From assembly GCF_000317895.1 (NCBI RefSeq), contig NC_019567.1, positions 3,596,001-3,660,000 of the forward strand: DNA of 64,000 nt. Reading direction: 5' to 3'. Below, piece after piece: positions 1-64,000 of this stretch (positions within the stretch are counted from its first letter, which is position 1; each line of letters starts with the position of its first letter). Under the pieces are notes generated by a model that was not told the DNA's origin, did no database searches, and saw only the letters and a list, made by a program, of their open reading frames with translations. This DNA comes from Bdellovibrio bacteriovorus str. Tiberius. GTDB taxonomy: Bacteria > Bdellovibrionota > Bdellovibrionia > Bdellovibrionales > Bdellovibrionaceae. Made by a program: the position numbers and the translations under genes.

Positions 1-44
1 TAGAGATCGAGCACCCGCTGGTGAACGTCAGCAAAACGACCCAT
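1..44 (-). CDS. N-terminal fragment of an unidentified protein
   Basis: The minus strand starts with ATG at 44 and reads MGRFADVHQRVLDL before the window edge. A GAAGAGG Shine-Dalgarno sits 6 bases upstream, so the start looks real. Only 14 residues are visible, too few to name a family. The gene lies downstream of cheB on the same strand, separated by 125 bases that contain a palindrome, so it may have its own promoter. Confidence 0.5.
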   Translation of the reverse strand, partial: MGRFADVHQRVLDL

Positions 45-107
45 AAAAGACCTCTTCCACAACATACCAAAGAATCCATCATGAGACATATCGGTGGATA
101 TTCTCAA

Positions 108-131
108 AATTGTATGAAAACTCATACAATT
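108..131. promoter_or_regulatory. Perfect 10-bp inverted repeat between cheB and the edge gene
   Basis: AATTGTATGA and TCATACAATT pair perfectly around a 4-base AAAC loop. It sits after the cheB stop and about 65 bases before the start of the edge gene. It could be an operator for that gene or an AT-rich weak terminator for the che operon; on the minus strand only four T follow the stem. Confidence 0.4.
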
Positions 132-169
132 CCGAGAGTTTCCAGTTCACTGACCCTTATTACGGAACA

Positions 170-1234
170 CTAGGCGGCGTTACGAGTCTGCAGCTGTTTC
201 AGCAAGTCTCCGGCGATGCGATCCAGTGGCAGAACCTTGTCAGCAGCACCCAAGGCTACTGCGGCTGCCGGCATACCGTACACCACGCAGGTTTCTTCGT
301 TCTGAGCCACCGTGTAAGCACCAGCGTTCTTCATTTCCAGAAGACCTTCAGCGCCGTCTTTGCCCATACCGGTCAGAACAACACCCATGGCATTCTTACC
401 CACGTACTTCGCCACTGATTTCATTAGATAGTCCGCAGCTGGGCGAACACTGTGCAGGGCCGGACCCTGATGCAGCTTCACGTAATAGAAGGCACCACTG
501 CGCGTGATTTCCATATGATAGTTGCCCGGAGCAATCAGAACTCGACCCGGAACAACCTGATCCCCTTCTTCAGCCTCTTTGACTTCAAAAGGGAACATCT
601 TATTCAGGTTTTCAGCAAATGATTTCGTGAAACCCGGTGGCATGTGCTGCACAACCAAAGTTCCCGGAATATCCGCAGGCATCCCGCTTAGGAACACCTT
701 CAGCGCCTCGGTACCACCGGTGGACGAGGCCACCGCCAGCAACTGGTGCGTCGTGCGCGCCAAAGAGGTGCTGGCAATCTTCTGTACCGGAGCGCCCGGA
801 TTAGGCACCACCGCTTTGATCGGATTGATACGGGCTTTTGCCACGGCTTTTACTTTTTCAATGATCGCCGCCGACAGTGTTTCCAGGGACTGGGACACGT
901 CAATGGACGGCTTTTCCATAATCTCGATGGCTCCGGCTTCCAGAGCGCGCAGATAAGTTTCAGAGCCCGTCTTTGCCAAGCTTGAAAAAATAATCGTGCG
1001 GGTCGGGAAATGCTGCATGACTTTTTCCAGGAAGCTGATGCCATCCATACGAGGCATCTCTACATCCAGAGTCATCACGTCGGGCTTTAGCGCCACCAGC
1101 TTGTCACGGGCGATGTAAGGGTCCGATGCTGTTCCCACCACTTCGATGTCCGCGCAAGAGGAAAAGATTTTTTCCAGCAGCTTACGAATCACCGCAGAAT
1201 CATCAACAATAAGGACACGAATCTTTTGTGCCAT
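170..1234 (-). CDS. cheB: Chemotaxis protein-glutamate methylesterase CheB
   Basis: Cytoplasmic response regulator that removes methyl groups from chemoreceptor glutamates and so resets receptor adaptation. Residues 1-120 form a receiver domain with the DD pair at 11-12 and the phosphoacceptor Asp57 in TLDVEMPRMDG. Residues about 163-350 form the esterase domain with the catalytic triad visible as Ser171 (SSTGG), His197 (QHMPP) and Asp293 (GMGKDG). The length of 354 residues is normal for the family. It follows cheR by 15 bases in a cheA-cheR-cheB operon, so phosphate should come from CheA. The start has only a modest Shine-Dalgarno (AAGAAGG, 8 bases upstream). Confidence 0.96.
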   Translation of the reverse strand: MAQKIRVLIVDDSAVIRKLLEKIFSSCADIEVVGTASDPYIARDKLVALKPDVMTLDVEMPRMDGISFLEKVMQHFPTRTIIFSSLAKTGSETYLRALEAGAIEIMEKPSIDVSQSLETLSAAIIEKVKAVAKARINPIKAVVPNPGAPVQKIASTSLARTTHQLLAVASSTGGTEALKVFLSGMPADIPGTLVVQHMPPGFTKSFAENLNKMFPFEVKEAEEGDQVVPGRVLIAPGNYHMEITRSGAFYYVKLHQGPALHSVRPAADYLMKSVAKYVGKNAMGVVLTGMGKDGAEGLLEMKNAGAYTVAQNEETCVVYGMPAAAVALGAADKVLPLDRIAGDLLKQLQTRNAA

Positions 1235-1249
1235 TAGGGCCTTCTTTAA

Positions 1250-2119
1250 TTAAAGTTTTTGATAAACTGCGCGAGACATCGGCTTCAAACCCGGATGTTT
1301 CACATTGCCTGATTCGGAATGTCCCAGAACCAGATACCCGCCCGGCGCCAAACAGGACACCAGATTGTCGATCACACGTTTCGTTGTCGGCTCATCAAAA
1401 TAAATCAGCACGTTACGGCAGAAGATCACATGGAACTTGTGCTGGAACTCGTACTTTGGATTCATCAGATTGAACGGAGCAAAGCGGATCATGTTATGAA
1501 TCTGATCCTTGGCTCTCCAGTATTCGTCGCCGTCAGCTTTGATTTTTTCAAAGTACTTCGAACGCTGCACGGGCGGCAGGCCCTGCATCTCGCGTTCTTC
1601 ATAAGTGCCGGTTGAGGCTTTCTTCAAAACCTGCAAGTCGATATCCGTCGCCAGCAGGCGCGGCTTCGCAGAAGGCATTTCAGGTTGTGCTTCACACGCC
1701 GTCATCGCGATTGTGTAAGGCTCTTGTCCTGTGCTGGCTGCGGCACACCACATGCGCAGATCAGAACCAAACTTGCGGGACAGTTCCGGCAAAATGGACT
1801 TCAGGAAGTCGAAATGATTCGACTCGCGATAGAAGGACGTCATGTTCGTCGTCAGCGCCGAAATGAATTCAGACACCATCTCGTTGCCGCCGGCTTCAAG
1901 TTTGGACCAGTAGTCTTCATAGGTCTTCAAGGAATGGCGGCGCAACAGTTTTACGATGCGGTTGCGGATCAGGGCATGATTCTTTGGCGTCAGTGGCAAA
2001 TCCACCCCGGCCAGATCATACATGCGCTCAGCAAACTTCATGAACATTTTGTCCGAAAGCTTGATGTCTTCAAAATCGTACAGAGCGCCCGTGGCCTCAT
2101 TCTTCTTTACAGCGGTCAT
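1250..2119 (-). CDS. cheR: Chemotaxis protein methyltransferase CheR
   Basis: Methylates glutamate residues of chemoreceptors using S-adenosylmethionine, opposing CheB. The 289-residue protein has the all-alpha N-terminal region and then the SAM-binding fold, with WCAAASTGQEPYTIAM as the glycine-rich SAM loop and CRNVLIYFD as the conserved C-terminal strand motif. The start ATG overlaps the cheA stop codon by 4 bases, which indicates translational coupling. No pentapeptide-binding insertion could be judged by eye. Confidence 0.95.
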   Translation of the reverse strand: MTAVKKNEATGALYDFEDIKLSDKMFMKFAERMYDLAGVDLPLTPKNHALIRNRIVKLLRRHSLKTYEDYWSKLEAGGNEMVSEFISALTTNMTSFYRESNHFDFLKSILPELSRKFGSDLRMWCAAASTGQEPYTIAMTACEAQPEMPSAKPRLLATDIDLQVLKKASTGTYEEREMQGLPPVQRSKYFEKIKADGDEYWRAKDQIHNMIRFAPFNLMNPKYEFQHKFHVIFCRNVLIYFDEPTTKRVIDNLVSCLAPGGYLVLGHSESGNVKHPGLKPMSRAVYQKL

Positions 2120-4164
2120 GCGGCCATTCCTCTTCCGTTAGCAATATTATTTACCAAAGCACCTGGTTCCAAAATCAGAACTGTACGGCCATCCCCCAGG
2201 ATTGCAGCACCCGCGACTTCCGGAATGTCCTGACCCGTGGTGATTGGTTTAACAACCACCTGCGCCTGACCCAGGACATCGTCGACCGGGAAGGCCATTT
2301 GACCTGTCATGGATTCAATGATCACCAGCATGGTTTCCTCACGACGTGCACTCAAAGAGTTCTCACGGCGCTGAGCCAGCTGCTGGTCTTTTTTATTCAG
2401 GCTCCAGTTAATCGAACCCAAAGTCTTGGAAACATCAATCACCGGCAGCAAATGACCACGGATACTGGCCACTTTTCCGGCACCAGAGATATTAGTGTAG
2501 TCTTTAGGAAGTACACGCACGATCTCGCGAATGGAATGAATCGGCAGAATGTAACGGGCGCCATCCAAAGCCACGATGATACCGTCAGTGATCGCCGTGC
2601 TCAGAGGAATCGTCAGACGGAACGTCGTTCCCTGACCTGACTTGGAGTAAATATTGATCTTACCGTTGATTTTATCCAGATTTGATTTCACCACATCCAG
2701 ACCCACACCACGACCGGACAGATCCGAAATCTTGTCGGCGGTAGAGAACCCCGGATAGAAGATATACTGGAAAACCTGTTCATCCGGAATGGACGCCGGG
2801 TCCACACCTGCCGGCACAAAGCCTTTTTCGATGGCTTTACCCAGAACCTTGTCACGGTTGATACCACCACCGTCATCCGAAATGTCGATGATAACGTTAC
2901 CGCCGGATTGTTTTGCCGACACGGTGACTTTCGCCGTTGCGGGCTTGCCGCGCTCTTGACGAAGTTCTTTCTTTTCCACCCCGTGGTCCATCGAGTTACG
3001 AACCAAGTGAACCAAAGGATCACCCAGAAGCTCGAACACGGTTCTTTCGACCTCGGTTTCTTCACCGATCAATTGCAAATCCACTGGTTTGTCCAGAGTC
3101 AAAGACACGTCACGCACGATACGCTGAATCTTGATGAACATGGATTTCAGCGGAGTCATACGGATGCTCAAAGTTTTTTCATACAATTCACGAACGGCCT
3201 TATCGAGCTGATCAACAATGGCTTCCAAACGCAGGTTCACACCGCTGCGAACTGTTTCGTCATGCACCAGCTGATTTTTCAGTACAACCAGCTCGCCCAC
3301 TGCATCCAGAACCGAGTCCACACGACCCGTGTCGACTTTGATGGCGCTGGTCGCATTTTTGGCGTTCTTGTTATTACCCCCACCATTGCCGGCAGCAGAA
3401 GCTGCCGCCGCTGGTTTTGCCGCCGCCGCCGGAGCCGCTTTCACAGCCGATGCCGGAGCTTCCATCGGTGTTTCCACCACTTTCAAAATCGGAGCCGGAT
3501 TTGCCGGTTCTGCCGCCACGGGTGCAGATTCTGCAATCGCCGTTTTTAGTGCGGCCTCGGCCGCTTCTTTGGCATGAAATTCAGCCTGATCTTCAGGTGA
3601 CATCTGCGCCAGCAGTTCTGCCAGCAGATCATGATTGATCAAATCGTCTTCAGCTCCGGCAGATGCTTCTGCCGCAGGTGCCTGAGAAAAGAAGTCATCC
3701 GGAACTTCGACTTTGGGTTCATCCACAGAAGGCGCCGGAGCATGAGCATGCTTGGAAGCCTTGCCGGAAAGCTGTTCGGTGATGGCTATCAATTCCGCCG
3801 TCAAGGCAGACGGATCCCATGGACCACCCTGCTGCTGCTGAAGAGCAGCAACACGATTCTTCAATTCGTCACCGGATTGCAATAGCAAAGAAATCACTGT
3901 TGAGTTCACCAGTTCAGGGCGTGAACGCAGAAGATCCAAAAGGTCTTCCATCACGTGGGCAAATTTACACAAGTCTGCAAGACCGACAGCAGCAGCACCC
4001 CCTTTTACGGAATGGGCCACCCGGAAAATATCTGTCAGGTCTTTCGCTGGATCTTCACTGTTTTCCAGCCTCATCATGTATTCCTCGTACTGCTCCAGCA
4101 TAAATGCGGATTCATTCAGGAAATCCATTTGTAGTTCTTCAAAGAAAGAATTGTCACCGCTCAT
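2116..4164 (-). CDS. cheA: Chemotaxis histidine kinase CheA
   Basis: Receptor-coupled histidine kinase that phosphorylates CheY-like regulators and CheB. Domains in order: Hpt at about 1-110 with phosphorylated His51 in VAHSVKGGAAA; an Ala/Pro-rich linker (about 140-265) where a CheY-binding P2 domain would usually sit; dimerization about 270-340; ATPase about 345-520 with the N box HLVRNSMDHG, the ISDDGGG motif and GRGVGLDVV; and a CheW-like domain from about 530 to the end. The 682 residues fit the family. No cheY is present in the window. Confidence 0.96.
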   Translation of the reverse strand: MSGDNSFFEELQMDFLNESAFMLEQYEEYMMRLENSEDPAKDLTDIFRVAHSVKGGAAAVGLADLCKFAHVMEDLLDLLRSRPELVNSTVISLLLQSGDELKNRVAALQQQQGGPWDPSALTAELIAITEQLSGKASKHAHAPAPSVDEPKVEVPDDFFSQAPAAEASAGAEDDLINHDLLAELLAQMSPEDQAEFHAKEAAEAALKTAIAESAPVAAEPANPAPILKVVETPMEAPASAVKAAPAAAAKPAAAASAAGNGGGNNKNAKNATSAIKVDTGRVDSVLDAVGELVVLKNQLVHDETVRSGVNLRLEAIVDQLDKAVRELYEKTLSIRMTPLKSMFIKIQRIVRDVSLTLDKPVDLQLIGEETEVERTVFELLGDPLVHLVRNSMDHGVEKKELRQERGKPATAKVTVSAKQSGGNVIIDISDDGGGINRDKVLGKAIEKGFVPAGVDPASIPDEQVFQYIFYPGFSTADKISDLSGRGVGLDVVKSNLDKINGKINIYSKSGQGTTFRLTIPLSTAITDGIIVALDGARYILPIHSIREIVRVLPKDYTNISGAGKVASIRGHLLPVIDVSKTLGSINWSLNKKDQQLAQRRENSLSARREETMLVIIESMTGQMAFPVDDVLGQAQVVVKPITTGQDIPEVAGAAILGDGRTVLILEPGALVNNIANGRGMAA

Positions 4165-4431
4165 GTGCGCTCCATAGAGATTAGAAAATCACATGGATAT
4201 ATCGGTGATCGAACATCTGAGCTATTTAGACCCTTGGTCCAGAATGAGAATCAATCCACCCTATGGTGTAAAGAATTAATGAAAGGCCGGACCATTGTCC
4301 CGCAATGAGGCGCTAATTATCTGAGAATATTATTTTTTCCATCCCACCGAGAAATCCTCTTAAGTCACCTTGGTTTTTTCGCGAAGAGTCTGTTGTTAAG
4401 ATTTAATTCACGACTTTGAAAGGCGTATACG

Positions 4432-4929
4432 ATGAGCGATGTATCCATGAAAGCAAAACCCGGTCAGTACCTGACTTTCCAATTGATGGCAGAACAATAT
4501 GGTGTGGCCATCGAAACAGTTCGCGAGATCAATCAGTTTGGCGAAATCACTCCGGTGCCACGCACTCCTGATTATGTAAAAGGTGTGATGAATCTTCGCG
4601 GTAAGATCATTCCTGTAGTTAACTTGCGCATCAAGTTCGGCATGTCCTCCCAGGACACAACCCGCGACACTTGCATCATCGTTATCGATACTGAAATCGG
4701 TCAGGTGGGTATGATCGTGGACTCTGTAAAAGAGGTTGTGGACCTGCAGGAAAACCAAATCGAACCATCTCCGGTTCTGGGCAACGAACACGCTATGTCC
4801 TTCGTTCGTGGCATGGGTAAAGTGGACAACAAAGTCGTTATCCTTGTAGATATCGTGTCTGCGTTCAATCAGGATCAAATGGGTCAGATGGCGCAGTTCT
4901 CTCATAACGACGAAGCCAAAGCCGCTTAA
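4432..4929 (+). CDS. cheW: Chemotaxis coupling protein CheW
   Basis: Adaptor that links CheA to chemoreceptor tips. The 165-residue protein is a single CheW domain: YLTFQLMAEQYGV at the start of the first barrel and the typical VMNLRGKIIPVVNLRIKFG and VDSVKEVVDL segments. It is divergent from the cheA operon, with a 267-base shared upstream region. GAAAGG lies 8 bases before ATG. A strong terminator follows, so it is probably monocistronic. Confidence 0.95.
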   Translation: MSDVSMKAKPGQYLTFQLMAEQYGVAIETVREINQFGEITPVPRTPDYVKGVMNLRGKIIPVVNLRIKFGMSSQDTTRDTCIIVIDTEIGQVGMIVDSVKEVVDLQENQIEPSPVLGNEHAMSFVRGMGKVDNKVVILVDIVSAFNQDQMGQMAQFSHNDEAKAA

Positions 4930-4955
4930 GAGCTTTTTTAAAAGATTCCAATATA

Positions 4956-4992
4956 AAACCCGCAGGTCCAAAGCCTGCGGGTTTTCTTTTTC
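4956..4992 (+). terminator. Rho-independent terminator after cheW
   Basis: An 11-bp stem (AAACCCGCAGG with CCTGCGGGTTT) closes a 7-base loop and is followed by a T-rich run. Confidence 0.92.
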
Positions 4993-5171
4993 AAGAACCC
5001 GCCAAAATCACCTAAAAACAGATACTTACGCGCGCGCCACATCCTCGCCCGCTCCGCCACGTTCCATCTGTGGCTTGGGCAATTTCTTCACTTTCAGAAA
5101 TCAAACAATAAAATCAAAGACTTTTCACTCTAAACGAGATAGCAAGACGCCATTAAACAAAGGACAAAATC

Positions 5172-5576
5172 ATGAAATCTATCTTTTTTGTGACTGCGAT
5201 GCTTTTCTCCAGCCTGTCTTTCGCCGGCCAGAGAGTTTTTGACTGCCAAGCTACTAAACTTTCCAAGAGCCCGGATGTTTCTGAAGATTTCAACATCCAA
5301 AAAAACCCAACTGTTCTTCTGATCGAAGACGCGAAGAACTGGTCTTTGAATGTTGGTGATTACTCTGTTTCCACTCTGGACAAAAACGGTCCGGCATTGG
5401 CAAGAGAATCCAGCGCCGCTTCTGACACTGAAGTTCGTTATGATTTCTGGGTTGAAGCTTCTTACGAATTCGAACTGGTTATCAACGTTGTAGACCACAC
5501 TGCGAAAGTTTACTGGTGGGGTCTGGGCGAACAAACTGAAGTTGGCACTTTCCAGTGCGAAGTTTCTGTAAAATAA
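5172..5576 (+). CDS. Small exported protein of unknown function
   Basis: A 134-residue protein with a clear signal peptide (KSIFFVTAMLFSSLSFA, cleavage probably before GQRVF). The mature part is acidic and aromatic-rich and has two cysteines, near the start (VFDCQ) and near the end (FQCEV), that could form a disulfide closing a beta-sandwich. I do not recognise the family. AAAGGA lies 8 bases upstream of ATG. It is flanked by terminators on both sides and so forms a single-gene unit. Confidence 0.8.
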   Translation: MKSIFFVTAMLFSSLSFAGQRVFDCQATKLSKSPDVSEDFNIQKNPTVLLIEDAKNWSLNVGDYSVSTLDKNGPALARESSAASDTEVRYDFWVEASYEFELVINVVDHTAKVYWWGLGEQTEVGTFQCEVSVK

Positions 5577-5604
5577 GTTCGCGCACTTTCAATTGCACAT
5601 AAAG

Positions 5605-5637
5605 AAAAAGCCCCTGGGACATCCCAGGGGCTTTTTT
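5605..5637. terminator. Bidirectional terminator between convergent genes
   Basis: AAAAAGCCCCTGGGA pairs with TCCCAGGGGCTTTTT. It has A-rich and T-rich arms and lies between the plus-strand small exported protein and the minus-strand transketolase, so it can serve both. Confidence 0.92.
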
Positions 5638-5657
5638 GTTTTCATAAGGTCTTTTTT

Positions 5658-7691
5658 TTACCAGGCGCCGCTTTTTTGGAAGAAGGTGCCAGTGGTTTCA
5701 ACGATCGCTGAAGCATCCACTTTGTGTTTGCGGTAAAGGTCGGCCGCGGTGTAAGCGCTCTGACCGAATTCGCCGTGAACACCCAGGCTTTTCGCCTTGA
5801 ACGTCACATCAGCCGTCAACAATGCATGACACAGGATCTGGCCGAAGCCACCCAGCAATTGGTGATCTTCCACTGTGATCAAGTGGCCTTGAGTTTTCTC
5901 CAATACCGTCTTGAATGTCGCCACGTCCACATGATTCACACAAGCACAGTTCACAACAACCGCGCCCACACCTTTGACTTCAAGATCTTTAGCCGCCTGC
6001 AAAGCTTGGGGAACCAAAGAACCTGTTGTCGCAATCGCCACGGACTTCGTTTTCCCCGCGGTCGTGTCCGCCAAAACCTGCGCTTTACGCAAGTCATAGG
6101 AAGTACCGGCAACGTAAGTCTTAGGGAAGTTTTCACGACCCAGGAAGAACACCGCTGAATTTGGAACTTTGCCTTCCTTGCGGGCTTTGGCAAAGTTTTC
6201 AATCACGGAGTACATCAAAGCGTCTGCTTCTTCACTGCAAGACAAAGAATAAACATCCACATGCGGGATGGAAGAAACCATCGCCACATAACTTAGCGCC
6301 TGGTGGGAAGCCCCGTCCGCCGCATCCTGGAAGCCGGTGTGAGAAAACACCGCAATCACCGGAGCTTCAGACAGTGCACCCATCGTCAGTGGCAAAGCGC
6401 CTTTGGTCACACCAAACTGAGCAAAGGTATCCACAACCGGGATGTAACCCAGTTTGGACAAACCCGCCGCCGTGGAAACCATGTTCGATTCTGCGATACC
6501 CACGTCGAAGGAATCTTGAGGGAATTCTTTGCGGAAGCCCGCAACCCCAGTGGAACCCGGCAGATCCGAAGTCACACTCAGAACCGGGAAGTCGGCTTTG
6601 CGTGCACGCACCATCGCGGAAGAAATACCGACTTGAATTTTCTCGCCGGAATCTTTCACGCCGCTGGCTTTGATGTCCGCTTCCCATTTGTTCAGCTCAG
6701 CAATCCAGGTGTTGAATACGTCTGGCAAAGCTGCGCCACCCAGGATTTCACCCACGAAGGCTGCCAATTCAGAAGGGCTTTTCAGAGGGAAACCATGGCC
6801 ACCCGTCGCCGATTCAGCGGTTTTCTTGGTGCCGATACCTTTAACGGTCTTAGCGTGAATCACAACCGGTGCAATCGGATTGGCTTTCGCCTGCTCGATA
6901 GCATTAACAATAGTGTCGTAACACTTTTGCAGATCATTGCCTTCAGCAAGGTTGATCACATTCCAACCCAGATCTTTCAAAGAATTGAAAGTCGGAATCA
7001 TCGAGAAAGATTCCGCATCGATACGACCAGAAAGTTTCGTGTTGTTATCGCTGATGATCAAAACATAAGGACCCATCTTGCCAGTCTTAGCCAGTCCCGG
7101 AATCGCTGCGAAAGCCTCTTTCGCTTCACCTTCCATGCAGGCACCGTCAGAGATCGTGGTCACCGTCACGCGGTTCGTGCCAGAGATCGCCTCGCCCATC
7201 GCCACACCCTGAGTTTGCGGGAACGCAGAACCCAAAGGACCGTTGGAAATGAACACGCCTTCAGGGAAACAGTGAACTTCACCGTGGCCCGTCAGACCGC
7301 TTTCGATAGAGCGGAATTTTTTTAGGCTGTCCAAAGTCAGACCCGCCATTTTGTAATTGGCTTTCAAGGCATACAGACCGTTTTCACAGTGGCCAGCGTC
7401 GTTCACAATATGGAACAAGTCATACCACTGCTTGCCTTCGCGGCTGGAAACATCAAACACGTGACCATGCAGTGCGGACATAAGTTCCGCCAAAGCCGCA
7501 GGACCGCCATAGTGAGAAGCCGCGCCACCAAGGACGGCGTTCATATCCATCAAAGAAACAAGGGCGCGAGTCGCGTTAGGATCGGCCACTGGAATCTGAC
7601 GTCCGTCTTTGCTTTTAACAAAGCTTTTGAATTGAGGTTCTTGAGTAGGATTGCCTGCGAGTTTTGTTTTGATCTGAATGGGTTCTGTCAT
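5658..7691 (-). CDS. tkt: Transketolase
   Basis: Thiamine-diphosphate enzyme moving two-carbon units between pentose-phosphate sugars. The 677 residues carry an N-terminal ThDP/Mg half (SDGACMEGE in place of the usual GDG start, then ISDNNTKLSG and TVKGIGTKKT) and a pyrimidine-binding half (DLPGSTG, VGIAESNMVSTAAGL, DAADGASHQAL). The motifs depart somewhat from the classical TktA pattern (ASHQ rather than PTHQ), so it belongs to a divergent branch. It is divergent from the adenosine deaminase gene with a 37-base gap; ribose-phosphate metabolism links the two functionally. Confidence 0.85.
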   Translation of the reverse strand: MTEPIQIKTKLAGNPTQEPQFKSFVKSKDGRQIPVADPNATRALVSLMDMNAVLGGAASHYGGPAALAELMSALHGHVFDVSSREGKQWYDLFHIVNDAGHCENGLYALKANYKMAGLTLDSLKKFRSIESGLTGHGEVHCFPEGVFISNGPLGSAFPQTQGVAMGEAISGTNRVTVTTISDGACMEGEAKEAFAAIPGLAKTGKMGPYVLIISDNNTKLSGRIDAESFSMIPTFNSLKDLGWNVINLAEGNDLQKCYDTIVNAIEQAKANPIAPVVIHAKTVKGIGTKKTAESATGGHGFPLKSPSELAAFVGEILGGAALPDVFNTWIAELNKWEADIKASGVKDSGEKIQVGISSAMVRARKADFPVLSVTSDLPGSTGVAGFRKEFPQDSFDVGIAESNMVSTAAGLSKLGYIPVVDTFAQFGVTKGALPLTMGALSEAPVIAVFSHTGFQDAADGASHQALSYVAMVSSIPHVDVYSLSCSEEADALMYSVIENFAKARKEGKVPNSAVFFLGRENFPKTYVAGTSYDLRKAQVLADTTAGKTKSVAIATTGSLVPQALQAAKDLEVKGVGAVVVNCACVNHVDVATFKTVLEKTQGHLITVEDHQLLGGFGQILCHALLTADVTFKAKSLGVHGEFGQSAYTAADLYRKHKVDASAIVETTGTFFQKSGAW

Positions 7692-7728
7692 AGGATATAG
7701 TTTTACTGCCCAGAGCGAGGAACATCAA

Positions 7729-8754
7729 ATGGAAAGGCTCTATTCTCATAATATTCGCGACATCCTAAAAGTGGATCTGCACCGGCATTTGGACTGCTCA
7801 GTGCGTTGGAGCACCATTCTGGAACTGGCCCCGCAAGTGGGGATTCCACTGGCGCCCACCTCCCAGGGGCAAAAGGATCAGTTTTTGATCACGGGTCCCA
7901 TGAAAGACCTGGGTTCGGTGCTAAACAAGTTCATGAACACGCAGAAGGTTCTGGCCAGCGAAGAAATCCTGACTCGCGTCGCCTATGAAGCTTGTGAGGA
8001 CGCCTTCAATGACGGAGTTCGTCTTCTTGAGTTGCGTTATGCGCCAACTTTTATCGCTGACGGCCACAAATCCCTGACTTTCGAAAAAATCCACCGCTCT
8101 TTGCTGAAAGGCATCGAGCAGGCCCGCAAACAATTCCCGATGCTGATCGGCCTGATTTGCATTGTTCAAAGAATCAAATCCTTCGAGGTTGCGGAAAAAG
8201 TTGTGGATTTCGCCATTGACCACAAAGACAGCTTTTTGGCTCTGGACTTGGCTGACAACGAAGAGGGCTTTGATCCGAAGATCTTTGCGCCCCTGTTCCA
8301 AAAGGCCAAAAAAGCGGGCCTGCGCATCACCGTGCATTCCGGCGAAACCCCGAATCCGGTCTCTGCAACATGGGTTCGCGACAGTATCGACATCCTGGGC
8401 GCGGAACGCATCGGGCACGGCATTCAGATCATCAACGACCCGGGTGTTCTGCAACTGGTGAAAGACCGCCGCATTCCGCTAGAGATCTGCCCGATCAGCA
8501 ACTATCTGACTCAGTCCTTCCCGACTTATGAAGACCACCCGATCCGCAAACTGATGCAGGCCGGAGTTTTGGTCACAATCAATTCCGATGACCCGGGAGT
8601 ATTCGCCACCACTTTGAGTGATGACTATGAAGTCCTTCACCGCGTGCATGGTTTTACCAAAGATGATTTCCACAAATGCAATCAGATCGCTTTTGATGCG
8701 AGCTTCATACCGGATATTGAAAAGAACCGCATCATGGGGGAATTCTTCGGATGA
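7729..8754 (+). CDS. add: Adenosine deaminase
   Basis: Zinc hydrolase converting adenosine to inosine, in purine salvage. Family motifs are all present: the zinc ligands DLHRHLD near residue 20, HSGE, ERIGHGI and SDDPGVF. I chose the ATG at 7729 because GCGAGGA lies just upstream and the protein then begins MERLYSHNIRD, a normal N terminus; an earlier in-frame ATG overlaps the transketolase gene. The 341 residues fit the family. For a predator that degrades host nucleic acids, salvage of purine nucleosides makes sense (inference). Confidence 0.93.
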   Translation: MERLYSHNIRDILKVDLHRHLDCSVRWSTILELAPQVGIPLAPTSQGQKDQFLITGPMKDLGSVLNKFMNTQKVLASEEILTRVAYEACEDAFNDGVRLLELRYAPTFIADGHKSLTFEKIHRSLLKGIEQARKQFPMLIGLICIVQRIKSFEVAEKVVDFAIDHKDSFLALDLADNEEGFDPKIFAPLFQKAKKAGLRITVHSGETPNPVSATWVRDSIDILGAERIGHGIQIINDPGVLQLVKDRRIPLEICPISNYLTQSFPTYEDHPIRKLMQAGVLVTINSDDPGVFATTLSDDYEVLHRVHGFTKDDFHKCNQIAFDASFIPDIEKNRIMGEFFG

Positions 8755-9332
8755 GTTTTGCTGAAGAAATCCTGCATCTGATGCGTGAAGATGAGGCCGT
8801 GCGTGAAGCGCTGGCCGCCACGGGCGAATTGTTTCAAGGCTACAACGCCCAGATGGAAAAGGTTCACCTGCGCAACGCGCGCAAGCTGAATGACCTGATA
8901 ATGGAAAAAGGGTTTCCGACAATTCCACTTGTCGGCGAAGAGGCCTGCACCGCTGCTTTAAGAATTATTCTGCACGCGATCAGCTGGCCTGAATTCATGC
9001 GCATGCAAGAGCCCGTTCTGATTGATCTGGCTAAAAACGGAAAAGTCCCGAAAAGTTACGTCGCCATTCTGATCGACCGCATTCGCTTCTATGAAGGACG
9101 CAAACAAGTTTACGGCACCAACGCCGATTGGGATGAAAACGGCATTCTGCGCATCACCGATGTTGAAGACGAAAAGAATCTCAACAACCGAAGGGCTGAG
9201 ATGGGCCTTGAGCCCGTGGAAAGCCTCGTGATCACCCCGATGGACGGAGAATATCATCCGCCTGAACCAGAAAAACGACACAAAGAATTCATTGAATGGA
9301 CCTTTAAAACCGGATGGAGAAACAATGACTAA
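8751..9332 (+). CDS. DUF6624-like protein
   Basis: A 193-residue cytoplasmic protein whose ATG overlaps the add stop by 4 bases, so it is translationally coupled. The central block, with ILHAISWPEFMRMQEPVL, an IDRIRFYEGRKQVYGT segment and NNRRAEMGL, resembles DUF6624 proteins (a histidine followed by a D-R and Y-G-T-Q-like signature); that assignment is from memory and moderate. No signal peptide. Function unknown; coupling with adenosine deaminase suggests a shared nucleoside-related role. Confidence 0.8.
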   Translation: MSFAEEILHLMREDEAVREALAATGELFQGYNAQMEKVHLRNARKLNDLIMEKGFPTIPLVGEEACTAALRIILHAISWPEFMRMQEPVLIDLAKNGKVPKSYVAILIDRIRFYEGRKQVYGTNADWDENGILRITDVEDEKNLNNRRAEMGLEPVESLVITPMDGEYHPPEPEKRHKEFIEWTFKTGWRNND

Positions 9333-11058
9333 ATCAAAACTTCTCGTACTTTCAATTTCTCTGCTGGCACTGGGTTGTCAGACGACTTCAACTTCACCTG
9401 TGATCCTGACTGCCAAAGAGCGCCCGGATCACGCCACGGCTGAAGCCTATGGAACGCAGTATGCGATCTCCACGCAGGGACGCTATTCCAGCCAAGCCGC
9501 TGAAAAAATGTTCGCCGACGGCGGAAACATCATCGACGCAGTGGTGGCGGCTTCGTTCGCGGTGTCGGTCGAACGTCCTCAGTCCACTGGGATTGCCGGT
9601 GGCGGTTTCATGCTTTTCCACGAAGCTAAAACCGGTGACACTTATGCGATTGATTTCCGCGAGCGTGCCCCGCTGAAGGCCTCGGAAAACATGTACATTG
9701 GAAAAGACGGCAAGGCCGTTTCCAATCTTTCCAAAGACGGCATCCTGGCAGTCGCTGTTCCGGGCATGGTCGCCGGTCTTTTAGAAATTCATCAGCGCTT
9801 CGGATCGCTGCCTTTGAAACAAGTCATTCAACCAGCAATTGATCTGGCGGAAAACGGTTTTGAAATTTATCCGGAATTCCACCGAGCCCTTGAGTACCGC
9901 GCCGATGTTCTGGCGCAGGACCCGGCAGCCAAAGCCATCTTCCTGACCAAAGAAGGCAAAGCCCCACCACTGGGGACTTTGCTTGTACAGAAAGACCTAG
10001 CGAAAACCCTGAAGCTGATCGCAGAAAAAGGCAAAGATGGTTTCTATAAAGGATCCGTCGCGCAATCCATGCTGAAGCTTTCCAAAGAACGCAAAGGCCT
10101 GCTGACACAAAAAGATTTCAACGACTATCAGGTGAAATGGCGTAAACCCGTTGAAGGAAAATTCCATGGCTATGAAGTAATTTCGATGCCGCCGCCAAGC
10201 TCTGGTGGCATTCACGTGATTCAGTTCCTGGACACGCTGGAATCAGACAACCTGGCAAGCTCCGGTCCCCTGTCCACGAAGTCGATCCACCTTGCAGCCT
10301 CCGCATTGCAATCTGCTTTTGCGGATCGCGCGGCTTATCTGGGTGATCCCGATTTCACCGATGTACCCGTGAAATCATTACTGTCTCCGGATTACCTGAA
10401 AGACCGTCGTCAACAGATCCCCGAAAACCGCGCCCGCAAAGCTTCTGAAGTTTCTGCTGGCAAAGTCACCGGATACGAGTCCACCGAAACGACCCACATT
10501 TCCATGATCGATGCCAAAGGCAATGCAGTTGCCACCACTCAGACCATCAACGGCTGGATGGGCGCTGCAATTGTGGCTCCGGGTACGGGCATGGTTTTGA
10601 ATAATGAAATGGATGATTTCTCGGCACAAGTAGGGGCTTCCAATTTGTTCGGTGCCATTGGTGGCAAGCCCAATGCGATTGCTCCGAAGAAAACCCCGCT
10701 AAGCAGCATGTCCCCGACAATTCTGCTTCAGAACAACAAACCGGTGATGGCCGTGGGTGCTCCAGGTGGCACACGCATCATCAGCTGTGTGGCGCAGACG
10801 ATCTTGAATTATGTCGAATTCAAATTGCCGTTATATCAATCCGTCACCATGGTTCGCTATCACCAGCAGTGGCAGCCGGATGTGTTGTTCATCGATCCCC
10901 CAGGGCCGAAGCCGGAAGTTTTAAAGCAACTGAAGGACATGGGCTATGATGTGAAGATCGACCCGATCCCGTGCAACGTGATGGCTGTCTCAAAAGAAGG
11001 CGACAAACTGCATGGCGTGGCAGACCCACGCGACATCGGGACCAGTATCGCCAAATAG
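9325..11058 (+). CDS. ggt: Gamma-glutamyltransferase, predicted lipoprotein
   Basis: N-terminal nucleophile hydrolase that cleaves gamma-glutamyl bonds, for example in glutathione, outside the cytoplasm. The start at 9325 gives a lipoprotein signal (LLALGC, lipidated Cys18) and overlaps the previous gene by 8 bases, with GGAGAAACA before ATG. The autoprocessing site and catalytic threonine are seen in ESTETTHISMID, followed by GNAVATTQTINGW. LSSMSPTILL and GAPGGTRIIS match the substrate-pocket motifs. The 577 residues fit the family. It ends at a strong terminator, closing the add operon. Confidence 0.93.
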   Translation: MTKSKLLVLSISLLALGCQTTSTSPVILTAKERPDHATAEAYGTQYAISTQGRYSSQAAEKMFADGGNIIDAVVAASFAVSVERPQSTGIAGGGFMLFHEAKTGDTYAIDFRERAPLKASENMYIGKDGKAVSNLSKDGILAVAVPGMVAGLLEIHQRFGSLPLKQVIQPAIDLAENGFEIYPEFHRALEYRADVLAQDPAAKAIFLTKEGKAPPLGTLLVQKDLAKTLKLIAEKGKDGFYKGSVAQSMLKLSKERKGLLTQKDFNDYQVKWRKPVEGKFHGYEVISMPPPSSGGIHVIQFLDTLESDNLASSGPLSTKSIHLAASALQSAFADRAAYLGDPDFTDVPVKSLLSPDYLKDRRQQIPENRARKASEVSAGKVTGYESTETTHISMIDAKGNAVATTQTINGWMGAAIVAPGTGMVLNNEMDDFSAQVGASNLFGAIGGKPNAIAPKKTPLSSMSPTILLQNNKPVMAVGAPGGTRIISCVAQTILNYVEFKLPLYQSVTMVRYHQQWQPDVLFIDPPGPKPEVLKQLKDMGYDVKIDPIPCNVMAVSKEGDKLHGVADPRDIGTSIAK

Positions 11059-11065
11059 TCTTTTT

Positions 11066-11094
11066 AAAATGGTGGGCTGAAACCCCACCATTTT
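11066..11094. terminator. Bidirectional terminator after ggt
   Basis: AAAATGGTGGG pairs with CCCACCATTTT around a 7-base loop. It is preceded by TTTTT and followed by TTTTAA, so it could also end transcripts from the small minus-strand gene at 11117-11272. Confidence 0.9.
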
Positions 11095-11116
11095 AATTCT
11101 TCACCTTAAAGCTCAA

Positions 11117-11272
11117 TTACATCGTTAGCTTTTCAAAAAGCTCAACGAGCAAAAGTAAAATTTTAATAAATACTCTTAGTTTCGTCATTCTCCACTCCTT
11201 TCTTGGTGATGAGTTTCCCCTCCATTGTTGACTAAAATTCTTTGGCACTTTGAATTCCTCCTGTTGCGTCAT
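11117..11272 (-). CDS. Small hydrophobic peptide, 51 or 23 codons
   Basis: An uninterrupted minus-strand frame of 51 codons begins MTQQEEFKVPKNF. An internal ATG at 11188 is preceded by a textbook AAAGGAG with a 6-base spacer and would give a 23-residue peptide: MTKLRVFIKILLLL, then VELFEKLTM. I favour the internal start because the outer ATG has only a poor ribosome binding site. The short form is a single amphipathic or membrane helix with basic residues at the N terminus, a profile like type I toxin peptides. A bidirectional terminator lies just beyond the stop. It resembles the peptide encoded at 53112. No function is demonstrated. Confidence 0.5.
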   Translation of the reverse strand: MTQQEEFKVPKNFSQQWRGNSSPRKEWRMTKLRVFIKILLLLVELFEKLTM

Positions 11273-11437
11273 GAATACCCGCCAACAACTCTCTGTTCTT
11301 AGCTATTCCGTCGCCTGACTTACCCTTCCAAAAAATTTTTCCGCTTTAATTCTCGACTAAACCTAAAAAAACGTCCGAAGCTCCACCCCCTCCGGGGATA
11401 GCTAGTCTGGCTTGATTCTCAGTGAATTTTCATTCTT

Positions 11438-11452
11438 TGATAATTATTCTCA
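11438..11452. promoter_or_regulatory. Fur-box-like 7-1-7 palindrome
   Basis: TGATAATTATTCTCA differs at one position from the classical 15-base Fur 7-1-7 consensus (TGATAAT-N-ATTATCA). It ends 55 bases upstream of the GTG start of the small gene at 11508, a position suitable for a promoter-overlapping operator. Binding is inferred from the match only. Confidence 0.5.
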
Positions 11453-11507
11453 ATTGATGGATTTTGACGAAATCTCCCGATTATCCTAAGAAGGCGGGAG
11501 GTGCTCA

Positions 11508-11684
11508 GTGCGTATCGTCCATTTCGTATCCGGAACTGAATGCCAAAGTATTCTGATATCAGGGGATGTAACGAATCTGTTACATGCGATGCTTACAAAG
11601 ACCTACGACAACAAAGAACTCGCTAAGCTTTGCTGCAAAGCCGGCCTCTGCCCCCTCGTCTTTAAAAACAAACTCACCAAATAA
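11508..11684 (+). CDS. Small cysteine-containing protein of 58 residues
   Basis: A GTG-initiated frame with a strong GGGAGG Shine-Dalgarno and a 6-base spacer. The protein begins MRIVHFVSGTECQ and ends KLCCKAGLCPL plus a basic tail; cysteines are at 12, 42, 43 and 48, a spacing that could bind metal or an iron-sulfur centre. It has no signal peptide. It does not match the HemP or Bfd patterns I know. The Fur-like site upstream suggests iron-responsive expression (inference). A palindromic repeat begins 11 bases after the stop. Confidence 0.6.
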   Translation: MRIVHFVSGTECQSILISGDVTNLLHAMLTKTYDNKELAKLCCKAGLCPLVFKNKLTK

Positions 11685-11694
11685 GGTAGAAAAT

Positions 11695-11818
11695 CGACTG
11701 ATCAAAAGTGTGCAGCCGCAAGGCGGAGGGTTGCCCTCGCAGCGCAGGCGTGCTCCAAGCACGTCGAAGCGAGAAGGCCACCCGACAACGCAGTCGGATG
11801 CGCGCTTTTCATCAGTCG
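11695..11818. repeat. Palindromic dispersed repeat, copy A
   Basis: The ends form an imperfect 19-base inverted repeat (CGACTGATCAAAAGTGTGC against the complement of GCGCGCTTTTCATCAGTCG). Inside are a CCGC-AA-GGCGG hairpin, a central hairpin GCGTGCT-CCA-AGCACGT followed by CGA, and CCGAC-AACGCA-GTCGG. The order GCAAGGCG, central hairpin plus GTCGA, then AACGC recurs at 21998, so the two are members of one family. It lies between a small gene and the pip-like gene. Confidence 0.75.
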
Positions 11819-11881
11819 GGCAGCGTGTTTTGACTTGAACAGCGTTTTGCGCGAGGCTTTTGCTTTCTAAGCGAGGTGCCC

Positions 11882-12829
11882 ATGCGCGAATTTTATCCAG
11901 CATTAGAGCCTTTCAATAAAGGCATGCTGAAAGTTTCTGATCTTCACACTCTTTACTGGGAAGAGTGCGGCAATCCCCAAGGAAAACCCGTCGTGTTCCT
12001 GCACGGTGGCCCGGGTGGTGGTGTTCATCCAGATCATCGTCGTTTCTTTGATCCAAAAACTTATCGCATTATTCTTTTCGACCAGCGCGGCAGCGGCCAG
12101 TCTTTGCCTTGTGCGGAACTGCGTGAAAACTCCACTTGGGATCTGGTGAAAGACACCGAAACCATCCGCGAAATGCTGAAGATCGACAAATGGGTTGTCT
12201 TCGGTGGCAGCTGGGGCTCTACCCTGGCGCTGGCTTACGCAATCACTCACCCCGAGCGTGTGAAAGCTTTGGTTTTACGCGGGATCTTCCTGTGCCGTCC
12301 TTCTGAAATTCAGTGGTTCTATCAAGAGGGCGCTTCGCACATCTTCCCGGATGTTTGGGACGAATACTTGAAACCAATTCCTGAAAATGAACGCCATGAT
12401 CTGGTGGCTGCGTACTACAAACGCCTGACTCACGAAAACGCCGACGTCCGTTTGGAAGCTGCCAAAGCGTGGAGCAAGTGGGAAGCCGCAACCTCCCGCC
12501 TGATCGTGGACCCGAAAGCGGTGGATGAATTCGATGATCCGGAATACGCGCTGAGCTTTGCGCGCATCGAATGCCATTACTTTACCAATAACGCCTTCTT
12601 TAAAACCAACAATTGGCTGCTGGAAAACGTGGATAAAATCCGCCACATTCCAGGGGCTATTGTTCAGGGCCGCTATGACGTGGTTTGCCCGGCGAAGTCC
12701 GCTTGGGAACTGCACAAGGCATGGCCTGAGGCAAAATTTACAATCATCCCGGATTCAGGCCACGCGGCCGCCGAGCCCGGAACCCGCTCAGCTCTTATTG
12801 AAGCCACAGACAGTTTCAGAGATCTGTAA
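11882..12829 (+). CDS. pip: Proline iminopeptidase-like alpha/beta hydrolase (S33)
   Basis: Cytoplasmic serine peptidase expected to release N-terminal proline from peptides. The 315-residue protein matches the family throughout: HGGPGGG oxyanion region, FDQRGSGQS, nucleophile elbow GGSWGSTLAL, acidic residue in QGRYDVVCP and catalytic histidine in PDSGHAA. I chose the ATG at 11882 (AGGTG upstream) over the GTG six bases earlier. Together with the two trypsin-like genes that follow it suits peptide scavenging during predation. Confidence 0.93.
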   Translation: MREFYPALEPFNKGMLKVSDLHTLYWEECGNPQGKPVVFLHGGPGGGVHPDHRRFFDPKTYRIILFDQRGSGQSLPCAELRENSTWDLVKDTETIREMLKIDKWVVFGGSWGSTLALAYAITHPERVKALVLRGIFLCRPSEIQWFYQEGASHIFPDVWDEYLKPIPENERHDLVAAYYKRLTHENADVRLEAAKAWSKWEAATSRLIVDPKAVDEFDDPEYALSFARIECHYFTNNAFFKTNNWLLENVDKIRHIPGAIVQGRYDVVCPAKSAWELHKAWPEAKFTIIPDSGHAAAEPGTRSALIEATDSFRDL

Positions 12830-12839
12830 GACTTTCAAA

Positions 12840-12866
12840 GCCATAGGGGGTTTTTCCCCTTATGGC
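12840..12866 (+). terminator. Probable terminator after pip
   Basis: GCCATA and GGGG pair with CCCC and TATGGC, with one bulge, around a T-rich loop. No T run follows, so it may act as a stability hairpin rather than a strong terminator. Confidence 0.5.
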
Positions 12867-12963
12867 AGGTATAAGCATTATCATCTTGTCACGCAGTGCC
12901 AAAAAGGGTTTATTCAGTGCCACGAACCACAAGCTTTGTGGGGCGAAATCCGGGGGGATTTTA

Positions 12964-13788
12964 GTGAAACTGAATAAGTTGCTAATTTCGGGGATCATGG
13001 CAAGTCTGGCACTTTCAGCCTGCGCGCCACAGAAAAACGACTCCAGCATTCTGACATCTGGAGACGGAATCATCGGGGGAACGGAATTAAAGTCCGAAGA
13101 CTCCATGAGCCAAAGCATCGTGGCTGTATATGACGCCTTCGAGGGGCAAATCTGTACAGGTTCACTTCTTACCAACAATATCGTTCTGACAGCCGCTCAC
13201 TGCATCGGTCTTTTCCAGGAAGACATGTACGTGTTCTTCGGCACAGCAATCACTGCCACCAGCGAACACCGCAAGGTTGAAAAAGTGGAAATTTCCCAGT
13301 ACTGGGAAAACCGCCAAGGTGAAGACTTCGACACCGGTGACATTGCTCTTATCAAATTCTCGGGCGAACTTCCGGCAGGCTATAAGCCAGCCACGCTTCT
13401 GGGCAACAAACGCAACATCAAAAAAGGCGCAGAGATCGTTCTTGCAGGCTATGGCATTGCTGACGGCAAAACCGGCGCGGGCATCGGCACTTTGCGCACG
13501 ACAAAAGTTAAAATCGACAATCCAAACTACAGCACTTCTGAATTCCTTGTGGATCAGACTCAAGGCACAGGAGCCTGCCACGGTGACTCCGGAGGACCTG
13601 CGTACCTTGAGCAAAACGGCAAACTGTACCTGATGGGCATCACCAGCCGTGGTGTAAAAGATGAAAACAACGACTGCTCTCAGTACGCAGCTTTCACCAG
13701 CACCCTGTACTACAAATCCTGGATCAACCGCATGGTCACCAGACTAACCAGTTCTCTGGTCGATCCGAATCAGCTGATGCCTAAATAG
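12964..13788 (+). CDS. Trypsin-like serine protease, lipoprotein
   Basis: Chymotrypsin-family (S1) protease exported as a lipoprotein. A GTG start at 12964 with GGGGGGA upstream gives the signal KLLISGIMASLALSAC with Cys20 lipidated. The zymogen cleavage site lies before IIGG (residues 36-39). The catalytic triad is His79 (TAAHC), Asp126 (DIALIK) and Ser209 (GDSGGP). The 274-residue size is normal. The next gene is a paralogue 11 bases downstream, so the pair probably forms an operon. Target and trigger for activation are unknown. Confidence 0.92.
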   Translation: MKLNKLLISGIMASLALSACAPQKNDSSILTSGDGIIGGTELKSEDSMSQSIVAVYDAFEGQICTGSLLTNNIVLTAAHCIGLFQEDMYVFFGTAITATSEHRKVEKVEISQYWENRQGEDFDTGDIALIKFSGELPAGYKPATLLGNKRNIKKGAEIVLAGYGIADGKTGAGIGTLRTTKVKIDNPNYSTSEFLVDQTQGTGACHGDSGGPAYLEQNGKLYLMGITSRGVKDENNDCSQYAAFTSTLYYKSWINRMVTRLTSSLVDPNQLMPK

Positions 13789-13799
13789 TCCGGGGAATT

Positions 13800-14639
13800 A
13801 TGAAAACGAAGTTGTACGTTAGCTCTTTCATCGTTTTGATTCTTTCGGCTTGCGGAGGCTATGAAGCAGCCTATTCCCCGACTCCGGACGACACGGCCAT
13901 TGTCGGCGGTACCATAACCGCCAAAGACAACATCGTTTCCCAGTATGTGGTTTTAATCTATGACAACCCGACAAAAACATACTGCACTGGCGCCTTGATT
14001 TCAAAGCGCCTGATTCTGACCGCCGCTCACTGTGTGGGTAAAGGCGCCGAGGGTCTGACTTTGGCTTTCGGCCTGAACCCGCTGGCTGGTCAATACGTCA
14101 TGAAAAAGGCCCACAAGGTGGCCACTCACGACAAATACAAAAAATTAAACTCCACCGAGCGCAATGACATTGCTTTGATCTCGATGAAAGAGGATGCACC
14201 GGCATTCTATCGTCCATTGACCCTGCCGGATTCCAAATTCCCTATCAGCAAAGATCTGATTTTCACCGCGGCTGGTTACGGGCGCATCTCGGGCAAAAAA
14301 ACTTCGGCGGATGACACTCAAGGTTCAGGCAAACTGCGCCACGTGGATCTGACCATCAGTCATTTCAGCAGTGACGAAACTCAGTTTTATATCAATCAGG
14401 AAGACGGCAAAGGCATCTGCAATGGGGATTCTGGCGGTCCGGCCCTGATGCGCTATTCAGGCAAAGACTATGTAGTCGGCGTGGCATCTGCGATTTCGTG
14501 GACTGTTCCTGGTGAAGTCAAAGCCAGCCAAAAAAGCCAGTACATCGAAAATAAAGACCTCTGCAAAGACAAATCGATCTATATGAATGTGATTAAATAT
14601 CGCCAGTGGATTGATGATAATTCAAAGAAGCTTCTGTAA
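13800..14639 (+). CDS. Trypsin-like serine protease, lipoprotein (paralogue)
   Basis: Second S1 protease in tandem. The lipobox is IVLILSAC with Cys18. The mature protease would begin at IVGG (34-37). Catalytic residues are His77 (TAAHC), Asp123 (NDIALI) and Ser211 (GDSGGP). The start lies after GGGG in the short gap from the upstream paralogue. Its 3' end overlaps the convergent menH gene by 18 bases. Sequence divergence from the neighbour suggests different substrates rather than a recent duplication. Confidence 0.92.
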   Translation: MKTKLYVSSFIVLILSACGGYEAAYSPTPDDTAIVGGTITAKDNIVSQYVVLIYDNPTKTYCTGALISKRLILTAAHCVGKGAEGLTLAFGLNPLAGQYVMKKAHKVATHDKYKKLNSTERNDIALISMKEDAPAFYRPLTLPDSKFPISKDLIFTAAGYGRISGKKTSADDTQGSGKLRHVDLTISHFSSDETQFYINQEDGKGICNGDSGGPALMRYSGKDYVVGVASAISWTVPGEVKASQKSQYIENKDLCKDKSIYMNVIKYRQWIDDNSKKLL

Positions 14640-15392
14640 AAGCTGACGAATTCTTTCGCCCAATTCTTTGGGGCTGTCGAATAAAACCCGATGACTGGAA
14701 GAGGGCACTGTTTCAAAGTGGAACCCCGGAACCTCTTCCGTCAGTCGACGGGACATATCCAGGAACTTTTCGTCACGTTCCCCGACCATCCAGATCAGCT
14801 TTTGATTCTGCTTTTCCAGCAAACCGCGCATGTTTTTCTGCTGCGCCAGGGACCACTGAGTCAGAGCCAGACTGAGCGTTTCGCGGGAGTATTCTTTTTC
14901 TGAGCGCGATGGCTCAGCCTCAGCCCCGCCAAACACCGGCTGGGCATTCCAGTTGCGCAAAACCATGTCCCACGGAGCCTTTAAAAATTCCTCAGCCCAA
15001 TAGGAATCATTCATCCAGCGCTGACGGCGCTCTTCAGAAATAGGATCAAAGGATTCATGCATGTCATTAAAGCCGGGATTGGTGGACACCAGCATGACTT
15101 TGTAAAACAGAGCGGGCTTTCTTTCCAGCGCATGCAGTGCCAGACGACCACCCAAAGAATAACCGACCACAACATTGCGGGAAGCACTGCCACCGCCGTG
15201 AATTTCGACCCATCTGACAAAGTTCTCGGCCCAGGTCTCGAACGAATGCGTCGGTCCCAAGGAAAGCTCTTTGAAATAATCAGGTGTAAAAATGCGCAGT
15301 CCTTCAGTTTGCGGCAAGTGCGCCTTTACAAGCGCCCAGTCCGTTGGTCTTCCGAGGAAGCCATGAAGGAAGAAGAGATTCACTCTTTCCAC
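14622..15392 (-). CDS. menH: MenH-like alpha/beta hydrolase (SHCHC synthase)
   Basis: Predicted to eliminate pyruvate from the MenD product in menaquinone synthesis. Alpha/beta hydrolase features: LFFLHGFLG, nucleophile elbow GYSLGG, and a histidine in SSSHRV near the C terminus. The 256 residues fit MenH. A GTG at 15392 overlaps the menD end by 13 bases; a second GTG at 15383 overlaps by 4 and is the alternative start. Its place directly after menD supports the name, since the fold alone would be ambiguous. Confidence 0.8.
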   Translation of the reverse strand: MERVNLFFLHGFLGRPTDWALVKAHLPQTEGLRIFTPDYFKELSLGPTHSFETWAENFVRWVEIHGGGSASRNVVVGYSLGGRLALHALERKPALFYKVMLVSTNPGFNDMHESFDPISEERRQRWMNDSYWAEEFLKAPWDMVLRNWNAQPVFGGAEAEPSRSEKEYSRETLSLALTQWSLAQQKNMRGLLEKQNQKLIWMVGERDEKFLDMSRRLTEEVPGFHFETVPSSSHRVLFDSPKELGERIRQLLQKLL

Positions 15393-16960
15393 AACGAGTC
15401 GTACTCCTTCCAGAATTCCTGAGTGTGTTCCCAGTTAGGACTCAGCTCAATGATCTGATGGTCCGCCAGGTTCAACTCTTTGTTGTCTTCTGGAATAGTA
15501 TGCCATTTGTCGTAGGACCAGTTCCACATCTTTGCCCACGATTCGAAAGAAATCTGGTGTTTGTTTATGAAAATCTCTTTCTTAAACATGCGGTGGAAAA
15601 TCTGCCCCCCGCCATTATTAATCACAACAACGCGGAATTTTTTCGCATCCAGTTGGGAAGTTACCCAAAGTGACGATAAATCATACAGCGCTGTTAAATC
15701 TCCAACAAGACACCAGTTTTCAAGCTCCGGATGGGCCCAGCCCAGGAATGTGGAGATCTGTCCGTCGATACCGTTGGCACCACGGTTGGCCGCCACACGC
15801 GCCGGTGGGAAGTCATGCGAAGAGCTGGAATCCCATTCACGGATCGGCAGCGAATTTCCAAGATAAACCGACGAGCCCTTCATGCGTTTTGAAATCGCAT
15901 AGATCATGCCCTGCTCGGAATCAGGATATTTATCCAGCAGCTGCCGAATCTGCGTTGCGCGAGCCGCGTCCTCGATATTCACCTTCACGTTTTCGTGATG
16001 CGGGTACGAGAATTCCACCTGACTTAGCAAATCCAAAGAATTGCAGTGCTGAACCGGACGGCTTAGACCCGTGAAGTGATTGAAGCTGACCGAGAAAACC
16101 GGAAGCTCTTTGTATTTGTCTTCCAGATCACGCCACACACGCGCCGTTGGAATACCACCGATGCGCAAGATGGAATCACAAACGCCCATCTCCAAAACAC
16201 GATGAATCATCTTTTCGCCGGATCTGATTTCAACATCCTTCAAATCAGGATGTCCGCGCAGACTGGAAATGCCTTCACAATAAACCGGCGCCTTGTACTG
16301 CTTCAGGAAATCCAAAACAGTGCCGTAAGCTTTTTCCGGCAGAATCCCCACCATCACCAATGGCTTGTGGGTGTTCACGAAAGTTTCCATTTCTTTCAGC
16401 GTGCCCAGTGGAATTTGCACTGGCAGCTTCGTGCGCTCAGAAACACTTGGAATGTGAATTTGCGGAACCGGACCGTCGATCAGCGGCTCTTCAAAGCTGA
16501 CATTGACGTGAATTGGTTTTTTCCAGGAAAGCGACTTGAATGACAGATGCGAGTTTTCACTGTCCAGGTCCAAAGCCACTTCGTTGTAGTAAGAGAAAAT
16601 ACCAACCTGTTCAATCGTCTGCGGCGCCCCGGAACCACGATAGTGTTTCGGACGATCCGCCGTCACCATGATCAAAGGCAAAGAGGAATAAGTGCCTTCC
16701 ACTGCCGCGGGCAGCAATTCCGCCACGGCCGTTCCGGAAGTGGTGATCACCGCCACCGGACGACGGGTGCTGGCGATACGGCCCAGAGCAAAGAAGCCTG
16801 CGGCACGTTCTTCAAAGAAGGAATAAACTTTCAGGTGCTTGCATTCATCCAGAATGTGAACCATCGGGCTGTTGCGGGCGCCGGCACAAAGAATGAATTC
16901 TCTGACCCCGGTGTGCACCAGTTCCTGAATGACTTTTGCTGCAAGTTCCATGTTTGTCAT
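15380..16960 (-). CDS. menD: SEPHCHC synthase MenD
   Basis: Thiamine-diphosphate enzyme joining 2-oxoglutarate to isochorismate in menaquinone synthesis. The N-terminal pyrimidine domain shows GVREFILCAGARNSP and SFFEERAAGFFALG with the ThDP-activating Glu. The C-terminal domain has GANGIDGQIST and VGDLTALYDL, then NNGGGQIF, all typical of MenD. The 526 residues fit. The start overlaps the menF stop by 4 bases, so menF-menD-menH is a coupled operon. Confidence 0.94.
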   Translation of the reverse strand: MTNMELAAKVIQELVHTGVREFILCAGARNSPMVHILDECKHLKVYSFFEERAAGFFALGRIASTRRPVAVITTSGTAVAELLPAAVEGTYSSLPLIMVTADRPKHYRGSGAPQTIEQVGIFSYYNEVALDLDSENSHLSFKSLSWKKPIHVNVSFEEPLIDGPVPQIHIPSVSERTKLPVQIPLGTLKEMETFVNTHKPLVMVGILPEKAYGTVLDFLKQYKAPVYCEGISSLRGHPDLKDVEIRSGEKMIHRVLEMGVCDSILRIGGIPTARVWRDLEDKYKELPVFSVSFNHFTGLSRPVQHCNSLDLLSQVEFSYPHHENVKVNIEDAARATQIRQLLDKYPDSEQGMIYAISKRMKGSSVYLGNSLPIREWDSSSSHDFPPARVAANRGANGIDGQISTFLGWAHPELENWCLVGDLTALYDLSSLWVTSQLDAKKFRVVVINNGGGQIFHRMFKKEIFINKHQISFESWAKMWNWSYDKWHTIPEDNKELNLADHQIIELSPNWEHTQEFWKEYDSLWKE

Positions 16961-18045
16961 ACTTCAAGCCCCAATATCTTTTTCACGGACAGACGCTTTT
17001 GGAAAAGCTCCCGCCATTCTCTTTCCAGTTCACTGGCTGCGACCACGCCGCAACCGGAACCAATCATCGCAGAGTCTTGACTCCACTGCAAATTGCGAAT
17101 GCCGACAAGACACAGGGCCTCCTCAGGCCCCATAAAAGCCACCGGCCCGCCATACCAGCGACGCCCCTGCTGTCCTGGCAATGCCTGCATCCAAGTGTAG
17201 CCCGCGGACCGTGGCGCCACCCCCAAGGCCGGCGTCGGATGCAGGGCTTTCACCAGCTGCACAAAATCCGGCTGTTTCTGGCAAACCACGCTGATGTCGG
17301 TTTTCAGGTGATACAGGGTTGGCAGTTCCAGAATATACGGCGCTGAGGCCCGCACGGTGCCCCAAGCAGACAGACGCTCGGTGATGTCTTCCACCACCAG
17401 ACGGTGTTCATACATTTCCTTTTCATCATTCAAAAGCGATTCACGCTCGGTGCTTTCACTTTTTGGGCAGGTGCCCGCCAAAGCCATGGTCTTTAAAACA
17501 CCTTTGGAAAAATCAAAGAGTGTTTCCGGCGTCGCCCCCAGCACACCTTCGCCGTCTTTCCAGAATCCATAAACAAACAACGTCGCCGGAGCTTCAGACA
17601 ATTTCAGCAACAAGCGCGCACGATCCCCCGCCGTCACCGTCTGCGCCGAACGCGCAAACACCACCGGCACGGCTTTCTGAATTTCGTTTTTTTCAATGCG
17701 GGACTGGATCACAGAAAGGGCTTCGGCGAAGTCCTCCAAGCGGGGTTCTTCCCATGGTGCGGTCATTAAGGGCTCCGCAGTACGAGGCCCTTGAGCCAAG
17801 TAGACCTCACAAATGCGACGCAAATCCTCTGTCGACAGCACGTGGCGGGCTTTCCCGAACCAGCGAGCCGGGGTCGTCAGATCATAGAAATCGGGGCAAA
17901 ATACTGAAATTTCGACACTATTTGGGGTTGGTTCCGCAGCGAAAGGCCCCTCAATGAGAATCCATTGGTTTCCATGTCGCAAGAGGGCCCCTGCCTGCAA
18001 AAAGTTTGTAATGCCTTCGAGCGTTATGCTATTCTGCCGATCCAC
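16957..18045 (-). CDS. menF: Isochorismate synthase MenF
   Basis: Converts chorismate to isochorismate, the entry to menaquinone synthesis. The chorismate-binding domain is clear from EIQKAVPVVFARS, VLGATPETLFDF, LAGTCPKS, HRLVVEDI and the C-terminal GSGCGVV. I chose a GTG start at 18045, preceded by AGAGGG, giving 362 residues; the frame is open much further but would run through aroF. This is shorter than E. coli MenF (about 430), so the N-terminal part is reduced. It is divergent from aroF across 70 bases. Confidence 0.88.
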   Translation of the reverse strand: MDRQNSITLEGITNFLQAGALLRHGNQWILIEGPFAAEPTPNSVEISVFCPDFYDLTTPARWFGKARHVLSTEDLRRICEVYLAQGPRTAEPLMTAPWEEPRLEDFAEALSVIQSRIEKNEIQKAVPVVFARSAQTVTAGDRARLLLKLSEAPATLFVYGFWKDGEGVLGATPETLFDFSKGVLKTMALAGTCPKSESTERESLLNDEKEMYEHRLVVEDITERLSAWGTVRASAPYILELPTLYHLKTDISVVCQKQPDFVQLVKALHPTPALGVAPRSAGYTWMQALPGQQGRRWYGGPVAFMGPEEALCLVGIRNLQWSQDSAMIGSGCGVVAASELEREWRELFQKRLSVKKILGLEV

Positions 18046-18115
18046 AAAAGGACCCTCTTTTTTCAACTTAGTAGTTGTGAAAATGTTAAAACAAGGGCGA
18101 GAAGAAGTTCGTATT

Positions 18116-18955
18116 ATGGAAACGCAAACTATGCAAACAAGTCCCTCAACCCAAATTGTCAATGTCGGCGGTTTTGATATCGGGGGACCTAATTTCACCG
18201 TGATCGCCGGCCCTTGTTCTATCGAAAGCCAGGCACAGTTCATGGAAACCGCTTCCGGTGTAAAAGCCGCGGGCGCACACCTGCTTCGTGGTGGCATCTG
18301 GAAAATGCGCACCTCCCCAACGGCTTTCCAGGGCCTGGGCGCAAACTCTTTCGACATGGTTCGCACTGTTTGCAAAGAACTGAACATGAGCCTTGTGTCC
18401 GAAGTGACTGACATCCGTCAAATCGAAGAAGTCTACGATATCGTGGAATGCTTCCAGGTTGGTTCCCGCAGCATGCAAAACTATGAGCTGCTGAAAGAAC
18501 TGGGCCGTCAGAAAAAACCTGTGTTGTTGAAACGCGGCCTGGCTGCCTACATCGACGAATGGATCAAAGCCTCTGAATACGTCACCAAAATGGGCAACCA
18601 GAATGTGATCCTGTGTGAACGTGGTATCCGCACTTTCGAAACTGCGACCCGCAACACTCTGGATCTGAATGCTGTGGCTTTTGCCAAAAAGAACACGCAC
18701 CTTCCGGTGATCGTGGATCCTTCTCACGCAGTGGGCATCCGCGCTTTGGTTCCGGATCTGGCTTATGCAGCCGCCGCTGTGGGTGCCGATGGCATCATCG
18801 TCGAAGTTCACCCTCGTCCGGCAGAGGCTCTGTCTGATGGTATGCAGGCACTGACCCTGAATGACTTCTCGGTGATGATGAAGAAGCTTGATAGAATCCT
18901 GACGGCTATCGACCGTCCACTGCACAAAGCGCACAAGGCGGAAGTTTATGTCTAA
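18116..18955 (+). CDS. aroF: 3-deoxy-7-phosphoheptulonate synthase
   Basis: First enzyme of the shikimate pathway, condensing phosphoenolpyruvate and erythrose 4-phosphate. The 279-residue protein is the type without an N-terminal regulatory domain, as in Bacillus-like enzymes. Motifs include [38 protein letters not shown] and VDPSHAVG. I chose ATG 18116; an in-frame ATG at 18083 is possible. The enzyme feeds chorismate to the divergent menF operon. It overlaps the next gene by 8 bases. Confidence 0.93.
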
Positions 18956-19658
18956 CGGTCACTCTCCAAATCCTGAAATCATCAGAAGCATGTTTTCCAA
19001 AGTGGCGGCGAACTATGACAAGGGCAACAACGTCCTTTCCATGGGCATCCACCATCTGTGGAGAAAAAAACTGGTGAAGTACAGCGGCGCCAAAGCCGGT
19101 GATCAGGTTTTGGATTGTGCCACTGGCACAGGCGACCTGGCGATTGAGTTCAAAAAAACTGTCGGCACTGGTGCTGTAACTGGAACTGACTTCTGCGCAG
19201 AAATGCTGATCCCGGCTCCGGGCAAAGCCAAAGAGCGCGGTCTGGACATCACTTTTGAACAAGCCGACGTGACCCAGCTTCAGTACGCTGACAACAGCTT
19301 CGATGTTTCCAGCATCTCTTTCGGTATCCGCAACGTCGGTGATCCGGTGAAAGCGCTGAAAGAAATGGCGCGCGTCACTCGTCCGGGCGGCAAAGTGATG
19401 GTTTTGGAATTCGGTCAGGTGAACATTCCGGTGTTCGGTGCGCTTTACAATTTCTATTCCCAGAACATCCTGCCTAAAATCGGCGGCATCGTAACGGGCC
19501 AGAAAGAAGCTTACGAGTACCTGCAAAAATCATCTGCGGCGTTCCCTTGCCGTGAAGGTTTCCTGGATCTGATGAAAGAAAGCGGCGCTTATTCCAAAAT
19601 GGAATACATCACCCTGACCGGTGGTATCGCTTACATCTATAAAGGCACCGTAAAATAA
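18948..19658 (+). CDS. menG: Demethylmenaquinone methyltransferase (UbiE/MenG)
   Basis: SAM-dependent methyltransferase for the last step of menaquinone synthesis. The 236 residues show FSKVAANYDKGNNVLSMG, the SAM loop LDCATGTGDLAI, and SISFGIRNV with the RPGGKVMVLEFG segment of the family. ATG overlaps the end of aroF by 8 bases, which ties quinone methylation to shikimate flux. A protease gene follows after 3 bases. Confidence 0.94.
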   Translation: MSNGHSPNPEIIRSMFSKVAANYDKGNNVLSMGIHHLWRKKLVKYSGAKAGDQVLDCATGTGDLAIEFKKTVGTGAVTGTDFCAEMLIPAPGKAKERGLDITFEQADVTQLQYADNSFDVSSISFGIRNVGDPVKALKEMARVTRPGGKVMVLEFGQVNIPVFGALYNFYSQNILPKIGGIVTGQKEAYEYLQKSSAAFPCREGFLDLMKESGAYSKMEYITLTGGIAYIYKGTVK

Positions 19659-19661
19659 TTT

Positions 19662-20717
19662 ATGAAATTCCTATTGGGCGTTCTTTTGATGGCAGTGGCT
19701 TTTCCCGCAACTGCCGCAGACACCGTATGGTCTGCGGTTTTTGAAAAAGCGCGTCCCGCCATCCCGGTGATCCGCTCTAAAGGCGGCGTTTGTTCCGGCG
19801 CCCTGATTTCCCCAACTGAAATTCTGACGGCCCGTCACTGTGTTTTTGATCTTCGTCCCATCACCGTTCAATGGCTTGAAAACGACAAAGTCGTGACCCA
19901 GCAAACGGCCACCATCAGCCGCTGGGATAAAGACAATGATATTGCGATTCTGACCTTGGATGCGCCGGCCAAAGCAACTCCGTTGACGTTTGCAAATCTT
20001 GCTTCGATCAAAGTCGGCCAGGAGTGCGCCACCATTGGCCACCCTTTCGGCACCCGACTTGATTTCGATACGAATCTGAACAACGACATGCTTTTTAACT
20101 TCACCAAAGGCATGGTCACGAAAATCAATTCTGACAAAAACTTCCTGACCGACATGTCGGTGTCCCCGGGAAATTCCGGCGGTGCGGTTTTGAATGATCA
20201 GGGCCAAATCATCGGTGTGGTTTCCGCCAAGTACGTGCGCAAAGCTGCTGGCAGCATCGGGCGCATGATTCACCCGGCGAAACTGGCGATGCTGAAAGAC
20301 CAGCCGTCCCGCACGTTCACCTCCCAAGACGCCAAAGCCAGCTTTGATTTGAACGTAAAAGAAACCTTCGTCAGCCTTCACCACAACGGCAAAGAAATTA
20401 AGGACAATGCCCTGGCGTTGGACCTAAGCATCTGGTTGCGTGACCGCTTTCTGGTGGGTGTGGAACGTTCCGTATCTTCTTCCAAAGAAGACATCGAATA
20501 CCGCGGTTTTGCTTTGGCTTATCGCTGGTACTTTGAAACCTCGAACTTCCTGCCGTTCTATGCCGGTGCTGGTTACAAGCGATTGACGTTTGAAGAATAC
20601 AACGAACGCAACTATGCCATGATCTATCTGTCAGGCATGGGCTTTAACATTGAAGCCGGCATGAGCCCGCAGGATTCTTCCGAAACCTTCCTGTCTGTCG
20701 GAATCAGTATTTTCTAG
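19662..20717 (+). CDS. Exported S1-type serine protease with C-terminal beta-barrel-like domain
   Basis: The signal peptide (FLLGVLLMAVAFPATAA) is followed by a trypsin/V8-like domain at about 25-215 with His59 (TARHC), Asp93 (DNDIAIL) and Ser172 (SPGNSGGAV). Residues about 235-351 are different: alternating aromatic and polar strands (ALDLSIWLRDRFLVGVERS, FALAYRWYF, FYAGAGYKRL) and a terminal phenylalanine (VGISIF), as in outer-membrane barrels. I infer a protease tethered to the outer membrane. It lies 3 bases after menG yet has no evident metabolic link. Its end overlaps the convergent lipoprotein gene. Confidence 0.82.
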   Translation: MKFLLGVLLMAVAFPATAADTVWSAVFEKARPAIPVIRSKGGVCSGALISPTEILTARHCVFDLRPITVQWLENDKVVTQQTATISRWDKDNDIAILTLDAPAKATPLTFANLASIKVGQECATIGHPFGTRLDFDTNLNNDMLFNFTKGMVTKINSDKNFLTDMSVSPGNSGGAVLNDQGQIIGVVSAKYVRKAAGSIGRMIHPAKLAMLKDQPSRTFTSQDAKASFDLNVKETFVSLHHNGKEIKDNALALDLSIWLRDRFLVGVERSVSSSKEDIEYRGFALAYRWYFETSNFLPFYAGAGYKRLTFEEYNERNYAMIYLSGMGFNIEAGMSPQDSSETFLSVGISIF

Positions 20718-20926
20718 TAATTCATGGCCAGCATTCGGCGATGGTCCTGGCGAGGTCCCACAGGTGGGGCCTGCCCATGCTGTCTTAAAACCTCATCATA
20801 ACGCATGGTTTGGATCTGCACTTCAGGTTTTGGTGGTGTTGGATCAGGAATATACTTCTTCGTTGGGCATCCCCAGAATGCCAGTCCTACGAACACTAAC
20901 AGTAGGAAGAAGATAGCTGGTTTCAT
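20714..20926 (-). CDS. Small proline-rich lipoprotein
   Basis: A 70-residue protein starting MKPAIFFLLLVFVGLAFWGC, with the cysteine following a hydrophobic signal; the tryptophan at position -2 of the lipobox is unusual. The mature part is short, proline-rich (PDPTPPKPEVQ) and basic. GGGAGG lies upstream, and ATG 20926 is preferred to the ATG 30 bases earlier because it starts directly with the signal sequence. Function unknown. Confidence 0.7.
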   Translation of the reverse strand: MKPAIFFLLLVFVGLAFWGCPTKKYIPDPTPPKPEVQIQTMRYDEVLRQHGQAPPVGPRQDHRRMLAMNY

Positions 20927-21020
20927 GCCCCTATTGTCCTCCCAGGCATCAAACAAAGACAGCTGTATTCAAGCACTGGCACTTGATAGGGATTTTCAAA
21001 TCGTTGGGCTGGTTTTAAAT

Positions 21021-21051
21021 AAAAAAACACGGTCTTTCGGACCGTGTTTTT
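21021..21051. terminator. Bidirectional terminator near menB
   Basis: AAAACACGGTC pairs with GACCGTGTTTT around TTTCG, with A-rich and T-rich flanks. It ends menB on the minus strand. Confidence 0.9.
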
Positions 21052-21080
21052 AAGAGTTTATTATTTTCTGTATCTGGAAC

Positions 21081-21980
21081 CTAGTAATGCCAAGGGAATT
21101 TAGAGAAATCCTTCGGACGTTTTTCAACGAAGGAATTACGTCCTTCCACCGCTTCTTCAGTTCCGTAAGCCAAGCGAGTCGCCTCTCCGGCAAACAGTTG
21201 CTGACCCACAAGACCGTCATCGATCATGTTGAAACCATACTTCAGCATACGCATCGCTGTCGGGCTTTTTGAGTTCATTTCTTTTGCCCATTCCAACGCC
21301 ACTTTTTCAAGATCCTTGTGCGGAACCACGGCGTTCACCATGCCCATATCGAAGGCCTCTTGAGCCGTGTAATTGCGCCCCAGGAAGAAAATTTCACGCG
21401 CGCGCTTCTGACCCACCATGCGAGCCAGGTACGCCGAACCGTAACCGGAATCGAAGCTTGCCACGTCCGGGTCCGTTTGTTTGAAGATCGCGTGCTCTTG
21501 GCTGGCGATCGTCATATCACACACCACGTGCAGGGAATGACCGCCGCCCACGGACCAGCCGGGAACAACCGCCACAACCACTTTCGGCATGAAACGAATC
21601 AGACGTTGAACTTCCAAAATGTGCAAACGACCCAAGCGCGCCAGATCCATTTTGCCTTGAGCTTCTTTTTCTTCGTACTTGTAGCCGTCTTTACCGCGAA
21701 TGCGCTGGTCACCACCAGAACAGAACGCCCAGCCACCGTCTTTCGGGGACGGACCATTGCCTGTGATCAGAACCACACCAACATCCGCAGAGATACGAGC
21801 GTGCTCTAAAGCGGTGTAAAGCTCGTCCACCGTTTGCGGGCGGAAGGCATTGCGCACTTCAGGGCGATTGAAGGCAATACGAACAGTGCCCTGATCTTTA
21901 GCGCGATGATAAGTAATATCCTTGAAGTTAAAACCAGGAACTTCCGTCCACCACTCTGGATTGAAAATATCAGAAACCAT
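21081..21980 (-). CDS. menB: 1,4-dihydroxy-2-naphthoyl-CoA synthase MenB
   Basis: Crotonase-fold enzyme that closes the naphthoquinone ring of menaquinone. The 299 residues carry NRPEVRNAFRPQTVDEL, FCSGGDQRIRG, PGWSVGGGHSLH with the oxyanion glycines, and QTDPDVASFDSGYGSA, a MenB signature. GAGGTACTAAA lies before ATG. The gap to aroC upstream is almost wholly a palindromic repeat. It completes a menF-menD-menH-menB-menG set in this window; menC, menE and menA are not here. Confidence 0.95.
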   Translation of the reverse strand: MVSDIFNPEWWTEVPGFNFKDITYHRAKDQGTVRIAFNRPEVRNAFRPQTVDELYTALEHARISADVGVVLITGNGPSPKDGGWAFCSGGDQRIRGKDGYKYEEKEAQGKMDLARLGRLHILEVQRLIRFMPKVVVAVVPGWSVGGGHSLHVVCDMTIASQEHAIFKQTDPDVASFDSGYGSAYLARMVGQKRAREIFFLGRNYTAQEAFDMGMVNAVVPHKDLEKVALEWAKEMNSKSPTAMRMLKYGFNMIDDGLVGQQLFAGEATRLAYGTEEAVEGRNSFVEKRPKDFSKFPWHY

Positions 21981-21997
21981 TTTAGTACCTCTTGTTT

Positions 21998-22098
21998 GAA
22001 TTTATTTAGAGGCATCAGATGCAAGGCGAGAGGAGGAAGCCGTACCAGAGGTACGTCGACGACAATCAACGCCGCAGCTGATGTCTATAAATAAATTC
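21998..22098. repeat. Palindromic dispersed repeat, copy B
   Basis: GAATTTATTTA and TAAATAAATTC form the ends, extended by imperfect pairing of GGCATCAG with CTGATGTC. Inside are GCAAGGCG, a central hairpin GTACC-AGA-GGTAC followed by GTCGA, and CAACGCCGC. The order and spacing match the repeat at 11695. It fills the gap between aroC and menB and includes the last base of aroC, so it may modulate transcript stability or read-through within the operon. Confidence 0.78.
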
Positions 22099-23123
22099 TA
22101 GATGCGATCAGTTTTAGACCACAAATAGTGGTCTGCCAACACCAGCCATGTCATGGCCTCTAACACCGGGATCGCGCGGGTCACGATGCACGGGTCATGG
22201 CGGCCTTTTTTAGCCACATCCAGAATCGAGCTTGTGGGTTTGAAAGAAACCCGCAGCAGAATGCTTTCCCCGGTGGAAATTCCACCACGGATACCACCAT
22301 AGGCGTCCTGCGGCCCCTGATGGAACTCGGTGCCTTTAACTTCGGCGGACTCAAAGCCCAACCCCAATTCAAAGCCGTTGGTGGCGCCCACACTTAAGAA
22401 AGCCATCGCCAGATCGGATTTCAGTTTATGAAACACCGGCTGACCCAAATGCGCCGGAGGATTCTGAATCAGAATCTCAGCCACGCCCCCGTGGCTTTCC
22501 CCGTTGTCCTGGGCTTCCTTTAAAAGGTCCGCCACTTCCTGGTCACGGCTGGACGGGAATCTTGCCTGGAATGAATCGATGTCTTTCTTACTGACTTCTT
22601 TACGTTCAGCATCGGTCAAAGTCATCGGGCCGATTTGCGAGGCATAGCCAATCACCTTGGTCGGCGCACTGACGTGTTTCATCATCATCTGCGCCACCGA
22701 ACCCGCCATCACACGGGACACGGTTTCACGCCCGGAAGATCTACCACCGCCACGATGATCGCTGTGACCGAATTTATTCTTCCACATGTCGTCGGCATGA
22801 CCTGCGCGCGGGGAATTTTTGATCGCAGAATAGTCCTGAGATCTTGCATCCTGATTGCGCACGATGATCGCCATTGGCGTACCCAGGGTTTTGCCGTCGA
22901 AAACGCCGCTAAGGACTTCCGGGGCATCTGTTTCCTGGCGGCCGGATACAACCTGACCTGAACCATGATGACCGGGACGACGACGTTCCAGTTCTTTTCT
23001 TAAAAGACCTTCGTCAAAGTTCACACCGGCTGGACAGCCGTCAATCACCACGCCCAAAGCGGTCCCATGACTTTCACCGAAAGTCGTGATCACAAAACGG
23101 GAACCGAACTGACTTGCACTCAT
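22098..23123 (-). CDS. aroC: Chorismate synthase AroC
   Basis: Last common step of aromatic synthesis, an FMN-dependent elimination producing chorismate. The 341 residues have FGESHGTALGVVIDGCPAG at the N terminus, RRPGHHGSGQ, RSSGRETVSRVMAG and GGIRGGISTGESI, the conserved FMN-binding and active-site segments. The ATG overlaps the upstream aroKDE stop by 4 bases. Its stop codon lies at the edge of the repeat at 21998. Confidence 0.95.
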   Translation of the reverse strand: MSASQFGSRFVITTFGESHGTALGVVIDGCPAGVNFDEGLLRKELERRRPGHHGSGQVVSGRQETDAPEVLSGVFDGKTLGTPMAIIVRNQDARSQDYSAIKNSPRAGHADDMWKNKFGHSDHRGGGRSSGRETVSRVMAGSVAQMMMKHVSAPTKVIGYASQIGPMTLTDAERKEVSKKDIDSFQARFPSSRDQEVADLLKEAQDNGESHGGVAEILIQNPPAHLGQPVFHKLKSDLAMAFLSVGATNGFELGLGFESAEVKGTEFHQGPQDAYGGIRGGISTGESILLRVSFKPTSSILDVAKKGRHDPCIVTRAIPVLEAMTWLVLADHYLWSKTDRI

Positions 23124-24946
23124 GCGTTCTCCTCGGACTTACGCCAGAACATTCTTTGTCCTTGCGCCTGGGCTGTGAACATCACAAGCCCGGACTGATA
23201 GTTGGCGCCACAGCGCTGGGCATATTCACGGCCCATGGAATCTTCTTTGTAATTTAAATCAAACACCATCGCCGGGCTCCAGTGCGCTGGTGGCATCTGG
23301 GTTTCAGGTCCGCGCGGGGCCGCCCAGATCACAATCTTGGGCGAAAGGGTTTCGGCGTCTTCAGATCCCGTGCGGGGCTTTCCCGTGCGTGAAGAAACGA
23401 AGCTTGCATGCGGCACCGCTTTTTCAATCATTTCCAGCACGCCACCGCCGCCCCAAACGAAAATTTCTTTTTGCAAAGGTGCGATCATGCCGACCCCTTC
23501 GATCAGTTCCATAAAGCCCTGATCATCAGTGGACGTCCCCTGCCATGATTTGATCTTTTCATTCCAGAAAAGAGTGTTCACGGCTTTCAGGGATTCATGC
23601 TTGCAAACTTTGGCGGCATTTTCTTTGTGAGGTGACGTGACCGCCGCATAACGAAGACCCATGCCTTGCACCACCAGGAAGGCTTGATCCCATTCTTCAC
23701 GGGAAATCGCCACGGCAAAAACCGGCAGGTTCATTTTGTGGAAGAAGTCAGAATGCTCTAGCGGAGTAAAACTGTGACGAACAGGATCGCCCAGAACCGC
23801 CGCAAAACCATTCACCACCGTCGGAGTCATCATCCACGCCCACAGCGACGGCTGATCACCCGCGGTGCCGTCCCCTTCGCGCCAGAAATTAATCAGCTGA
23901 TGGCCTTTTTGCAAACGTCGGTACCATTCCCAGCGCCCGTCCGGGGATCTGGGAAGGAAGCTTCGTTTGGACGCTTCGGCTTTTTGCCATTCGTGGCCTT
24001 TCTTCAGATCACTGAAGGTGTCAACCATCGGGGCATACTTTAAATGCGCGGCCTTCTTTTCAAACTGCTGCCACAGTTCTTTGAGGGATTCATCGTGCAA
24101 AGACAGAACCAATTTATCAGATGAAATCACACGCAGCAGATCTTCCGGCGATCCCAGTTCGACCGCCCAGTCGATCCAGGCCACGCGGTTTAAAACGGCG
24201 ATCAAAGGTTCCTGCATCAGGGCTTCAGCATTTTCAGGGGCTTTGCGGAAAGAATAAAGCAGGCGCTCGCTGGCCATTTCCTGCACCACACGCTGAATCT
24301 GATCAAAAGTCAGCAAGTCATCGCGCAATTCAAATAAGCCCACACCACGGTTCAGGAAGCGGGCTTTAAAAAGTTCCCAGCGTTTTTCGGTGACAAACAC
24401 CTCCGCCGGAATCGTCACTGCACCGCCGATGTCATGCAGATTGTGAGTCAGAAGAGCTTTTTCAACGGCCATGGCGTGATGGCGATTTTCAAAAAGACCT
24501 TCCGGCATCAGATAGACTTCATCGGCTCGTTCACGATAACGGGCTTCGCGCACAACGGCGCGCTTGTGGAATTCTTCAAGCGGAGACAATTCCGGGTTCA
24601 GGCGTGGGCGGTTCAAGAAGATTCTACCATCAAGATCGGTGTTACGACGAACCCACAGCACGCGCACGTTTTCTGGGATCACAGACAGATCAAAGCCCGC
24701 CCCCAGCACCAGGAACATCTGCGTGTGGGGCTTTTGCAAAGTCTCAAGGAAAAGCTGGCGCTCCAACTCGCGGAAATAGGCCTCGCCGTGCTCTAAGAAA
24801 AGTTCGGGGATGGTTTTTCCGATTTTTTCTTCGATGGATTCATCCAGGTCGATGATTTCCGCGGATTCGTCTCGCAGGTATATCTGCAGACGCTTCATCA
24901 TTTCAGTTTTTCCGGTTCCGCGGTGGCCAACGACGACTGTAATCAT
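23120..24946 (-). CDS. aroKDE: Trifunctional shikimate kinase / 3-dehydroquinase / shikimate dehydrogenase fusion
   Basis: One 608-residue protein carries three shikimate-pathway enzymes. Residues about 1-165: shikimate kinase with P-loop GHRGTGKT, DLDESIEE and GEAYFRELE. About 170-370: type I 3-dehydroquinate dehydratase, with FELRDDLL, VLSLHD carrying the catalytic His, and HLKYAPMVDT carrying the likely Schiff-base lysine. About 385-608: shikimate dehydrogenase with GDPVRHSFTP, VTSPHKENA, STDDQGF and a WGGGG nucleotide loop. The order equals the C-terminal three domains of eukaryotic AROM. It overlaps aroA and aroC by 4 bases each. The dehydratase third is divergent and rests on fewer motifs. 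Confidence 0.88.
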   Translation of the reverse strand: MITVVVGHRGTGKTEMMKRLQIYLRDESAEIIDLDESIEEKIGKTIPELFLEHGEAYFRELERQLFLETLQKPHTQMFLVLGAGFDLSVIPENVRVLWVRRNTDLDGRIFLNRPRLNPELSPLEEFHKRAVVREARYRERADEVYLMPEGLFENRHHAMAVEKALLTHNLHDIGGAVTIPAEVFVTEKRWELFKARFLNRGVGLFELRDDLLTFDQIQRVVQEMASERLLYSFRKAPENAEALMQEPLIAVLNRVAWIDWAVELGSPEDLLRVISSDKLVLSLHDESLKELWQQFEKKAAHLKYAPMVDTFSDLKKGHEWQKAEASKRSFLPRSPDGRWEWYRRLQKGHQLINFWREGDGTAGDQPSLWAWMMTPTVVNGFAAVLGDPVRHSFTPLEHSDFFHKMNLPVFAVAISREEWDQAFLVVQGMGLRYAAVTSPHKENAAKVCKHESLKAVNTLFWNEKIKSWQGTSTDDQGFMELIEGVGMIAPLQKEIFVWGGGGVLEMIEKAVPHASFVSSRTGKPRTGSEDAETLSPKIVIWAAPRGPETQMPPAHWSPAMVFDLNYKEDSMGREYAQRCGANYQSGLVMFTAQAQGQRMFWRKSEENA

Positions 24947-26118
24947 GCCTTGATACCTATCATGTCCCAGAACTCTGGAAAACTCTTATTGATGGCCTCG
25001 GGGTTTTCAATGGTGATGTCATGGCCTTTTAGCTTCATCAAAGTGGCCGCCATCACCATGCGGTGATCCTGATCGGAATCAAAAGTGATGCCTTTTTTAA
25101 GGCTTTGCTGGGGGTTGCCGTGAATGATCATGCCATCCGGCAAGACTTCATGGGAAATGCCCAGGCGTTCAAACAAATCAGCAATCTTGGCAATACGATT
25201 GCTTTCTTTCGCCGCCAAGTGAGGCGCATTGTAAAGCTTGGAGCTGCCGTTGGCCCAACTGCAAAGCACCGCCAGCACCGGGAACAGATCCGGGGACTGA
25301 TAAAGATCCCAATTCACCGCACGCAAGCCTGTGGAAGGCTTTACACACAAAGCACCTTCGAACATTTCTGTTTCGATGTTCATTTGTTTGAAGATCTCGA
25401 CAAAGACTCCGTCAGGCTGGGAACTTTTCACCGGATAGTTCAAAAGTTTGGATCCGCCCACCAGGGCGCCAGCAGACGCCATGGTGAAGGCCGAACTTAG
25501 ATCAGACTCGACACGGTATTCAAGCTTGCTGATGCGCTGGCCGGCAGGGATCAGGTACTTGTTACTCTGAACCTGCATGCGCATGCCCAATTCTTTCAGC
25601 ATTTGCACGGTCAACTGGAAGTAAGATTCAGAAACCTTGTCGCCGACCAGTTCAAATTCCATATCAAAATCCAAAAGCCAGCAGTTCAGAATCAAGGCTG
25701 AAGCATACTGACTGGATTCAGAAGTGTTTACTTTCAAAGGAGTGCGCGAACGCTTCCAGCCTTCAGACACCACGAACATCTCGCGATTCTTGATTTGGGT
25801 TTGCACCCCCAACTGGGACAAAAGATCCAACAGTCCTTTTTGCGGTCTTTGCAACAGGCGAGGAGTGGCCTGCAACGTATGAACCCCGCGCATGCGGGAC
25901 GCCCGAAGCGCCATAAAGCGGAACGTGGTGCCGCCTTCGCCGCAATCAATACGACTGCGTTCGCGGATTTCTTTAAGACCCTCGCGCATGTGAACGACGT
26001 CGTCACATTCTGAATGCCCCTGCAGATCCAGCACCGGGAAATAGCTTTTTACGATCAAAGCGCGATTGAAAATGGATTTGGAACCAGGAATCTCGCCCTG
26101 AAAACGGAAATCAGCCAT
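24943..26118 (-). CDS. aroA: EPSP synthase AroA
   Basis: Transfers enolpyruvyl from phosphoenolpyruvate to shikimate 3-phosphate. The 391 residues contain PGSKSIFNRAL (normally SKS.SNRA; a Phe replaces Ser), GEGGTTFRFM, ESSQYASALIL, ESDLSSAFTMASA, KSSQPDGV, KESNRI and DHRMVMAA. The ATG at 26118 overlaps the aroB stop by 8 bases and has AAGGA 11 bases upstream; an ATG 9 bases earlier is the alternative. It is somewhat shorter than the usual 420-430 residues. Confidence 0.92.
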   Translation of the reverse strand: MADFRFQGEIPGSKSIFNRALIVKSYFPVLDLQGHSECDDVVHMREGLKEIRERSRIDCGEGGTTFRFMALRASRMRGVHTLQATPRLLQRPQKGLLDLLSQLGVQTQIKNREMFVVSEGWKRSRTPLKVNTSESSQYASALILNCWLLDFDMEFELVGDKVSESYFQLTVQMLKELGMRMQVQSNKYLIPAGQRISKLEYRVESDLSSAFTMASAGALVGGSKLLNYPVKSSQPDGVFVEIFKQMNIETEMFEGALCVKPSTGLRAVNWDLYQSPDLFPVLAVLCSWANGSSKLYNAPHLAAKESNRIAKIADLFERLGISHEVLPDGMIIHGNPQQSLKKGITFDSDQDHRMVMAATLMKLKGHDITIENPEAINKSFPEFWDMIGIKA

Positions 26119-27163
26119 TGAGTTCATCTTCCTTCTGGCGGCAGACTTCCACCAGGATGTCATCCACGCTGACTTCACGCACGACACAGTGGCCGGGTTT
26201 TTTTAAGAAAACGAAACGCAGAACTTCGGACGAAGTCTTTTTCTTGTCACTTAAAAGCTGCTTTCTGAATTCACGCAAAACCGATTCTTTGGTTTGCAGC
26301 AATTCATCACGCACTGGCGACAGCAGATAACCCATCACCGGGGACAGCATCAGTTTTTCGTATTCAGCCGGTGTGATGATTTTTTTATGCAGGCTGAAAC
26401 GCAAAGCAAACTCCAGCCCGTAATTGATCGCCACTCCGTGCGGCAGTTCGTACTGGGTTTCCAGCACGTGACCCAAAGTGTGCCCCAGATTCAGGATATG
26501 GCGATGACCGGATTTTTCCTCCGGGTCTTTGGCGACAACCTTGTATTTGGCATCAATGGAACTGGAAAGATATTTCCACAGTATCGCCGCGTTGACTTCA
26601 TATTCTTTGGACAAATCCCGCCACAGCGGTCCCCCGGCAATCAAAGCGATCTTTAACAGTTCGCCAAAGCCTTCAAAGGCCCGGACATCCGGCTGAGCCA
26701 TCAACAGCGAACGGGATAGGACAATTTTGTCGGCAGGATAAAATGTACCGATCTGGTTTTTGGCAGAGCCCACATTCAAAGCCGTCTTTCCACCGTGAGC
26801 AGAATCAATCGCGGAAAGCCAGGTGCTAGGCATGTGCACCAAACGCACGCCACGCTTCAGGATGCTGGCAACAAAGCCACCAAAATCCCCGACGCTGCCG
26901 CCACCGGCCACCACCACCGTCAAACGACGGCTGGAAGCGCCTTCACACAGCTTCACAATCTTGGTGATATGTTCTGGAAAGTTTTGAACGGATTTAAGGG
27001 CTTCCCCGGCCTTCACCGAATAACGCAGCGGAAACTGCGCCATCCATTTTTTGAAGGCTTTGGATTTACGAGGCAGGATCTCGTCGTAGATCAACAACAG
27101 CTCTTCCCCCAGGTCAGCGGGACGAGGCAGTTCCGTAGTGAAGAGCAGTGCGCTTTTTTTCAT
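26111..27163 (-). CDS. aroB: 3-dehydroquinate synthase AroB
   Basis: Second enzyme of the shikimate pathway, NAD- and metal-dependent. The 350 residues show the nucleotide loop GGGSVGDFGGFVAS, MPSTWLSAIDSAHGGKTALN, and the metal-binding HRHILNLGHTLGHVLE. ATG shares one base with the stop of the upstream coiled-coil gene (TAATG), so the two may be coupled. It begins the overlapping series aroB-aroA-aroKDE-aroC. Confidence 0.95.
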   Translation of the reverse strand: MKKSALLFTTELPRPADLGEELLLIYDEILPRKSKAFKKWMAQFPLRYSVKAGEALKSVQNFPEHITKIVKLCEGASSRRLTVVVAGGGSVGDFGGFVASILKRGVRLVHMPSTWLSAIDSAHGGKTALNVGSAKNQIGTFYPADKIVLSRSLLMAQPDVRAFEGFGELLKIALIAGGPLWRDLSKEYEVNAAILWKYLSSSIDAKYKVVAKDPEEKSGHRHILNLGHTLGHVLETQYELPHGVAINYGLEFALRFSLHKKIITPAEYEKLMLSPVMGYLLSPVRDELLQTKESVLREFRKQLLSDKKKTSSEVLRFVFLKKPGHCVVREVSVDDILVEVCRQKEDELNG

Positions 27164-27579
27164 TATTTTTCTTCTGACAGGTGGGCTTTGGCTTTGCCGT
27201 AGGAATCAGAGATTGCATCCCACGCTTTGCTCATGCCGTTTTTCATTTCGCCCCAGGCTTTGCCTGAGCTTTTTTTCATCTTCGCCAGATCTTTCTTCAT
27301 TTCTTCCTGCTTTTTTTCCAAAGCTTTGATCTGGTCGTTGTACTCGGCTTTTGCTTCGCCGGATTTCTTGGAGGCAGCTTCTTTCATCTCGGCGATCTCT
27401 TTTTTCATTTTCGCCAGATTTTCTTCCATGTCTTTTTGGAACTGCTCTTTTTGTTCTTTGGTGTAATCAGCCGCAGCGGTCGCTGCTTCAGCGGTTTTGG
27501 TTTTCACTTCGTCAGCGGAAGTGGCAAAGGACTGGGATACCAGGGACAACACTACAAAAGCAGCAGCAATAGGACGCAT
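27163..27579 (-). CDS. Periplasmic lysine/glutamate-rich coiled-coil protein
   Basis: A 138-residue protein with a signal peptide (AAAFVVLSLVSQSFA) and then an almost continuous charged helix: KEQFQKDMEENLAKMKKEI and KALEKKQEEMKKDLAKMKK are typical heptad patterns. No known domain was recognised; such proteins can be periplasmic chaperones or structural. AAGGAG lies before ATG. Its stop overlaps the aroB start, although a metabolic link is not evident. Confidence 0.75.
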   Translation of the reverse strand: MRPIAAAFVVLSLVSQSFATSADEVKTKTAEAATAAADYTKEQKEQFQKDMEENLAKMKKEIAEMKEAASKKSGEAKAEYNDQIKALEKKQEEMKKDLAKMKKSSGKAWGEMKNGMSKAWDAISDSYGKAKAHLSEEK

Positions 27580-27620
27580 AAAAGGTCTCCTTACGACGGA
27601 GACCAGTTTACAACGGGGCC

Positions 27621-27932
27621 TTATTTTACTTCAACAATATTGAGCTGATGCTGCTCGGCCTTGACGCTGACAGGCTTCTGATGTTTCAGACTTTCTTCCA
27701 GCTTTTTGCGGTAGGTCTCAAAGTTGATGACATCACGATCCAGATAATAGGTTCCGGCAGTTTTCACAAAGACCACCAGCAGCCCGTTGCCATCGGCACG
27801 GATGCTTTTTACGGTGTCTGCGGTGATGGTGGAGTGTTCACTTGCGACCAGACGGATCGACGGACCTGCCTGCGCAAGATTCAAGCCTGTAAAAACGGGT
27901 GCCACGAAAGCCACCACAACAAGCCATCTCAT
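27621..27932 (-). CDS. Small exported protein of unknown function
   Basis: A 103-residue protein with signal peptide RWLVVVAFVAPVFTGLNLAQA. The mature 80 residues look like a small beta domain (SIRLVASEHSTITADTV, LLVVFVKTAGTYYLD) followed by a helix. GGGAGG lies before ATG. It is 41 bases upstream of the coiled-coil gene on the same strand and may be cotranscribed. Family not recognised. Confidence 0.72.
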   Translation of the reverse strand: MRWLVVVAFVAPVFTGLNLAQAGPSIRLVASEHSTITADTVKSIRADGNGLLVVFVKTAGTYYLDRDVINFETYRKKLEESLKHQKPVSVKAEQHQLNIVEVK

Positions 27933-28064
27933 AAATCCTCCCTGTGAATAATTGAGACCTTCTTATATCTTAGCCAAGGTCCCCAGCGAAGACTAGAGCT
28001 TTTACCCTTGCAGGCTTGATATAAAACACCGGGATGGATCTATTTTGGACGCCTCCCGAAGGAG

Positions 28065-28754
28065 TTAAACCAGGTTCCAGTTGATTTCGCCAATACCCTT
28101 GGATTTCAGATAGGCATTGGTTTTGGAGAAAGGCTTGGTCCCAAAGAACCCGCGGTGAGCGGACAACGGCGACGGATGCACGGCCTCAAGCACCAGATGT
28201 TTTTTGCGATCCACGAAGGACGCTTTTTTCTGCGCGTAAGAACCCCACAGGATGAACACCAGATTTTCTTTTTCCTCGTTCAGCACGTGGATGATCTTGT
28301 CGGTGAACTCTTCCCAGCCTTTACCCTGATGGGCAGCAGCTTTGCCGTCCTCGACTGTCAGCACAGCATTCAGCAACAGAACACCTTCCTGGGCCCACTT
28401 AGTCAGTGAACCGCTTTGCGGAATGGTCGCACCCACGTCGTCGTGAAGCTCTTTAAAGATGTTTCTAAGCGACGGCGGAAAACGAACGCCGTCTTGTACA
28501 GAAAAACAAAGTCCATGCGCCTGGCCGGGGCCGTGATAAGGATCCTGCCCGACGATCACCACTTTCACTTTGTCAAAAGGAGTCAGATTCATCGCAGCGA
28601 AATAGTCATCACCACACGGATAAATTGTCTTACCCGCTTTGTATTCAGCAGATAAAAATTTATTCAGCTTCTGCATGCGCTCGGTTTCAAATTCGAGGTG
28701 AAGATGCTGCTTCCAAGATGAGTTTAGTTTGATTTCTGAGTTAATATTTTCCAT
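28065..28754 (-). CDS. ung: Uracil-DNA glycosylase
   Basis: Removes uracil from DNA in base excision repair. Family 1 signatures are complete: GQDPYHGPGQAHGLCFSV with the catalytic Asp, LLLNAVLTVEDG, LWGSYAQKK and HPSPLSAHRGFFGT with the catalytic His. I chose ATG 28754, giving 229 residues, the usual length; the frame extends 33 codons upstream without a sensible ribosome binding site. The Shine-Dalgarno for the chosen start is weak (GAG). Confidence 0.93.
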   Translation of the reverse strand: MENINSEIKLNSSWKQHLHLEFETERMQKLNKFLSAEYKAGKTIYPCGDDYFAAMNLTPFDKVKVVIVGQDPYHGPGQAHGLCFSVQDGVRFPPSLRNIFKELHDDVGATIPQSGSLTKWAQEGVLLLNAVLTVEDGKAAAHQGKGWEEFTDKIIHVLNEEKENLVFILWGSYAQKKASFVDRKKHLVLEAVHPSPLSAHRGFFGTKPFSKTNAYLKSKGIGEINWNLV

Positions 28755-28902
28755 CTCAATCTGACACAAGTCCTTGGTCCAGCTTCGGGATTCTAATGCA
28801 AACCTATTCGATTTCAAATTATTTTTTCGGTGCCAGTTTTCTTGACCAGACAAAATTCGACCCCATTGTTACACTATAACTACGAGGAAAAGGAGGCCGC
28901 CT

Positions 28903-29304
28903 ATGACGACCCTTCTCAACCCCACCATTGAGCTTATTGAGCAAAATCCTGAGGTTAAGTCCTTTATCTACCAGCAGATCGCAGAGTTTGAACACTTTGT
29001 GACTCCACAGACTGTGGTTGCGGTAGTCGCCCGGGATCCCCGAAAACTTGCGCTCCAGTATGAAACAGACGGGCGCGAATTCACCCGCGAGGGCCTGAAG
29101 AAACTGTATCGTATTGCCATCGTCTTAAACGAGGGCGGCGCGAAGGCAGAGGCCGAAGGCGTCCACGAGGACATCTTTGAAGCCATTAGGCTTGCCAAAG
29201 ACAACCTTATGCAAAAGTTAGTTGCGATTCAGGATTCTGTCGTCAGTCAGCAGGACCGAATCATCGAAATCAATCATTACTTGCAACATCCGGTTCTTCA
29301 TTAA
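28903..29304 (+). CDS. Conserved-looking cytoplasmic protein of unknown function
   Basis: A 133-residue soluble protein with a good start (AAAAGGAGG before ATG) and a TATAAC -10-like box about 30 bases upstream. It has no signal peptide; the middle looks like a mixed alpha/beta fold (VVAVVARDPRKLALQYETDG) followed by two helices. Family not recognised. Its 3' end is duplicated at 30538-30605, on the far side of the RelA/SpoT-like gene, which suggests that the original downstream neighbour was the aldo/keto reductase at 30635. Confidence 0.75.
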   Translation: MTTLLNPTIELIEQNPEVKSFIYQQIAEFEHFVTPQTVVAVVARDPRKLALQYETDGREFTREGLKKLYRIAIVLNEGGAKAEAEGVHEDIFEAIRLAKDNLMQKLVAIQDSVVSQQDRIIEINHYLQHPVLH

Positions 29305-29331
29305 GATAATGGGGCTTCAGCAAGGAGGCCC
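29237..29331 (+). repeat. Left copy of a 91-base direct repeat flanking the RelA/SpoT-like gene
   Basis: Aligns without gaps to 30538-30632 (offset 1301). By eye about 70 of 91 positions match, and the last 32 (from ATTAAGATAATGGGG) differ at one only. This copy covers the last 22 codons of the gene at 28903, its stop, and an orphan AAGGAGG that no longer precedes a start codon. Confidence 0.85.
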
Positions 29332-29341
29332 CACAAACACA

Positions 29342-30379
29342 TCAGAAAAATTTTCCCATCATAATCAGGGAAAGATTCTGTACCAGTGTTTTTGTATCCA
29401 TGAAATAGTTCGGATAACTCATTTCTAGTTTTTTCAAATCTCCCGTATTTACCAAAACCACATTGATCAATGTGTCTTCAAAGTATTTTCTTTCAAGATC
29501 CAAATACGCCTGGACGGCGGCATCAAACTGACTCGCGCCATAAGTTTCGAGCGAGATTGTGTTCTCCCGCGAATTAAGCAGAATTAAACTATAGTGACCT
29601 TTTCTACCCTTCGAAGAACTCTTTGAAATCGTTTTATAAGCAGCAGTGTATACGCTGAGGTTTTCGATCACGTGCAGCTCACGGATTTCCTTTTGAACTT
29701 TCTCTATCAGTTCAAGCTTTGACATTTCCTTATGAGCTTTTAGAATCGGCTTACTTTCCTTGATCGCAAACACTGAACTCAGTAAAGCGAAAAACTCCAA
29801 CCACCTGCGATTGCCTTGTCCCGACTTGAACGAACTGTTCTGAAGAGTTCCAAACACCTCGACACCCGTCGCCCAGATATGCTGCAACTGGGATCTGAAT
29901 TGCAATTCCAAAAAAAGACTCGGGGTCTTAGACAATTTGTAAACCAAGTGAATGCTTCGGTAACCATCCGGCTTTGGGTTTTCAATATAGTCATCAAGAG
30001 AAAACAGCGCATGCTTAGACTTGGATCTCTTGTACAAACCGAGCAACTCATACACTTCTTCGGTAGATTCCAAAATCGCTCTTAAGCCGCCAATATCCTG
30101 CATGGCGGATAATCTCATTGTTTTGTGATTGGAAAGCTTAAGCAGGATGGAAGGCGTTCTTTTCAACCGTTGTGCAGCAATCGCTCGATCGCTGATTTTC
30201 TGAATTCGCTGTCGCAGTACCGCCGCAAAAGAATCCAAGGGAATCGCATGATAGGCGCGCCAACTTGATAGCACTTCCAAAGCACTTGCAATTTCCTCAT
30301 CCGAGCCGGATTTGCTCTTTAGTAGTTCGCCCGCTCGATCAATTTTTGCTTTGCTATACTCGAGTTCAACAGATCCCAC
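29342..30379 (-). CDS. RelA/SpoT-domain alarmone synthetase-like protein without hydrolase domain
   Basis: Predicted pyrophosphokinase making (p)ppGpp or a related product. The synthetase domain spans about 60-175: RLKRTPSILLK, Asp95 in MQDIGGLRA, KPDGYRSIHLVY (137-147) and Glu158 in ELQFRSQLQHIWA, so catalytic residues are retained. There is no HD hydrolase, TGS or ACT domain. A 150-residue C-terminal region of unknown role ends with YPNYFMDTKTL. It starts at GTG with a weak ribosome binding site. It sits alone between direct repeats in AT-rich DNA. Stand-alone synthetases include stress enzymes and toxic or antiphage variants; which applies here cannot be told from sequence. Confidence 0.85.
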   Translation of the reverse strand: MGSVELEYSKAKIDRAGELLKSKSGSDEEIASALEVLSSWRAYHAIPLDSFAAVLRQRIQKISDRAIAAQRLKRTPSILLKLSNHKTMRLSAMQDIGGLRAILESTEEVYELLGLYKRSKSKHALFSLDDYIENPKPDGYRSIHLVYKLSKTPSLFLELQFRSQLQHIWATGVEVFGTLQNSSFKSGQGNRRWLEFFALLSSVFAIKESKPILKAHKEMSKLELIEKVQKEIRELHVIENLSVYTAAYKTISKSSSKGRKGHYSLILLNSRENTISLETYGASQFDAAVQAYLDLERKYFEDTLINVVLVNTGDLKKLEMSYPNYFMDTKTLVQNLSLIMMGKFF

Positions 30380-30388
30380 AAAATTCCA

Positions 30389-30511
30389 TTTTTTAAGAGT
30401 TTAAATCTGTAAGTTGTTGATTTTACTATAACTCGACTTTAGCTCAAACTCTAGAGCAATCTCTATAAATTAGCTATTTTTAAGAATTTAAACGTGTAAG
30501 TTGTTGATTTT
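30389..30511. repeat. Two tandem 35-base repeats upstream of the RelA/SpoT-like gene
   Basis: 30389-30424 and 30477-30511 share TTTTTAAGA-TTTAAA and GTAAGTTGTTGATTTT with three mismatches, 88 bases apart. They lie in the AT-rich leader of the minus-strand synthetase gene, the nearer copy 10 bases from its start. Possible duplicated promoter or operator. Confidence 0.75.
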
Positions 30512-30537
30512 GCTTATCTTTGAATTTTCATCTCTAC

Positions 30538-30632
30538 TCCTCGTCAACCAGCACTGCCCTGCCCGCAAAATCAATCAATCCTTGCAACATGCAATTCCCA
30601 ATTAAGATAATGGGGCTTCTGCAAGGAGGCCC
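30538..30632 (+). pseudogene. Duplicate 3' end of the 28903 gene with intact ribosome binding site (right repeat)
   Basis: In frame this reads VNQHCPARKINQSLQHAIPN then stop, against VSQQDRIIEINHYLQHPVLH at the end of the gene at 28903. No start codon belongs to it. The trailing AAGGAGG is used by the aldo/keto reductase at 30635. This is best read as the remnant left when the synthetase segment entered the junction. Confidence 0.75.
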
Positions 30633-30634
30633 TG

Positions 30635-31591
30635 ATGTTCAATCCCAATATGCCTTACCGCAGCGTTGGCCGTTGCGGTCTTAAAATCGGCACCTATTCT
30701 CTGGGTGGATGGACCACCTTTGGTGGCACCATCAAAGACTTCACTTCCGTTCGCAGCATTCTGCGCCTGGCTTACGAAGCCGGAATCAATTTCTTCGACA
30801 TCGCCGACATTTATGCCAAAGGCGAATCCGAACGCATCATGGGCGGAGCTTTAAAAGATTTCCCGCGCCACGAGCTGGTGATTTCCTCGAAAGTCTTCTG
30901 GCCGATGAGTGAAGACATCAACGACAAGGGACTTTCCCGCAAACACATTCTGGAATCCGTGAACAAGTCATTGCAACGAATCGGCACGGACTATCTGGAT
31001 ATTTATTTCTGCCACCGCTATGACCCGGAAACCCCGGTGGAAGAAACCGTGCGCATCATGGATGACCTCATTCATCACGGAAAGATTCTGTACTGGGGGA
31101 CCAGCGAATGGACCGCCGAGCAAATTCAGGAAGCCATGGATGTCTGCGACAAGGGCGGATACTACAAACCGCAAGTCGAACAACCCCAGTACAATCTGTT
31201 AGTGCGCGACAAGTTTGAAACCAACGTGCAACCCAAAGCCCAACAACACGGCATGGGCCTGGTCACCTGGTCTCCGTTAGCATCTGGCATGCTGACCGGA
31301 AAATACGACAAAGGCGTCAGCGAAGGCCGCCTGTCGCGTATCGACTGGCTGAAGGACACCTTCTATACCGAAAAGAACAGTCAGCGCGTGTGGGAACTTA
31401 AAGGCATCGCCGACAAACTGGAATGCAGCCGCACGCAGTTGGCACTGGCTTGGACCGCCGCCCAACCGGGCGTCAGCAGCGTGATCTTAGGTGCGACCAG
31501 CATCGAACAGTTGCAGGAAAACCTTGGGGCCTTAAAAGTCGAAATCACACCCGAGATCGACAAAGACATTAAAAAGATTTTCGCTTACTAA
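30635..31591 (+). CDS. Aldo/keto reductase, Kv-beta-like
   Basis: NADPH-dependent reductase of aldehydes or ketones. The 318-residue TIM barrel shows FDIADIYAKGESE with the catalytic Asp/Tyr, VISSKVF with the Lys, and FCHRYDPETPVEETVRIMDDL. WGTSEWTAEQI is characteristic of potassium-channel beta-subunit-like and YghZ-like reductases. The C-terminal cofactor segment VSSVILGATSIEQLQENL is present. The GGAGG ribosome binding site lies inside the right copy of the direct repeat. Natural substrate unknown. Confidence 0.9.
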   Translation: MFNPNMPYRSVGRCGLKIGTYSLGGWTTFGGTIKDFTSVRSILRLAYEAGINFFDIADIYAKGESERIMGGALKDFPRHELVISSKVFWPMSEDINDKGLSRKHILESVNKSLQRIGTDYLDIYFCHRYDPETPVEETVRIMDDLIHHGKILYWGTSEWTAEQIQEAMDVCDKGGYYKPQVEQPQYNLLVRDKFETNVQPKAQQHGMGLVTWSPLASGMLTGKYDKGVSEGRLSRIDWLKDTFYTEKNSQRVWELKGIADKLECSRTQLALAWTAAQPGVSSVILGATSIEQLQENLGALKVEITPEIDKDIKKIFAY

Positions 31592-31603
31592 TGAGACACA
31601 CCC

Positions 31604-31637
31604 AAAGGCTGCCGGAAATATTCCCGCAGCCTTTTTC
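31604..31637 (+). terminator. Terminator after aldo/keto reductase
   Basis: AAGGCTGC and GG pair with CC and GCAGCCTT around an A/T loop, followed by TTTTT. Confidence 0.85.
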
Positions 31638-31716
31638 CTTCACTGCTATTTGACTGTACCCGCCCTGATAGATCATCGAAAATGAAAAATCTAAATGCCC
31701 CCTCGAGGAGTCTTGA

Positions 31717-32082
31717 TTGAAAGAAACAGTTCTCATCGCCCTGCTGACGTTAGCTCTAACCTCTTGTTCAAATGTACCAACACGCGAAGAGCGCTTAGAG
31801 GCTACGGAAAAAGCAACAAATCGCACTCTTGATCGAAATCAGGCCCTTTTCCAAGAATGCATTCAAGATGCAGTAAAGAGATCGCCGGGCCTGGATGGAG
31901 GGGCAACGCTTGTTTGGATTCAAAATGAAGATGGTTTTGTTAAAAATCCGCGTGTTCGCGATATGAACTTCAAGGACCCTGCATTTGAGGACTGCATTAT
32001 CTCCAAAATCAAGGCGATGAAGTTCCCGCCCTCCGCGGAAGACTCCCGAACCAAGGTCAGCCTAGAACTAATCGTTAAATAA
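31717..32082 (+). CDS. Small lipoprotein with AgmX/TonB-C-like domain
   Basis: A 121-residue lipoprotein: signal LIALLTLALTSC with Cys at 17, then a helical stretch and a C-terminal alpha/beta domain. The pattern of paired cysteines (FQECIQDAV and EDCIISKIKAMKFP) and the KFPPS ending resemble the C-terminal domain of AgmX/PglI-type gliding proteins and TonB-like folds; this is from memory and moderate. It starts at TTG with GAGGAG upstream. Single-gene unit. Confidence 0.75.
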   Translation: MKETVLIALLTLALTSCSNVPTREERLEATEKATNRTLDRNQALFQECIQDAVKRSPGLDGGATLVWIQNEDGFVKNPRVRDMNFKDPAFEDCIISKIKAMKFPPSAEDSRTKVSLELIVK

Positions 32083-32135
32083 GCATGGAAAGACTTTAGA
32101 CATAGTGGGAACCACGGCATCTTGCAACAGCAAAA

Positions 32136-32156
32136 AATGGGGCCAATGGCCCCATT
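32136..32156. terminator. Hairpin between convergent genes
   Basis: AATGGGGCC pairs with GGCCCCATT around AAT. An A run precedes it, so it should terminate the minus-strand gene at 32186 better than the plus-strand one. Confidence 0.75.
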
Positions 32157-32185
32157 CTAAAGCTATCTTTAGCCGTTACTAAGCA

Positions 32186-33868
32186 TTACGGTACAATTAA
32201 AAAGACCATACTTCCTTGGACGCCATCATAGCCATCCGCACTGGATGCGAGATGATCCAGATAATGGTATGTGTACGGATACAGGTCTGTGCCCGGTGGG
32301 ATTTCAACAGATACATACTGTACTTGATTCCAATCAGAGGGACTAAATGTTAGTACAACCGGCAACCCGTTCTGTCCGTTGACTCGCAAAATCGTCGTGT
32401 CGATTGTGACTTGGACAACACCGATAGGCTCGGCACTCAAAGAAACACCATACTGAGTTGGTGTTCCATCCAATGACAAATCCGCCTGTGAGGTATCGAA
32501 AAGAATGCTACCATAATCATCATTCATGACGTGAACATACACATCAGGAACACGTACGCCTTCATAGTCTCCACCAGATGCTGTATGAGTAATCTTAATA
32601 GCCTCAGTTCCGTCTACTATCGAATTATCAGCGGTAGTAAATAAAATTTGCTGAGGTGTGCTCCAATTACTAGGAGTAAATGTCAGAGACATCTGCGCGG
32701 ATCGTCCATTTTTCGTCGAGAAGGTCACACGCGAACTTGGTGAGCTCGCAACAATTGTTACGTTCGCAGTCGGCTCTGTCGTAAGGGCTACAGAGTAAGA
32801 TCCACTTGAATTTTCATAGGCGTAAATATTGGATTGATCAATATAAACCGGCGAAATTTCAACGACTTCAATAGTCAAATTCGCGGTTGCAACAAAAATT
32901 TTCATATCAGCATAAACGGCATAGAAGGCCGAGATAATAGCCGTTAGATCATCAACCTCCCGTTGGTAATATGCAATCAGTGCTGTGTTTGTTTCTGCAT
33001 CACGTAGCTGTTCGTTCTTTGCTTTCATTAATGCGGCTTTATCAATTGCATCCAGGAGCGAATTAGCGTCTCGCTTATTTCGGATAAATAAGGACGCTGA
33101 AATCGCGTGGGAGCCAACTGTTAGCATTGAACCATCAATACTTGATTGATAATTAAGATCAGAATTCTTAACAAGGACCATAGGACTAGCCCCCAGTGTT
33201 GCCTCTACTTCTGATACAAATTCATAGGTCTCCGTCATTTCAGACGGATTAACTTGAAATGTTACAGTTCCACTTTCCCCGACAACAAATACATCATCAA
33301 CTTTATCCGTTGAAATCTGCAACGGCGAAGACAGTCTATGCCCTTTCTTTACTTGGGTCGGGTAAACATAGAGCTCCTTCGTCTCCAACAAAGTTCGCCC
33401 CTGCTGCAGTTGAGTCTGCAAGCCCAATATTAATGCTTCGTTTTCGGAAATTGCCTGAAGCAACAGTGCTTTCTTCTCGGGATCAGTCTCCAAGCTATGC
33501 TTTTGACTTAAAAGGATATTTTCCTTTTGAAGAAGAGCAATACTGGAGTTTAAATTTAAAGCCGATGCACGATTCTGAAGGTAGGCCTTTACTTCCCAGT
33601 GATATGGGCTTGTATCGGGCAGAACTGGCGTAACCACAGCAAATTCAGTGTCAGAAAATTTTGTTAACTTAATGGCATCCGTATTCCAAGTCGCCTCCAA
33701 GTGAACTTCAGTCGCTGGATCGCTTGGGCTTGTTCTTACCGAGGCAAGAAGAACCGCTCTCTCCCCGACCACGTATTGTGTTTTGCCACTTTTAAGTTCA
33801 ATAAACTGCGGATCTGCGAATGCCGCGGTTGCAAGGAATGTCATGATCGCAAAAATTGTTTTTTTCAT
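32186..33868 (-). CDS. Large exported protein with coiled coil and Calx-beta-like repeats
   Basis: A 560-residue protein with signal peptide TIFAIMTFLATAAFA. It has an N-terminal beta domain (about 20-105), a coiled coil (about 105-170, with LETDPEKKALLLQAISENEA), a middle region, and repeats from about 340 that look like Calx-beta or cadherin-like strands (TEPTANVTIVASSPSSRV, FTPSNWSTPQQILFTTADN, and again FSPSDWNQVQYVSVEIP). The GGAGAG site before ATG 33868 overlaps the stop of the upstream gene, so they form an operon. Surface adhesin or structural role is likely; function unproven. Base composition is AT-richer than the neighbours. Confidence 0.8.
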   Translation of the reverse strand: MKKTIFAIMTFLATAAFADPQFIELKSGKTQYVVGERAVLLASVRTSPSDPATEVHLEATWNTDAIKLTKFSDTEFAVVTPVLPDTSPYHWEVKAYLQNRASALNLNSSIALLQKENILLSQKHSLETDPEKKALLLQAISENEALILGLQTQLQQGRTLLETKELYVYPTQVKKGHRLSSPLQISTDKVDDVFVVGESGTVTFQVNPSEMTETYEFVSEVEATLGASPMVLVKNSDLNYQSSIDGSMLTVGSHAISASLFIRNKRDANSLLDAIDKAALMKAKNEQLRDAETNTALIAYYQREVDDLTAIISAFYAVYADMKIFVATANLTIEVVEISPVYIDQSNIYAYENSSGSYSVALTTEPTANVTIVASSPSSRVTFSTKNGRSAQMSLTFTPSNWSTPQQILFTTADNSIVDGTEAIKITHTASGGDYEGVRVPDVYVHVMNDDYGSILFDTSQADLSLDGTPTQYGVSLSAEPIGVVQVTIDTTILRVNGQNGLPVVLTFSPSDWNQVQYVSVEIPPGTDLYPYTYHYLDHLASSADGYDGVQGSMVFLIVP

Positions 33869-33879
33869 CTTCAACTCTC

Positions 33880-36132
33880 CTAAGGGATAATCCCGTTCCC
33901 TTTCAGCGGATATAGAATTGGTGTTTGATATCCTCTTAATTTAAATGCAAGCGACCCTTCACAAAGCCCGTCAATATATGGCTTAAAATATGTCCGTATA
34001 TCTATGGAACTGGAGCTAATCTTGTCATTATTGCCGACAGAGAATGGGAAGCCTGGCCAGAATTCTCCGTCTGCCTCAAAGCATCCCTGCAAATCTGCGT
34101 CGACATCTTCGACTTCAGTCAGCCACTGCCCGGTAGATAGAGAGTAGAAGTCCTGCATAATGTTGATAACAAGGGGCGCAGAGGTTGCTCCTTCCTCAAC
34201 GTCACCAAAATCCAATAACTTTGAAGGATTGTATAGGCTTGGCAGTTTCTGAGTTTCAACCACTGTAGAAACAGAATTATTCGCCAGAGAACTGAAATTC
34301 CACGTCAACATAGCTGAGGATGAATTTCGTACCCCAAAATTCCCATTCTGCTTCACTTTAAGATAAACATCTGCACTGCCCTCAGCCGGCACAACCACGC
34401 CGCTACCCATGTCCATCTCGAAGACACCACTAGTACCATCGATATACGTAAAGTCTGGTGGCGTAGATACATAGATTTCAAGCGATGATCTATTTCTAAG
34501 TTCAAATTTTGTAAGGCTATCCTCGTCATAGACCCCATTTACGGGAACCACTCCAGAGTTTGCGATCATCTCCACGTTAGTTTCACCCATCCATTGATGT
34601 TCGTTGTAAACGGTATGCATAGTGAGCGTGGGCTCTGAACCGGAATATAAGCTGAGGTCAATTTTTGTAGCAAAGGCCTGCGGAGTCTTCATAACGACGG
34701 GAATACTTGAGTAAAGTCCGTCTTGCTTCCAATAACTAATAAACTGAAAGCTTAAACAACTGTTCCTAAGAATAGTCCCACGATTGGAACCGATTAAAAG
34801 GACAATGTCTTTTAGGTAAACCTGATAGTCGCCATCTTGCTCAAGGTTATTACATATTTTGAACATCCCGACATACGGCTTGTCCTTAGTAAAAGTACCA
34901 ACGATTGAACTAGGAACAACGCTGATTCCTGCTTTTGGACCGATGGTAACTGTAGTCCAAGATGGTTTACTTTGCGTAGTACCACTGTAGACAACCAGAG
35001 ATACTACGTATGTTCCCTCAGTTATTGCCATGAAGGTAGGAGTAGCTGTTCCGTAGCCATTCGTAATTTGCCCCTCGGCAGGGTCTGCATTAACGGGACG
35101 AGATTGTACACTCCAATCGTAGAACAAGGTCTCTCCGGGGGCCCCGTAAGACATGGAGCCATCCAACATCACCCCAACCTCAGAGGTGGTTGTCTTGGGA
35201 TACCCGGCAAATGCGACGGGCCCAGAGCTACCAACAGAAGAAATGTCCCCTGCGTAATAAGCATTGTGCAATATCGTATTCACTGATTGACCGGCAACTT
35301 GCTTATTTAGAATAATGTCATAGATACCTTTGGACAGACCCGGCATAGTGAATGTGATCTCTCCATCCCCCACAACCATTTGGGACTCTTCGATGACAGT
35401 CTCCCCAATCTGCAAAGATGTCGTACCTAGCAGATTTGCACCACTCAGCACTACCTCAGTTCCGCCAGAAACAGAACCCGCATCAGGCACACACCCCGTC
35501 AGATTCGGATATGTCGTATTAGGCGCATCTTGCTTCAATACAAGAAGCGTATCTGTTTTCTGGGTGATTGGACGTTTGGAGGCTTCGATCATATTTTCTA
35601 AATCAACTTTTTGCGCCAATTTAGATTCCAATACGGCTTGCAACTGACCTTTTTTTACTGGATCGGTCTCTCTTTGATGCTCGGCAGTCAACTTAGCAAT
35701 TTCCGCCTGAAGCGCCAAAAGAGACTCTTGGAGCGTCTTATTGGCTTCGATGTCTTCGAGATAGCCGCTAACCTCGACAGCCAACTTACCTTCTTGATGA
35801 ACAGTAATTGGAAGTGAAGTCCACAATGTCCCGGCTCGGCGAGAAAGCTTCAGTTTCTGACCGCCAACTACTGCAGTCACACCCGATTTGATTCTTTTAT
35901 TAGACTCAAAATCTGTTGATAGCTCGATGAGAACTGTGACCTTGTCTCCTTGCTTCGGCTGCGCGGGAGAATATCGAATCTTCGCAATGGTAAAATTGTC
36001 TTGAGTATTGAACTTTGAGATCGCATAAGACACTTTTTCAGTCGACTGCGAATAAATTCTTTTTGTTGGCGCCTTTGCATAGCTCGAACCACTATAAAGT
36101 AGCAAAGACGTCGCAATGAGTCCCTTCAGCAT
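33880..36132 (-). CDS. Large exported protein with IPT/TIG, PKD-like and HYDIN-like domains
   Basis: A 750-residue protein with signal peptide GLIATSLLLYSGSSYA. Its first 170 residues repeat the plan of the next gene: a beta domain followed by a coiled coil (RETDPVKKGQLQAVLESK). Then come an IPT/TIG domain (CVPDAGSVSGGTEVVLSGANL), a PKD-like domain (FAGYPKTTTSEVGVMLDGS, then YDWSVQSRP), and a C-terminal ASPM/HYDIN-type beta domain (LLDFGDVEEGATSAPLVI). GGAGGAAGTG precedes ATG 36132. The likely role is extracellular binding. It is divergent from the Rhs gene across 201 bases. Confidence 0.8.
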   Translation of the reverse strand: MLKGLIATSLLLYSGSSYAKAPTKRIYSQSTEKVSYAISKFNTQDNFTIAKIRYSPAQPKQGDKVTVLIELSTDFESNKRIKSGVTAVVGGQKLKLSRRAGTLWTSLPITVHQEGKLAVEVSGYLEDIEANKTLQESLLALQAEIAKLTAEHQRETDPVKKGQLQAVLESKLAQKVDLENMIEASKRPITQKTDTLLVLKQDAPNTTYPNLTGCVPDAGSVSGGTEVVLSGANLLGTTSLQIGETVIEESQMVVGDGEITFTMPGLSKGIYDIILNKQVAGQSVNTILHNAYYAGDISSVGSSGPVAFAGYPKTTTSEVGVMLDGSMSYGAPGETLFYDWSVQSRPVNADPAEGQITNGYGTATPTFMAITEGTYVVSLVVYSGTTQSKPSWTTVTIGPKAGISVVPSSIVGTFTKDKPYVGMFKICNNLEQDGDYQVYLKDIVLLIGSNRGTILRNSCLSFQFISYWKQDGLYSSIPVVMKTPQAFATKIDLSLYSGSEPTLTMHTVYNEHQWMGETNVEMIANSGVVPVNGVYDEDSLTKFELRNRSSLEIYVSTPPDFTYIDGTSGVFEMDMGSGVVVPAEGSADVYLKVKQNGNFGVRNSSSAMLTWNFSSLANNSVSTVVETQKLPSLYNPSKLLDFGDVEEGATSAPLVINIMQDFYSLSTGQWLTEVEDVDADLQGCFEADGEFWPGFPFSVGNNDKISSSSIDIRTYFKPYIDGLCEGSLAFKLRGYQTPILYPLKGNGIIP

Positions 36133-36333
36133 CACTTCCTCCATAAAACAATTACTGATTGCCTACGATTCGTCATGAAACAGAATTGCGTCAAATGATT
36201 TTATGTTTATCAAGAAAACTTGTTTACATGACGCAGGACCATCTACTAGTTCCATTAAAGAGTCTTGAGCCAGCAAACAAAAGTAACTACTGTTTACCTT
36301 TGAAAAACAGATTCGTATTTATGAGGACGTCTT

Positions 36334-39300
36334 ATGATGAAATGGATTTCAATTATTTTTGTGACTTCACTTCTTTACTGCAATCACGCTCTTGCAAAAG
36401 AACTATTCATCCGGGAAGTGGAAACGACCACTAGTAAAGGATTGGTTCTTTCCCCGAAAAGTAACATCTATTTTGGATCCATGTTTATCAATCAGGAAAT
36501 TGAAGTAACAATGATCTGGGAAGTCATTGGGGTTGGAACGGCTCAATTTACAAACTTCCAGATTACGGGCTCTGATAGATTCACTATTAAAAGCAATTCC
36601 TGTGATGGGGATGTCCCAGGAGGCTCTACATGCGGATATGTTCTTCTATTCTCATCTTTATCCCCTCTCGATGATGGCCTTTTTAATGCGACCTTTTCAT
36701 TCAAATTTCATGGGGTTGATAACAGCGGTCCAGTCACTAAGGACCATATATACCAACTAAGTGGAAAAATTAAGAACTACCAAGAACCACCCAACAACCC
36801 CAAATGCAACGAAGGCTCGATCATTAAAGTTTCCAGTCAGTCTGTGAGTGAGTTAGTCCCCGTCGTGGGCGCACCGTTTTCTATGTACTACTCCTCTGAC
36901 CACGCCCCACAGTTCGTAGTCCCGTACACCAACGTCAATCACCTGTCTTCCTTTAATCCACACGGATGGACCGTCTCGCTAGTACATCACTACAGCGTAT
37001 CACAGCAAAAACTCTTCACCGGAACCGGTCAAATAAAACACGTCACTGCATATACAGACTCAGCTGGAAACTACAACGTTGTTGAGGGAGATGAAGTCTA
37101 TGTTTTCAATACATCGGGACGACATATTCGCACACGCAGCTCATTAACCGGATACACCAAGTACACGTTCAACTATAGCTCGGGTTATCTTTCAGAAATC
37201 GTAGATTCATTTGGCAACACCAGCACCTTCACACGATCCAATGGAGTATTAAGCGAAATTCAGGCACCCTACGGTCAAGTAACCAACATAACGGTGAATC
37301 TTGACAATCTTATTTCTTCAATTACCAATCCGAACAACGAGACGTATTCCATAACTTACCATAGCAATACGGACCTCATTTCTACCTTTACAACACCAAG
37401 CGGCAGACGAACAGAATTCACATTCAATGCATCTGGAAAGTTAACCTTAGACAAAGGCGCTGCAGGAAACTCACAATCCTTTTCCGCGGTCCCAAGTGAT
37501 TATGTGGAGTACATTGTAAAGAAAAGTGCATTGAACCGAGCTACAGAGTTCAGCTCTGAGAGACTAGCAGCCGGTAAGCACAAACAAACAGAATTAACAC
37601 CTTACGGCTACCACACGACGACAGTCGAAAATACCGACAACTCTACAGATACAATCACGCCCCATTATCGAGAACACACAAAAACAAAGTACGATGAGCG
37701 ATTTGGAGCCGCGCAAAAACGAACATATCTGCAGATATTCACCACAAATGAAAAGGAGAATCGCACAGAAATCAATCGTACGATTTCCCCATGGCCTCTT
37801 ACAGAGCCGTTCGGTTACAATACTATTACGACCTCTACCAATAAAGATGGCGCGATTTACACTGAAGTCTTCAACAAGCAGAACCTGGAGTACACCACCA
37901 CATCACCAAATGGAGCAACCTATAAAACCAAAATAAATCAATATGAGTTACCTATTCAGACTCAACTAGGAAGCGACACCCCAGTTACCATGGTATATGA
38001 CAACCAAGGAAGACTTACTAACACGTATCAAGGTAGCGCGAACTCAACCAGCTATACTTACAGTTTAAGCGGATACCTCGAGTCGATCACTAATGCACGC
38101 AACGAAACTACTACATTTTCTTACGACAGTACAGGCCGTATTACATCAGAAACCACTCCGGACAACAGAACCACTTTGTATTCATACGATGCTGACGGAA
38201 ACCAAACTGGCATCACCCCCCCAGGCAGACCAATTCATCTTTTCAGCTTCAATGAATTTGGCCTAATGGAATCGTACGTTCCGCCCGCCCCCCTAGGTGG
38301 CGGCTACAAGAATACTCAATATCAATATAACCTAGACAAGCAGCTTACCGCGATCATTCGACCGGATGGCCAAAGGTTGGAATATATTTATGGGGATACG
38401 GACGGACTTCTAAAAGAGATAGTAACCCCGTCAGGCAAGCAGTCGTATACGTACGAACCAAACTCGGACAGAATCAAAAGCGCCTTGTCTATCTATGGAG
38501 TACAAACTTCATTTGCTTATGGCGGAGTCAATACTACTAGCGAGACCCAATTTAGTCCTTTCATCGGTACAACAAAAATCCTCTTTGACTACAACAAGAA
38601 GAACCAAAGAAACGCCCGAATAATTGAAGGAAATAAATTTAAAACTAATCGAATCAACACATCCTATCGTCTCGACGGTAAGATTGCACAGGTTGGAGAT
38701 CTCACGATTACCTACGATCAATCATCTGGTCGCCCTATTGGGACTAGTCTGCACAATATTAAGGAAACACTTTCTTATGATACCTATGGAAATATTCACA
38801 CGTACGAAGCAAGGCTAGAAATTCCAAACCTGCCAGTAAAAACTCTATATTCATACGCCCTAGAAAGGGACCTAGCATTCAGAATCGTCGGAAAAAGTGA
38901 AACTATACAAGGTGTAACAACCCAATACAGCTATACCTATGACAGTGCAGGCAGATTGATCGAAGTCAAAAAGAACGGCCGCGTCACCAGCACCTATATC
39001 TATGACAGCAATGGGAACCGTACATCAGGATCCCATAGTGGCACCCCCTTCACCGCGACATTTGACGATCAAGATCGAATGATCTCATACAATGGCCAGC
39101 TCTTTAAATACACAGCCAATGGAGAACTTTCTTCCGCCGAATCCGCCATTGGGAAAATTTCCCAATTCGTTCACGATTCCTTTGGGCAATTGAAGGCAGT
39201 GCACACATCTATTGGATCTAACCTTAAATATTCTCTTGATTTCTACGGAAGAAGAATTGCATCACATAAAGATGGTAAGCTAGTCTATGAACGTATATAT

Positions 39301-40017
39301 GAAGGCCGACATAGAATTGCTGTCGACTATACTCACCACAGCCAAACAGCGAAAGAATTTGTCTACCTAAATTCCCCAAATTCTCCAGAATACTTAATCA
39401 TAGATGGTAAAATATATAAGTTCCTCAAGGATCACCTTGGCTCACCTCGACTGATCGTGGAGGCAATTCTTGGAACAATTGCGCAACGCCTTGATTATAC
39501 GGAGTTAGGAAAAATCACTTTCGACTCAAATCAAGACTTCCAACCTATTGGTTTTGCCGGGGGACTAGTCGATCACGACACTAAGCTTGTTAGGTTTGGC
39601 GCAAGAGATTATGATCCAGAGGTTGGTCGGTGGACGAGCAAGGACCCGATTCTATTTAAAGGCGGTGACACGAATTTGTTTGGGTATGTGGAAAACGATC
39701 CCGTGAACTTCGCTGATGCGAGCGGCACTGGGCCAATCTTATCGGGCTTATGTCATTTGGGGTTGCCTATTGTCGCGGACTCAATAGGCAAGCAGGTTGC
39801 GTTGAAAATCACTGAGGATATACAATCCTTAGAGAAAGAACTCAGCTCCATTGATCAGCTTTGCCCCAAAGACGGAGGCGCTAGGAAGCTTGATCTCGAA
39901 TCCACCCTCTCAAAACTGCGTATGGCACAAGCGGCGCTTCCTGCAATTATGACAGGGGCGGTGAATTATGGCGGAAAAAGTATTTGTGACCTTTTGAAAT
40001 TCGCACCAGGAATATAA
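36334..40017 (+). CDS. Exported Rhs/YD-repeat protein with variable C-terminal tip
   Basis: A 1227-residue protein with a Sec signal (ISIIFVTSLLYCNHALA). Residues about 35-145 form a HYDIN-like beta domain, then come many YD repeats (for example TTFSYDSTGRITSETTPDN, YTYDSAGRLIEVKKNGRV, YIYDSNGNRTSG). The Rhs core ends with RFGARDYDPEVGRWTSKDP, then LFGYVENDPVNFADASG. The last 90 residues, after this conserved end, are unrelated, contain four Cys and look like a toxin tip. The usual autocleavage DPxG is only partly kept. Sec export and the lack of vgrG or PAAR argue against type VI delivery. GAGGACG precedes ATG. Confidence 0.9.
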   Translation: MMKWISIIFVTSLLYCNHALAKELFIREVETTTSKGLVLSPKSNIYFGSMFINQEIEVTMIWEVIGVGTAQFTNFQITGSDRFTIKSNSCDGDVPGGSTCGYVLLFSSLSPLDDGLFNATFSFKFHGVDNSGPVTKDHIYQLSGKIKNYQEPPNNPKCNEGSIIKVSSQSVSELVPVVGAPFSMYYSSDHAPQFVVPYTNVNHLSSFNPHGWTVSLVHHYSVSQQKLFTGTGQIKHVTAYTDSAGNYNVVEGDEVYVFNTSGRHIRTRSSLTGYTKYTFNYSSGYLSEIVDSFGNTSTFTRSNGVLSEIQAPYGQVTNITVNLDNLISSITNPNNETYSITYHSNTDLISTFTTPSGRRTEFTFNASGKLTLDKGAAGNSQSFSAVPSDYVEYIVKKSALNRATEFSSERLAAGKHKQTELTPYGYHTTTVENTDNSTDTITPHYREHTKTKYDERFGAAQKRTYLQIFTTNEKENRTEINRTISPWPLTEPFGYNTITTSTNKDGAIYTEVFNKQNLEYTTTSPNGATYKTKINQYELPIQTQLGSDTPVTMVYDNQGRLTNTYQGSANSTSYTYSLSGYLESITNARNETTTFSYDSTGRITSETTPDNRTTLYSYDADGNQTGITPPGRPIHLFSFNEFGLMESYVPPAPLGGGYKNTQYQYNLDKQLTAIIRPDGQRLEYIYGDTDGLLKEIVTPSGKQSYTYEPNSDRIKSALSIYGVQTSFAYGGVNTTSETQFSPFIGTTKILFDYNKKNQRNARIIEGNKFKTNRINTSYRLDGKIAQVGDLTITYDQSSGRPIGTSLHNIKETLSYDTYGNIHTYEARLEIPNLPVKTLYSYALERDLAFRIVGKSETIQGVTTQYSYTYDSAGRLIEVKKNGRVTSTYIYDSNGNRTSGSHSGTPFTATFDDQDRMISYNGQLFKYTANGELSSAESAIGKISQFVHDSFGQLKAVHTSIGSNLKYSLDFYGRRIASHKDGKLVYERIYEGRHRIAVDYTHHSQTAKEFVYLNSPNSPEYLIIDGKIYKFLKDHLGSPRLIVEAILGTIAQRLDYTELGKITFDSNQDFQPIGFAGGLVDHDTKLVRFGARDYDPEVGRWTSKDPILFKGGDTNLFGYVENDPVNFADASGTGPILSGLCHLGLPIVADSIGKQVALKITEDIQSLEKELSSIDQLCPKDGGARKLDLESTLSKLRMAQAALPAIMTGAVNYGGKSICDLLKFAPGI

Positions 40018-40028
40018 GGATTTTTAGG

Positions 40029-40334
40029 ATGAAAAATATTGTTCCATCAGGGCCAAAGAAGGATTTACCGCAAGGTCGCGCTGATATTATCGGAAGTATG
40101 TGTGGGGTCCTTGGTGGAGCATCACTTATTTACTTTTGCCTATTATCTTATTTCTTCGGTTCCCCTCAAGTAGAGCAACTTATTATTTGCCAATCTGAAT
40201 CTGGCAACTGCCGAAAGATATCTATGATATGTTTAGCTCTAAGTTTTGTGATTGGGATTGTCTGTATAATTATTTCCATAAGACTTAAAAAAAATTCTGA
40301 GCGAGAACACCGAGATGATTTCATAATAAGATAG
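40029..40334 (+). CDS. Two-helix membrane protein, candidate immunity protein
   Basis: A 101-residue protein 11 bases after the Rhs gene. It has two hydrophobic helices (GVLGGASLIYFCLLSYFF and ISMICLALSFVIGIVCIIIS) with a short cysteine-containing loop between them and charged ends. Small membrane proteins directly after Rhs genes are commonly immunity partners for the C-terminal toxin; the assignment here rests on position and shape only. AT-rich like the Rhs gene. Confidence 0.65.
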   Translation: MKNIVPSGPKKDLPQGRADIIGSMCGVLGGASLIYFCLLSYFFGSPQVEQLIICQSESGNCRKISMICLALSFVIGIVCIIISIRLKKNSEREHRDDFIIR

Positions 40335-40474
40335 TCACGGCTTGTTCGGAGCCCCTGAAGAACTATTTGAATTCAACGGAACATGAAAACGTCCGACTGA
40401 AGGTCGCCACAGTGCTCTTATCGCTGGATTGCTTATTTGTATTCTTCAAGAAAAATAGAACTATTCAGACTGTC

Positions 40475-40876
40475 CTACCACCCCATCGCGGGAATCTTAC
40501 GGTACCCCGACGGAATCTCCGAACTCTCAGTCTTGATAATGATCTCATCCCCTTCGGTCTCGAATTCATCCGGGCCGAGGGTCAGGCTTAGGCGGAAGTC
40601 GCCTTTGTATTCCAGATTCAGTGGCAGGAAGCCTTTTGGTTTGTCGTCGATTTCCAGCTGCCCTTCAGACACATAACCTACAGGCGGCACGCGGTTCAGG
40701 CGCGGGTTTCTGACGATGATCTTCGTGGTGACACTGTTGTTGGCTCTTTCCAGAACATCGGTGGTTTCATCCACCACACTTAGAATGCACTCCAGATCCA
40801 GCACCAGGCTGTTGTTGTCGTGCTCAGCCTTCAGCAACTGGGACTTTTCAATCTCCATCATCAAATACTTAACCAA
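40475..40876 (-). CDS. PilZ-like or unknown small cytoplasmic protein
   Basis: A 133-residue protein without signal peptide. It begins at TTG 40876 with GGAGGGG upstream and a 6-base spacer; ATG 40861 is the alternative. The sequence is acidic and beta-rich (TKIIVRNPRLNRVPPVGYVS, EGQLEIDDKPKGFLPLNL, GDFRLSLTLGP) and may be a beta-sandwich. I cannot assign a family. Its downstream side borders the AT-rich Rhs region; codon use again looks like the host core. Confidence 0.6.
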   Translation of the reverse strand: MVKYLMMEIEKSQLLKAEHDNNSLVLDLECILSVVDETTDVLERANNSVTTKIIVRNPRLNRVPPVGYVSEGQLEIDDKPKGFLPLNLEYKGDFRLSLTLGPDEFETEGDEIIIKTESSEIPSGYRKIPAMGW

Positions 40877-41012
40877 GAAACCCCTCCAGAAACATTCGCA
40901 GTATTCCATAACGCCTTGGCAGCGACAAGAATCACGGGAAAGTTTTTCACCTTGGATCCCTGCCCCTGTCGCCCACCTCTGTTTTTTGCTATGTTCCTGC
41001 ACAGGAGTACCC

Positions 41013-41543
41013 ATGAACCACCTGCTTGTACTTGCGATGCTTTTGTTCCCTGCCCTGTCCTGGGCCCATAACTGCCAAGAGTTTCTGACATCTGACTGGC
41101 CCGCTGACGAAGGTTATGCCTGCGAAGTCACGAAATCAGATCTTTCCAAACTGCAAATGCACAAAATCGAAGTCTGCATTGGTTCGGTGCCTTACCGTGA
41201 TGGCCAGCGCTACGCCAAGGCCGAACTGAAATACATCCCGCTTTCCCAGTACGAGAACATTTATAATAAATCCGAAGGTCTTCACACAAAGTTCCTGAAC
41301 TCCACCTACATCCACGCGTGGGCCGGTGAAGAAATGCAGGAATCCGCAAAGTATCTGCAAATGAACGCCCTGGAAAAAGGGTCTTCCCTGCTGCACACCC
41401 TGGATGTCTTGAATCAATTGCAGTTGGATAAACAATCCCTGCAAGCCCGCCTTGTCATTCAATCCCGCGAACCGGCTTTGCTTTTCCAGAACGACTGGAA
41501 CAAATCCTGGGACCTGCGCCTGAAATGTCAGAGAGTTTTCTGA
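41013..41543 (+). CDS. Exported protein of unknown function
   Basis: A 176-residue protein with signal peptide HLLVLAMLLFPALSWA. Four cysteines (HNCQEF, YACEV, EVCIG, LKCQR) suggest disulfides. It contains YIPLSQYENIYNKSEG and a helical second half. CAGGAG lies 6 bases before ATG 41013; the frame is open further upstream but overlaps the divergent gene. Followed by a terminator. Family not recognised. Confidence 0.78.
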   Translation: MNHLLVLAMLLFPALSWAHNCQEFLTSDWPADEGYACEVTKSDLSKLQMHKIEVCIGSVPYRDGQRYAKAELKYIPLSQYENIYNKSEGLHTKFLNSTYIHAWAGEEMQESAKYLQMNALEKGSSLLHTLDVLNQLQLDKQSLQARLVIQSREPALLFQNDWNKSWDLRLKCQRVF

Positions 41544-41555
41544 AAAAATCTTAAA

Positions 41556-41582
41556 AAACAGGGCTGAAAAACGCCCTGTTTC
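41556..41582 (+). terminator. Terminator hairpin
   Basis: AAACAGGGC pairs with GCCCTGTTT around an A-rich loop; only three T end the stem. Confidence 0.7.
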
Positions 41583-41766
41583 CGATAATTTGTCGAATAT
41601 GACACCTCCGCGCCGCGCAAATTTGTTTGTAAACGGTTGGTTTTCATTAAGTTGTTGCAACCACAGATTCTTTAGAAATAACTTCACTGTGTTTCCCCGT
41701 ATATGTTGCGAATAGGGCGCAGCGTTTCTACCAGGCACCTCAAATGCCTGACTATGGAGGTTCTTT

Positions 41767-42636
41767 GTGAAGTTGACCGCAGTTTCTCTTCTGGTGCTGG
41801 TGTCCACGCTTTGTGGCCAAATCGTTTTTGCAGCTCCTTCTTCCGGCGATGTTCCTTATTATGGCGAAAAATTCCACCACGATCTGGCGACTGGAATTTC
41901 CAACGACGATCTGAAAAAGAACATTCAGTTTGTCCTTCGCAGTTTCCACCTTCGTGTGAACGGCAGCTACGACCAAATCGTTAACGGCTGCAACGGCGAC
42001 AACTGCTATCAGCACGTTTCCTTGGGTTACGACGGTGCCCGTACCTTCCTTCTGGGTTCTTTCTATTTGGTTGATGAAGGTCACGGCGAATATGCAGTGA
42101 AAGACGTTTACTGTGATTCCATCCGCGGCGCTGCTGACTTCCGCGGCGGCAATGCTCCGGCTCCGGGCAGAATTCCGGATGGCAACATCGTGAACACTGA
42201 ACACACATGGCCACAATCCAAATTCTCTGGCCGCCACAACAAGAGCATGCAGAAAGCTGACATGCACCACTTGTACCCTACTGACAATGAAATGAACTCT
42301 ATCCGCGGCAACAACCCATTCGGTGAAGTTGTTCAGGACAGAAAGCCTTTGAAGTGCAGAGTATCCCGCTTCGGTCGCGCTTCCCAGGGTGGAGCTGACG
42401 TGTTCATGCCACCGGCAAATCACCGCGGCAATGTGGCTCGCGCTTTGTTCTATTTCTCTGTAAGATATGACATGCCAATTGATTCCCGTCAGGAAGCAAC
42501 TTTGCGTAAATGGTCCAAAGAAGATCCGATCGACGACGAAGAAATCAGCCGCAACGACGAGATCCACAAAATGCAGGGTAACAGAAACCCGTTCATTGAT
42601 TTCGCGGGTCTTGAAGATTCTATCAGTGATTTCTAG
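41767..42636 (+). CDS. endA: Exported endonuclease I
   Basis: Secreted or periplasmic nuclease that would degrade host DNA. Signal peptide AVSLLVLVSTLCGQIVFA; GTG start with GGAGG and a 6-base spacer. The EndoI catalytic region is present: VNTEHTWPQSKFSG with the His-metal motif, KADMHHLYPTDNEMNSIRGN and FMPPANHRGNVARALFYFS. The 289-residue length fits. Two cysteine pairs (NGCNGDNCYQ; YCDSI and LKCRV) suggest disulfides. A small hairpin (CAGGCA-TGCCTG) lies in the leader. Confidence 0.93.
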   Translation: MKLTAVSLLVLVSTLCGQIVFAAPSSGDVPYYGEKFHHDLATGISNDDLKKNIQFVLRSFHLRVNGSYDQIVNGCNGDNCYQHVSLGYDGARTFLLGSFYLVDEGHGEYAVKDVYCDSIRGAADFRGGNAPAPGRIPDGNIVNTEHTWPQSKFSGRHNKSMQKADMHHLYPTDNEMNSIRGNNPFGEVVQDRKPLKCRVSRFGRASQGGADVFMPPANHRGNVARALFYFSVRYDMPIDSRQEATLRKWSKEDPIDDEEISRNDEIHKMQGNRNPFIDFAGLEDSISDF

Positions 42637-42648
42637 AAAGCCCTGGAA

Positions 42649-43539
42649 CTAGTGTTCCAAGGCGACAGGTAAAAAGCTAGTTGGAGAGGAGGCTGTGGAA
42701 GTCTCCTCTTTTTTTTGCTCGGCAGACGTTTCGTATTTCACCAACGTCCCGATGATATCCTGAAGCTGTTCAAACGGCGTCAGGTTCGGCGGCAGATTGT
42801 CCTTTAGTTCCATCGTCAGCACCGGGGTTTGACGCTCCACCCACATGTAACGACCCAAGGACCCCGGATAGTTCCCCAGGGATTTCCAAGGCAGGTAATC
42901 AAACTTTGGCGGTGCCTTCACTTTCGGTCCGTCGTAATCCAAAACTTTTAGCGGCGTGTGGACTGACACAATAAAGTCCGGCTGGAAGTCACCCAGGTGC
43001 TTCATCGCGCACTTGGTTTCAGGCTCACTGCCACCTTCTTTACCCGGGAAACGACGCGGATTAGATCCGGTAGAGCGTCTCCACGCGGTCAAAGCCCCTG
43101 CATCCCAATCTTTTGTTGGGAAGTTGCGGTTGATATCAATCTTGTTCGCGTTATAGCGGGTTTTGTATTTCACACCATCCGGGTTCAACACCGGAATCAC
43201 ACGCCAGGAATTGCGCGGGTCAATGCCCTCCAGTCGCTCCATCCAGTAACGGCCCACGGTGCCTGCCGGCGTTTCATCCCCGTGAATCATACTGAACACC
43301 AGAACTTTTTTCGCCCCTGGTGTGGAAGAGATCTTTTCATAGTGAAAAATCGGCTTCCCCTCAGCACTCACGCACTGAGTGTCGATTTGCACCTTGGCAC
43401 AAGCCTGATGCAAAAGCTTGTCATCCCAAGCGCCAGGAAATTTTTTGAGCTCATTGATACAGTCTTGCTGAAGATCAGGGAAATTCGCCTTCGCCCCAAC
43501 AACTGTCATAAGGATCGCGGAAAAAATTAATGCTTTCAT
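42649..43539 (-). CDS. Exported M14 zinc carboxypeptidase-like protein
   Basis: Metallopeptidase of the M14 fold, likely cleaving amino acids or peptides from peptidoglycan or protein. Signal peptide ALIFSAILMTVVGAKA. The zinc site HGDE (MIHGDETPAG) and a third ligand in SVHTPLK are visible, with RNFPTKDW as the Arg/Asn substrate block and VLTMELKD carrying the catalytic Glu. 296 residues. GAGGACT precedes ATG 43539. Bdellovibrio predation involves several wall peptidases, so a role in prey wall processing is possible. Confidence 0.85.
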   Translation of the reverse strand: MKALIFSAILMTVVGAKANFPDLQQDCINELKKFPGAWDDKLLHQACAKVQIDTQCVSAEGKPIFHYEKISSTPGAKKVLVFSMIHGDETPAGTVGRYWMERLEGIDPRNSWRVIPVLNPDGVKYKTRYNANKIDINRNFPTKDWDAGALTAWRRSTGSNPRRFPGKEGGSEPETKCAMKHLGDFQPDFIVSVHTPLKVLDYDGPKVKAPPKFDYLPWKSLGNYPGSLGRYMWVERQTPVLTMELKDNLPPNLTPFEQLQDIIGTLVKYETSAEQKKEETSTASSPTSFLPVALEH

Positions 43540-43711
43540 AGTCCTCTTAACCACTCAGCAATCATTATCGCTGTGTCTGGCAATTCTCTCAAGATGAGAA
43601 AGTGGCTTTTTTTGAATCAAGCTGAGAATCCTTACAAATTGACTAAAGTCTTGCAGGCTTTCGTCCGTAAAAGAAAGGGTGTGACCATTAGGACTCAGTG
43701 TGGAGGCAAGT

Positions 43712-43933
43712 ATGTTGAATAGAGGTAGTTTTAGTTTCGTAGCGATGCTGGTAATCAATCCCGTCGTGATACTGTTTTATCAAAACTGCTCGATGGCGCC
43801 AGTAAGCCACGCCAAAAACTCCACACCGATCCCTGTGATCACCCGCCAAGTGGCTTCCGAGTCACAGCCGGTGATTGCCGATATCAAACCGGTCTGTAAG
43901 GACGAAAAGAAAGAATGCCCACGTAACGAGTAA
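43712..43933 (+). CDS. Small exported protein with QNC motif
   Basis: A 73-residue protein with hydrophobic N terminus GSFSFVAMLVINPVVILFY followed by QNCS. The position of the cysteine suggests lipidation, although QN before Cys is not a classical lipobox. The rest is polar with two cysteines (PVCKDEKKECP). GGAGG lies before ATG 43712. Function unknown. Its stop codon lies inside a perfect hairpin. Confidence 0.65.
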   Translation: MLNRGSFSFVAMLVINPVVILFYQNCSMAPVSHAKNSTPIPVITRQVASESQPVIADIKPVCKDEKKECPRNE

Positions 43934-43946
43934 CATTCGTTACGTG
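43920..43946. other. Perfect 10-bp hairpin overlapping a stop codon
   Basis: CACGTAACGA pairs with TCGTTACGTG around GTAACAT. The TAA of the preceding gene lies in the loop. No T run follows, so it is either a weak terminator or a transcript-end structure. Confidence 0.6.
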
Positions 43947-44036
43947 CATATCTGAATTCTTTATATACCTTTTACCTATGATGTCCTGCTTGTTACAACT
44001 AGCTCTCGAAGCATAGTTAGAAACAAGGAGGCTTCT

Positions 44037-44378
44037 ATGAAACAAATCACTATCGCACTTGCCGCAATCATGGCTTTGGCAGCATCTCCTGCCCAGGCCT
44101 TTTTGTCGTCTCAAGACGAGACCACGCTGCTGGCAACCCTGAATCAGGAAAACCTGACCCAAGGAGTTCACTACAACGATATCCGCTGCTCGGTGCGCAA
44201 TAAAAAGTGCCTGGTCAAAATGGAAATCAAATCTGAAAAGGCCGGCTGCCTGATCGAACATATGAACGACGTCAGCGATCTTTATACCGAATCCACAACT
44301 CGCGACAACCAAGTCCGCATGGTCCTGTCCCCTTACGCTGAACAAGCGCTGGCATCTTGCGTGGCAGGTCTGCTGTAA
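44037..44378 (+). CDS. Small exported protein of unknown function
   Basis: A 113-residue protein with signal peptide QITIALAAIMALAASPAQA. The mature domain has four cysteines (IRCSV, KKCLV, AGCLI, ASCVA), likely two disulfides, and a helix-strand layout. AAGGAGG precedes ATG with a 6-base spacer. Family not recognised. Confidence 0.78.
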   Translation: MKQITIALAAIMALAASPAQAFLSSQDETTLLATLNQENLTQGVHYNDIRCSVRNKKCLVKMEIKSEKAGCLIEHMNDVSDLYTESTTRDNQVRMVLSPYAEQALASCVAGLL

Positions 44379-44405
44379 AGCTGGACTTGCCCGTCTTTGG
44401 AAGGT

Positions 44406-44431
44406 CTCCTAGCCTAAACAGCGCTAGGAGG
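44406..44431 (+). promoter_or_regulatory. Hairpin burying the ribosome binding site of the secretin-domain gene
   Basis: CTCCTAGC (44406-44413) pairs perfectly with GCTAGGAG (44423-44430). The latter contains most of the AGGAGG Shine-Dalgarno for the ATG at 44436, so translation should be reduced unless the stem is opened. It could alternatively act as a weak terminator for the upstream gene. Confidence 0.55.
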
Positions 44432-44435
44432 ATCC

Positions 44436-45104
44436 ATGCTTAAGTACGTTATCTCAAGTTTGTTTGTTTCTGCTGTGACCTTGTCCCAGGCGTCTGCTGC
44501 CGACAAAATCAAAATGTATTTCAATAAAGAAGAACTGACCAAGGTGATCGAAATTTATTCGAAGGCCACGGGTCAGAAATTTATTATTGATCCAGGCGTG
44601 CGCGGAACTATTTCAATCTTTAATCAAGAGCCGCTTGAACCGGCTGAAGCTTTCAATCAGCTTTCCATCGCCCTTGCCACCAATGGCTTTGCTATCAGCA
44701 AGCAGAGCGATGTAATGGTGGTAAAAGCCGCACGCAATGTGCAGCGTGATTTGATCGAAGTCAGTTCTGAAGTTCCATCGGTATCCCCGCAGCGCATGTA
44801 CACTTGGGTGGCGACGCTGAAGCACGTTTCTGTTTTGGATCTGAATCGTGATCTGCGCATCCTGCCTTCCCGTGATGGCGAGATGAATGTGAACGCGGCT
44901 GCCAACCAGATCATCTTCACGGATTGGGCAACGAACCTGAACCGTATCGCTGAAATCCTGAAAGCTGTTGATAAACCCGTGGACCCGGCGACCAAAAAGC
45001 TGGTGGATGCTTCCCGCCGCCATCATGGCCCTTCAAACGGCCCAGCGCACAAAGGCCCGGCACCAAAGCATGACGAGGCCGGCAAAGCGCCCGAGAAGCA
45101 ATAG
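44436..45104 (+). CDS. Stand-alone secretin N-domain protein (GspD/PilQ N0-N1-like)
   Basis: A 222-residue exported protein with signal peptide VISSLFVSAVTLSQASA. Residues about 23-95 match the N0/STN fold of secretins (VIEIYSKATGQKFIIDPGVRG), and about 100-185 an N1-like domain (VATLKHVSVLDLNRDLRIL, then NQIIFTDWATNLNRIAEIL). No secretin pore follows; instead there is a His/Pro/Lys-rich tail. It may be an accessory to a type II or IV system or a periplasmic binding module. Ends at a terminator before lexA. Confidence 0.82.
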   Translation: MLKYVISSLFVSAVTLSQASAADKIKMYFNKEELTKVIEIYSKATGQKFIIDPGVRGTISIFNQEPLEPAEAFNQLSIALATNGFAISKQSDVMVVKAARNVQRDLIEVSSEVPSVSPQRMYTWVATLKHVSVLDLNRDLRILPSRDGEMNVNAAANQIIFTDWATNLNRIAEILKAVDKPVDPATKKLVDASRRHHGPSNGPAHKGPAPKHDEAGKAPEKQ

Positions 45105-45131
45105 AACCCGCTTCCAGCACGAAAACCGACG

Positions 45132-45166
45132 AAGGACTGGCCCAAGGGCTGGTCCTTTCTTTTTTT
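45132..45166 (+). terminator. Terminator before lexA
   Basis: AAGGAC and GCCC pair with GGGC and GTCCTT with a small internal mismatch, followed by a long T run. Confidence 0.88.
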
Positions 45167-45219
45167 GAAAATAGGCTATTGACTTACATATAATTTACAC
45201 TGTAAGTTCGTATGTAAGT
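45165..45219 (+). promoter_or_regulatory. lexA promoter and LexA operator
   Basis: TTGAAA at 45165-45170 and TATAAT at 45189-45194 are 18 bases apart and form a good sigma-70 promoter. TTACACTGTAA at 45195-45205 matches the TTAC-N3-GTAA box known for Bdellovibrio LexA. An outer perfect repeat, ACTTACATA (45182-45190) and TATGTAAGT (45211-45219), encloses it. The operator overlaps the -10 box and the short leader, so autorepression is expected. Confidence 0.85.
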
Positions 45220-45220
45220 T

Positions 45221-45943
45221 ATGACGATGAAAACGCCCCTCCCACCACTGACACCTAAAGAAAAATCCGTACTCGAATTTATCGAGGCGCACATCTTAAG
45301 TTCAGGAGTTTCGCCGTCATATCAAGAAATTAAGGATCACTTCGGTCTGGCTTCGTTCAACTCGGTTCAGAATTATCTGAAGCAGCTGACGAACAAGGGA
45401 TATATCTCAAATCCCCAGAACTTGAAGCGAGCCATTCAGGTGCTCCACTCCGCTTCGGCGGTTCAGGATCAGCTGCAATCAAAAACGGTCTCGACGAAGA
45501 CAGGGTCTCCTCGCACTCAGCTCCTCCAGGCTCGTGACGAGATCCTGTCACTTCCCCTTCTTGGGAAAGTGGCGGCCGGCCAACCTATTGAAGCCATCAA
45601 ACACGACGAGTTCGTGGATGTCCCCCCTTCCATGGTCAAAAATCCTTCCAAATCCTTTGCGCTGAAGGTGCAGGGCGATTCCATGATCGAAGACGGGATC
45701 TTTGATGAAGACATCATTTTGATTCAGAAACAAAATTCCGCCAACAACGGCGATATCATTGTGGCAACGGTAGATAATGAAGCCACGGTGAAACGCTTCT
45801 ATCTGCGCCCCCGCCCGGAAACTGGGGACGCAGATAAGATGGTGGAACTACGTCCATCCAATTCGACAATGAAGTCCATGTGGTACACCCCTGATGAGGT
45901 GGAAATCCGCGGGATCGTTGTCGGCCTGATCCGTAAGTTCTAA
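45221..45943 (+). CDS. lexA: SOS repressor LexA
   Basis: Represses DNA-damage genes and self-cleaves when RecA is activated. Residues 1-75 form the winged-helix DNA-binding domain (TPKEKSVLEFIEAHI). The cleavage site is Ala119-Gly120 (GKVAAGQP). Catalytic residues are Ser154 (GDSMIEDG) and Lys191 (ATVKRF). The 240-residue length is longer than E. coli LexA (202) because of a linker around 78-105. The start follows the operator at once and has no clear Shine-Dalgarno; ATG 45227 is the alternative. Confidence 0.95.
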   Translation: MTMKTPLPPLTPKEKSVLEFIEAHILSSGVSPSYQEIKDHFGLASFNSVQNYLKQLTNKGYISNPQNLKRAIQVLHSASAVQDQLQSKTVSTKTGSPRTQLLQARDEILSLPLLGKVAAGQPIEAIKHDEFVDVPPSMVKNPSKSFALKVQGDSMIEDGIFDEDIILIQKQNSANNGDIIVATVDNEATVKRFYLRPRPETGDADKMVELRPSNSTMKSMWYTPDEVEIRGIVVGLIRKF

Positions 45944-46010
45944 TTCCTTACACACCCCCTGGCACTGCCATTGCTTTTACGTCTCCGCGAGTCGTCCATA
46001 TCGGATACCG

Positions 46011-46040
46011 CAGCGGGGACGGAAAAAACCCGCTGTTTTT
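46011..46040 (+). terminator. Terminator after lexA
   Basis: CAGCGGG pairs with CCCGCTG around an A-rich loop, followed by TTTTT. Confidence 0.8.
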
Positions 46041-46094
46041 CTAAAATTTAGTTCCAGATTCTGAAAGCTGGGACGGGAAACAAAGGGGATTTAA

Positions 46095-46481
46095 ATGAAA
46101 ACTACAAAAATTTTGAGCGCTGCTGTTCTTATGACAATGCTGACTGCTTGTGCCGGCGGTGGTGGCAGTGATTCCAAGGCGGATGCCAAAGCCCAAGCCG
46201 TGGATGCTGACGGCAACTGTACTCAAGAATTCGTGTCTAAATATAATACCGTAGTACTTGAATTCAGCCATTTGCAGATGTTGCTTGGTGGCTACCCGAA
46301 CGAACAAAGAATTCTGGAACAAATGAAAGCCACAAATGCCGCATGTAAAAAGGTTTTCCCGGCCTATGCGGGCGTGACTTGTAAAGCCGAAGTTCAGAAC
46401 GAAATCCAGCAAATCAGCTCTGACACTTACAAAGAAGGCTGCCAGATGCTGAAAGAAGGCATGGCCAAACACGGTCTTTAA
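46095..46481 (+). CDS. Small lipoprotein of unknown function
   Basis: A 128-residue lipoprotein: signal ILSAAVLMTMLTAC with Cys19, followed by a glycine-rich spacer (GGGGSD) and a helical domain with four cysteines (GNCTQEF, AACKKV, VTCKAE, EGCQML), probably disulfide-linked. AAAGGGG precedes ATG. Followed by a strong terminator. Family not recognised. Confidence 0.78.
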   Translation: MKTTKILSAAVLMTMLTACAGGGGSDSKADAKAQAVDADGNCTQEFVSKYNTVVLEFSHLQMLLGGYPNEQRILEQMKATNAACKKVFPAYAGVTCKAEVQNEIQQISSDTYKEGCQMLKEGMAKHGL

Positions 46482-46493
46482 TTTTCAAAAACA

Positions 46494-46530
46494 AAAAGCG
46501 CCCCGTTGCTTCAACGAGGGCGCTTTTTTT
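46494..46530. terminator. Bidirectional terminator between convergent genes
   Basis: AAAAGCGCCC and CGTTG pair with CAACG and GGGCGCTTTT, with A- and T-rich flanks. It serves both the lipoprotein gene and pirin. Confidence 0.9.
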
Positions 46531-46553
46531 ATTTTCATCACATCGCTTTCCGA

Positions 46554-47252
46554 CTAAGGCATGTCGAACAGAATAAACTCTGCCCCTTTGCCCCAGGAAA
46601 GCTTCAGTGTTTCCACGTCGGTGATCGCCGCACCGTCACCTGCTGTCAGAGATTTTGAATCCACTTGCACATCACCTTTAATCACCTGCACCCACAGATG
46701 TCTGTGCGGATAGGTCTTGTGATTTTTTTCACCCGCATCCTGGGCTTTTGCCACATACATGTCCACATCCTGATTCATGGTGATGGAACCGCCACGTCCT
46801 TTGTGCGAAGCCACCAGAATCAAATCACTGCAACCGAAGCTGTCAGCAAAGTTTTTCTGCGCGTAACCTGGCTCTACCCCGACTTTGTCCGGTTTGATCC
46901 AGATTTGCAGGAAGTGAGTTTCCTTGCCCGGGATGTTGTTATATTCAGAGTGACGAATCCCCGTTCCCGCGCTCATGCGTTGCACTTCGCCTGGTTTGAT
47001 CACGGCCACATTACCCATGGAATCCTTGTGTGCCAGCTCGCCGTCGATCACATAAGAAATGATTTCCATATCACGGTGAGGATGGGTGTCGAAACCCGTG
47101 CCGCCTTCAATGCGATCTTCGTTAATCACACGCAAAGGACCAAAACCCATGAAGTTTTCATCATAGTATTCGGCAAAAGAGAAAGTGTGTTTGGAGTTCA
47201 GCCATCCGTGTTGTGCCAGACCGCGTTCGTTGGATTTTCTTACCTGAATCAT
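46554..47252 (-). CDS. Pirin-family bicupin
   Basis: Metal-binding cupin protein; some pirins oxidise quercetin, others act as regulators. The 232 residues contain the metal ligands in HPHRDMEI and HSEYN and the diagnostic LRVINEDRI and FDTHPH. ATG 47252 follows GGGAGC. It is divergent from a LysR gene with an inverted repeat between them, the classic arrangement of a LysR regulator and its target. Confidence 0.9.
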   Translation of the reverse strand: MIQVRKSNERGLAQHGWLNSKHTFSFAEYYDENFMGFGPLRVINEDRIEGGTGFDTHPHRDMEIISYVIDGELAHKDSMGNVAVIKPGEVQRMSAGTGIRHSEYNNIPGKETHFLQIWIKPDKVGVEPGYAQKNFADSFGCSDLILVASHKGRGGSITMNQDVDMYVAKAQDAGEKNHKTYPHRHLWVQVIKGDVQVDSKSLTAGDGAAITDVETLKLSWGKGAEFILFDMP

Positions 47253-47315
47253 ATGTTGCTCCCTTTTTTTAAAAGTCATGCTTGTCTTTCGTAATAGACT
47301 TTACGGCTTTCAGAC

Positions 47316-47364
47316 GATAAATAAAAATTGAAATATTTTATCATCTTGATAGCTTTTATTTATC
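47316..47364. promoter_or_regulatory. Inverted repeat in the pirin-LysR divergent region
   Basis: GATAAATAAAA (47316-47326) and TTTTATTTATC (47354-47364) are perfect 11-base complements, 27 bases apart. They lie between the two divergent start codons and are candidates for the LysR-regulator binding region. Confidence 0.55.
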
Positions 47365-47375
47365 ACTGAGGACCC

Positions 47376-48260
47376 ATGAACTTAGACCAATTGGAATTCG
47401 TCAAAGCCGTCATCGAATGTGGCAGCTTCCGGGCCGCCGCCGACAAGGTCGGCCGCTCCCAGCCCGCCCTGAGCGTCGCTATTAAGAACCTGGAAGACGA
47501 GCTAAGCCTGACCATCTTTGACCGCTCCGAATACAAAGTGAAGCTGACCCCGGAAGGCCAGGCGTTTTATGCCGTGGCCAAAGCCACCCTGGAATCCGCA
47601 CAGTACACAGCCCGCGTGGGTATCGAACTGGGACGCCACAAAGCCGATACCGAACTGCATATTTCAGCGGACCCACTGATATCCACCGAAGTGCTGGAAC
47701 TGATCGCTCTGGAATGCGCGCGCCCCGTGCTGCCGGTGAATCTGGTCATCACCAAGTCGATCCTTCAGGGCGGCTATCAGCGCCTTTTGGATGGCGAGAT
47801 TGACCTGGCCATCGCCCCCGCCCCCAGAAACAGCGAGGACCTTGAAAGCATCTTTCTGGAAGACGTCGTGCTGGTCAGCGCCGTTTCGCGCCGCCTGCTG
47901 CAGGAAAAGCGCACACCGACAAAAGAATTTCTGACAAAGCACCCCCAGATTCTGGTCTATAGCAATCAATCCAACGAAAAACCCGATGCCACCATTCGCA
48001 AAACCAGCAAAGAACCCGGACATAAAATTTATGTCCCCGATCACCACACCAAAGTGAAAATGATCGAAGGCGGCGTCGGCTGGGGCCGCATCGCCAAAAG
48101 CGAATGCACCAAAGAAAAAAATCTGGTGTTGATTGATAAATCCATCGCTTCTGAAACCCATCTTGAGCTATGTTTGGTCCGGCCCAAAAACCGCCCCATC
48201 GGCGTTACGGCCCGTTCAGTATGGAATGCCTTTCAGAAACGGTCCACTCAGCGGAGATAG
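47376..48260 (+). CDS. LysR-family transcriptional regulator
   Basis: A 294-residue regulator. Residues 1-60 form the winged helix-turn-helix (LDQLEFVKAVIECGSFRAAA, then SQPALSVAIKNLEDEL), followed by the linker helix and an effector-binding domain (about 90-290, LHISADPLISTEVLELIAL). The divergent pirin gene is the likely target. The next gene, fRMsr, starts 2 bases after its stop, so the two are cotranscribed and a link to oxidative stress is plausible (inference). Confidence 0.92.
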   Translation: MNLDQLEFVKAVIECGSFRAAADKVGRSQPALSVAIKNLEDELSLTIFDRSEYKVKLTPEGQAFYAVAKATLESAQYTARVGIELGRHKADTELHISADPLISTEVLELIALECARPVLPVNLVITKSILQGGYQRLLDGEIDLAIAPAPRNSEDLESIFLEDVVLVSAVSRRLLQEKRTPTKEFLTKHPQILVYSNQSNEKPDATIRKTSKEPGHKIYVPDHHTKVKMIEGGVGWGRIAKSECTKEKNLVLIDKSIASETHLELCLVRPKNRPIGVTARSVWNAFQKRSTQRR

Positions 48261-48262
48261 CT

Positions 48263-48760
48263 ATGCAACAGCACACGTCCATCAACTATTCAGACAAAAC
48301 CAAATTCTATAAAGAACTGCTTTCGGAAGCAGAAGGGATGGCTGAAAAAGAATGGTTCGTGAATCTGGCAAACTTCGCAGCCCTGCTGAAACAACACCTG
48401 CCCCAGATCAACTGGGTGGGGTTTTACCTGCTTCATAACAACGAATTGCTGTTAAGCTCTTTCCAGGGACTGCCAGCCTGCACGCGCATTGCAATCGGCA
48501 AAGGTGTGTGCGGAACGGCCGCAAAAACGCAGCAGACCCAGCTGATTGCGGATGTGGATCAGTTCCCGGGTCACATCGTCTGTGATGCTGCCTCCAAGTC
48601 CGAAATCGTCGTGCCGATGATTCATAACGGAAAGCTGCTGGGGGTTTTGGATGTCGATGCTCCGGTCTTAAGCCGGTTCGACAGCGAAGATCAAAAGGGT
48701 CTTGAAGCCATGGTGCAGATTCTTCTTTCGAAAACGACATGGCCGGACAGCTTCGCCTAA
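48263..48760 (+). CDS. msrC: Free methionine-(R)-sulfoxide reductase (GAF domain)
   Basis: Reduces free methionine-R-sulfoxide, protecting against oxidation. The 165-residue GAF protein carries the three family cysteines: Cys73 (LPACTRI), Cys83 (GKGVCGTA) and Cys107 (HIVCDAASKSEIV). NWVGFYLL and GVLDVDAP complete the match with E. coli YebR. GGAG lies 8 bases before ATG 48263. It follows the LysR gene by 2 bases. Confidence 0.93.
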   Translation: MQQHTSINYSDKTKFYKELLSEAEGMAEKEWFVNLANFAALLKQHLPQINWVGFYLLHNNELLLSSFQGLPACTRIAIGKGVCGTAAKTQQTQLIADVDQFPGHIVCDAASKSEIVVPMIHNGKLLGVLDVDAPVLSRFDSEDQKGLEAMVQILLSKTTWPDSFA

Positions 48761-48790
48761 AAGCAGCCACGAACCCAAGTGCTGAAAGCA

Positions 48791-48822
48791 AAAAAGCCGG
48801 TTTATTTTAAAACCGGCTTTTC
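48791..48822. terminator. Bidirectional terminator
   Basis: AAAAGCCGGTTT pairs with AAACCGGCTTTT around a short A/T loop, between convergent genes. Confidence 0.9.
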
Positions 48823-48847
48823 CAAGAATACTTATTAGATCAAGAAA

Positions 48848-49291
48848 CTAGTAAAGATCGCGATAGTCGTCTTCGATAGGGGACGTCGTCGCACCTTCAA
48901 CATAAAGAACAACACTGTTGTTATTCAAAGAAGGGTGTTGAACCTGAACTGTGCAAGAGCTCCAGTCCGCGCCCGGTGTCCAGGACACTTTCAATTCATA
49001 ATCCTGAGTATAAGTTTTGGAAGCAGAATCATAAGAGCTGTTCAAAAGGATCACGCGCTCAACATCACAAGTGAAACCATCTTGTTCTGAAGTCACAACA
49101 CCTTTTGGATCGATCAGATTCAAAGCCTGGTTCTTAACAACCACGCGCAAAGAAACGATGCCATCCTGATTGGAAGCATCTACAGCTTTAACAGCCACAG
49201 TACGGCCGTTTACAACGTCTACATATTTGCTGCTCCAGGCTTGAGCGGAAGAGGCCACCAACAATGCAGCCACAGCGGAAAGAACTTTCAT
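48848..49291 (-). CDS. Small exported beta-rich protein of unknown function
   Basis: A 147-residue protein with signal peptide VLSAVAALLVASSAQA. The mature part alternates polar and hydrophobic residues (IVSLRVVVKNQALNLIDP, KTYTQDYELKVSWTPG) as in an immunoglobulin-like sandwich, with two cysteines (FTCDV and SSCTV). AAGGAG lies before ATG. The region upstream to 49479 holds an imperfect GGGATGC/GCATCCC hairpin (49402-49428) and no gene. Confidence 0.75.
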   Translation of the reverse strand: MKVLSAVAALLVASSAQAWSSKYVDVVNGRTVAVKAVDASNQDGIVSLRVVVKNQALNLIDPKGVVTSEQDGFTCDVERVILLNSSYDSASKTYTQDYELKVSWTPGADWSSCTVQVQHPSLNNNSVVLYVEGATTSPIEDDYRDLY

Positions 49292-49479
49292 CTTTTAACT
49301 CCTTGGTTGTTTTGATGAAGGCGTTCTAGCACAGCCCCACCTCAAAACCAACGCAACGAGTTAAGTCATGGTAAATTTACAGGTAATCTCAAAAAAACAA
49401 AGGGATGCGCGCAGTAATGCAGGCATCCCCTCTAATCCCCTCGAGATAATACTAAATCAAATACGTTTGAGCTGACGGT

Positions 49480-49851
49480 TTAGCCGCGAGCGTAGCGTTT
49501 ATTCATGGATTCGCGAATTTCAGCACCTTCGATGCTTAGGCGAGTCCAAGGAATAGCGCGAAGTCTTTCAGGCTCAATCGCCTCTTCAGTCTCTTCGCAG
49601 TAACCGAACGTGCCGCCCTCAATGCGAGCCAAGGCGCTTTCGATTTCCATCAGTTGACCACGCAGTCTTTCATGCATGCTCAGGAATTCTTGTTCAGCAA
49701 GGACACGTACCGTTTGGTCGCCTTCATCGCCGCCCTTTTCCTCATTCTGGTCCAAGTTCAATCGAGCTTCTTTCACTCTGTTGAGGATGTCCTGCTTCGA
49801 TTGCAAAAGCCTTGTGCGACATTCAGTCACCAGCTTTTCAGAGATAGCCAT
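49480..49851 (-). CDS. DksA/TraR-family protein with a degenerate zinc finger
   Basis: RNA polymerase secondary-channel regulators of this family adjust transcription with ppGpp. The 123-residue protein has the coiled-coil tip region (NLDQNEEKGGDEGDQTVRVL) and the C-terminal finger fold (GGTFGYCEETEEAIEPERL, then RAIPWTRLSIEG), but only one of the four usual zinc cysteines remains. GAGGGGG precedes ATG 49851. It may work without zinc, as known for cysteine-poor DksA paralogues. A RelA/SpoT-like enzyme is also encoded in this window. Confidence 0.85.
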   Translation of the reverse strand: MAISEKLVTECRTRLLQSKQDILNRVKEARLNLDQNEEKGGDEGDQTVRVLAEQEFLSMHERLRGQLMEIESALARIEGGTFGYCEETEEAIEPERLRAIPWTRLSIEGAEIRESMNKRYARG

Positions 49852-50226
49852 ATTGCCCCCTCGAGTTCCTTCCAGCTTAAGTGCCAATTTGGAACTGACC
49901 TATTAAGTTCTAGACCTGTAATTTTTGCAAGCATAAAATCTTACATTAACTTAAAATTAAATAAAGCGTTGTAAACCCTGACGAATCCCTGACTGCGGCC
50001 ATGGGAGCGCCATACCGGCTGACCTCACAAACCCGCCTCCAAGTCATCTTCTTACAATTATAATCCCAAATTTGATTAGATCGCCCGCCCAAACACGCAT
50101 CGCGTTAGAATTCTAGCCCTGGGTTCATGAAATGAAAATAGAAAGGGGCTTTTTCACTCTAAGATTCTCAGTTTGAAGCGAGTTTGCCGACTGACAGTGG
50201 CTTATATGGAATTGATCAAGGCCCGA
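49852..50226. other. Gene-poor stretch
   Basis: About 370 bases upstream of the DksA-like gene. The first 150 are AT-rich and probably hold its promoter. I saw no convincing reading frame, tRNA or conserved RNA here. It ends at the terminator of the minus-strand gene at 50316. Confidence 0.5.
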
Positions 50227-50260
50227 AAATAAAGAAGGCGACCTGCTAAGAGGTCGCCTT
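50227..50260 (-). terminator. Terminator of the 50316 gene
   Basis: AAGGCGACCT pairs perfectly with AGGTCGCCTT around GCTAAG. On the minus strand it is followed by CTTTATTTT. Confidence 0.85.
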
Positions 50261-50274
50261 GCACGATTCAGGAT

Positions 50275-50294
50275 CGCTTCTCCCCCGAGAAGCG
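50275..50294. other. Short perfect hairpin
   Basis: CGCTTCTC pairs with GAGAAGCG around CCCC. It lies between the stop of the 50316 gene and its terminator; probably a transcript-end structure. Confidence 0.5.
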
Positions 50295-50315
50295 CCCCAC
50301 AGGCATATATAAAGA

Positions 50316-50660
50316 CTAATTAAGACAAGAAGCCACACGCGCCAGCAAATCCCCGGTTGCGGCGTTAAGCTGTGTGGCCATCTTTTTCCCCTGAACTCCG
50401 CGCGTGCGGAAGGCTTGAGCTGACTGATCCATCTCTTTAGACACGGCTTTCACAGTCAACCCCTTGGCTGTTTTCATCGTGATGGAGTATTCCTCCAAAG
50501 AAGAAGCGAACGTCTCGTGATTGTTCACCAGGCTCGCCATGATCTGAGCCTGAGCCTTCTGCATGGCCTGAAGTTCTTTTTTAAGCTCTGCACACTGGGA
50601 AGCCGCCATCGAGTTGGATGCAAAAAGAATAACTGCGAAGAATGTGGCGATGGTTTTCAT
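50316..50660 (-). CDS. Small exported helical protein
   Basis: A 114-residue protein with signal peptide TIATFFAVILFASNSMA. The mature part is helical with a cysteine at each end (SQCAELKKELQAMQKAQAQ and VASCLN), suggesting a disulfide-closed helical hairpin. AAAGG lies 8 bases before ATG. Family not recognised. Confidence 0.72.
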   Translation of the reverse strand: MKTIATFFAVILFASNSMAASQCAELKKELQAMQKAQAQIMASLVNNHETFASSLEEYSITMKTAKGLTVKAVSKEMDQSAQAFRTRGVQGKKMATQLNAATGDLLARVASCLN

Positions 50661-50748
50661 GTCAGAGCCTTTCGTTATGACTCTGAACTAAAGCAATGAG
50701 TCTGCCAGCTGAGAACGGCTTATATTCGCTCTCAGGTGACATTTTGGG

Positions 50749-51357
50749 CTAGGACTTTAGAAATTTTTCAAACTCGTTCTTTGTTTCGCCAGAAGTATAC
50801 GGCAGCAGAAGACGGGCCACGTGGCGTTTACCACGCTCGATACTGCGCTTGCCGGGCTGCTTTTCAGCGGATTCAAAGAACTGCAGGAAGGTCGTCGCCA
50901 TCGCCAGCAGGGATTCAGCGATGTACTGCATTTCAGAGACTTCGGCGATTTTCACCATTTTGCCGTCCTTCACCCACTGGCGGTAAAGGATGACCATCAG
51001 TTTCATCATCTTCTGGATGTGGTTTCTCCACATCTTCGCCAGTTGCTGGTCACGGCGGCGAAGGGCGTACATTTCGCGGTGGAAGAAGCGATAGCGCCAG
51101 TACAGCTCGAAGTTGTCGCTGATGAAGACCAGCGGAGTCGACTTCTTGGTGCGGCTGGGGCGCCAGACATCGTAGGTCTCTTTCGCCATTCTCTTAAACA
51201 GCTCGATCAGGATCTCTTCTTTGTTGTCATAGTGGAAATACAGGTTGCCGGGGCTGATATCCATGGCTTTCGCAATGTGATTTGTTGTGATAGCCACAAC
51301 GCCGCTGCGATTGAAGAGTTCGATGGAGGTGACGAGAATACGTTCTTTAGTCTTCAT
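50749..51357 (-). CDS. TetR-family transcriptional regulator
   Basis: A 202-residue regulator. The N-terminal helix-turn-helix is clear (ERILVTSIELFNRSGVVAIT, IAKAMDISPGNLYFHYDNKE). The rest is an all-helical ligand-binding domain rich in Tyr, Trp and Arg (YWRYRFFHREMYALRRRDQQ). It is divergent from the penicillin-binding protein gene with 136 bases between them, so that gene may be a target. Confidence 0.9.
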   Translation of the reverse strand: MKTKERILVTSIELFNRSGVVAITTNHIAKAMDISPGNLYFHYDNKEEILIELFKRMAKETYDVWRPSRTKKSTPLVFISDNFELYWRYRFFHREMYALRRRDQQLAKMWRNHIQKMMKLMVILYRQWVKDGKMVKIAEVSEMQYIAESLLAMATTFLQFFESAEKQPGKRSIERGKRHVARLLLPYTSGETKNEFEKFLKS

Positions 51358-51493
51358 GCTTATTAGTCTTTAGTCCAAGTCCCCTCGAGAGTCACGAGGA
51401 ATAGGCCTGAAAAGCGCACCAGAATGGCATTTCCAGTGACTTCTTCTGAGAATGCCCTTGAAAGCGTTAAAAATTTGGTGCTACCATAAAATA

Positions 51494-52786
51494 ATGTCAT
51501 CTAAAAACAATTATAAGTTGCTAAAACTGCTCGTTTTTTCAGGAGCTTGCCTGGTAGGCCTTTATTCTCTGTTAGGTTTTACGTCCTCTGCGGACAGCCA
51601 AGAGGTTCAAGCTCACAAGAAAATCAAATCTCAACTTGAACAGCGCACTCAGCTGGCGAAAGCCATCGGTGAAAAAGTTCGCGCCAATGATCTGCCAGAG
51701 TCTCTTAAGATCCCATGGAACGGCGAAGAACACGCTGTGAAAATGAACTACACCATCGACGACACCCTTCAGCGCGAAGCCGACCGTCTGCTGAAAGCCT
51801 ACAAGCCTGACTACGGCGCGGTCTTCATGATCGACGCAATGACCGGAGAAGTTCTGGTAATGTCGAGCTTCCAGCGTGACGATGCCGATGCTCCGAACCT
51901 GAATCTGCAAGCAACCTTCCCGGCAGCTTCCGTGTTCAAGGTTGTCACTGCCACGGCGGCAGTTGATAAAGCTGGCGTCAGCCCTGAAAGCAAAATCCGC
52001 TACAACGGCGGCGCCTACACTTTGTACAAGAAAAACGTTCTTTCTGACAAAGTGACCCGTTGGACCAACGTGATCACCCTGAAAGACGCCTTCGCCCGCT
52101 CGATCAACACCGCTTTCGGTCGTCTGAGCATCGAAAACCTGCACCCGGAAGATTTGAACGAATACGCCAACCGCTTCATGTTCAATCAGGAAATCCCCGC
52201 AGACTTCCCGGTTGAAATGGGTGTGGCTTACGTTCCACCAGGCAAAGGCTTTGAAATGGCCGAAGTGGCTTCCGGTTACAACAAAACCAACCGCATGAGC
52301 CCGGTTCAAGGCGCGATGATCGCTGCCGCTGTCGCCAACGACGGTCAAGTTGTGATCCCGTACCTTGTGCGCAATGTGACCGATGAACAAGGCGAATCCC
52401 TGTACGAGGGTTCAACTTTGAACAACGGCAACATCATGACCAAAGAATCCGCCGCAAAAGTGCGTGAGCTGATGGAAAGAACCGTTCTGGCAGGAACTTC
52501 CCGCCGTTCGTTCCGCCCGATCACCAAAGACCGCAAATTCCGCGAAATCGAAATGGGCGGTAAAACCGGTCACCTGACTGGCGACAACCCACGTGGTCGC
52601 ACTGACTGGTTCGTGGGCTACGCACAAGATGGCGAACGCAAGATCGCCGTTGCTGCCATCACCGTGAACAAAAAATTCTGGACAGTAAAATCCGCGCACT
52701 TGGGTCAATCCATGTTCCGCAAATACTTCGGCCCAGTTGTTTCGAATCAACCTAAAAACGGGCGCGTGGTTTCTTCCACCAAGTAG
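51494..52786 (+). CDS. Penicillin-binding transpeptidase
   Basis: Membrane-anchored peptidoglycan transpeptidase. A single N-terminal anchor (LLKLLVFSGACLVGLYSLLG) is followed by a short region and the transpeptidase domain with the three motifs SVFK, SIN (ARSINTAFG) and KTG (GGKTGHLTG). There is no glycosyltransferase and no large dimerization domain, so this 430-residue form is shorter than PBP2 or PBP3. ATG 51494 has a weak Shine-Dalgarno. It may act in wall growth or in prey-wall modification. The terminator lies in the repeat element that follows. Confidence 0.9.
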   Translation: MSSKNNYKLLKLLVFSGACLVGLYSLLGFTSSADSQEVQAHKKIKSQLEQRTQLAKAIGEKVRANDLPESLKIPWNGEEHAVKMNYTIDDTLQREADRLLKAYKPDYGAVFMIDAMTGEVLVMSSFQRDDADAPNLNLQATFPAASVFKVVTATAAVDKAGVSPESKIRYNGGAYTLYKKNVLSDKVTRWTNVITLKDAFARSINTAFGRLSIENLHPEDLNEYANRFMFNQEIPADFPVEMGVAYVPPGKGFEMAEVASGYNKTNRMSPVQGAMIAAAVANDGQVVIPYLVRNVTDEQGESLYEGSTLNNGNIMTKESAAKVRELMERTVLAGTSRRSFRPITKDRKFREIEMGGKTGHLTGDNPRGRTDWFVGYAQDGERKIAVAAITVNKKFWTVKSAHLGQSMFRKYFGPVVSNQPKNGRVVSSTK

Positions 52787-52798
52787 GCTCCCGGATGC

Positions 52799-52932
52799 GG
52801 CAGAGGGAGGCTAAAGCCGACCCCGCCGCTTCGAACACATCCTCGCTCTACACTATCAACGCTGGCTTCCGCCGGCGTTTTTTGTTTTCGCTGCGGAACT
52901 TGCGGCGGATTCGTCTTTATCCTCCCTCTGCC
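52799..52932 (-). repeat. Structured dispersed element, copy 1 (134 bases)
   Basis: The ends pair over about 31 bases (GGCAGAGGGAGG with CCTCCCTCTGCC, then TAAAG and CCGCCGC with four or five mismatches). Read on the minus strand, the core contains CGCAAGTTCCGC, AAAACAAAAAACGCC, GGAAGCCAGC, AGAGCGAGGATGT and CGAAGCGGC. The same series appears on the plus strand at 53438, while the outer stems of the two copies differ in sequence yet both pair. Confidence 0.82.
52860..52885 (+). terminator. Terminator of the penicillin-binding protein gene
   Basis: CGCTGGC pairs with GCCGGCG (one G-T pair) around TTCC and is followed by TTTTTTGTTTT. It lies inside repeat copy 1. Confidence 0.85.
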
Positions 52933-52996
52933 ACAACGACAGCTTGGTAGGACAATCAGATCATTTTAGGTTGGAGCGAAATTGCGCAGGAGCGCG

Positions 52997-53053
52997 ATGA
53001 GACTGCTTCGGGCGGTGAGTTTTGTGGTCTGTGAAATGCAAAAAGCGAAATGA
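52997..53053 (+). CDS. Possible 18-codon leader-type frame
   Basis: AGGAG lies 5 bases before ATG; the peptide would be MRLLRAVSFVVCEMQKAK. Its stop TGA lies inside the perfect terminator hairpin at 53040-53073, as in attenuator leaders. Too short for certainty. Confidence 0.25.
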   Translation: MRLLRAVSFVVCEMQKAK

Positions 53054-53073
53054 GCTTCCTCATTTCGCTTTTT
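53040..53073. terminator. Very strong bidirectional hairpin terminator
   Basis: AAAAAGCGAAATGAG pairs perfectly over 15 bp with CTCATTTCGCTTTTT around CTTC. Confidence 0.9.
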
Positions 53074-53111
53074 ATGGAATTTGAACCTCTTCGCTTTCCG
53101 AGGAGGTTCGA

Positions 53112-53231
53112 ATGCCGAACAAAACTTCGCAAGTTACTGTTCGTCGTTTTTTGAGAAGCTTTAAACGGATCCTAAGGCTAGTTTTGCTGGTTCTTGAGGT
53201 CCTTAAGAAGCTGCTCGATCTTTTTCAATAG
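53112..53231 (+). CDS. 39-residue amphipathic cationic peptide
   Basis: A perfect AGGAGG with a 5-base spacer precedes ATG. The peptide begins MPNKTSQVTVRRFLRSFKR and continues ILRLVLLVLEVLKKLLDLFQ: a basic N-terminal half and a leucine-rich amphipathic helix. In shape it resembles membrane-acting small toxins such as TisB, and it resembles the product at 11117 (R-F-K-I-L spacing, then E and K-L near the end). It lies between two structured elements, after a strong terminator. Expression and activity are unproven. Confidence 0.55.
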   Translation: MPNKTSQVTVRRFLRSFKRILRLVLLVLEVLKKLLDLFQ

Positions 53232-53437
53232 GCTGCTGAGGGTCCTTTGAGCTTCGCTCAACGTGTACACAACCCAAGGTAGGGTGAAAACCTGGAGAGG
53301 TTCTCGTTCATGGAGAAAGAGGCCCTTCAAAGGCCTCTGAATTGGGGAAGCTCGCCTATTTGTGCGCCAAACACAGATGTCATTGCTATTGAATTAACTA
53401 TCGGGGCAAAGAGGGCAAGATAGATTCGAGGTTCGAA

Positions 53438-53575
53438 GGAGCTTGGGAGGGGGCCTTAGGCCTCTGACGCAAGTTCCGCAAGCGAACCAAAAACCCCGTG
53501 CGGTAGCCAGCTGAAAACCCCCAAGAGCGAGGACTGTCCGAAGCGGCAGAGACCTAAGGCCCCCTTCCAAGCTCC
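53438..53575 (+). repeat. Structured dispersed element, copy 2 (138 bases)
   Basis: GGAGCTTGGGAGGGGGCCTT pairs with AAGGCCCCCTTCCAAGCTCC with one mismatch, extended by AGGCCTCT/AGAGACCT. The core CGCAAGTTCCGCAAGCGAA, CAAAAA, GCGGTAGCCAGC, AGAGCGAGGACTGT and CGAAGCGGC matches copy 1 read on the other strand. It ends 9 bases before the fxsA stop. Confidence 0.82.
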
Positions 53576-53584
53576 GGCGCAAAA

Positions 53585-54166
53585 CTAAGAGTCTTTCTTG
53601 CTCTCTTTGTCTTCGTGAGTGATTTCAAGAGGGGTGACATCAAGCACTTCTGCTTGGATTTCTCGTTCTTCGCGGACTTCTTCAAAGCCGCCGCCTTGAT
53701 TTCTGAATTCGTAGTAGCGGAAGCCGTTGTTGGCGTTGCCGTTACCCATGCCGCCCATTCCTGCACCGAAGCCGAAAGGTCCGCCGCCGAAATTAAAGAC
53801 TCGGGCTGAGCCTTGGGACATTTTTTTGGCCATGTAGGATTTGAATCTCCAAACCGCCAGGTGGCGCAGGCCTGGAATGAATAGAATGATGGCGACCACT
53901 CGGGCGAAGAAGCTTGGGATCAGGAACAACAAGCCTGATAGGAACAAGGCGCCAGAATGCAGGATCTTATTACCAGGTTGCTGCCCGCGCATCATCGAGG
54001 TTTGCAGGCTCATCAAAGCCACGCGGCCTACGGTGGTCATGATCAAAAAGCCCAGCAGGCATGGCAGCAGATACAGGCCCAGTGTGTTCAGGAAACCCCA
54101 CTCTTGCGCGGCCAGGATAAAGATCACCAGCTCTGCAATAATGAATGGAAATGGAATCATGATCAT
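53585..54166 (-). CDS. fxsA: FxsA-family membrane protein
   Basis: Inner-membrane protein of the FxsA family; E. coli FxsA affects exclusion of phage T7 by F plasmids. Three to four membrane segments occupy residues 1-110 (PFPFIIAELVIFILAAQEWG, LGLYLLPCLLGFLIMTTVG, LFLSGLLFLIPSFFARVVAI). A cytoplasmic glycine/asparagine-rich stretch and an acidic tail follow. The 193 residues fit. It lies 16 bases downstream of the exonuclease gene, on the same strand, and is likely cotranscribed. Confidence 0.9.
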   Translation of the reverse strand: MIMIPFPFIIAELVIFILAAQEWGFLNTLGLYLLPCLLGFLIMTTVGRVALMSLQTSMMRGQQPGNKILHSGALFLSGLLFLIPSFFARVVAIILFIPGLRHLAVWRFKSYMAKKMSQGSARVFNFGGGPFGFGAGMGGMGNGNANNGFRYYEFRNQGGGFEEVREEREIQAEVLDVTPLEITHEDKESKKDS

Positions 54167-54182
54167 TTATGGACCCCTTTTT

Positions 54183-54950
54183 CTAGATATCCAAAGTGGC
54201 TACGACCGGGCAGTGGTCCGAGCCTTCAACTTGGTCGAGAATATCTGCTGAAGCCAGGTATTTCTCAAGGCCTTTTGAGATACAGATATAGTCAATTCTC
54301 CAGCCGCGGTTTGAAATGCGCGCCATTTGGCGATAATCCCACCAGGAGTAACGCTTTGCTTCGGACGGCTTGAAATAACGGAAGGTGTCGATGAAACCAA
54401 GGTCCACAAATGAATCAAACCAAGCACGCTCTTCCGGGAAGAAACCGCTGACTTTGGACAGACGGACAGGATCATGGACGTCAATGGCCTCGTGAGCCAC
54501 GTTATAGTCCCCGACAACAACGATCTGGCGACCGGTCGCAAGTTTTTCTTTCAGATGCACATTCAGATCTTTCAAAAACTGCTGTTTGAAATTGTGACGA
54601 ACATCTCCAGATCCCCCATTCGGGAAATAGATGTTGTACAGATCAAAAGGGCCGTGATCAGAGACGATGATTCGGCCTTCTGACTGGTATTCAGAAATGC
54701 CCCAGCCGTATTCCACGCTTTTGGGTTCTTCATTCACAAAAGTCGCAACGCCTGAATAACCTTTCTTAACAGCCGAGGACCAGTATGAATGCATCCACGT
54801 CAGTTTCTTCAGTTCGTTTTCAACCTGATCAATGTGAGCTTTTGTCTCCTGAATACAGAAAATATCCGGCTTTTCTGTGTTCACAAAATCAAGAAGACCT
54901 TTCTTGTGACAAGCCCTAATTCCATTCACATTCCAAGAGATGATTTTCAC
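54183..54950 (-). CDS. xth: Exodeoxyribonuclease III / AP endonuclease
   Basis: Cuts DNA at abasic sites and trims 3' ends in repair. The 255 residues show the EEP-fold motifs: SWNVNGIRACHKKG, IFCIQETKA with the metal Glu, VVGDYNVAHEAIDVHDP, RIDYICIS and the catalytic GSDHCPV. GTG start at 54950 with AAGGAG upstream. It is divergent from the peroxiredoxin gene, so both may respond to oxidative stress (inference). Confidence 0.93.
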   Translation of the reverse strand: MKIISWNVNGIRACHKKGLLDFVNTEKPDIFCIQETKAHIDQVENELKKLTWMHSYWSSAVKKGYSGVATFVNEEPKSVEYGWGISEYQSEGRIIVSDHGPFDLYNIYFPNGGSGDVRHNFKQQFLKDLNVHLKEKLATGRQIVVVGDYNVAHEAIDVHDPVRLSKVSGFFPEERAWFDSFVDLGFIDTFRYFKPSEAKRYSWWDYRQMARISNRGWRIDYICISKGLEKYLASADILDQVEGSDHCPVVATLDI

Positions 54951-55010
54951 AGTTTCTCCTTGAGTTTCCACACCATCAAAGGCATCAATTAATAGCAAGG
55001 AGACACATCT

Positions 55011-55538
55011 ATGCCAATGATTAATCAACCCGCTCCGCACTTTGCAGCTCAGGCTGTATTTGATGGCGGTGAAGTTAAAGATATTTCACTGAACGATTTC
55101 AAAGGTAAATGGGTGATCCTGTTCTTCTATCCTCTGGATTTCACTTTCGTATGCCCGACTGAACTGACTCAGTTCCGCGAGCACCTGAAAGAGTTCCAGA
55201 ATGCCGGCGCCACTGTTATTGGCTGCAGTGTGGATTCCGTTCATTCTCACAAACGCTGGTTGCGTGATGATCTGGGCAACCTGGGTTATCCGCTGATGGC
55301 CGATCTGACTAAACGTATTTCTCGTGATTACGGCGTGCTGTTTGAAGATCGTGGTATCGCGACCCGCGGTACTTTCATCATCGATCCTGATCAAAAAATC
55401 CAGTACATGGGCATCCACAATACATCTGTGGGTCGTGACGCCAAAGAAATCCTGCGCGTGCTTCAGGGCTGCCAGACTGGCGAGCTTTGCCAGGCCGGCT
55501 GGAAAGCGGGCGATGAACACATCACCCCGTTGAAATAA
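55011..55538 (+). CDS. ahpC: Typical 2-Cys peroxiredoxin
   Basis: Reduces peroxides. Peroxidatic Cys48 lies in FTFVCPTEL and the resolving cysteine in GELCQAGWKAG near the C terminus. SVDSVHSHKRW and RGTFIIDPDQKIQ are conserved in the AhpC/Prx1 group. 175 residues, somewhat shorter than AhpC (187). AAGGAG precedes ATG. It is followed after 2 bases by an ATP-grasp-like gene; no ahpF is present. Confidence 0.94.
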   Translation: MPMINQPAPHFAAQAVFDGGEVKDISLNDFKGKWVILFFYPLDFTFVCPTELTQFREHLKEFQNAGATVIGCSVDSVHSHKRWLRDDLGNLGYPLMADLTKRISRDYGVLFEDRGIATRGTFIIDPDQKIQYMGIHNTSVGRDAKEILRVLQGCQTGELCQAGWKAGDEHITPLK

Positions 55539-55540
55539 CC

Positions 55541-56704
55541 ATGAATTTGAAGGCTGACTATATCCAGCAGCTTCGTTCTTCTTACAAGGGGCTTGAAAAA
55601 GAGCCCCTTGAGGACTTTGTTTCCGAAAATCTGATTTCTCCGTTCGCCGTGACCCTGTCCCCGAACGTGATTCAGAAGGCGCAAAAGATTATCTCTGCTT
55701 TGTACAACATGCGCCAGCAACCGTCGTATCTTGCCCACTATCAGAATCTGATTGCCGAAAAAGGCCTGAAAGACCCGGGCAACAAATCCATCATGATGAG
55801 CTATGATTTTCACCTGGACGAGCATCAGAACCTGAAGCTCATCGAAGTGAACACCAACGCCGCGTTCCTGATTCTGGGTTATGAAATGTACCGCATGAAG
55901 GGTCATTCCCTGGCGGTTCCTGATTTCAATCCTGAAGAAATCCGCCGTTCTATTGAAACTGAGATGGCACTTCAGGGCAAGAAGACCGGACCAGGCTTTA
56001 AAGTGGCGATCACCGACGATGCACCATCTCAGCAAAGACTGTATGTCGAGTTCCTGGCTTACAATGAACTGTTCAAATCCTTCGGCTGGGATTCCCGCAT
56101 TGTCGATTATCGCGAGCTTTACAAGGACTTCCATCCGGACTTTATCTACAACCGTCACACAGACTTTTTCCTGACCGAACCTTCCAGTTCTATTTTGCGT
56201 GAAAAGTTCCTGAATCGTGATGTGTGTCTGTCACCAAATCCATTTGAATATCTGATGCTGGCCGACAAGCAGCGTCTGATTGACTGGGGCACCCCGGGCT
56301 TCCTTGAAGGTCAGGGTCTTGCTGGTGAAGATCTGAATCTGGTTCGCACGGCGGTGCCGGAATCCTTCGATATCAGCACCAACCGCGCTGATGAAATCTG
56401 GGCCAGCCGCAAAAAGTACTTCTTTAAACCGAAGAACGCCTTCGGCTCCAAGCAGTCCTATCGTGGCGGCACTATCAGTCGCAGCACCTATGAGAAAATC
56501 GTGGGTCAGGATATGATTGCGCAAGAATACATGCCGGCTCCAGAGCAGACCTTTGAAACGCCCGAAGGTCCACAAACCTTCAAGTATGATCTGCGCTGTT
56601 ATGCTTATCAGGGCCGTATGCAGCTGGTTCTGGCAAGAATCTATCAGGGACAGGTCACAAACCTGCGCACCCCTTACGGTGGCTTTGCCACGGTGAAATT
56701 CTAG
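55541..56704 (+). CDS. ATP-grasp-like protein of unknown substrate
   Basis: A 387-residue cytoplasmic protein 2 bases after ahpC. The pattern DFHLDEHQNLKLIEVNTNAA (metal-binding E-x-N in the middle), KKYFFKPKNAFGSKQSYRGG (nucleotide-binding lysine and glycine loop) and the final LRTPYGGFATVKF suggests a circularly permuted ATP-grasp ligase, as in glutathionylspermidine synthase-like proteins. No substrate can be named. Coupling with a peroxiredoxin makes synthesis of a small thiol or peptide conjugate an attractive guess. Confidence 0.7.
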   Translation: MNLKADYIQQLRSSYKGLEKEPLEDFVSENLISPFAVTLSPNVIQKAQKIISALYNMRQQPSYLAHYQNLIAEKGLKDPGNKSIMMSYDFHLDEHQNLKLIEVNTNAAFLILGYEMYRMKGHSLAVPDFNPEEIRRSIETEMALQGKKTGPGFKVAITDDAPSQQRLYVEFLAYNELFKSFGWDSRIVDYRELYKDFHPDFIYNRHTDFFLTEPSSSILREKFLNRDVCLSPNPFEYLMLADKQRLIDWGTPGFLEGQGLAGEDLNLVRTAVPESFDISTNRADEIWASRKKYFFKPKNAFGSKQSYRGGTISRSTYEKIVGQDMIAQEYMPAPEQTFETPEGPQTFKYDLRCYAYQGRMQLVLARIYQGQVTNLRTPYGGFATVKF

Positions 56705-57390
56705 AACGTCTTTTTAGAGCGAATCCACAGACGCAGCGGCGTCAGTTCTTTTTCCGTCAAACCGACAAAATGCACCTGGATCTTGAAAAAGGTCTCAGTC
56801 GCGGTCTTGGTTTCTTCGCAGGCGGTAATTCGCAACGGCACCTTGCTGATGCCAATATCTTCGTAAAGACTGCTGGATATTCGGGTCACCATTCCCAAAG
56901 GCATCGGGATGTTGGACTTGATGGTCATACCAAGCTCGGACACGGCCATGATTTCCGTCTTGGTTTCCCATTCGGCCTTCGCGTGCACCGGGGCCTCGAC
57001 AAAGTGAGCCGTGTCCTTTTCACTTTTCGCCAGCAGGTTTTGAATCTTGGCCGAAAGCAATTCCGGATCCACGGGCTTCACCACATAGTCGTTGGCGCCG
57101 GATTCGATGCCTCGTTCGATATCGGCTTTTTCCCGCTTCCCGGTCAGCAGAATCACTGGCAATTGTGCCAGTTGGGGATTGCTGCGCACGGTGCGGATCA
57201 GTGCATAGCCGGTCGCTCCGCCGGGCATGATTGCATCGGTGATCATCAGGTCGAAATGTTCATTGGTCAGCTTGTCCAAAGCATCAATGGAATTCATGCA
57301 GGACGTGACCAGGTGATTGTCCTTGATCAACAGGGCCTCTAAAGTCAGTAACACACTTTTTTGATCATCCACGATCAGTATTTTAGCCAT
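56701..57390 (-). CDS. Response regulator with PilZ-like output domain
   Basis: Receiver domain at 1-125 with DD at 8-9, phosphoacceptor Asp52 (ITDAIMPGG), Thr in LLTGK and Lys in VVKPVD. Residues about 140-229 resemble a PilZ domain (MAVSELGMTIKSNIPMPLG), but I do not see the RxxxR c-di-GMP motif, so it may not bind the nucleotide. It starts one base after the hybrid kinase stop, so the kinase is probably its partner. Its stop overlaps the convergent ATP-grasp gene by 4 bases. Confidence 0.85.
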   Translation of the reverse strand: MAKILIVDDQKSVLLTLEALLIKDNHLVTSCMNSIDALDKLTNEHFDLMITDAIMPGGATGYALIRTVRSNPQLAQLPVILLTGKREKADIERGIESGANDYVVKPVDPELLSAKIQNLLAKSEKDTAHFVEAPVHAKAEWETKTEIMAVSELGMTIKSNIPMPLGMVTRISSSLYEDIGISKVPLRITACEETKTATETFFKIQVHFVGLTEKELTPLRLWIRSKKTF

Positions 57391-57391
57391 C

Positions 57392-59908
57392 TTATGCCGC
57401 CCTCACTCTGGAGGAGTATGTCTTTAACTCCGAAAGACTTTCAAAAAACTTGCGTTCGGTTTGTTTCAGCAAAAACTCTGCTTCGGTAAAGTCCTGCAGA
57501 TCTTCCAGCTTCTGACAAAGCTCGGACACCTGCTTGGCTCCCAAAGTCGCCGCGCTGGATTTCAGGGCGTGCGCGGATTCAGAAACCTTTTCCAGATTTC
57601 TGCTTTCAATGCCCTCGCGGATTTCGTGCAACAACACGGGGCCTGACTGCTCCAGATCCTCGATCAGCACTTCCGTCAGACTGCGGTCGTGTGAAATCAG
57701 ATCCTTCAGACTTTCCAAAGCTTTCAGATCCAGATTTTTCTCGGACGGTTTCAACCAGCGGTGCAAGGTCTCGATCAGTTTATGAAGCTCCAGAGGCTTC
57801 GTCAAAAAGTCGTCCATGCCTGCTTCATAGCAGCTCTTTCGTTCACCACTGGTGCCCTCGGCAGTGAGCGCCACCACCGGGGTTTTGCGGCCCAGGGTGT
57901 TTTCCAACAGGCGAAGCTGTTTTGTCGCTTCATAGCCATTCATCACTGGCATCTGGCAGTCCATAAAGATCAAGTCATAGGATTTACTGCGGGCCTTTTC
58001 CAAAGCGATCTGACCATTGCCAGCGATTTCAACTTTCAATCCCAGTTTGGTCAGATAACTTTCGGCCACCCGCTGATTGACGATCTGATCTTCAGCGACC
58101 AGCACATGGCCTGAGAAAATCTTGGCAAAACGAACCTCTGAACTTTGCGGCTGCACTTCGCCCGCACATTCTTCAAGGTTCACCATAAACCAGAAGTTCG
58201 ATCCCACACCCGGCACACTTTCAACACCGATATCGCCACCCATCAAATCCACAAGCTGCTTACAGATGGAAAGGCCCAGACCGGTACCGCCAAATTTCAT
58301 TCCGGCCTTGGCCTGGAAGTACTTTTGGAACAACGAGCGCTTTTCATGCTCTTGCAGTCCCTGTCCGGTGTCTTTCACTTCAAACAACAAAGCGGTCTTT
58401 CCGTCGTTGTCGCCACGGCTGGAAACTTCCAGACGCACGAAGCCTTTTTCCGTGAACTTCACTGCATTCCCCATCAGATTCACCAGAATCTGGCGCAGGC
58501 GTCCGGCATCGGCGCGGTAATGCCACAGGTTCTTGCCATCAAAGCGGCACTCAAGGCCGATGTTTTTTTCAGCCACCGTGGGCTTGAACATTTCCATCAC
58601 GTCTTCAACCAAGAACTGCAAATCCAAAGGCTGCGGATCCAGACGGATCTTGCCCGCTTCGATTTTTGAATGATCCAAAAGATCATTGATCAGCATCAAC
58701 AGGGATTCTGCCGAGCGTTTGATATTTCCGACATAATCGGTTTGCTCCGGATTCAGATGCGTGTCCGCCAAAAGAGTCGTCATCCCGATCACACCATTCA
58801 TGGGCGTACGGATTTCATGGCTCATCGCCGCCAGGAAGTCCGATTTTTTCTGAGACGCTTCCAAAGCCGCTTCACGGGCGCGGATCCATTCCTGCTCAAC
58901 CATCTTGCGACGGCTGATATCCTTAAACACAATCAAGGCGCCAGAGATACCGCCGTCGATGTCGTTCAATGGACGGCTGGAAAGGGAAATATAGATCCCC
59001 TCGGGATGTTCAGTGTTTTGAACAAATATTTCCAGATCATCCACACGGTCCCCGCTAAGCGCACGATACAGCGGCAGCTCTTTGCGTGTGAATGGACGAC
59101 CTTCTGCCTGACTAAAGAATCCCAACTGTTCCACACTGGAATCGGTCGAAATCTCCTTGATCTTGGATCCGATGATTCTTTGCGCGGCCGCATTATAGTG
59201 GGTGAACCAGCCATTCTGATCCACGACGATCAGGGCCTCACTCATACTGTTCAGGATGGTGTCCAGCAAAATGGATTTCCCCTGAAGCAAGTCCACAGCC
59301 TTGCGGGTTTCGTGCTGTTCTTTTCTTTGCAGAACACGGCTGACAATGATCAACGTAATCGCCGCACACAACCCCACCAGGAAGTTCTGGCCTTCTTTGG
59401 TGGGTTTGAATTTGATCGCGGGCGCAGATGCCGCCTGCATTTCAACCATCTGATGACGAATCTGATAGCGGGTCTTATCCAAGGACTCTTCGGTCTGGGC
59501 CGGACGACGCTGTGGATTCATCACTTGGGTGTTGGCTGTTTCAATGTGCGCACGGATCAGGTGTCCCAGCTTCACCGCCATGGCGTGCTCCCGGGGCTTG
59601 TTGCGCACCAGTTGCGACATTCTTGCCAGCTGCCCGTTTAACGAGGTGATTTCGCTGTTATAGGACTGCAGATCGGCGGACTGACGGGACGCCAGGAATC
59701 GGTCCTGCGCCGCTTCGGCACGCACCAGAATCTGCTCTGTTGTGCGAAGCACTTCGGTCATTTCATTGGAAGGTCTTTCGGAGTACTGGCTCAGCTTTAA
59801 AAGCTCCGGACGCTGGAATGTGAGGAACCCCAGCCCGATTAATCCAATCAGACCGAATTCGACTCCAAAGCGTGTCAGCAGATTTTTAAGGAACGATGCT
59901 GAGCCCAT
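57392..59908 (-). CDS. Hybrid sensor histidine kinase (PAS-HisKA-ATPase-receiver-Hpt)
   Basis: An 838-residue membrane kinase. Two membrane helices (about 15-32 and 175-192) enclose a periplasmic helical sensor. Then: PAS about 212-335 (NSMSEALIVVDQNGWFTHYN), HisKA with His364 (AAMSHEIRTPMNG), HATPase about 430-570 (GTGLGLSICKQLV), receiver about 590-715 (DLIFMDCQMPVMNG) and Hpt about 745-838 with His in AHALKSSAAT. The tripartite relay would pass phosphate via the Hpt to a separate regulator, plausibly the PilZ-like protein encoded next. Confidence 0.93.
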   Translation of the reverse strand: MGSASFLKNLLTRFGVEFGLIGLIGLGFLTFQRPELLKLSQYSERPSNEMTEVLRTTEQILVRAEAAQDRFLASRQSADLQSYNSEITSLNGQLARMSQLVRNKPREHAMAVKLGHLIRAHIETANTQVMNPQRRPAQTEESLDKTRYQIRHQMVEMQAASAPAIKFKPTKEGQNFLVGLCAAITLIIVSRVLQRKEQHETRKAVDLLQGKSILLDTILNSMSEALIVVDQNGWFTHYNAAAQRIIGSKIKEISTDSSVEQLGFFSQAEGRPFTRKELPLYRALSGDRVDDLEIFVQNTEHPEGIYISLSSRPLNDIDGGISGALIVFKDISRRKMVEQEWIRAREAALEASQKKSDFLAAMSHEIRTPMNGVIGMTTLLADTHLNPEQTDYVGNIKRSAESLLMLINDLLDHSKIEAGKIRLDPQPLDLQFLVEDVMEMFKPTVAEKNIGLECRFDGKNLWHYRADAGRLRQILVNLMGNAVKFTEKGFVRLEVSSRGDNDGKTALLFEVKDTGQGLQEHEKRSLFQKYFQAKAGMKFGGTGLGLSICKQLVDLMGGDIGVESVPGVGSNFWFMVNLEECAGEVQPQSSEVRFAKIFSGHVLVAEDQIVNQRVAESYLTKLGLKVEIAGNGQIALEKARSKSYDLIFMDCQMPVMNGYEATKQLRLLENTLGRKTPVVALTAEGTSGERKSCYEAGMDDFLTKPLELHKLIETLHRWLKPSEKNLDLKALESLKDLISHDRSLTEVLIEDLEQSGPVLLHEIREGIESRNLEKVSESAHALKSSAATLGAKQVSELCQKLEDLQDFTEAEFLLKQTERKFFESLSELKTYSSRVRAA

Positions 59909-60043
59909 ATGTACTTATCGGCTTTTGGATCTCAGCATGAAGCAGAAATCCGAGCTGTCGAAACCTTTGGCAGTTTCACCAACATTTTCCCGGACCAAGA
60001 AAATCTCTCTGTGTTATCCTGTGAACCGTACGAGGTGGTGGGT

Positions 60044-60580
60044 ATGCAAGTGCAGGACGTTGTATGGGAATCCCTCAAAGGGGTCGGATTCGAGCATCTG
60101 GTGCTTAAAACAGCCGGAGAAAACATCTTCGCGGATTCCCTATTGGTCTATCCCGATTCTTCAGGAAAACTTCAGCGCATCAAATACAGCATCACCATGG
60201 ATGATTCCTACAGCGTTCAGAATTTTCACGTGCAGTCCCTGACCCATCCCAATCAGAAAGTCGGAGTTTCCGACCTGGTGGATTCCCTGTTTGTGGATAT
60301 TTTCCCGTCGCCATTCACCAACACCCTGCCAATTCAGTGGATGCGCTCGCAGTTTCTGCAAGTGTACGAAATCGAAGTGACCTGGGTCGATGCTTTGCAG
60401 TTTAAAACCAAAAAAGCCAGCCAGCGCTATACGGAGCTGAAAAACACGCCCGAACAAAGTGTTTACCGCTTTGAATCCATCGACGCCAAAACAAAAGAGG
60501 TCCACTTCAGCGCGGACCTCACGGTGGACAAAGACTGTCTGGTGCTGGAATACCCCGGCTATTTCCGTCGCCGACTGTAA
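60044..60580 (+). CDS. Putative glycolipid-binding family protein (PF06475-like)
   Basis: A 178-residue protein with the family ending SPFTNTLPIQWM and the W-x-x-x-x-x-x-G-x-E-H pattern near the start. I chose ATG 60044, preceded by GAGGTGG; the frame is open back to 59909 but that part overlaps the kinase promoter region. The family is named for a proposed glycolipid-binding fold; its true function is uncertain. Confidence 0.8.
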   Translation: MQVQDVVWESLKGVGFEHLVLKTAGENIFADSLLVYPDSSGKLQRIKYSITMDDSYSVQNFHVQSLTHPNQKVGVSDLVDSLFVDIFPSPFTNTLPIQWMRSQFLQVYEIEVTWVDALQFKTKKASQRYTELKNTPEQSVYRFESIDAKTKEVHFSADLTVDKDCLVLEYPGYFRRRL

Positions 60581-60602
60581 TCCCCACACCAAAGCCCAGT
60601 GA

Positions 60603-61229
60603 CTATTTCAAATTCGGAACCGAGTCATAGCGAACGGACAGATATTGGGTCACGTTGCCTTCGGTTTTAATCAGCATCAGTTCATACTCGGTGTGAGTCT
60701 TCTGATAGATCTTATACTGTGCCCCGCTGCTTTTGATCCAGCCTTCCAGGCTTTCACCCCCACGCAGACCCGCGGTTTTCAAATTCCAGAATGAAAAACG
60801 CTGGGCATCCGTCAGCAACTGGAACTGCCACAAGCTTTGCCCCACGCGGCTTTCCTTGTGGGTGTCGATCAATGTGGGCGCCATCAATGAAAACCTCTGG
60901 CTAAGGTCCTGAGCCGTGCTGCCACAAAGGACTTTAGCAGGCGTCGCGGGAGCCTTCATAAAGGACTGATACCCATGCATGCGCAGATTTTCCGCGTCAG
61001 CCTTGCCTTCCACATAATATTCCACATCCCGGGCCACCAAAACCGTCTCTGGCAGGTGTTTCAGGGAACCCACGAACTCGCTGCGGATCTCGGTCAGGAA
61101 GTCAGGACGGTTCTCGCAAGGTTGCGAAGTTGAAAACTGCGGGCGCAGCAGCTTTCCGGGCGGATCGCGCTTGAGGGCAAACGAGGTTGTTGAGATCAAC
61201 ACTAGAAGTAAAAAGCCAGATGTCTTCAT
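60603..61229 (-). CDS. Exported protein of unknown function
   Basis: A 208-residue protein with signal peptide SGFLLLVLISTTSFA. It has two cysteines (QPCENRP and VLCGST) and a mixed alpha/beta pattern. The last part (YKIYQKTHTEYELMLIKTEG) looks like a small beta sheet. AAGGGG precedes ATG. Family not recognised. It is convergent with the glycolipid-binding gene. Confidence 0.75.
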   Translation of the reverse strand: MKTSGFLLLVLISTTSFALKRDPPGKLLRPQFSTSQPCENRPDFLTEIRSEFVGSLKHLPETVLVARDVEYYVEGKADAENLRMHGYQSFMKAPATPAKVLCGSTAQDLSQRFSLMAPTLIDTHKESRVGQSLWQFQLLTDAQRFSFWNLKTAGLRGGESLEGWIKSSGAQYKIYQKTHTEYELMLIKTEGNVTQYLSVRYDSVPNLK

Positions 61230-61353
61230 GAAGTCCCCTTATTATGTCCAGTCTAGTATTCGGAAGAACTTTTTTAGGGCTTAATATTAAAGTGCAGGCC
61301 TGGCTTGCCGATATGAAGAGTGTCTCATTTTTCTACAAGGAGTGTGGAATCTC

Positions 61354-63210
61354 ATGACGATGAAACATAGCGGCGCGAGAAAGTTACAACAAGTGACGAA
61401 CTTTTATTCGTCCTTTGATCAGCTCAACGGCGTGCATCCTTGGATGGAAGCAGTAAAAGACGGCTTTGTATCTTATAAAGTGCGTGAACTGCAAACTGGC
61501 AAAGTCGCCTACTTCAATTTCATTCTCGCGAAAGAAATGGGACTGATCCCTTCCGACCATCCTCATCAAATGACGGATGATCTTCAGGAAAAACTGATTC
61601 AGACTTTCTCTCTGCAAATCATCAATGAATATGACGAAATCACTCATCGTCGCATTGATCCTGAAACCATCCGACCTCATGAATACATGGCCACCCGCTA
61701 TCTGCAACTGCAACACTCCAACAAACAGGGTAAAACCTCGGGCGATGGTCGCGGCATCTGGAATGGAACCGTCTATCATCGTGGCACGACTTGGGATGTT
61801 TCAAGTCGCGGCACGGGTGTGACTTGCCTGGCTCCAGGAGCGGTAGCCGCTCAAAAGCCGCTAAAAACCGGAGGCACTGAATTCGGCTATGGCTGCGGCC
61901 TGGCTGAAATCGATGAACTGCTGGGAGCTTCGATCCTGGCGGAAGTGATGCACCTTCAAGGTGTGCGCACCGAGCGCATGTTGTGTGTGATTGATCTGGG
62001 TAAAGGTTACGGCATTGGCGTGCGCGCGGCCCAGAACCTGATCCGCCCGGCCCACCTGTTCCTTTATCTGAAACAAGAACGCCTGGATAATCTGAAATCT
62101 GCCACGGACTATCTGATCGACCGTCAGGTGATGAACAAAGCCTGGGACATCAAATCCAAAGGCAACGCGAAGTACGATGAAATGCTGCATGAAGTGTCCA
62201 AGGCTTTCGGTGAATTCACCGCCCTGCTGGATACGGACTATATCTTTGCCTGGCTTGACTGGGACGGCGACAACGTACTGGCCGACGCCGGCATTATCGA
62301 CTATGGCAGCGTTCGTCAGTTCGGTATCCGCCATGACAAATACCGCTATGATGACGTGGAAAGATTCTCGACCAATCTGAACGAGCAAAAACAAAAAGCC
62401 CGTCTGATTGTGCAGGTCTTCGCGCAAATGGTGGACTACCTTAAAACCAAAAAGAAAAAGCCCCTTCGTGATTTTGCCCACCACTCGGCGGTGCAAAACT
62501 TCAACAAGGTTTTCGACAGCAAACGCGCGGAACGACTTCTTTATCGCATGGGCTTTAACGAAACTCAGCGCAGCCACATTCTGGCCAAAGACGGTCTGTT
62601 TGCCCGCTTTGACAAAGAATATTCCTTCTTTGAAAGATGCAAAGTCAGCGGCAACACCGAAAAAGTCGCCGATGGCGTGAATCACCCGGCACTTTACAAT
62701 ATGCGCACCTTGATGAAGGACTATCCAAAGTTCCTTCAGGAAAGCCCGCTGCCATTTGAAAAACGCTGGATGACTGAAAACAGCTTCTTTAAGACCGTGC
62801 TTTCCGGTTTTGCCAAAACCCGCGACGCCCGCATGGGCGAAAAACAGCGCCGTCATATTGAAAACTTCCAGTCCATTTACCGTGAACTGGTGCAGACGGC
62901 AGCAGGCAAAAACAAGCCTGAGCATATTCTGAAAGGCATTTCAGACCGCGCCGAAAAGCTAAATTCTGAAAAACGTATCACCGGCAACGCCCTGATCGAG
63001 ATGGTTGAAGAAATCATCACCGAAAAGAAAAAAGGCCTTAGCATGGAGCAGATTCAGAAGATCATCGACAAGCTGGTCTTTGAACAAAACGGCATGCCGG
63101 AAATTCCAACCGGCCGTTTCTATCGGGAGCTGCAACAGACCCCGGCGGTCAAAATGGATCTTTACGCCCGACTGCTCAGTCTGGTGGAAGAACACAAGGA
63201 ATCCATCTAA
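61354..63210 (+). CDS. Divergent SelO/YdiU-like pseudokinase-fold protein
   Basis: A 618-residue cytoplasmic protein. SelO enzymes transfer AMP to proteins. Matching landmarks, in order: TSGDGRGIWNGTVYHRG (SelO GDGRA region), TTWDVSSRGTGVTCLAPGA (where SelO has LKG-G-TPYSR), LGASILAEVMHLQGVRTERM (SEAM--LGIPTTRAL), and LDWDGDNVLADAGIIDYGS (NTDN---TIDYG, the metal site). The C-terminal 250 residues are helical and unlike SelO. ATG 61354 lies 11 bases after AAGGAG. Similarity is judged by eye, so enzymatic activity is an inference. Confidence 0.65.
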   Translation: MTMKHSGARKLQQVTNFYSSFDQLNGVHPWMEAVKDGFVSYKVRELQTGKVAYFNFILAKEMGLIPSDHPHQMTDDLQEKLIQTFSLQIINEYDEITHRRIDPETIRPHEYMATRYLQLQHSNKQGKTSGDGRGIWNGTVYHRGTTWDVSSRGTGVTCLAPGAVAAQKPLKTGGTEFGYGCGLAEIDELLGASILAEVMHLQGVRTERMLCVIDLGKGYGIGVRAAQNLIRPAHLFLYLKQERLDNLKSATDYLIDRQVMNKAWDIKSKGNAKYDEMLHEVSKAFGEFTALLDTDYIFAWLDWDGDNVLADAGIIDYGSVRQFGIRHDKYRYDDVERFSTNLNEQKQKARLIVQVFAQMVDYLKTKKKKPLRDFAHHSAVQNFNKVFDSKRAERLLYRMGFNETQRSHILAKDGLFARFDKEYSFFERCKVSGNTEKVADGVNHPALYNMRTLMKDYPKFLQESPLPFEKRWMTENSFFKTVLSGFAKTRDARMGEKQRRHIENFQSIYRELVQTAAGKNKPEHILKGISDRAEKLNSEKRITGNALIEMVEEIITEKKKGLSMEQIQKIIDKLVFEQNGMPEIPTGRFYRELQQTPAVKMDLYARLLSLVEEHKESI

Positions 63211-63213
63211 AAC

Positions 63214-63242
63214 AAAAAGGCACCCGACCGGGTGCCTTTTTT
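63214..63242. terminator. Bidirectional terminator
   Basis: AAAAAGGCACCCG pairs with CGGGTGCCTTTTT around AC, between convergent genes. Confidence 0.92.
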
Positions 63243-63885
63243 AATTCTTTCTTAAGTCAGAAAGCTGGTCACGAACCCAGCGTCTAATAATGGGATACTC
63301 TTCGTCTTTCAGAGAGTGGTCTTTGTCCATCTCGACCCATTCCACTTTCAAACCGGCATCTTTCAGTTTATCGACGCCATACTTTGTCTCTTCCAGAGGC
63401 AAAATATCATCCTGATGACCGTGCGTGAAAAGCCACGGGGTTTTCTTCGCATCCAACGAAAGGTTGTTTCTCCAGCGGGGATAGAAATTAAAATAGCCGC
63501 TGATTCCGACCACACCAGCCAGCTTCTTGGGATAATTCAAACCCACATCCGCACTGATCAAACAGCCCTGGGAAAAACCAAACAGGAAGATCTTTTTGCT
63601 GTCCCAGCCCTGATTTTCCAGATCATTCAAAAGATCAAAAAGTTTTTCGCGGATCTTCATCACGCCATTGGCCTGATACGGAGGCTCCCCGTACCACGTG
63701 TAACCATCCAGAAACTTGCGGGGCGCGTTCAGCAGCAAATAGTTCATTTCCGGCAGATTCATTTCCTCATCAAAGGAAAAGAACGGCTTGATACTGTCAC
63801 CACGACCGTGCAGAACGATCATCAGATATTCAGATTTTCTTTTTGCCGGAATAAACTTGTTCTTAAAAAGTGTCGTCGTAATCAT
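63241..63885 (-). CDS. Phospholipase/carboxylesterase-type alpha/beta hydrolase
   Basis: A 214-residue serine hydrolase of the YpfH/carboxylesterase group. VLHGRGDS forms the oxyanion region, GFSQGCLIS the nucleophile elbow, HGHQDDILPLE the acidic residue and KDHSLKDEE the catalytic His. No signal peptide. Its ATG overlaps the stop of the upstream gene (ATGA). Substrate unknown. Confidence 0.88.
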   Translation of the reverse strand: MITTTLFKNKFIPAKRKSEYLMIVLHGRGDSIKPFFSFDEEMNLPEMNYLLLNAPRKFLDGYTWYGEPPYQANGVMKIREKLFDLLNDLENQGWDSKKIFLFGFSQGCLISADVGLNYPKKLAGVVGISGYFNFYPRWRNNLSLDAKKTPWLFTHGHQDDILPLEETKYGVDKLKDAGLKVEWVEMDKDHSLKDEEYPIIRRWVRDQLSDLRKN

Positions 63886-64000
63886 AGCCCCGCCCTCGCC
63901 ACAGCCTTTGTACAGAAAAGAACCTGACGAGCTTTTGTCAGTTGTAAATCATCAGAGGAAACACCGTCTTCCAGATCCAGACATTCGCTGCTGGACATGG
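63882..64000 (-). CDS. C-terminal fragment of an unidentified protein
   Basis: The minus strand is open from the window edge and ends TKARQVLFCTKAVARAGL, then TGA that overlaps the next ATG. The 4-base overlap with the esterase supports a real coupled gene. An ATG near the edge could be internal. Too little is visible to name it. Confidence 0.45.
   Translation of the reverse strand, partial: MSSSECLDLEDGVSSDDLQLTKARQVLFCTKAVARAGL

Follow-up and report, generated by a model that had tools for sequence, protein, structure and literature searches.

A lone RelA/SpoT-type gene stands between two copies of a direct repeat in the chromosome of Bdellovibrio bacteriovorus str. Tiberius, raising the questions of what this gene encodes and how it came to be there. 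The Tiberius genome paper reported one Tiberius-only gene with relA/spoT homology, bdt3408, and proposed that it alters ppGpp (PMC3539863). Since 2012, the literature has carried bdt3408 as a possible modifier of ppGpp that might account for the odd growth of this strain. We analyzed a 64,000-nt stretch of the chromosome (hereafter, the window; contig NC_019567.1, positions 3,596,001 to 3,660,000), and all coordinates given below are those of the window. Based on its uniqueness and rough position, the RelA/SpoT-type gene in the window is evidently bdt3408.

The only convincing gene between the repeats (29342 to 30379, minus strand, GTG start) encodes a protein of 345 amino acids. Its N-terminal toxSYNTH domain matched PF04607 (RelA_SpoT; residues 70 to 174, E = 8.6e-18), and its C-terminal part is a regulatory domain of the pseudo-zinc-finger type fused in the same chain. 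When the protein was compared with solved structures by phmmer, CapRel-SJ46 (7ztb and 9erv) ranked first (residues 4 to 332, E = 1.8e-34), whereas small alarmone synthetases in the same search reached only 1.7e-8. An AlphaFold2 model (pLDDT 84, pTM 0.84) was likewise closest to 7ztb (Z = 24.1 over 277 residues) and 9erv (Z = 23.2 over 276 residues), with the next structural family at Z = 14.3 over 171 residues; the structural alignment with CapRel-SJ46 covered residues 5 to 342, and SAS structures aligned to the model as well. The protein also matched the whole PADLOC profile PDC-S33 (positions 1 to 342 of 349, E = 5e-110), a single-gene phage defence candidate for which the library gives no mechanism and which, judging from this match, appears tied to CapRel. 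In CapRel-SJ46, the catalytic residue of the G-loop is Y155, ATP is coordinated by R79 and R116, and Y352 and Y355 (the YXXY motif) block the active site until a phage capsid protein binds the C-terminal domain; the opened enzyme pyrophosphorylates tRNA and so inhibits translation (PMC9712102). R79, R116, Y155, Y352, and Y355 correspond to R71, R100, Y140, Y322, and Y325 of the Tiberius protein, all identical in every homologue aligned, and the YXXY neutralisation motif reads Y322-P-N-Y325 (YPNY, residues 322 to 325).

The Tiberius protein thus shares with the CapRel of Salmonella phage SJ46 its length, domain order, fold, and single open reading frame, as well as the catalytic tyrosine, both ATP-coordinating arginines, and the autoinhibitory YXXY motif. 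It differs in sequence (approximately 31% identity), in its location on the chromosome of a predatory bacterium rather than in a prophage, and in a locus where the gene lies alone between duplicated gene ends behind a leader doublet. We conclude that, by sequence, motifs, and fold, the protein is a CapRel and not a housekeeping alarmone synthetase. By analogy with CapRel-SJ46, we infer that it may sense phages and pyrophosphorylate tRNA, and its likely role would be defence against phages of the predator. In the resting cell, the YPNY motif of the C-terminal domain would occupy the ATP site of the synthetase and keep the enzyme off; a phage protein binding that domain would open the enzyme, tRNA ends would be pyrophosphorylated, translation would halt, and the infection would abort. 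As expected for a sensor, the C-terminal domain is the part most diverged from CapRel-SJ46, too far for the phage trigger to be predicted. A search for a near-identical phage source of the gene found none. A literature search returned little on phage defence in Bdellovibrio.

The 2012 proposal that bdt3408 is a laterally acquired alarmone (ppGpp) synthetase, altering the ppGpp level and aiding prey-independent growth, has to be set against these findings. The gene does have RelA/SpoT homology, it is present only in Tiberius of the two strains compared, and the strain has an unusual growth mode (PMC3539863). However, the relationship to CapRel, a translation-inhibiting tRNA pyrophosphokinase (PMC9712102), runs the full length of the protein and includes the C-terminal autoinhibitory domain and the YXXY motif, and scores against GTP diphosphokinase families fell far under the NCBIfam cut-offs (NF053588, 38.9 versus 320 bits; TIGR00691, 41.1 versus 499 bits). 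We regard a role as ppGpp synthetase as very unlikely. The preliminary description of this DNA, made from its letters, had spoken of an alarmone-synthetase-like gene standing alone: the single gene stands, but a tRNA-modifying fused toxin-antitoxin fits better than an alarmone synthetase. Its remark that stand-alone synthetases include antiphage enzymes proved apt and can now be narrowed, from the phmmer and structural matches, to CapRel.

The segment bearing capRel is bounded by a gap-free, two-copy direct repeat of 92 nt (29240 to 29331 and 30541 to 30632, plus strand; 77% identity, spacing 1,301 bp), the longest two-copy family that a repeat search detected within 27000 to 33000. This agrees with the pair described beforehand by eye (29237 to 29331 and 30538 to 30632, offset 1301, about 70 of 91 positions). 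The firm core of the pair is 65 nt long (86% identity, E = 2e-15 by BLAST), and in a shuffle test the flanking repeat scored 50 against a null maximum of 15. The outer 27 nt or so match at only about 15 of 28 positions, so the two copies may be non-homologous there. The left copy includes the native 3′ end and stop of an S30AE/HPF-like gene (28903 to 29304, plus strand), the target whose end is duplicated, together with a promoter and a ribosome-binding site that are orphaned. Against PF02482 the product of this gene scored 22.4 bits, just below the curated Pfam gathering cut-off of 23.7, and we therefore name it S30AE-like only. The right copy comprises a degenerate remnant of the gene end and the working promoter and ribosome-binding site of an aldo/keto reductase (30635 to 31591, plus strand; PF00248), which lies downstream of this copy only. 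As had been claimed, both copies contain the 3′ end of the 28903 to 29304 gene, TAA, and AAGGAGG, and the right copy alone serves a gene.

To place this arrangement in the genus, we compared Tiberius (G000; 3,988,594 bp, one contig) with 23 other genomes, among them HD100 (G005; 3,782,950 bp). Both the S30AE-like gene and the aldo/keto reductase were found in most of these genomes, whereas a capRel-type gene was found in none (0/23). In HD100 and G023 the two neighbours lie 32 to 33 nt apart and share one repeat copy, forming an intact empty junction; further members of the genus likewise show a short S30AE-like/reductase junction. The 1.3-kb segment of Tiberius is therefore an insertion, as the preliminary description had supposed, and the single-repeat empty site is what it had suggested looking for in relatives. 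The capRel gene also departs in composition from its two neighbours (G+C 43% versus 50 to 52%; GC3 47% versus 58 to 66%), and its nearest homologues (69 to 79% identity) belong to other genera and families of the phylum, at unrelated loci. We conclude that Tiberius gained the gene recently by horizontal transfer. In the bins beside the insert, divergence from HD100 and G023 was 0.5 to 7% (nearest full bins, 0.5% and 2.5%), compared with 7 to 8% for the region. Because flank divergence is not raised above the regional level, no diverged tract was imported along with the insert, and an imported recombination tract was rejected.

The conserved tail of the repeat has an explanation within the repeat itself. 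A promoter, TTGCAA-N18-GATAAT, lies in the right copy at 30582 to 30611 (plus strand). This element was present in 13/13 genus genomes in which the reductase starts 31 to 37 nt past the S30AE-like gene and in 0/10 in which the reductase is farther off or missing, indicating that the promoter of the reductase lies partly within the end of the gene before it. In the right copy the −35 and −10 elements, the spacer length, and the ribosome-binding site are retained, and changes fall elsewhere; of its former coding part, 21/66 positions are changed (8, 7, and 6 at the three codon positions). Selection holding the reductase promoter and ribosome-binding site is thus sufficient to keep the tail nearly identical, and no attachment site is needed. 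That the last 32 positions are nearly identical was correctly noted beforehand; the tail is largely explained by selection on promoter and ribosome-binding site, and sequence similarity alone does not prove an attachment site. At this locus a duplicated gene end can persist since the promoter of the neighbour sits in it. The left copy retains an orphan, promoter-like TTGCAA-N18-GATAAT (29281 to 29310, plus strand) facing into capRel from behind its 3′ end; antisense transcription of capRel from this pair is a predicted possibility and could damp expression of a potentially toxic gene.

The two copies also suggest where the insert joined the chromosome. They share an identical 19-nt core, ATTAAGATAATGGGGCTTC (29300 to 29318 and 30601 to 30619, plus strand), and a core search of the whole Tiberius genome, with 3 mismatches allowed, found no third occurrence. 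The base following the core is A in the left copy, but the right copy shares T at this position with HD100 and G023. On the 5′ side of ATTAAG it is the left copy that is native (matching HD100 and G023) and the right copy that is not. Read from these junctions, the simplest crossover site would be inside ATTAAGATAATGGGGCTTC. A circular joint of the unit is then predicted to consist of the right-copy arm, the core ATTAAGATAATGGGGCTTC, A-GCAAGGAGG, and the capRel 3′ flank. At fourfold sites, Tiberius and HD100 diverge by 24%, giving a neutral expectation of about 12% for the Tiberius branch. The 21/66 changes in the right copy exceed neutral decay since the HD100 split (P about 2e-5 at 12%), whereas the 8 changes in its inner 38 nt are compatible with decay at this rate (P = 0.08). 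The right copy was probably already diverged on arrival, an excess that is nonsignificant if homology is confined to the inner 38 nt. The S30AE gene of another species was considered as the source of the right copy and rejected: no member of the genus outdid the strain's own lineage (best match, 45/66).

To determine how widely this arrangement recurs, we surveyed 369 genomes of the phylum Bdellovibrionota and found a capRel gene in 28, with decayed copies in some (G027, G121, G149, and G237), which suggests rapid gain and loss. Among the decayed genes, that of G027 (L113) has an internal deletion and those of G121 (L110) and G149 (L142) have in-frame stops. Flanking repeats were sought by comparing the 700 nt preceding each gene with the 160 nt following it, a score of at least 20 being taken as strong. 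Strong flanking direct repeats were detected at 7/22 testable capRel loci (G000, G058, G115, G149, G184, G174, and G104) and were absent at the other 15. By the same test, repeats flanked 0/125 other genes in the same stretches (Fisher P = 7e-7) and 0/141 further Tiberius genes (0/266 control genes in all), and 4/467 random positions. In six of the seven loci, capRel is the sole gene within the unit, whose length is 1,301 bp in G000, 1,273 bp in G058, 1,410 bp in G115, 1,458 bp in G149, 1,250 bp in G184, and 1,238 bp in G174. The repeats range from 17 to 140 nt, and four of the seven hold the 3′ end of a gene or tRNA-Ser: in G000, G058, and G149 it is the adjacent gene whose end is repeated, and in G115 the tRNA-Ser 3′ end plus flank. 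In addition, the capRel stop lies 7 bp (G064) and 15 bp (G062) from a tRNA-Ser 3′ end or its remnant. This pattern of a lone capRel between short duplicated pieces of DNA suggests that the immune gene may travel alone.

Caution is due for some of these repeats. That of G104 is dispersed and may be repetitive DNA, and those of G115 and G174 may include repetitive DNA. In G104 (L107), multiple copies of the palindromic GGTGCCAGCTTACTT...AAGTAAGCTGGCACC lie on both sides of capRel; this element is REP-like. The G115 locus (L108) has a direct repeat of 74 to 103 nt (4811 to 4913 and 6221 to 6323 of that locus); partial 3′ ends of tRNA-Ser also occur there several times, an arrangement that resembles tandem integration into a single tRNA-Ser gene. 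By eye, we noted a tyrosine recombinase near capRel in L073, a recombinase fragment in L070 (CALQIT020000097.1), and conjugation genes in L069. Among the capRel loci, an empty site is demonstrated at that of Tiberius alone; in the available genomes, the genes bordering the G058 and G174 loci are either non-syntenic or too diverged for this comparison.

Upstream of capRel, the unit carries a second, shorter repeat. Two leader copies lie on the minus strand, copy 1 at 30477 to 30514, which is 87 bp upstream of copy 2 at 30390 to 30427, and the extension of copy 2 reaches the capRel start codon. Such a leader doublet (direct copies of 38 to 54 nt, 85 to 88 bp apart) was found in G000, G062, G085, G064, G081, and G047, so that five relatives belonging to other genera share its sequence and spacing ahead of capRel; in all six loci the second copy ends at or near the capRel start codon. 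One further doublet, in G149, has a spacing of 119 bp. Leader copies resemble each other somewhat more within a locus than between loci (0.80 versus 0.70, P = 0.02). Two alternative roles were rejected. The leader repeats are not dispersed mobile ends, as the Tiberius genome contains just the two copies, both at the capRel locus, the third match having 3 mismatches; nor did they behave as a structured RNA, with no folding excess (z = 0.12) and only a subthreshold chance match in Rfam. From its sequence and position, we think that the doublet may be an operator or promoter pair.

Together, these observations favor the reading that the 1.3-kb insert arrived by horizontal transfer as a unit of one gene, encoding a CapRel-type fused toxin-antitoxin and no recombinase, and that such a unit integrates at gene ends; we consider this reading probable. 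Three other histories would also place a gene between repeats. Under one, capRel is ancestral and was lost from all sampled relatives through recombination between the repeats. Direct repeats are able to delete intervening DNA, but this history demands loss on every branch in 23/23 genomes of the same genus, and neither the atypical composition nor the position of the nearest homologues, in other genera and another family (76 to 79% identity) at unrelated loci, agrees with it; we regard it as virtually untenable. Somewhat unlikely, in our judgment, is that a related donor with capRel at this very junction supplied a linear fragment, which entered by ordinary recombination, whether homologous or illegitimate; the duplication would then have been a one-off event in the donor, and capRel no mobile unit. 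The right copy is more diverged than decay in situ predicts, as if derived from a donor, no recombinase gene lies beside capRel, and the repeat, holding both gene end and promoter, had to stay in any case. Yet flank divergence is not raised, no sampled relative has capRel at this junction, and in other families flanking repeats are again present, at sites unrelated to this one.

The remaining history is a target-site duplication, in which some element made a staggered cut of at least 65 bp and the right copy then decayed in place except for its promoter. As this history expects, it is precisely the −35, the −10, and the ribosome-binding site that survive in the right copy amid changes elsewhere, and the inner 38 nt of that copy are compatible with decay at about 12%. 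However, 21/66 changes are too many for the expected branch, repeats varying from 17 to 140 nt among loci are unlike the product of a fixed staggered cut, and neither terminal inverted repeats nor a transposase was seen; we consider this history unlikely. The single-gene unit thus has two chief rivals, the linear fragment transferred once and the long target-site duplication, and the CapRel identity is unaffected by either.

If the single-gene unit is taken as the working model, the question becomes what moved it. The preliminary description had stated that no integrase is present, which holds: the interval between the repeats encodes no recombinase, capRel being its only gene. Seven tyrosine-recombinase matches occur elsewhere in the Tiberius genome. 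Lacking its own recombinase, the unit is not an autonomous element; a cis-mobilizable element needs none. We infer that it may have been moved by a recombinase supplied in trans. The unit would carry its own leader, two repeats of 38 to 50 nt reaching up to the start codon, and recombination within or near the 19-nt core would have linked it to the S30AE-like gene at the 3′ end. The joining would have left a second copy of the gene end, keeping the promoter of the next gene alive. More broadly, and tentatively, with the odds somewhat against it, capRel in Bdellovibrionota may travel on a minimal mobile unit of about 1.2 to 1.5 kb that consists of the gene, the leader doublet, and a short homology to gene ends, and that uses the recombinases of others.

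Cis-mobilizable elements are remnants of integrative elements that have kept their attachment sites and lost the recombinase. The capRel unit resembles them in that direct repeats at the 3′ end of a gene enclose a cargo lacking a recombinase, but differs in containing one gene only, the same gene in several families, and in that no resident integrative element is known for its sites. It also resembles the single-gene insertions at tRNAs described for Tiberius and HD100 in being strain specific, single gene, and in the same genome, but its target is the end of a protein gene, and the paper names other genes (PMC3539863). A scan of 340 kb of the Tiberius genome for repeats downstream of tRNAs yielded none that was convincing (14 nt matching at 15 kb and 16 nt matching at 159 bp), and no relevant paper came up when the literature was searched for solitary defence genes at the ends of tRNAs. 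Neither CapRel itself nor the listing of bdt3408, which dates from 2012, is new; the present analysis adds the CapRel identity of bdt3408, the proof by empty site, the promoter within the repeat, and a lone-gene architecture that recurs. Should the unit prove mobile, it would represent a novel route by which one immune gene spreads among predatory bacteria without a mobility gene. The comparison of capRel loci offers the testable idea that immune systems consisting of one gene spread by themselves, flanked by duplicated ends of genes.

Near the capRel locus, a second segment of approximately 8.4 kb (32083 to 40474) is also missing from HD100 and G023, whose alignments end at 32082/32083 and restart at 40475. 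This segment carries large secreted-looking proteins, the biggest of which is a YD-repeat (Rhs-like) protein of 1,227 amino acids (36334 to 40017).

Follow-up and report, generated by a model that had tools for sequence, protein, structure and literature searches.

A strand-specific family of hairpin elements with a conserved core and variable complementary arms in Bdellovibrio and distant bacterial phyla

Introduction

The window analyzed in this study is a 64-kb (64,000-nucleotide) stretch of the Bdellovibrio bacteriovorus str. Tiberius genome. In it, two copies of an element occupy a gap of ~800 nt between convergent genes encoding a penicillin-binding transpeptidase and fxsA. A preliminary description of this locus had reported two look-alike copies of ~135 bases with a shared core and with outer stems that differ in sequence but pair each with its own far end. 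It proposed a selected structure, either an RNA or a transposable hairpin, of a family that it did not recognize. Here, we asked what kind of element this is, how far it extends beyond the window, and how its arms could change in sequence and remain complementary.

Two copies of the element between convergent genes

The features of the locus, in coordinates of the window, are as follows.

51494-52786, plus strand: penicillin-binding transpeptidase gene
52796-52935, minus strand: copy 1, whole
52796-52829, minus strand: copy 1, 3' (right) arm on the element strand (inverted repeat I3, pairs with 52902-52935)
52817-52915, minus strand: copy 1, covariance-model match, 74.4 bits
52829-52846, minus strand: copy 1, core 3' half, GCGAGGATGTGTTCGAAG (consensus GCGAGGACTGTCCGAAG), from sequence
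52847-52891, minus strand: copy 1, variable A-rich inner region with a small hairpin AACGC.GGC-GGAA-GCC.GCGTT, from sequence and fold
52893-52904, minus strand: copy 1, core 5' half, CGCAAGTTCCGC, exact match
52902-52935, minus strand: copy 1, 5' (left) arm on the element strand (inverted repeat I3)
53438-53575, plus strand: copy 2, whole
53438-53470, plus strand: copy 2, 5' (left) arm (inverted repeat I2, 91% complementary)
53457-53555, plus strand: copy 2, covariance-model match, 76 bits
53468-53479, plus strand: copy 2, core 5' half, CGCAAGTTCCGC, exact match
53480-53526, plus strand: copy 2, variable A-rich inner region, from sequence
53527-53543, plus strand: copy 2, core 3' half, GCGAGGACTGTCCGAAG, from sequence
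53543-53575, plus strand: copy 2, 3' (right) arm (inverted repeat I2)
53585-54166, minus strand: fxsA, stop codon at 53585, convergent

Both copies lie where they had been described, and the shared core words were found in each of them exactly as listed. Each outer stem indeed pairs with its own far end, with 85% complementarity over 34 nt in copy 1 (52796-52829 and 52902-52935) and 91% over 33 nt in copy 2 (53438-53470 and 53543-53575), and weaker complementarity extends farther outward from the left arm of copy 2. The right arm of copy 1 begins ~10 nt past the stop codon of the penicillin-binding protein gene (gene end 52786), and that of copy 2 stops 10 nt short of the convergent fxsA stop codon (53585). 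On both strands, both copies folded better than all of 200 dinucleotide shuffles (200/200, z -6.0 to -8.0). When the window was scanned with the covariance model described below, copies 2 and 1 scored 76 and 74 bits and the next best match 11 bits.

Two other structures were noted in the window. Between the element copies, at 53040-53073, lies a perfect 15-bp stem (AAAAAGCGAAATGAG...CTCATTTCGCTTTTT) flanked by A and T runs, a classical bidirectional terminator. At 41677-41774 (plus strand), a purine riboswitch aptamer (64.2 bits) is the sole above-threshold Rfam match in the window.

Copy number and distribution

The host genome (3,988,594 bp, single contig) was searched with BLAST first and then with a covariance model trained on 20 copies. 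With copy 2 as BLAST query, copy 1 was matched genome-wide at an E-value of 6.9e-6 and another copy at 1.8e-13, so the similarity of the cores is beyond chance. The covariance model, a search that the preliminary description had suggested for the genome and its relatives, identified 20 clear copies (E-values 1e-19 to 1e-9), the next match having an E-value of 0.71. The family was present in 22 of 23 other sampled members of the genus, with 2-21 copies each. In the phylum as a whole, 34 of 290 genomes and 14 of 162 genera were positive at E<=1e-5, and the distribution outside the genus was patchy. The earlier reading of the two window copies is supported by these results, and the true extent of the family is much larger than it stated.

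The element was also found far outside this phylum. Across a collection that covers 85,000 species, an exact-core DNA pattern retrieved 64 stretches, which belonged to Bdellovibrio MAGs and otherwise mainly to Coriobacteriia (Olsenella, Gordonibacter, Adlercreutzia, Enteroscipio, Collinsella and Enorma), as well as to Krumholzibacteriia, Myxococcales and Omnitrophota. The core AGTTCCGCAG...GCGAGGACTGTCCGA is identical in these taxa and is flanked by mutually pairing arms of 20-60 bases; long paired arms were present around the core in every exact-core stretch examined. With ~26 specified bases and 31 gap lengths, chance matches should be negligible (we estimate that <0.01 would be expected). 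The highest copy numbers were observed in Adlercreutzia caecimuris B7 (46) and a Coriobacteriaceae MAG (42), and adjacent inverted pairs (minus, plus) like that in the window recur in both Bdellovibrio and Adlercreutzia. No exact-core match was found in viral contigs, nor any match covering at least 80% of the core in phages and plasmids. A partial match of 19-23 nt in enterobacterial plasmids, which has neither the GTCCGA part nor paired arms, was set aside as chance.

Anatomy of the element

On the element strand, the consensus consists of a left arm, (CGC)R, AGUUCCGCAG, an inner part of 6 to ~80 nt, GCGAGGACUGUCCGAAG and a right arm, with a total length of ~100-230 nt. The core comprises 27 bases split in two halves and is nearly invariant among copies. 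Its 5' strand AGUUCCGC pairs with the 3' strand GCG(A)GGACU, leaving one bulged A and one invariant U.G wobble, and a conserved unpaired GUCCGAA comes after the 3' strand. The inner part ranges from a 6-nt loop, through a covarying hairpin (such as GUCCC-AAC-GGGAC and AUUCC-AAA-GGAAU), to an A-rich region of ~80 nt; on the element strand, the inner regions of Bdellovibrio contain 42% A vs 9% T.

The arms are near perfect over 20-35 bp within the genus, with weaker complementarity farther out. Among other families of this order they extend up to ~60 bp, with near-perfect arms at loci L156 and L157. In Bdellovibrio the arm sequence is different at each locus, and in Adlercreutzia arms are partly common to members of subtypes.

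Covariation and strand specificity

Covariation was assessed in 28 copies of one Adlercreutzia genome. Changes on both sides were observed in 27 of 39 pairs. In this same-genome set, 96.6% of cells were paired (76.9% after shuffling), double-changed cells numbered 208 (54 after shuffling), and the covariation score was 0.555, compared with 0.170 for shuffled and at most 0.112 for slid controls. The wobble pairs in the core were invariant in all 28 copies.

The mismatches within the arms revealed a clear strand preference. On the element strand, G.U exceeded A.C by 82:21 in Adlercreutzia (p 1e-9) and by 42:11 in 51 dereplicated Bdellovibrio copies (p 2e-5), both p-values being optimistic because copies share ancestry. 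A DNA palindrome would give G.T and A.C equally, and the approximately fourfold excess of G.U on one strand therefore implies that the selected form is single-stranded, either RNA or single-stranded DNA. G.T is the best-tolerated mismatch in DNA hairpins, and the excess is thus compatible with both. It is very unlikely that the element is purely a DNA palindrome, such as a double-stranded target or binding site that has no selected single-stranded form and whose symmetry is maintained by template switching during replication: the near-perfect arms of up to ~60 bp in some relatives and the outward decay of the palindromes would suit such an origin, but the ~4:1 bias on one strand, the invariant wobbles and bulged base of the core and the covarying inner hairpin all argue against it.

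The bias was equal for either direction of the neighboring genes, 26:6 where both read with the element (++) and 33:7 where both read against it (--), which implies that selection acts on the element's own strand and not on a host mRNA of which it merely happens to be part. With many copies, covarying outer and inner stems and a strand-specific wobble bias, the selected structure proposed from two copies is borne out, and we conclude with high confidence that the elements constitute a strand-specific, selected hairpin family.

Gene context and a possible host role

Many Bdellovibrio copies, including both in the window, lie within ~10-30 nt of a stop codon or tRNA 3' end. Together with the terminator-like A/T runs in some arms (L069 and the dnaJ site), this would fit a hairpin for transcription termination, 3'-end formation or mRNA stability that is read within host mRNA. 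Such a role appears very unlikely for the class, however: a T-run followed the 3' arm in only 8 of 51 copies and the other side in 9 of 51, the nearer gene reads away from the element in ~45% of host-genome copies, several of which lie between divergent genes, and orientation to genes is unfixed in Adlercreutzia (++ 17, -- 13, +- 8, -+ 5), with the strand bias equal in both directions. In a tight operon gap between genes for a VWA-domain and a TPR protein (L062 and L107), a copy was observed with the upstream stop codon beside or within its right arm.

The 3' side of the copies often adjoins a stop codon, tRNA end or promoter, and in the host genome the median gap was 233 nt on the 5' side vs 52 nt on the 3' side (p 4e-6). 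This asymmetry makes a resident RNA gene a serious rival, namely a class of host non-coding RNA with many copies, each transcribed from the element strand, with a protein binding the core and the arms serving as a sequence-free clamp selected for pairing. The wobble bias regardless of neighboring gene direction is also in line with it, since slow selection on a resident RNA would likewise yield an excess of G.U over A.C, as are the A-rich loops on the element strand and the retention of sites across species divergence; for example, four species have a copy beside the same tRNA-Leu.

Several results do not suit a resident RNA. Sigma-70-like promoters were not enriched upstream (5 of 51 copies vs 8 of 51 shuffled), a T-run terminator is not a feature of the class, and the orthologs of the tRNA-Leu site show no conservation upstream of the left arm. 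Eight attack-phase small RNAs have been mapped in B. bacteriovorus (PMC3627812), and none of their coordinates overlaps a copy in genome G005, assuming that G005 is that genome. We consider a resident host RNA rather unlikely, and the nesting and patchy distribution discussed below are odd for such a class as well.

A second short motif (AAGCAGGTACCTTTT / GAAGCAGGCACCTTTT) recurs, frequently as small clusters, in intergenic regions of several members of the genus. It lies upstream of the element at L057, L106, L133, L135 and L138 and is absent from the window.

Arm turnover between closely related species

Sites shared among three genomes (G000, G023 and G005) provided 32 ortholog comparisons, for which gapped identities were used; a first count of 185 double vs 38 single changes had been inflated by small register-shifting indels and was discarded. 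The right-arm identity was 0.93-1.00 in 13 of the 32 comparisons, 0.53-0.74 in 14 and intermediate in five. In the strongly changed cases the core (0.81-0.94) and right flank (0.88-0.99) remained similar, and random unrelated arms average 0.45. Arm complementarity was retained in all comparisons. Thus, about 40-50% of the copies at sites shared by close species have new arms: beyond the covariation noticed earlier, the arms are often replaced wholesale among close relatives. In G023, the copy at the dnaJ site carries new arms; in all three species, the flank is identical from the promoter onward. Copy 1 of the window and its ortholog in G005 share arm identities of 0.53 and 0.41 and a core identity of 0.89.

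This bimodal distribution is unlike site-by-site compensatory drift, and from it we infer, rather than observe, that both arms are renewed by copying one from the other; as a mechanism, such copying is put forward tentatively. At several loci (L007/L055 and L100), the palindrome extends into the 3' end of an adjacent tRNA, and the opposite arm contains an inverted copy of that end, which is nearly perfect in L100 and degenerate in L055.

At L155 (G091, about 1430-1760), the element was observed directly behind a tRNA gene, and ~250 nt on the 3' end of that tRNA is repeated in direct orientation, a configuration resembling an integration site.

Evidence for mobility

In the Coriobacteriaceae MAG RUG13125, elements were found inside the inner loops of others, 2-4 deep (L332-L336). 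The core-to-core steps in these concentric nests are ~44-47 nt per side.

The locus in the window appears to be lineage-specific. In most other genus members that retain the adjacent fxsA and penicillin-binding protein genes, the gap is 9-142 bp and contains no element; in G000 and G005 it is 470-800 bp and contains two inverted copies, and copy 1 is still present in G023. Two copies absent from the host genome were lost through internal deletions, not clean excisions, and no precise junction or target duplication was found at the empty and lost sites examined. Most copies of the host genome are common to three species and thus do not demonstrate recent movement.

Dispersed copies, nesting, patchy distribution and lineage-specific sites are class features of mobile elements, although movement itself was not observed, and we consider the element to be probably mobile. 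Of the two possibilities raised in the preliminary description, RNA or transposable hairpin, the mobile one is favored by the dispersed copies, the cross-phylum patchiness, the nesting and the clade-specific site. On the other hand, the target duplications it had named as the mark of a miniature mobile element were not cleanly established, and the losses are deletions rather than precise excisions.

No transposase or gene of its own was found for the element. An autonomous version carrying a gene in the inner loop was considered and rejected: half-core motifs outside intact copies proved to be nested or half copies with no gene. A link to reverse transcriptase was not supported, RVT_1 being present in 9 of 22 genomes but in neither G000 nor G023, each with 20 copies of the element, though past use is possible. 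Within the 64-kb window, the arms matched no other sequence that they might serve as guides for.

Comparison with known systems

The element resembles catalogued structured RNAs (Rfam 15; HEARO, riboswitches, ribozymes) in its conserved core and covarying stems, but differs from them in that no copy tested reached the threshold of any Rfam 15 family in searches at gathering and relaxed thresholds, in agreement with the earlier failure to recognize the family. The best match over an element had an E-value of 0.12 and a score of 20.8 vs 41 required, and the sub-threshold matches were to low-scoring microRNA-precursor and sRNA models. The attack-phase sRNAs and merRNA of B. bacteriovorus (PMC3627812) are similar in being intergenic structured RNAs of the same genus.

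REP and REPIN sequences, which are associated with RAYT (Y1) transposases, are also short, dispersed, intergenic, hairpin-forming and non-autonomous, and a strand-specific single-stranded hairpin would fit such a system. REPs are 20-40 bp long and bear a terminal tag, GTAG or CGTC, on one side (PMC3733652). Our element, in contrast, is conserved at a central core with variable ends, is ~100-230 nt long and has a core that crosses phyla; neither tag was found in Bdellovibrio copies, and among the Adlercreutzia copies only some have a GTAG on their left.

ERIC, BOX, RUP and Correia/NEMIS-type (MITE-like) repeats are likewise palindromic, intergenic and structured, with lengths of 100-200 bp. They have conserved terminal repeats and are clade-specific, whereas the terminal arms of our element are free in sequence and its inner core is conserved across phyla. 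The conserved terminal inverted repeats expected between copies of a MITE were not found, the Bdellovibrio arms differing at each locus and the Adlercreutzia subtypes sharing theirs in part.

A works-like analogy can be drawn to integron attC sites, which are likewise folded single-stranded sites containing an unpaired spacer, a bulged base and a terminal structure that varies. Unlike attC, the element has long variable outer arms and neither GTTRRRY/RYYYAAC boxes nor a cassette array; its core (GTTCCGC) reads AGTTCCGC...GCGAGGACT. By the features tested, the element is therefore not a REP, a MITE, an attC site or an Rfam family. Searches of the open-access literature for repeats of Bdellovibrio and for the core sequence itself yielded no description of it, and the family appears to be undescribed within the sources searched.

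A model for the hairpin family and its implications

On balance, the results are best explained by a family of small non-coding, non-autonomous hairpins, probably mobile at present or in the past, in which the core is the recognition site and the sequence-free arms are renewed in concert. A putative trans-acting protein or ribonucleoprotein would recognize the core as a single-stranded hairpin of RNA or DNA, and copies would spread to intergenic sites as well as to the tips of existing hairpins. The arms would stay complementary through templating of one arm on the other, by hairpin-templated copying in movement or replication, and between copying events weaker selection may act on their pairing. 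In its most specific form, this would be a class of mobile hairpins that spans phyla and combines a fixed recognition core with two arbitrary arms, which are regenerated together by arm-to-arm copying, sometimes taking in host sequence such as tRNA ends, so that a near-perfect hairpin is kept; taken as a whole, this version is somewhat unlikely.

The 27-nt core is identical in Bdellovibrionota and Actinomycetota, which suggests that something must recognize it and thus implies an undescribed nucleic-acid-processing factor. The element places long double-stranded stems beside dnaJ, rplL, tRNA and cell-wall genes in a predatory species as well as in common gut bacteria, and the way in which its paired arms are replaced in concert between close species can be tested directly as an evolutionary process. 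If the arm-copying reading is true, the element would rewrite its own arms while remaining a near-perfect hairpin.
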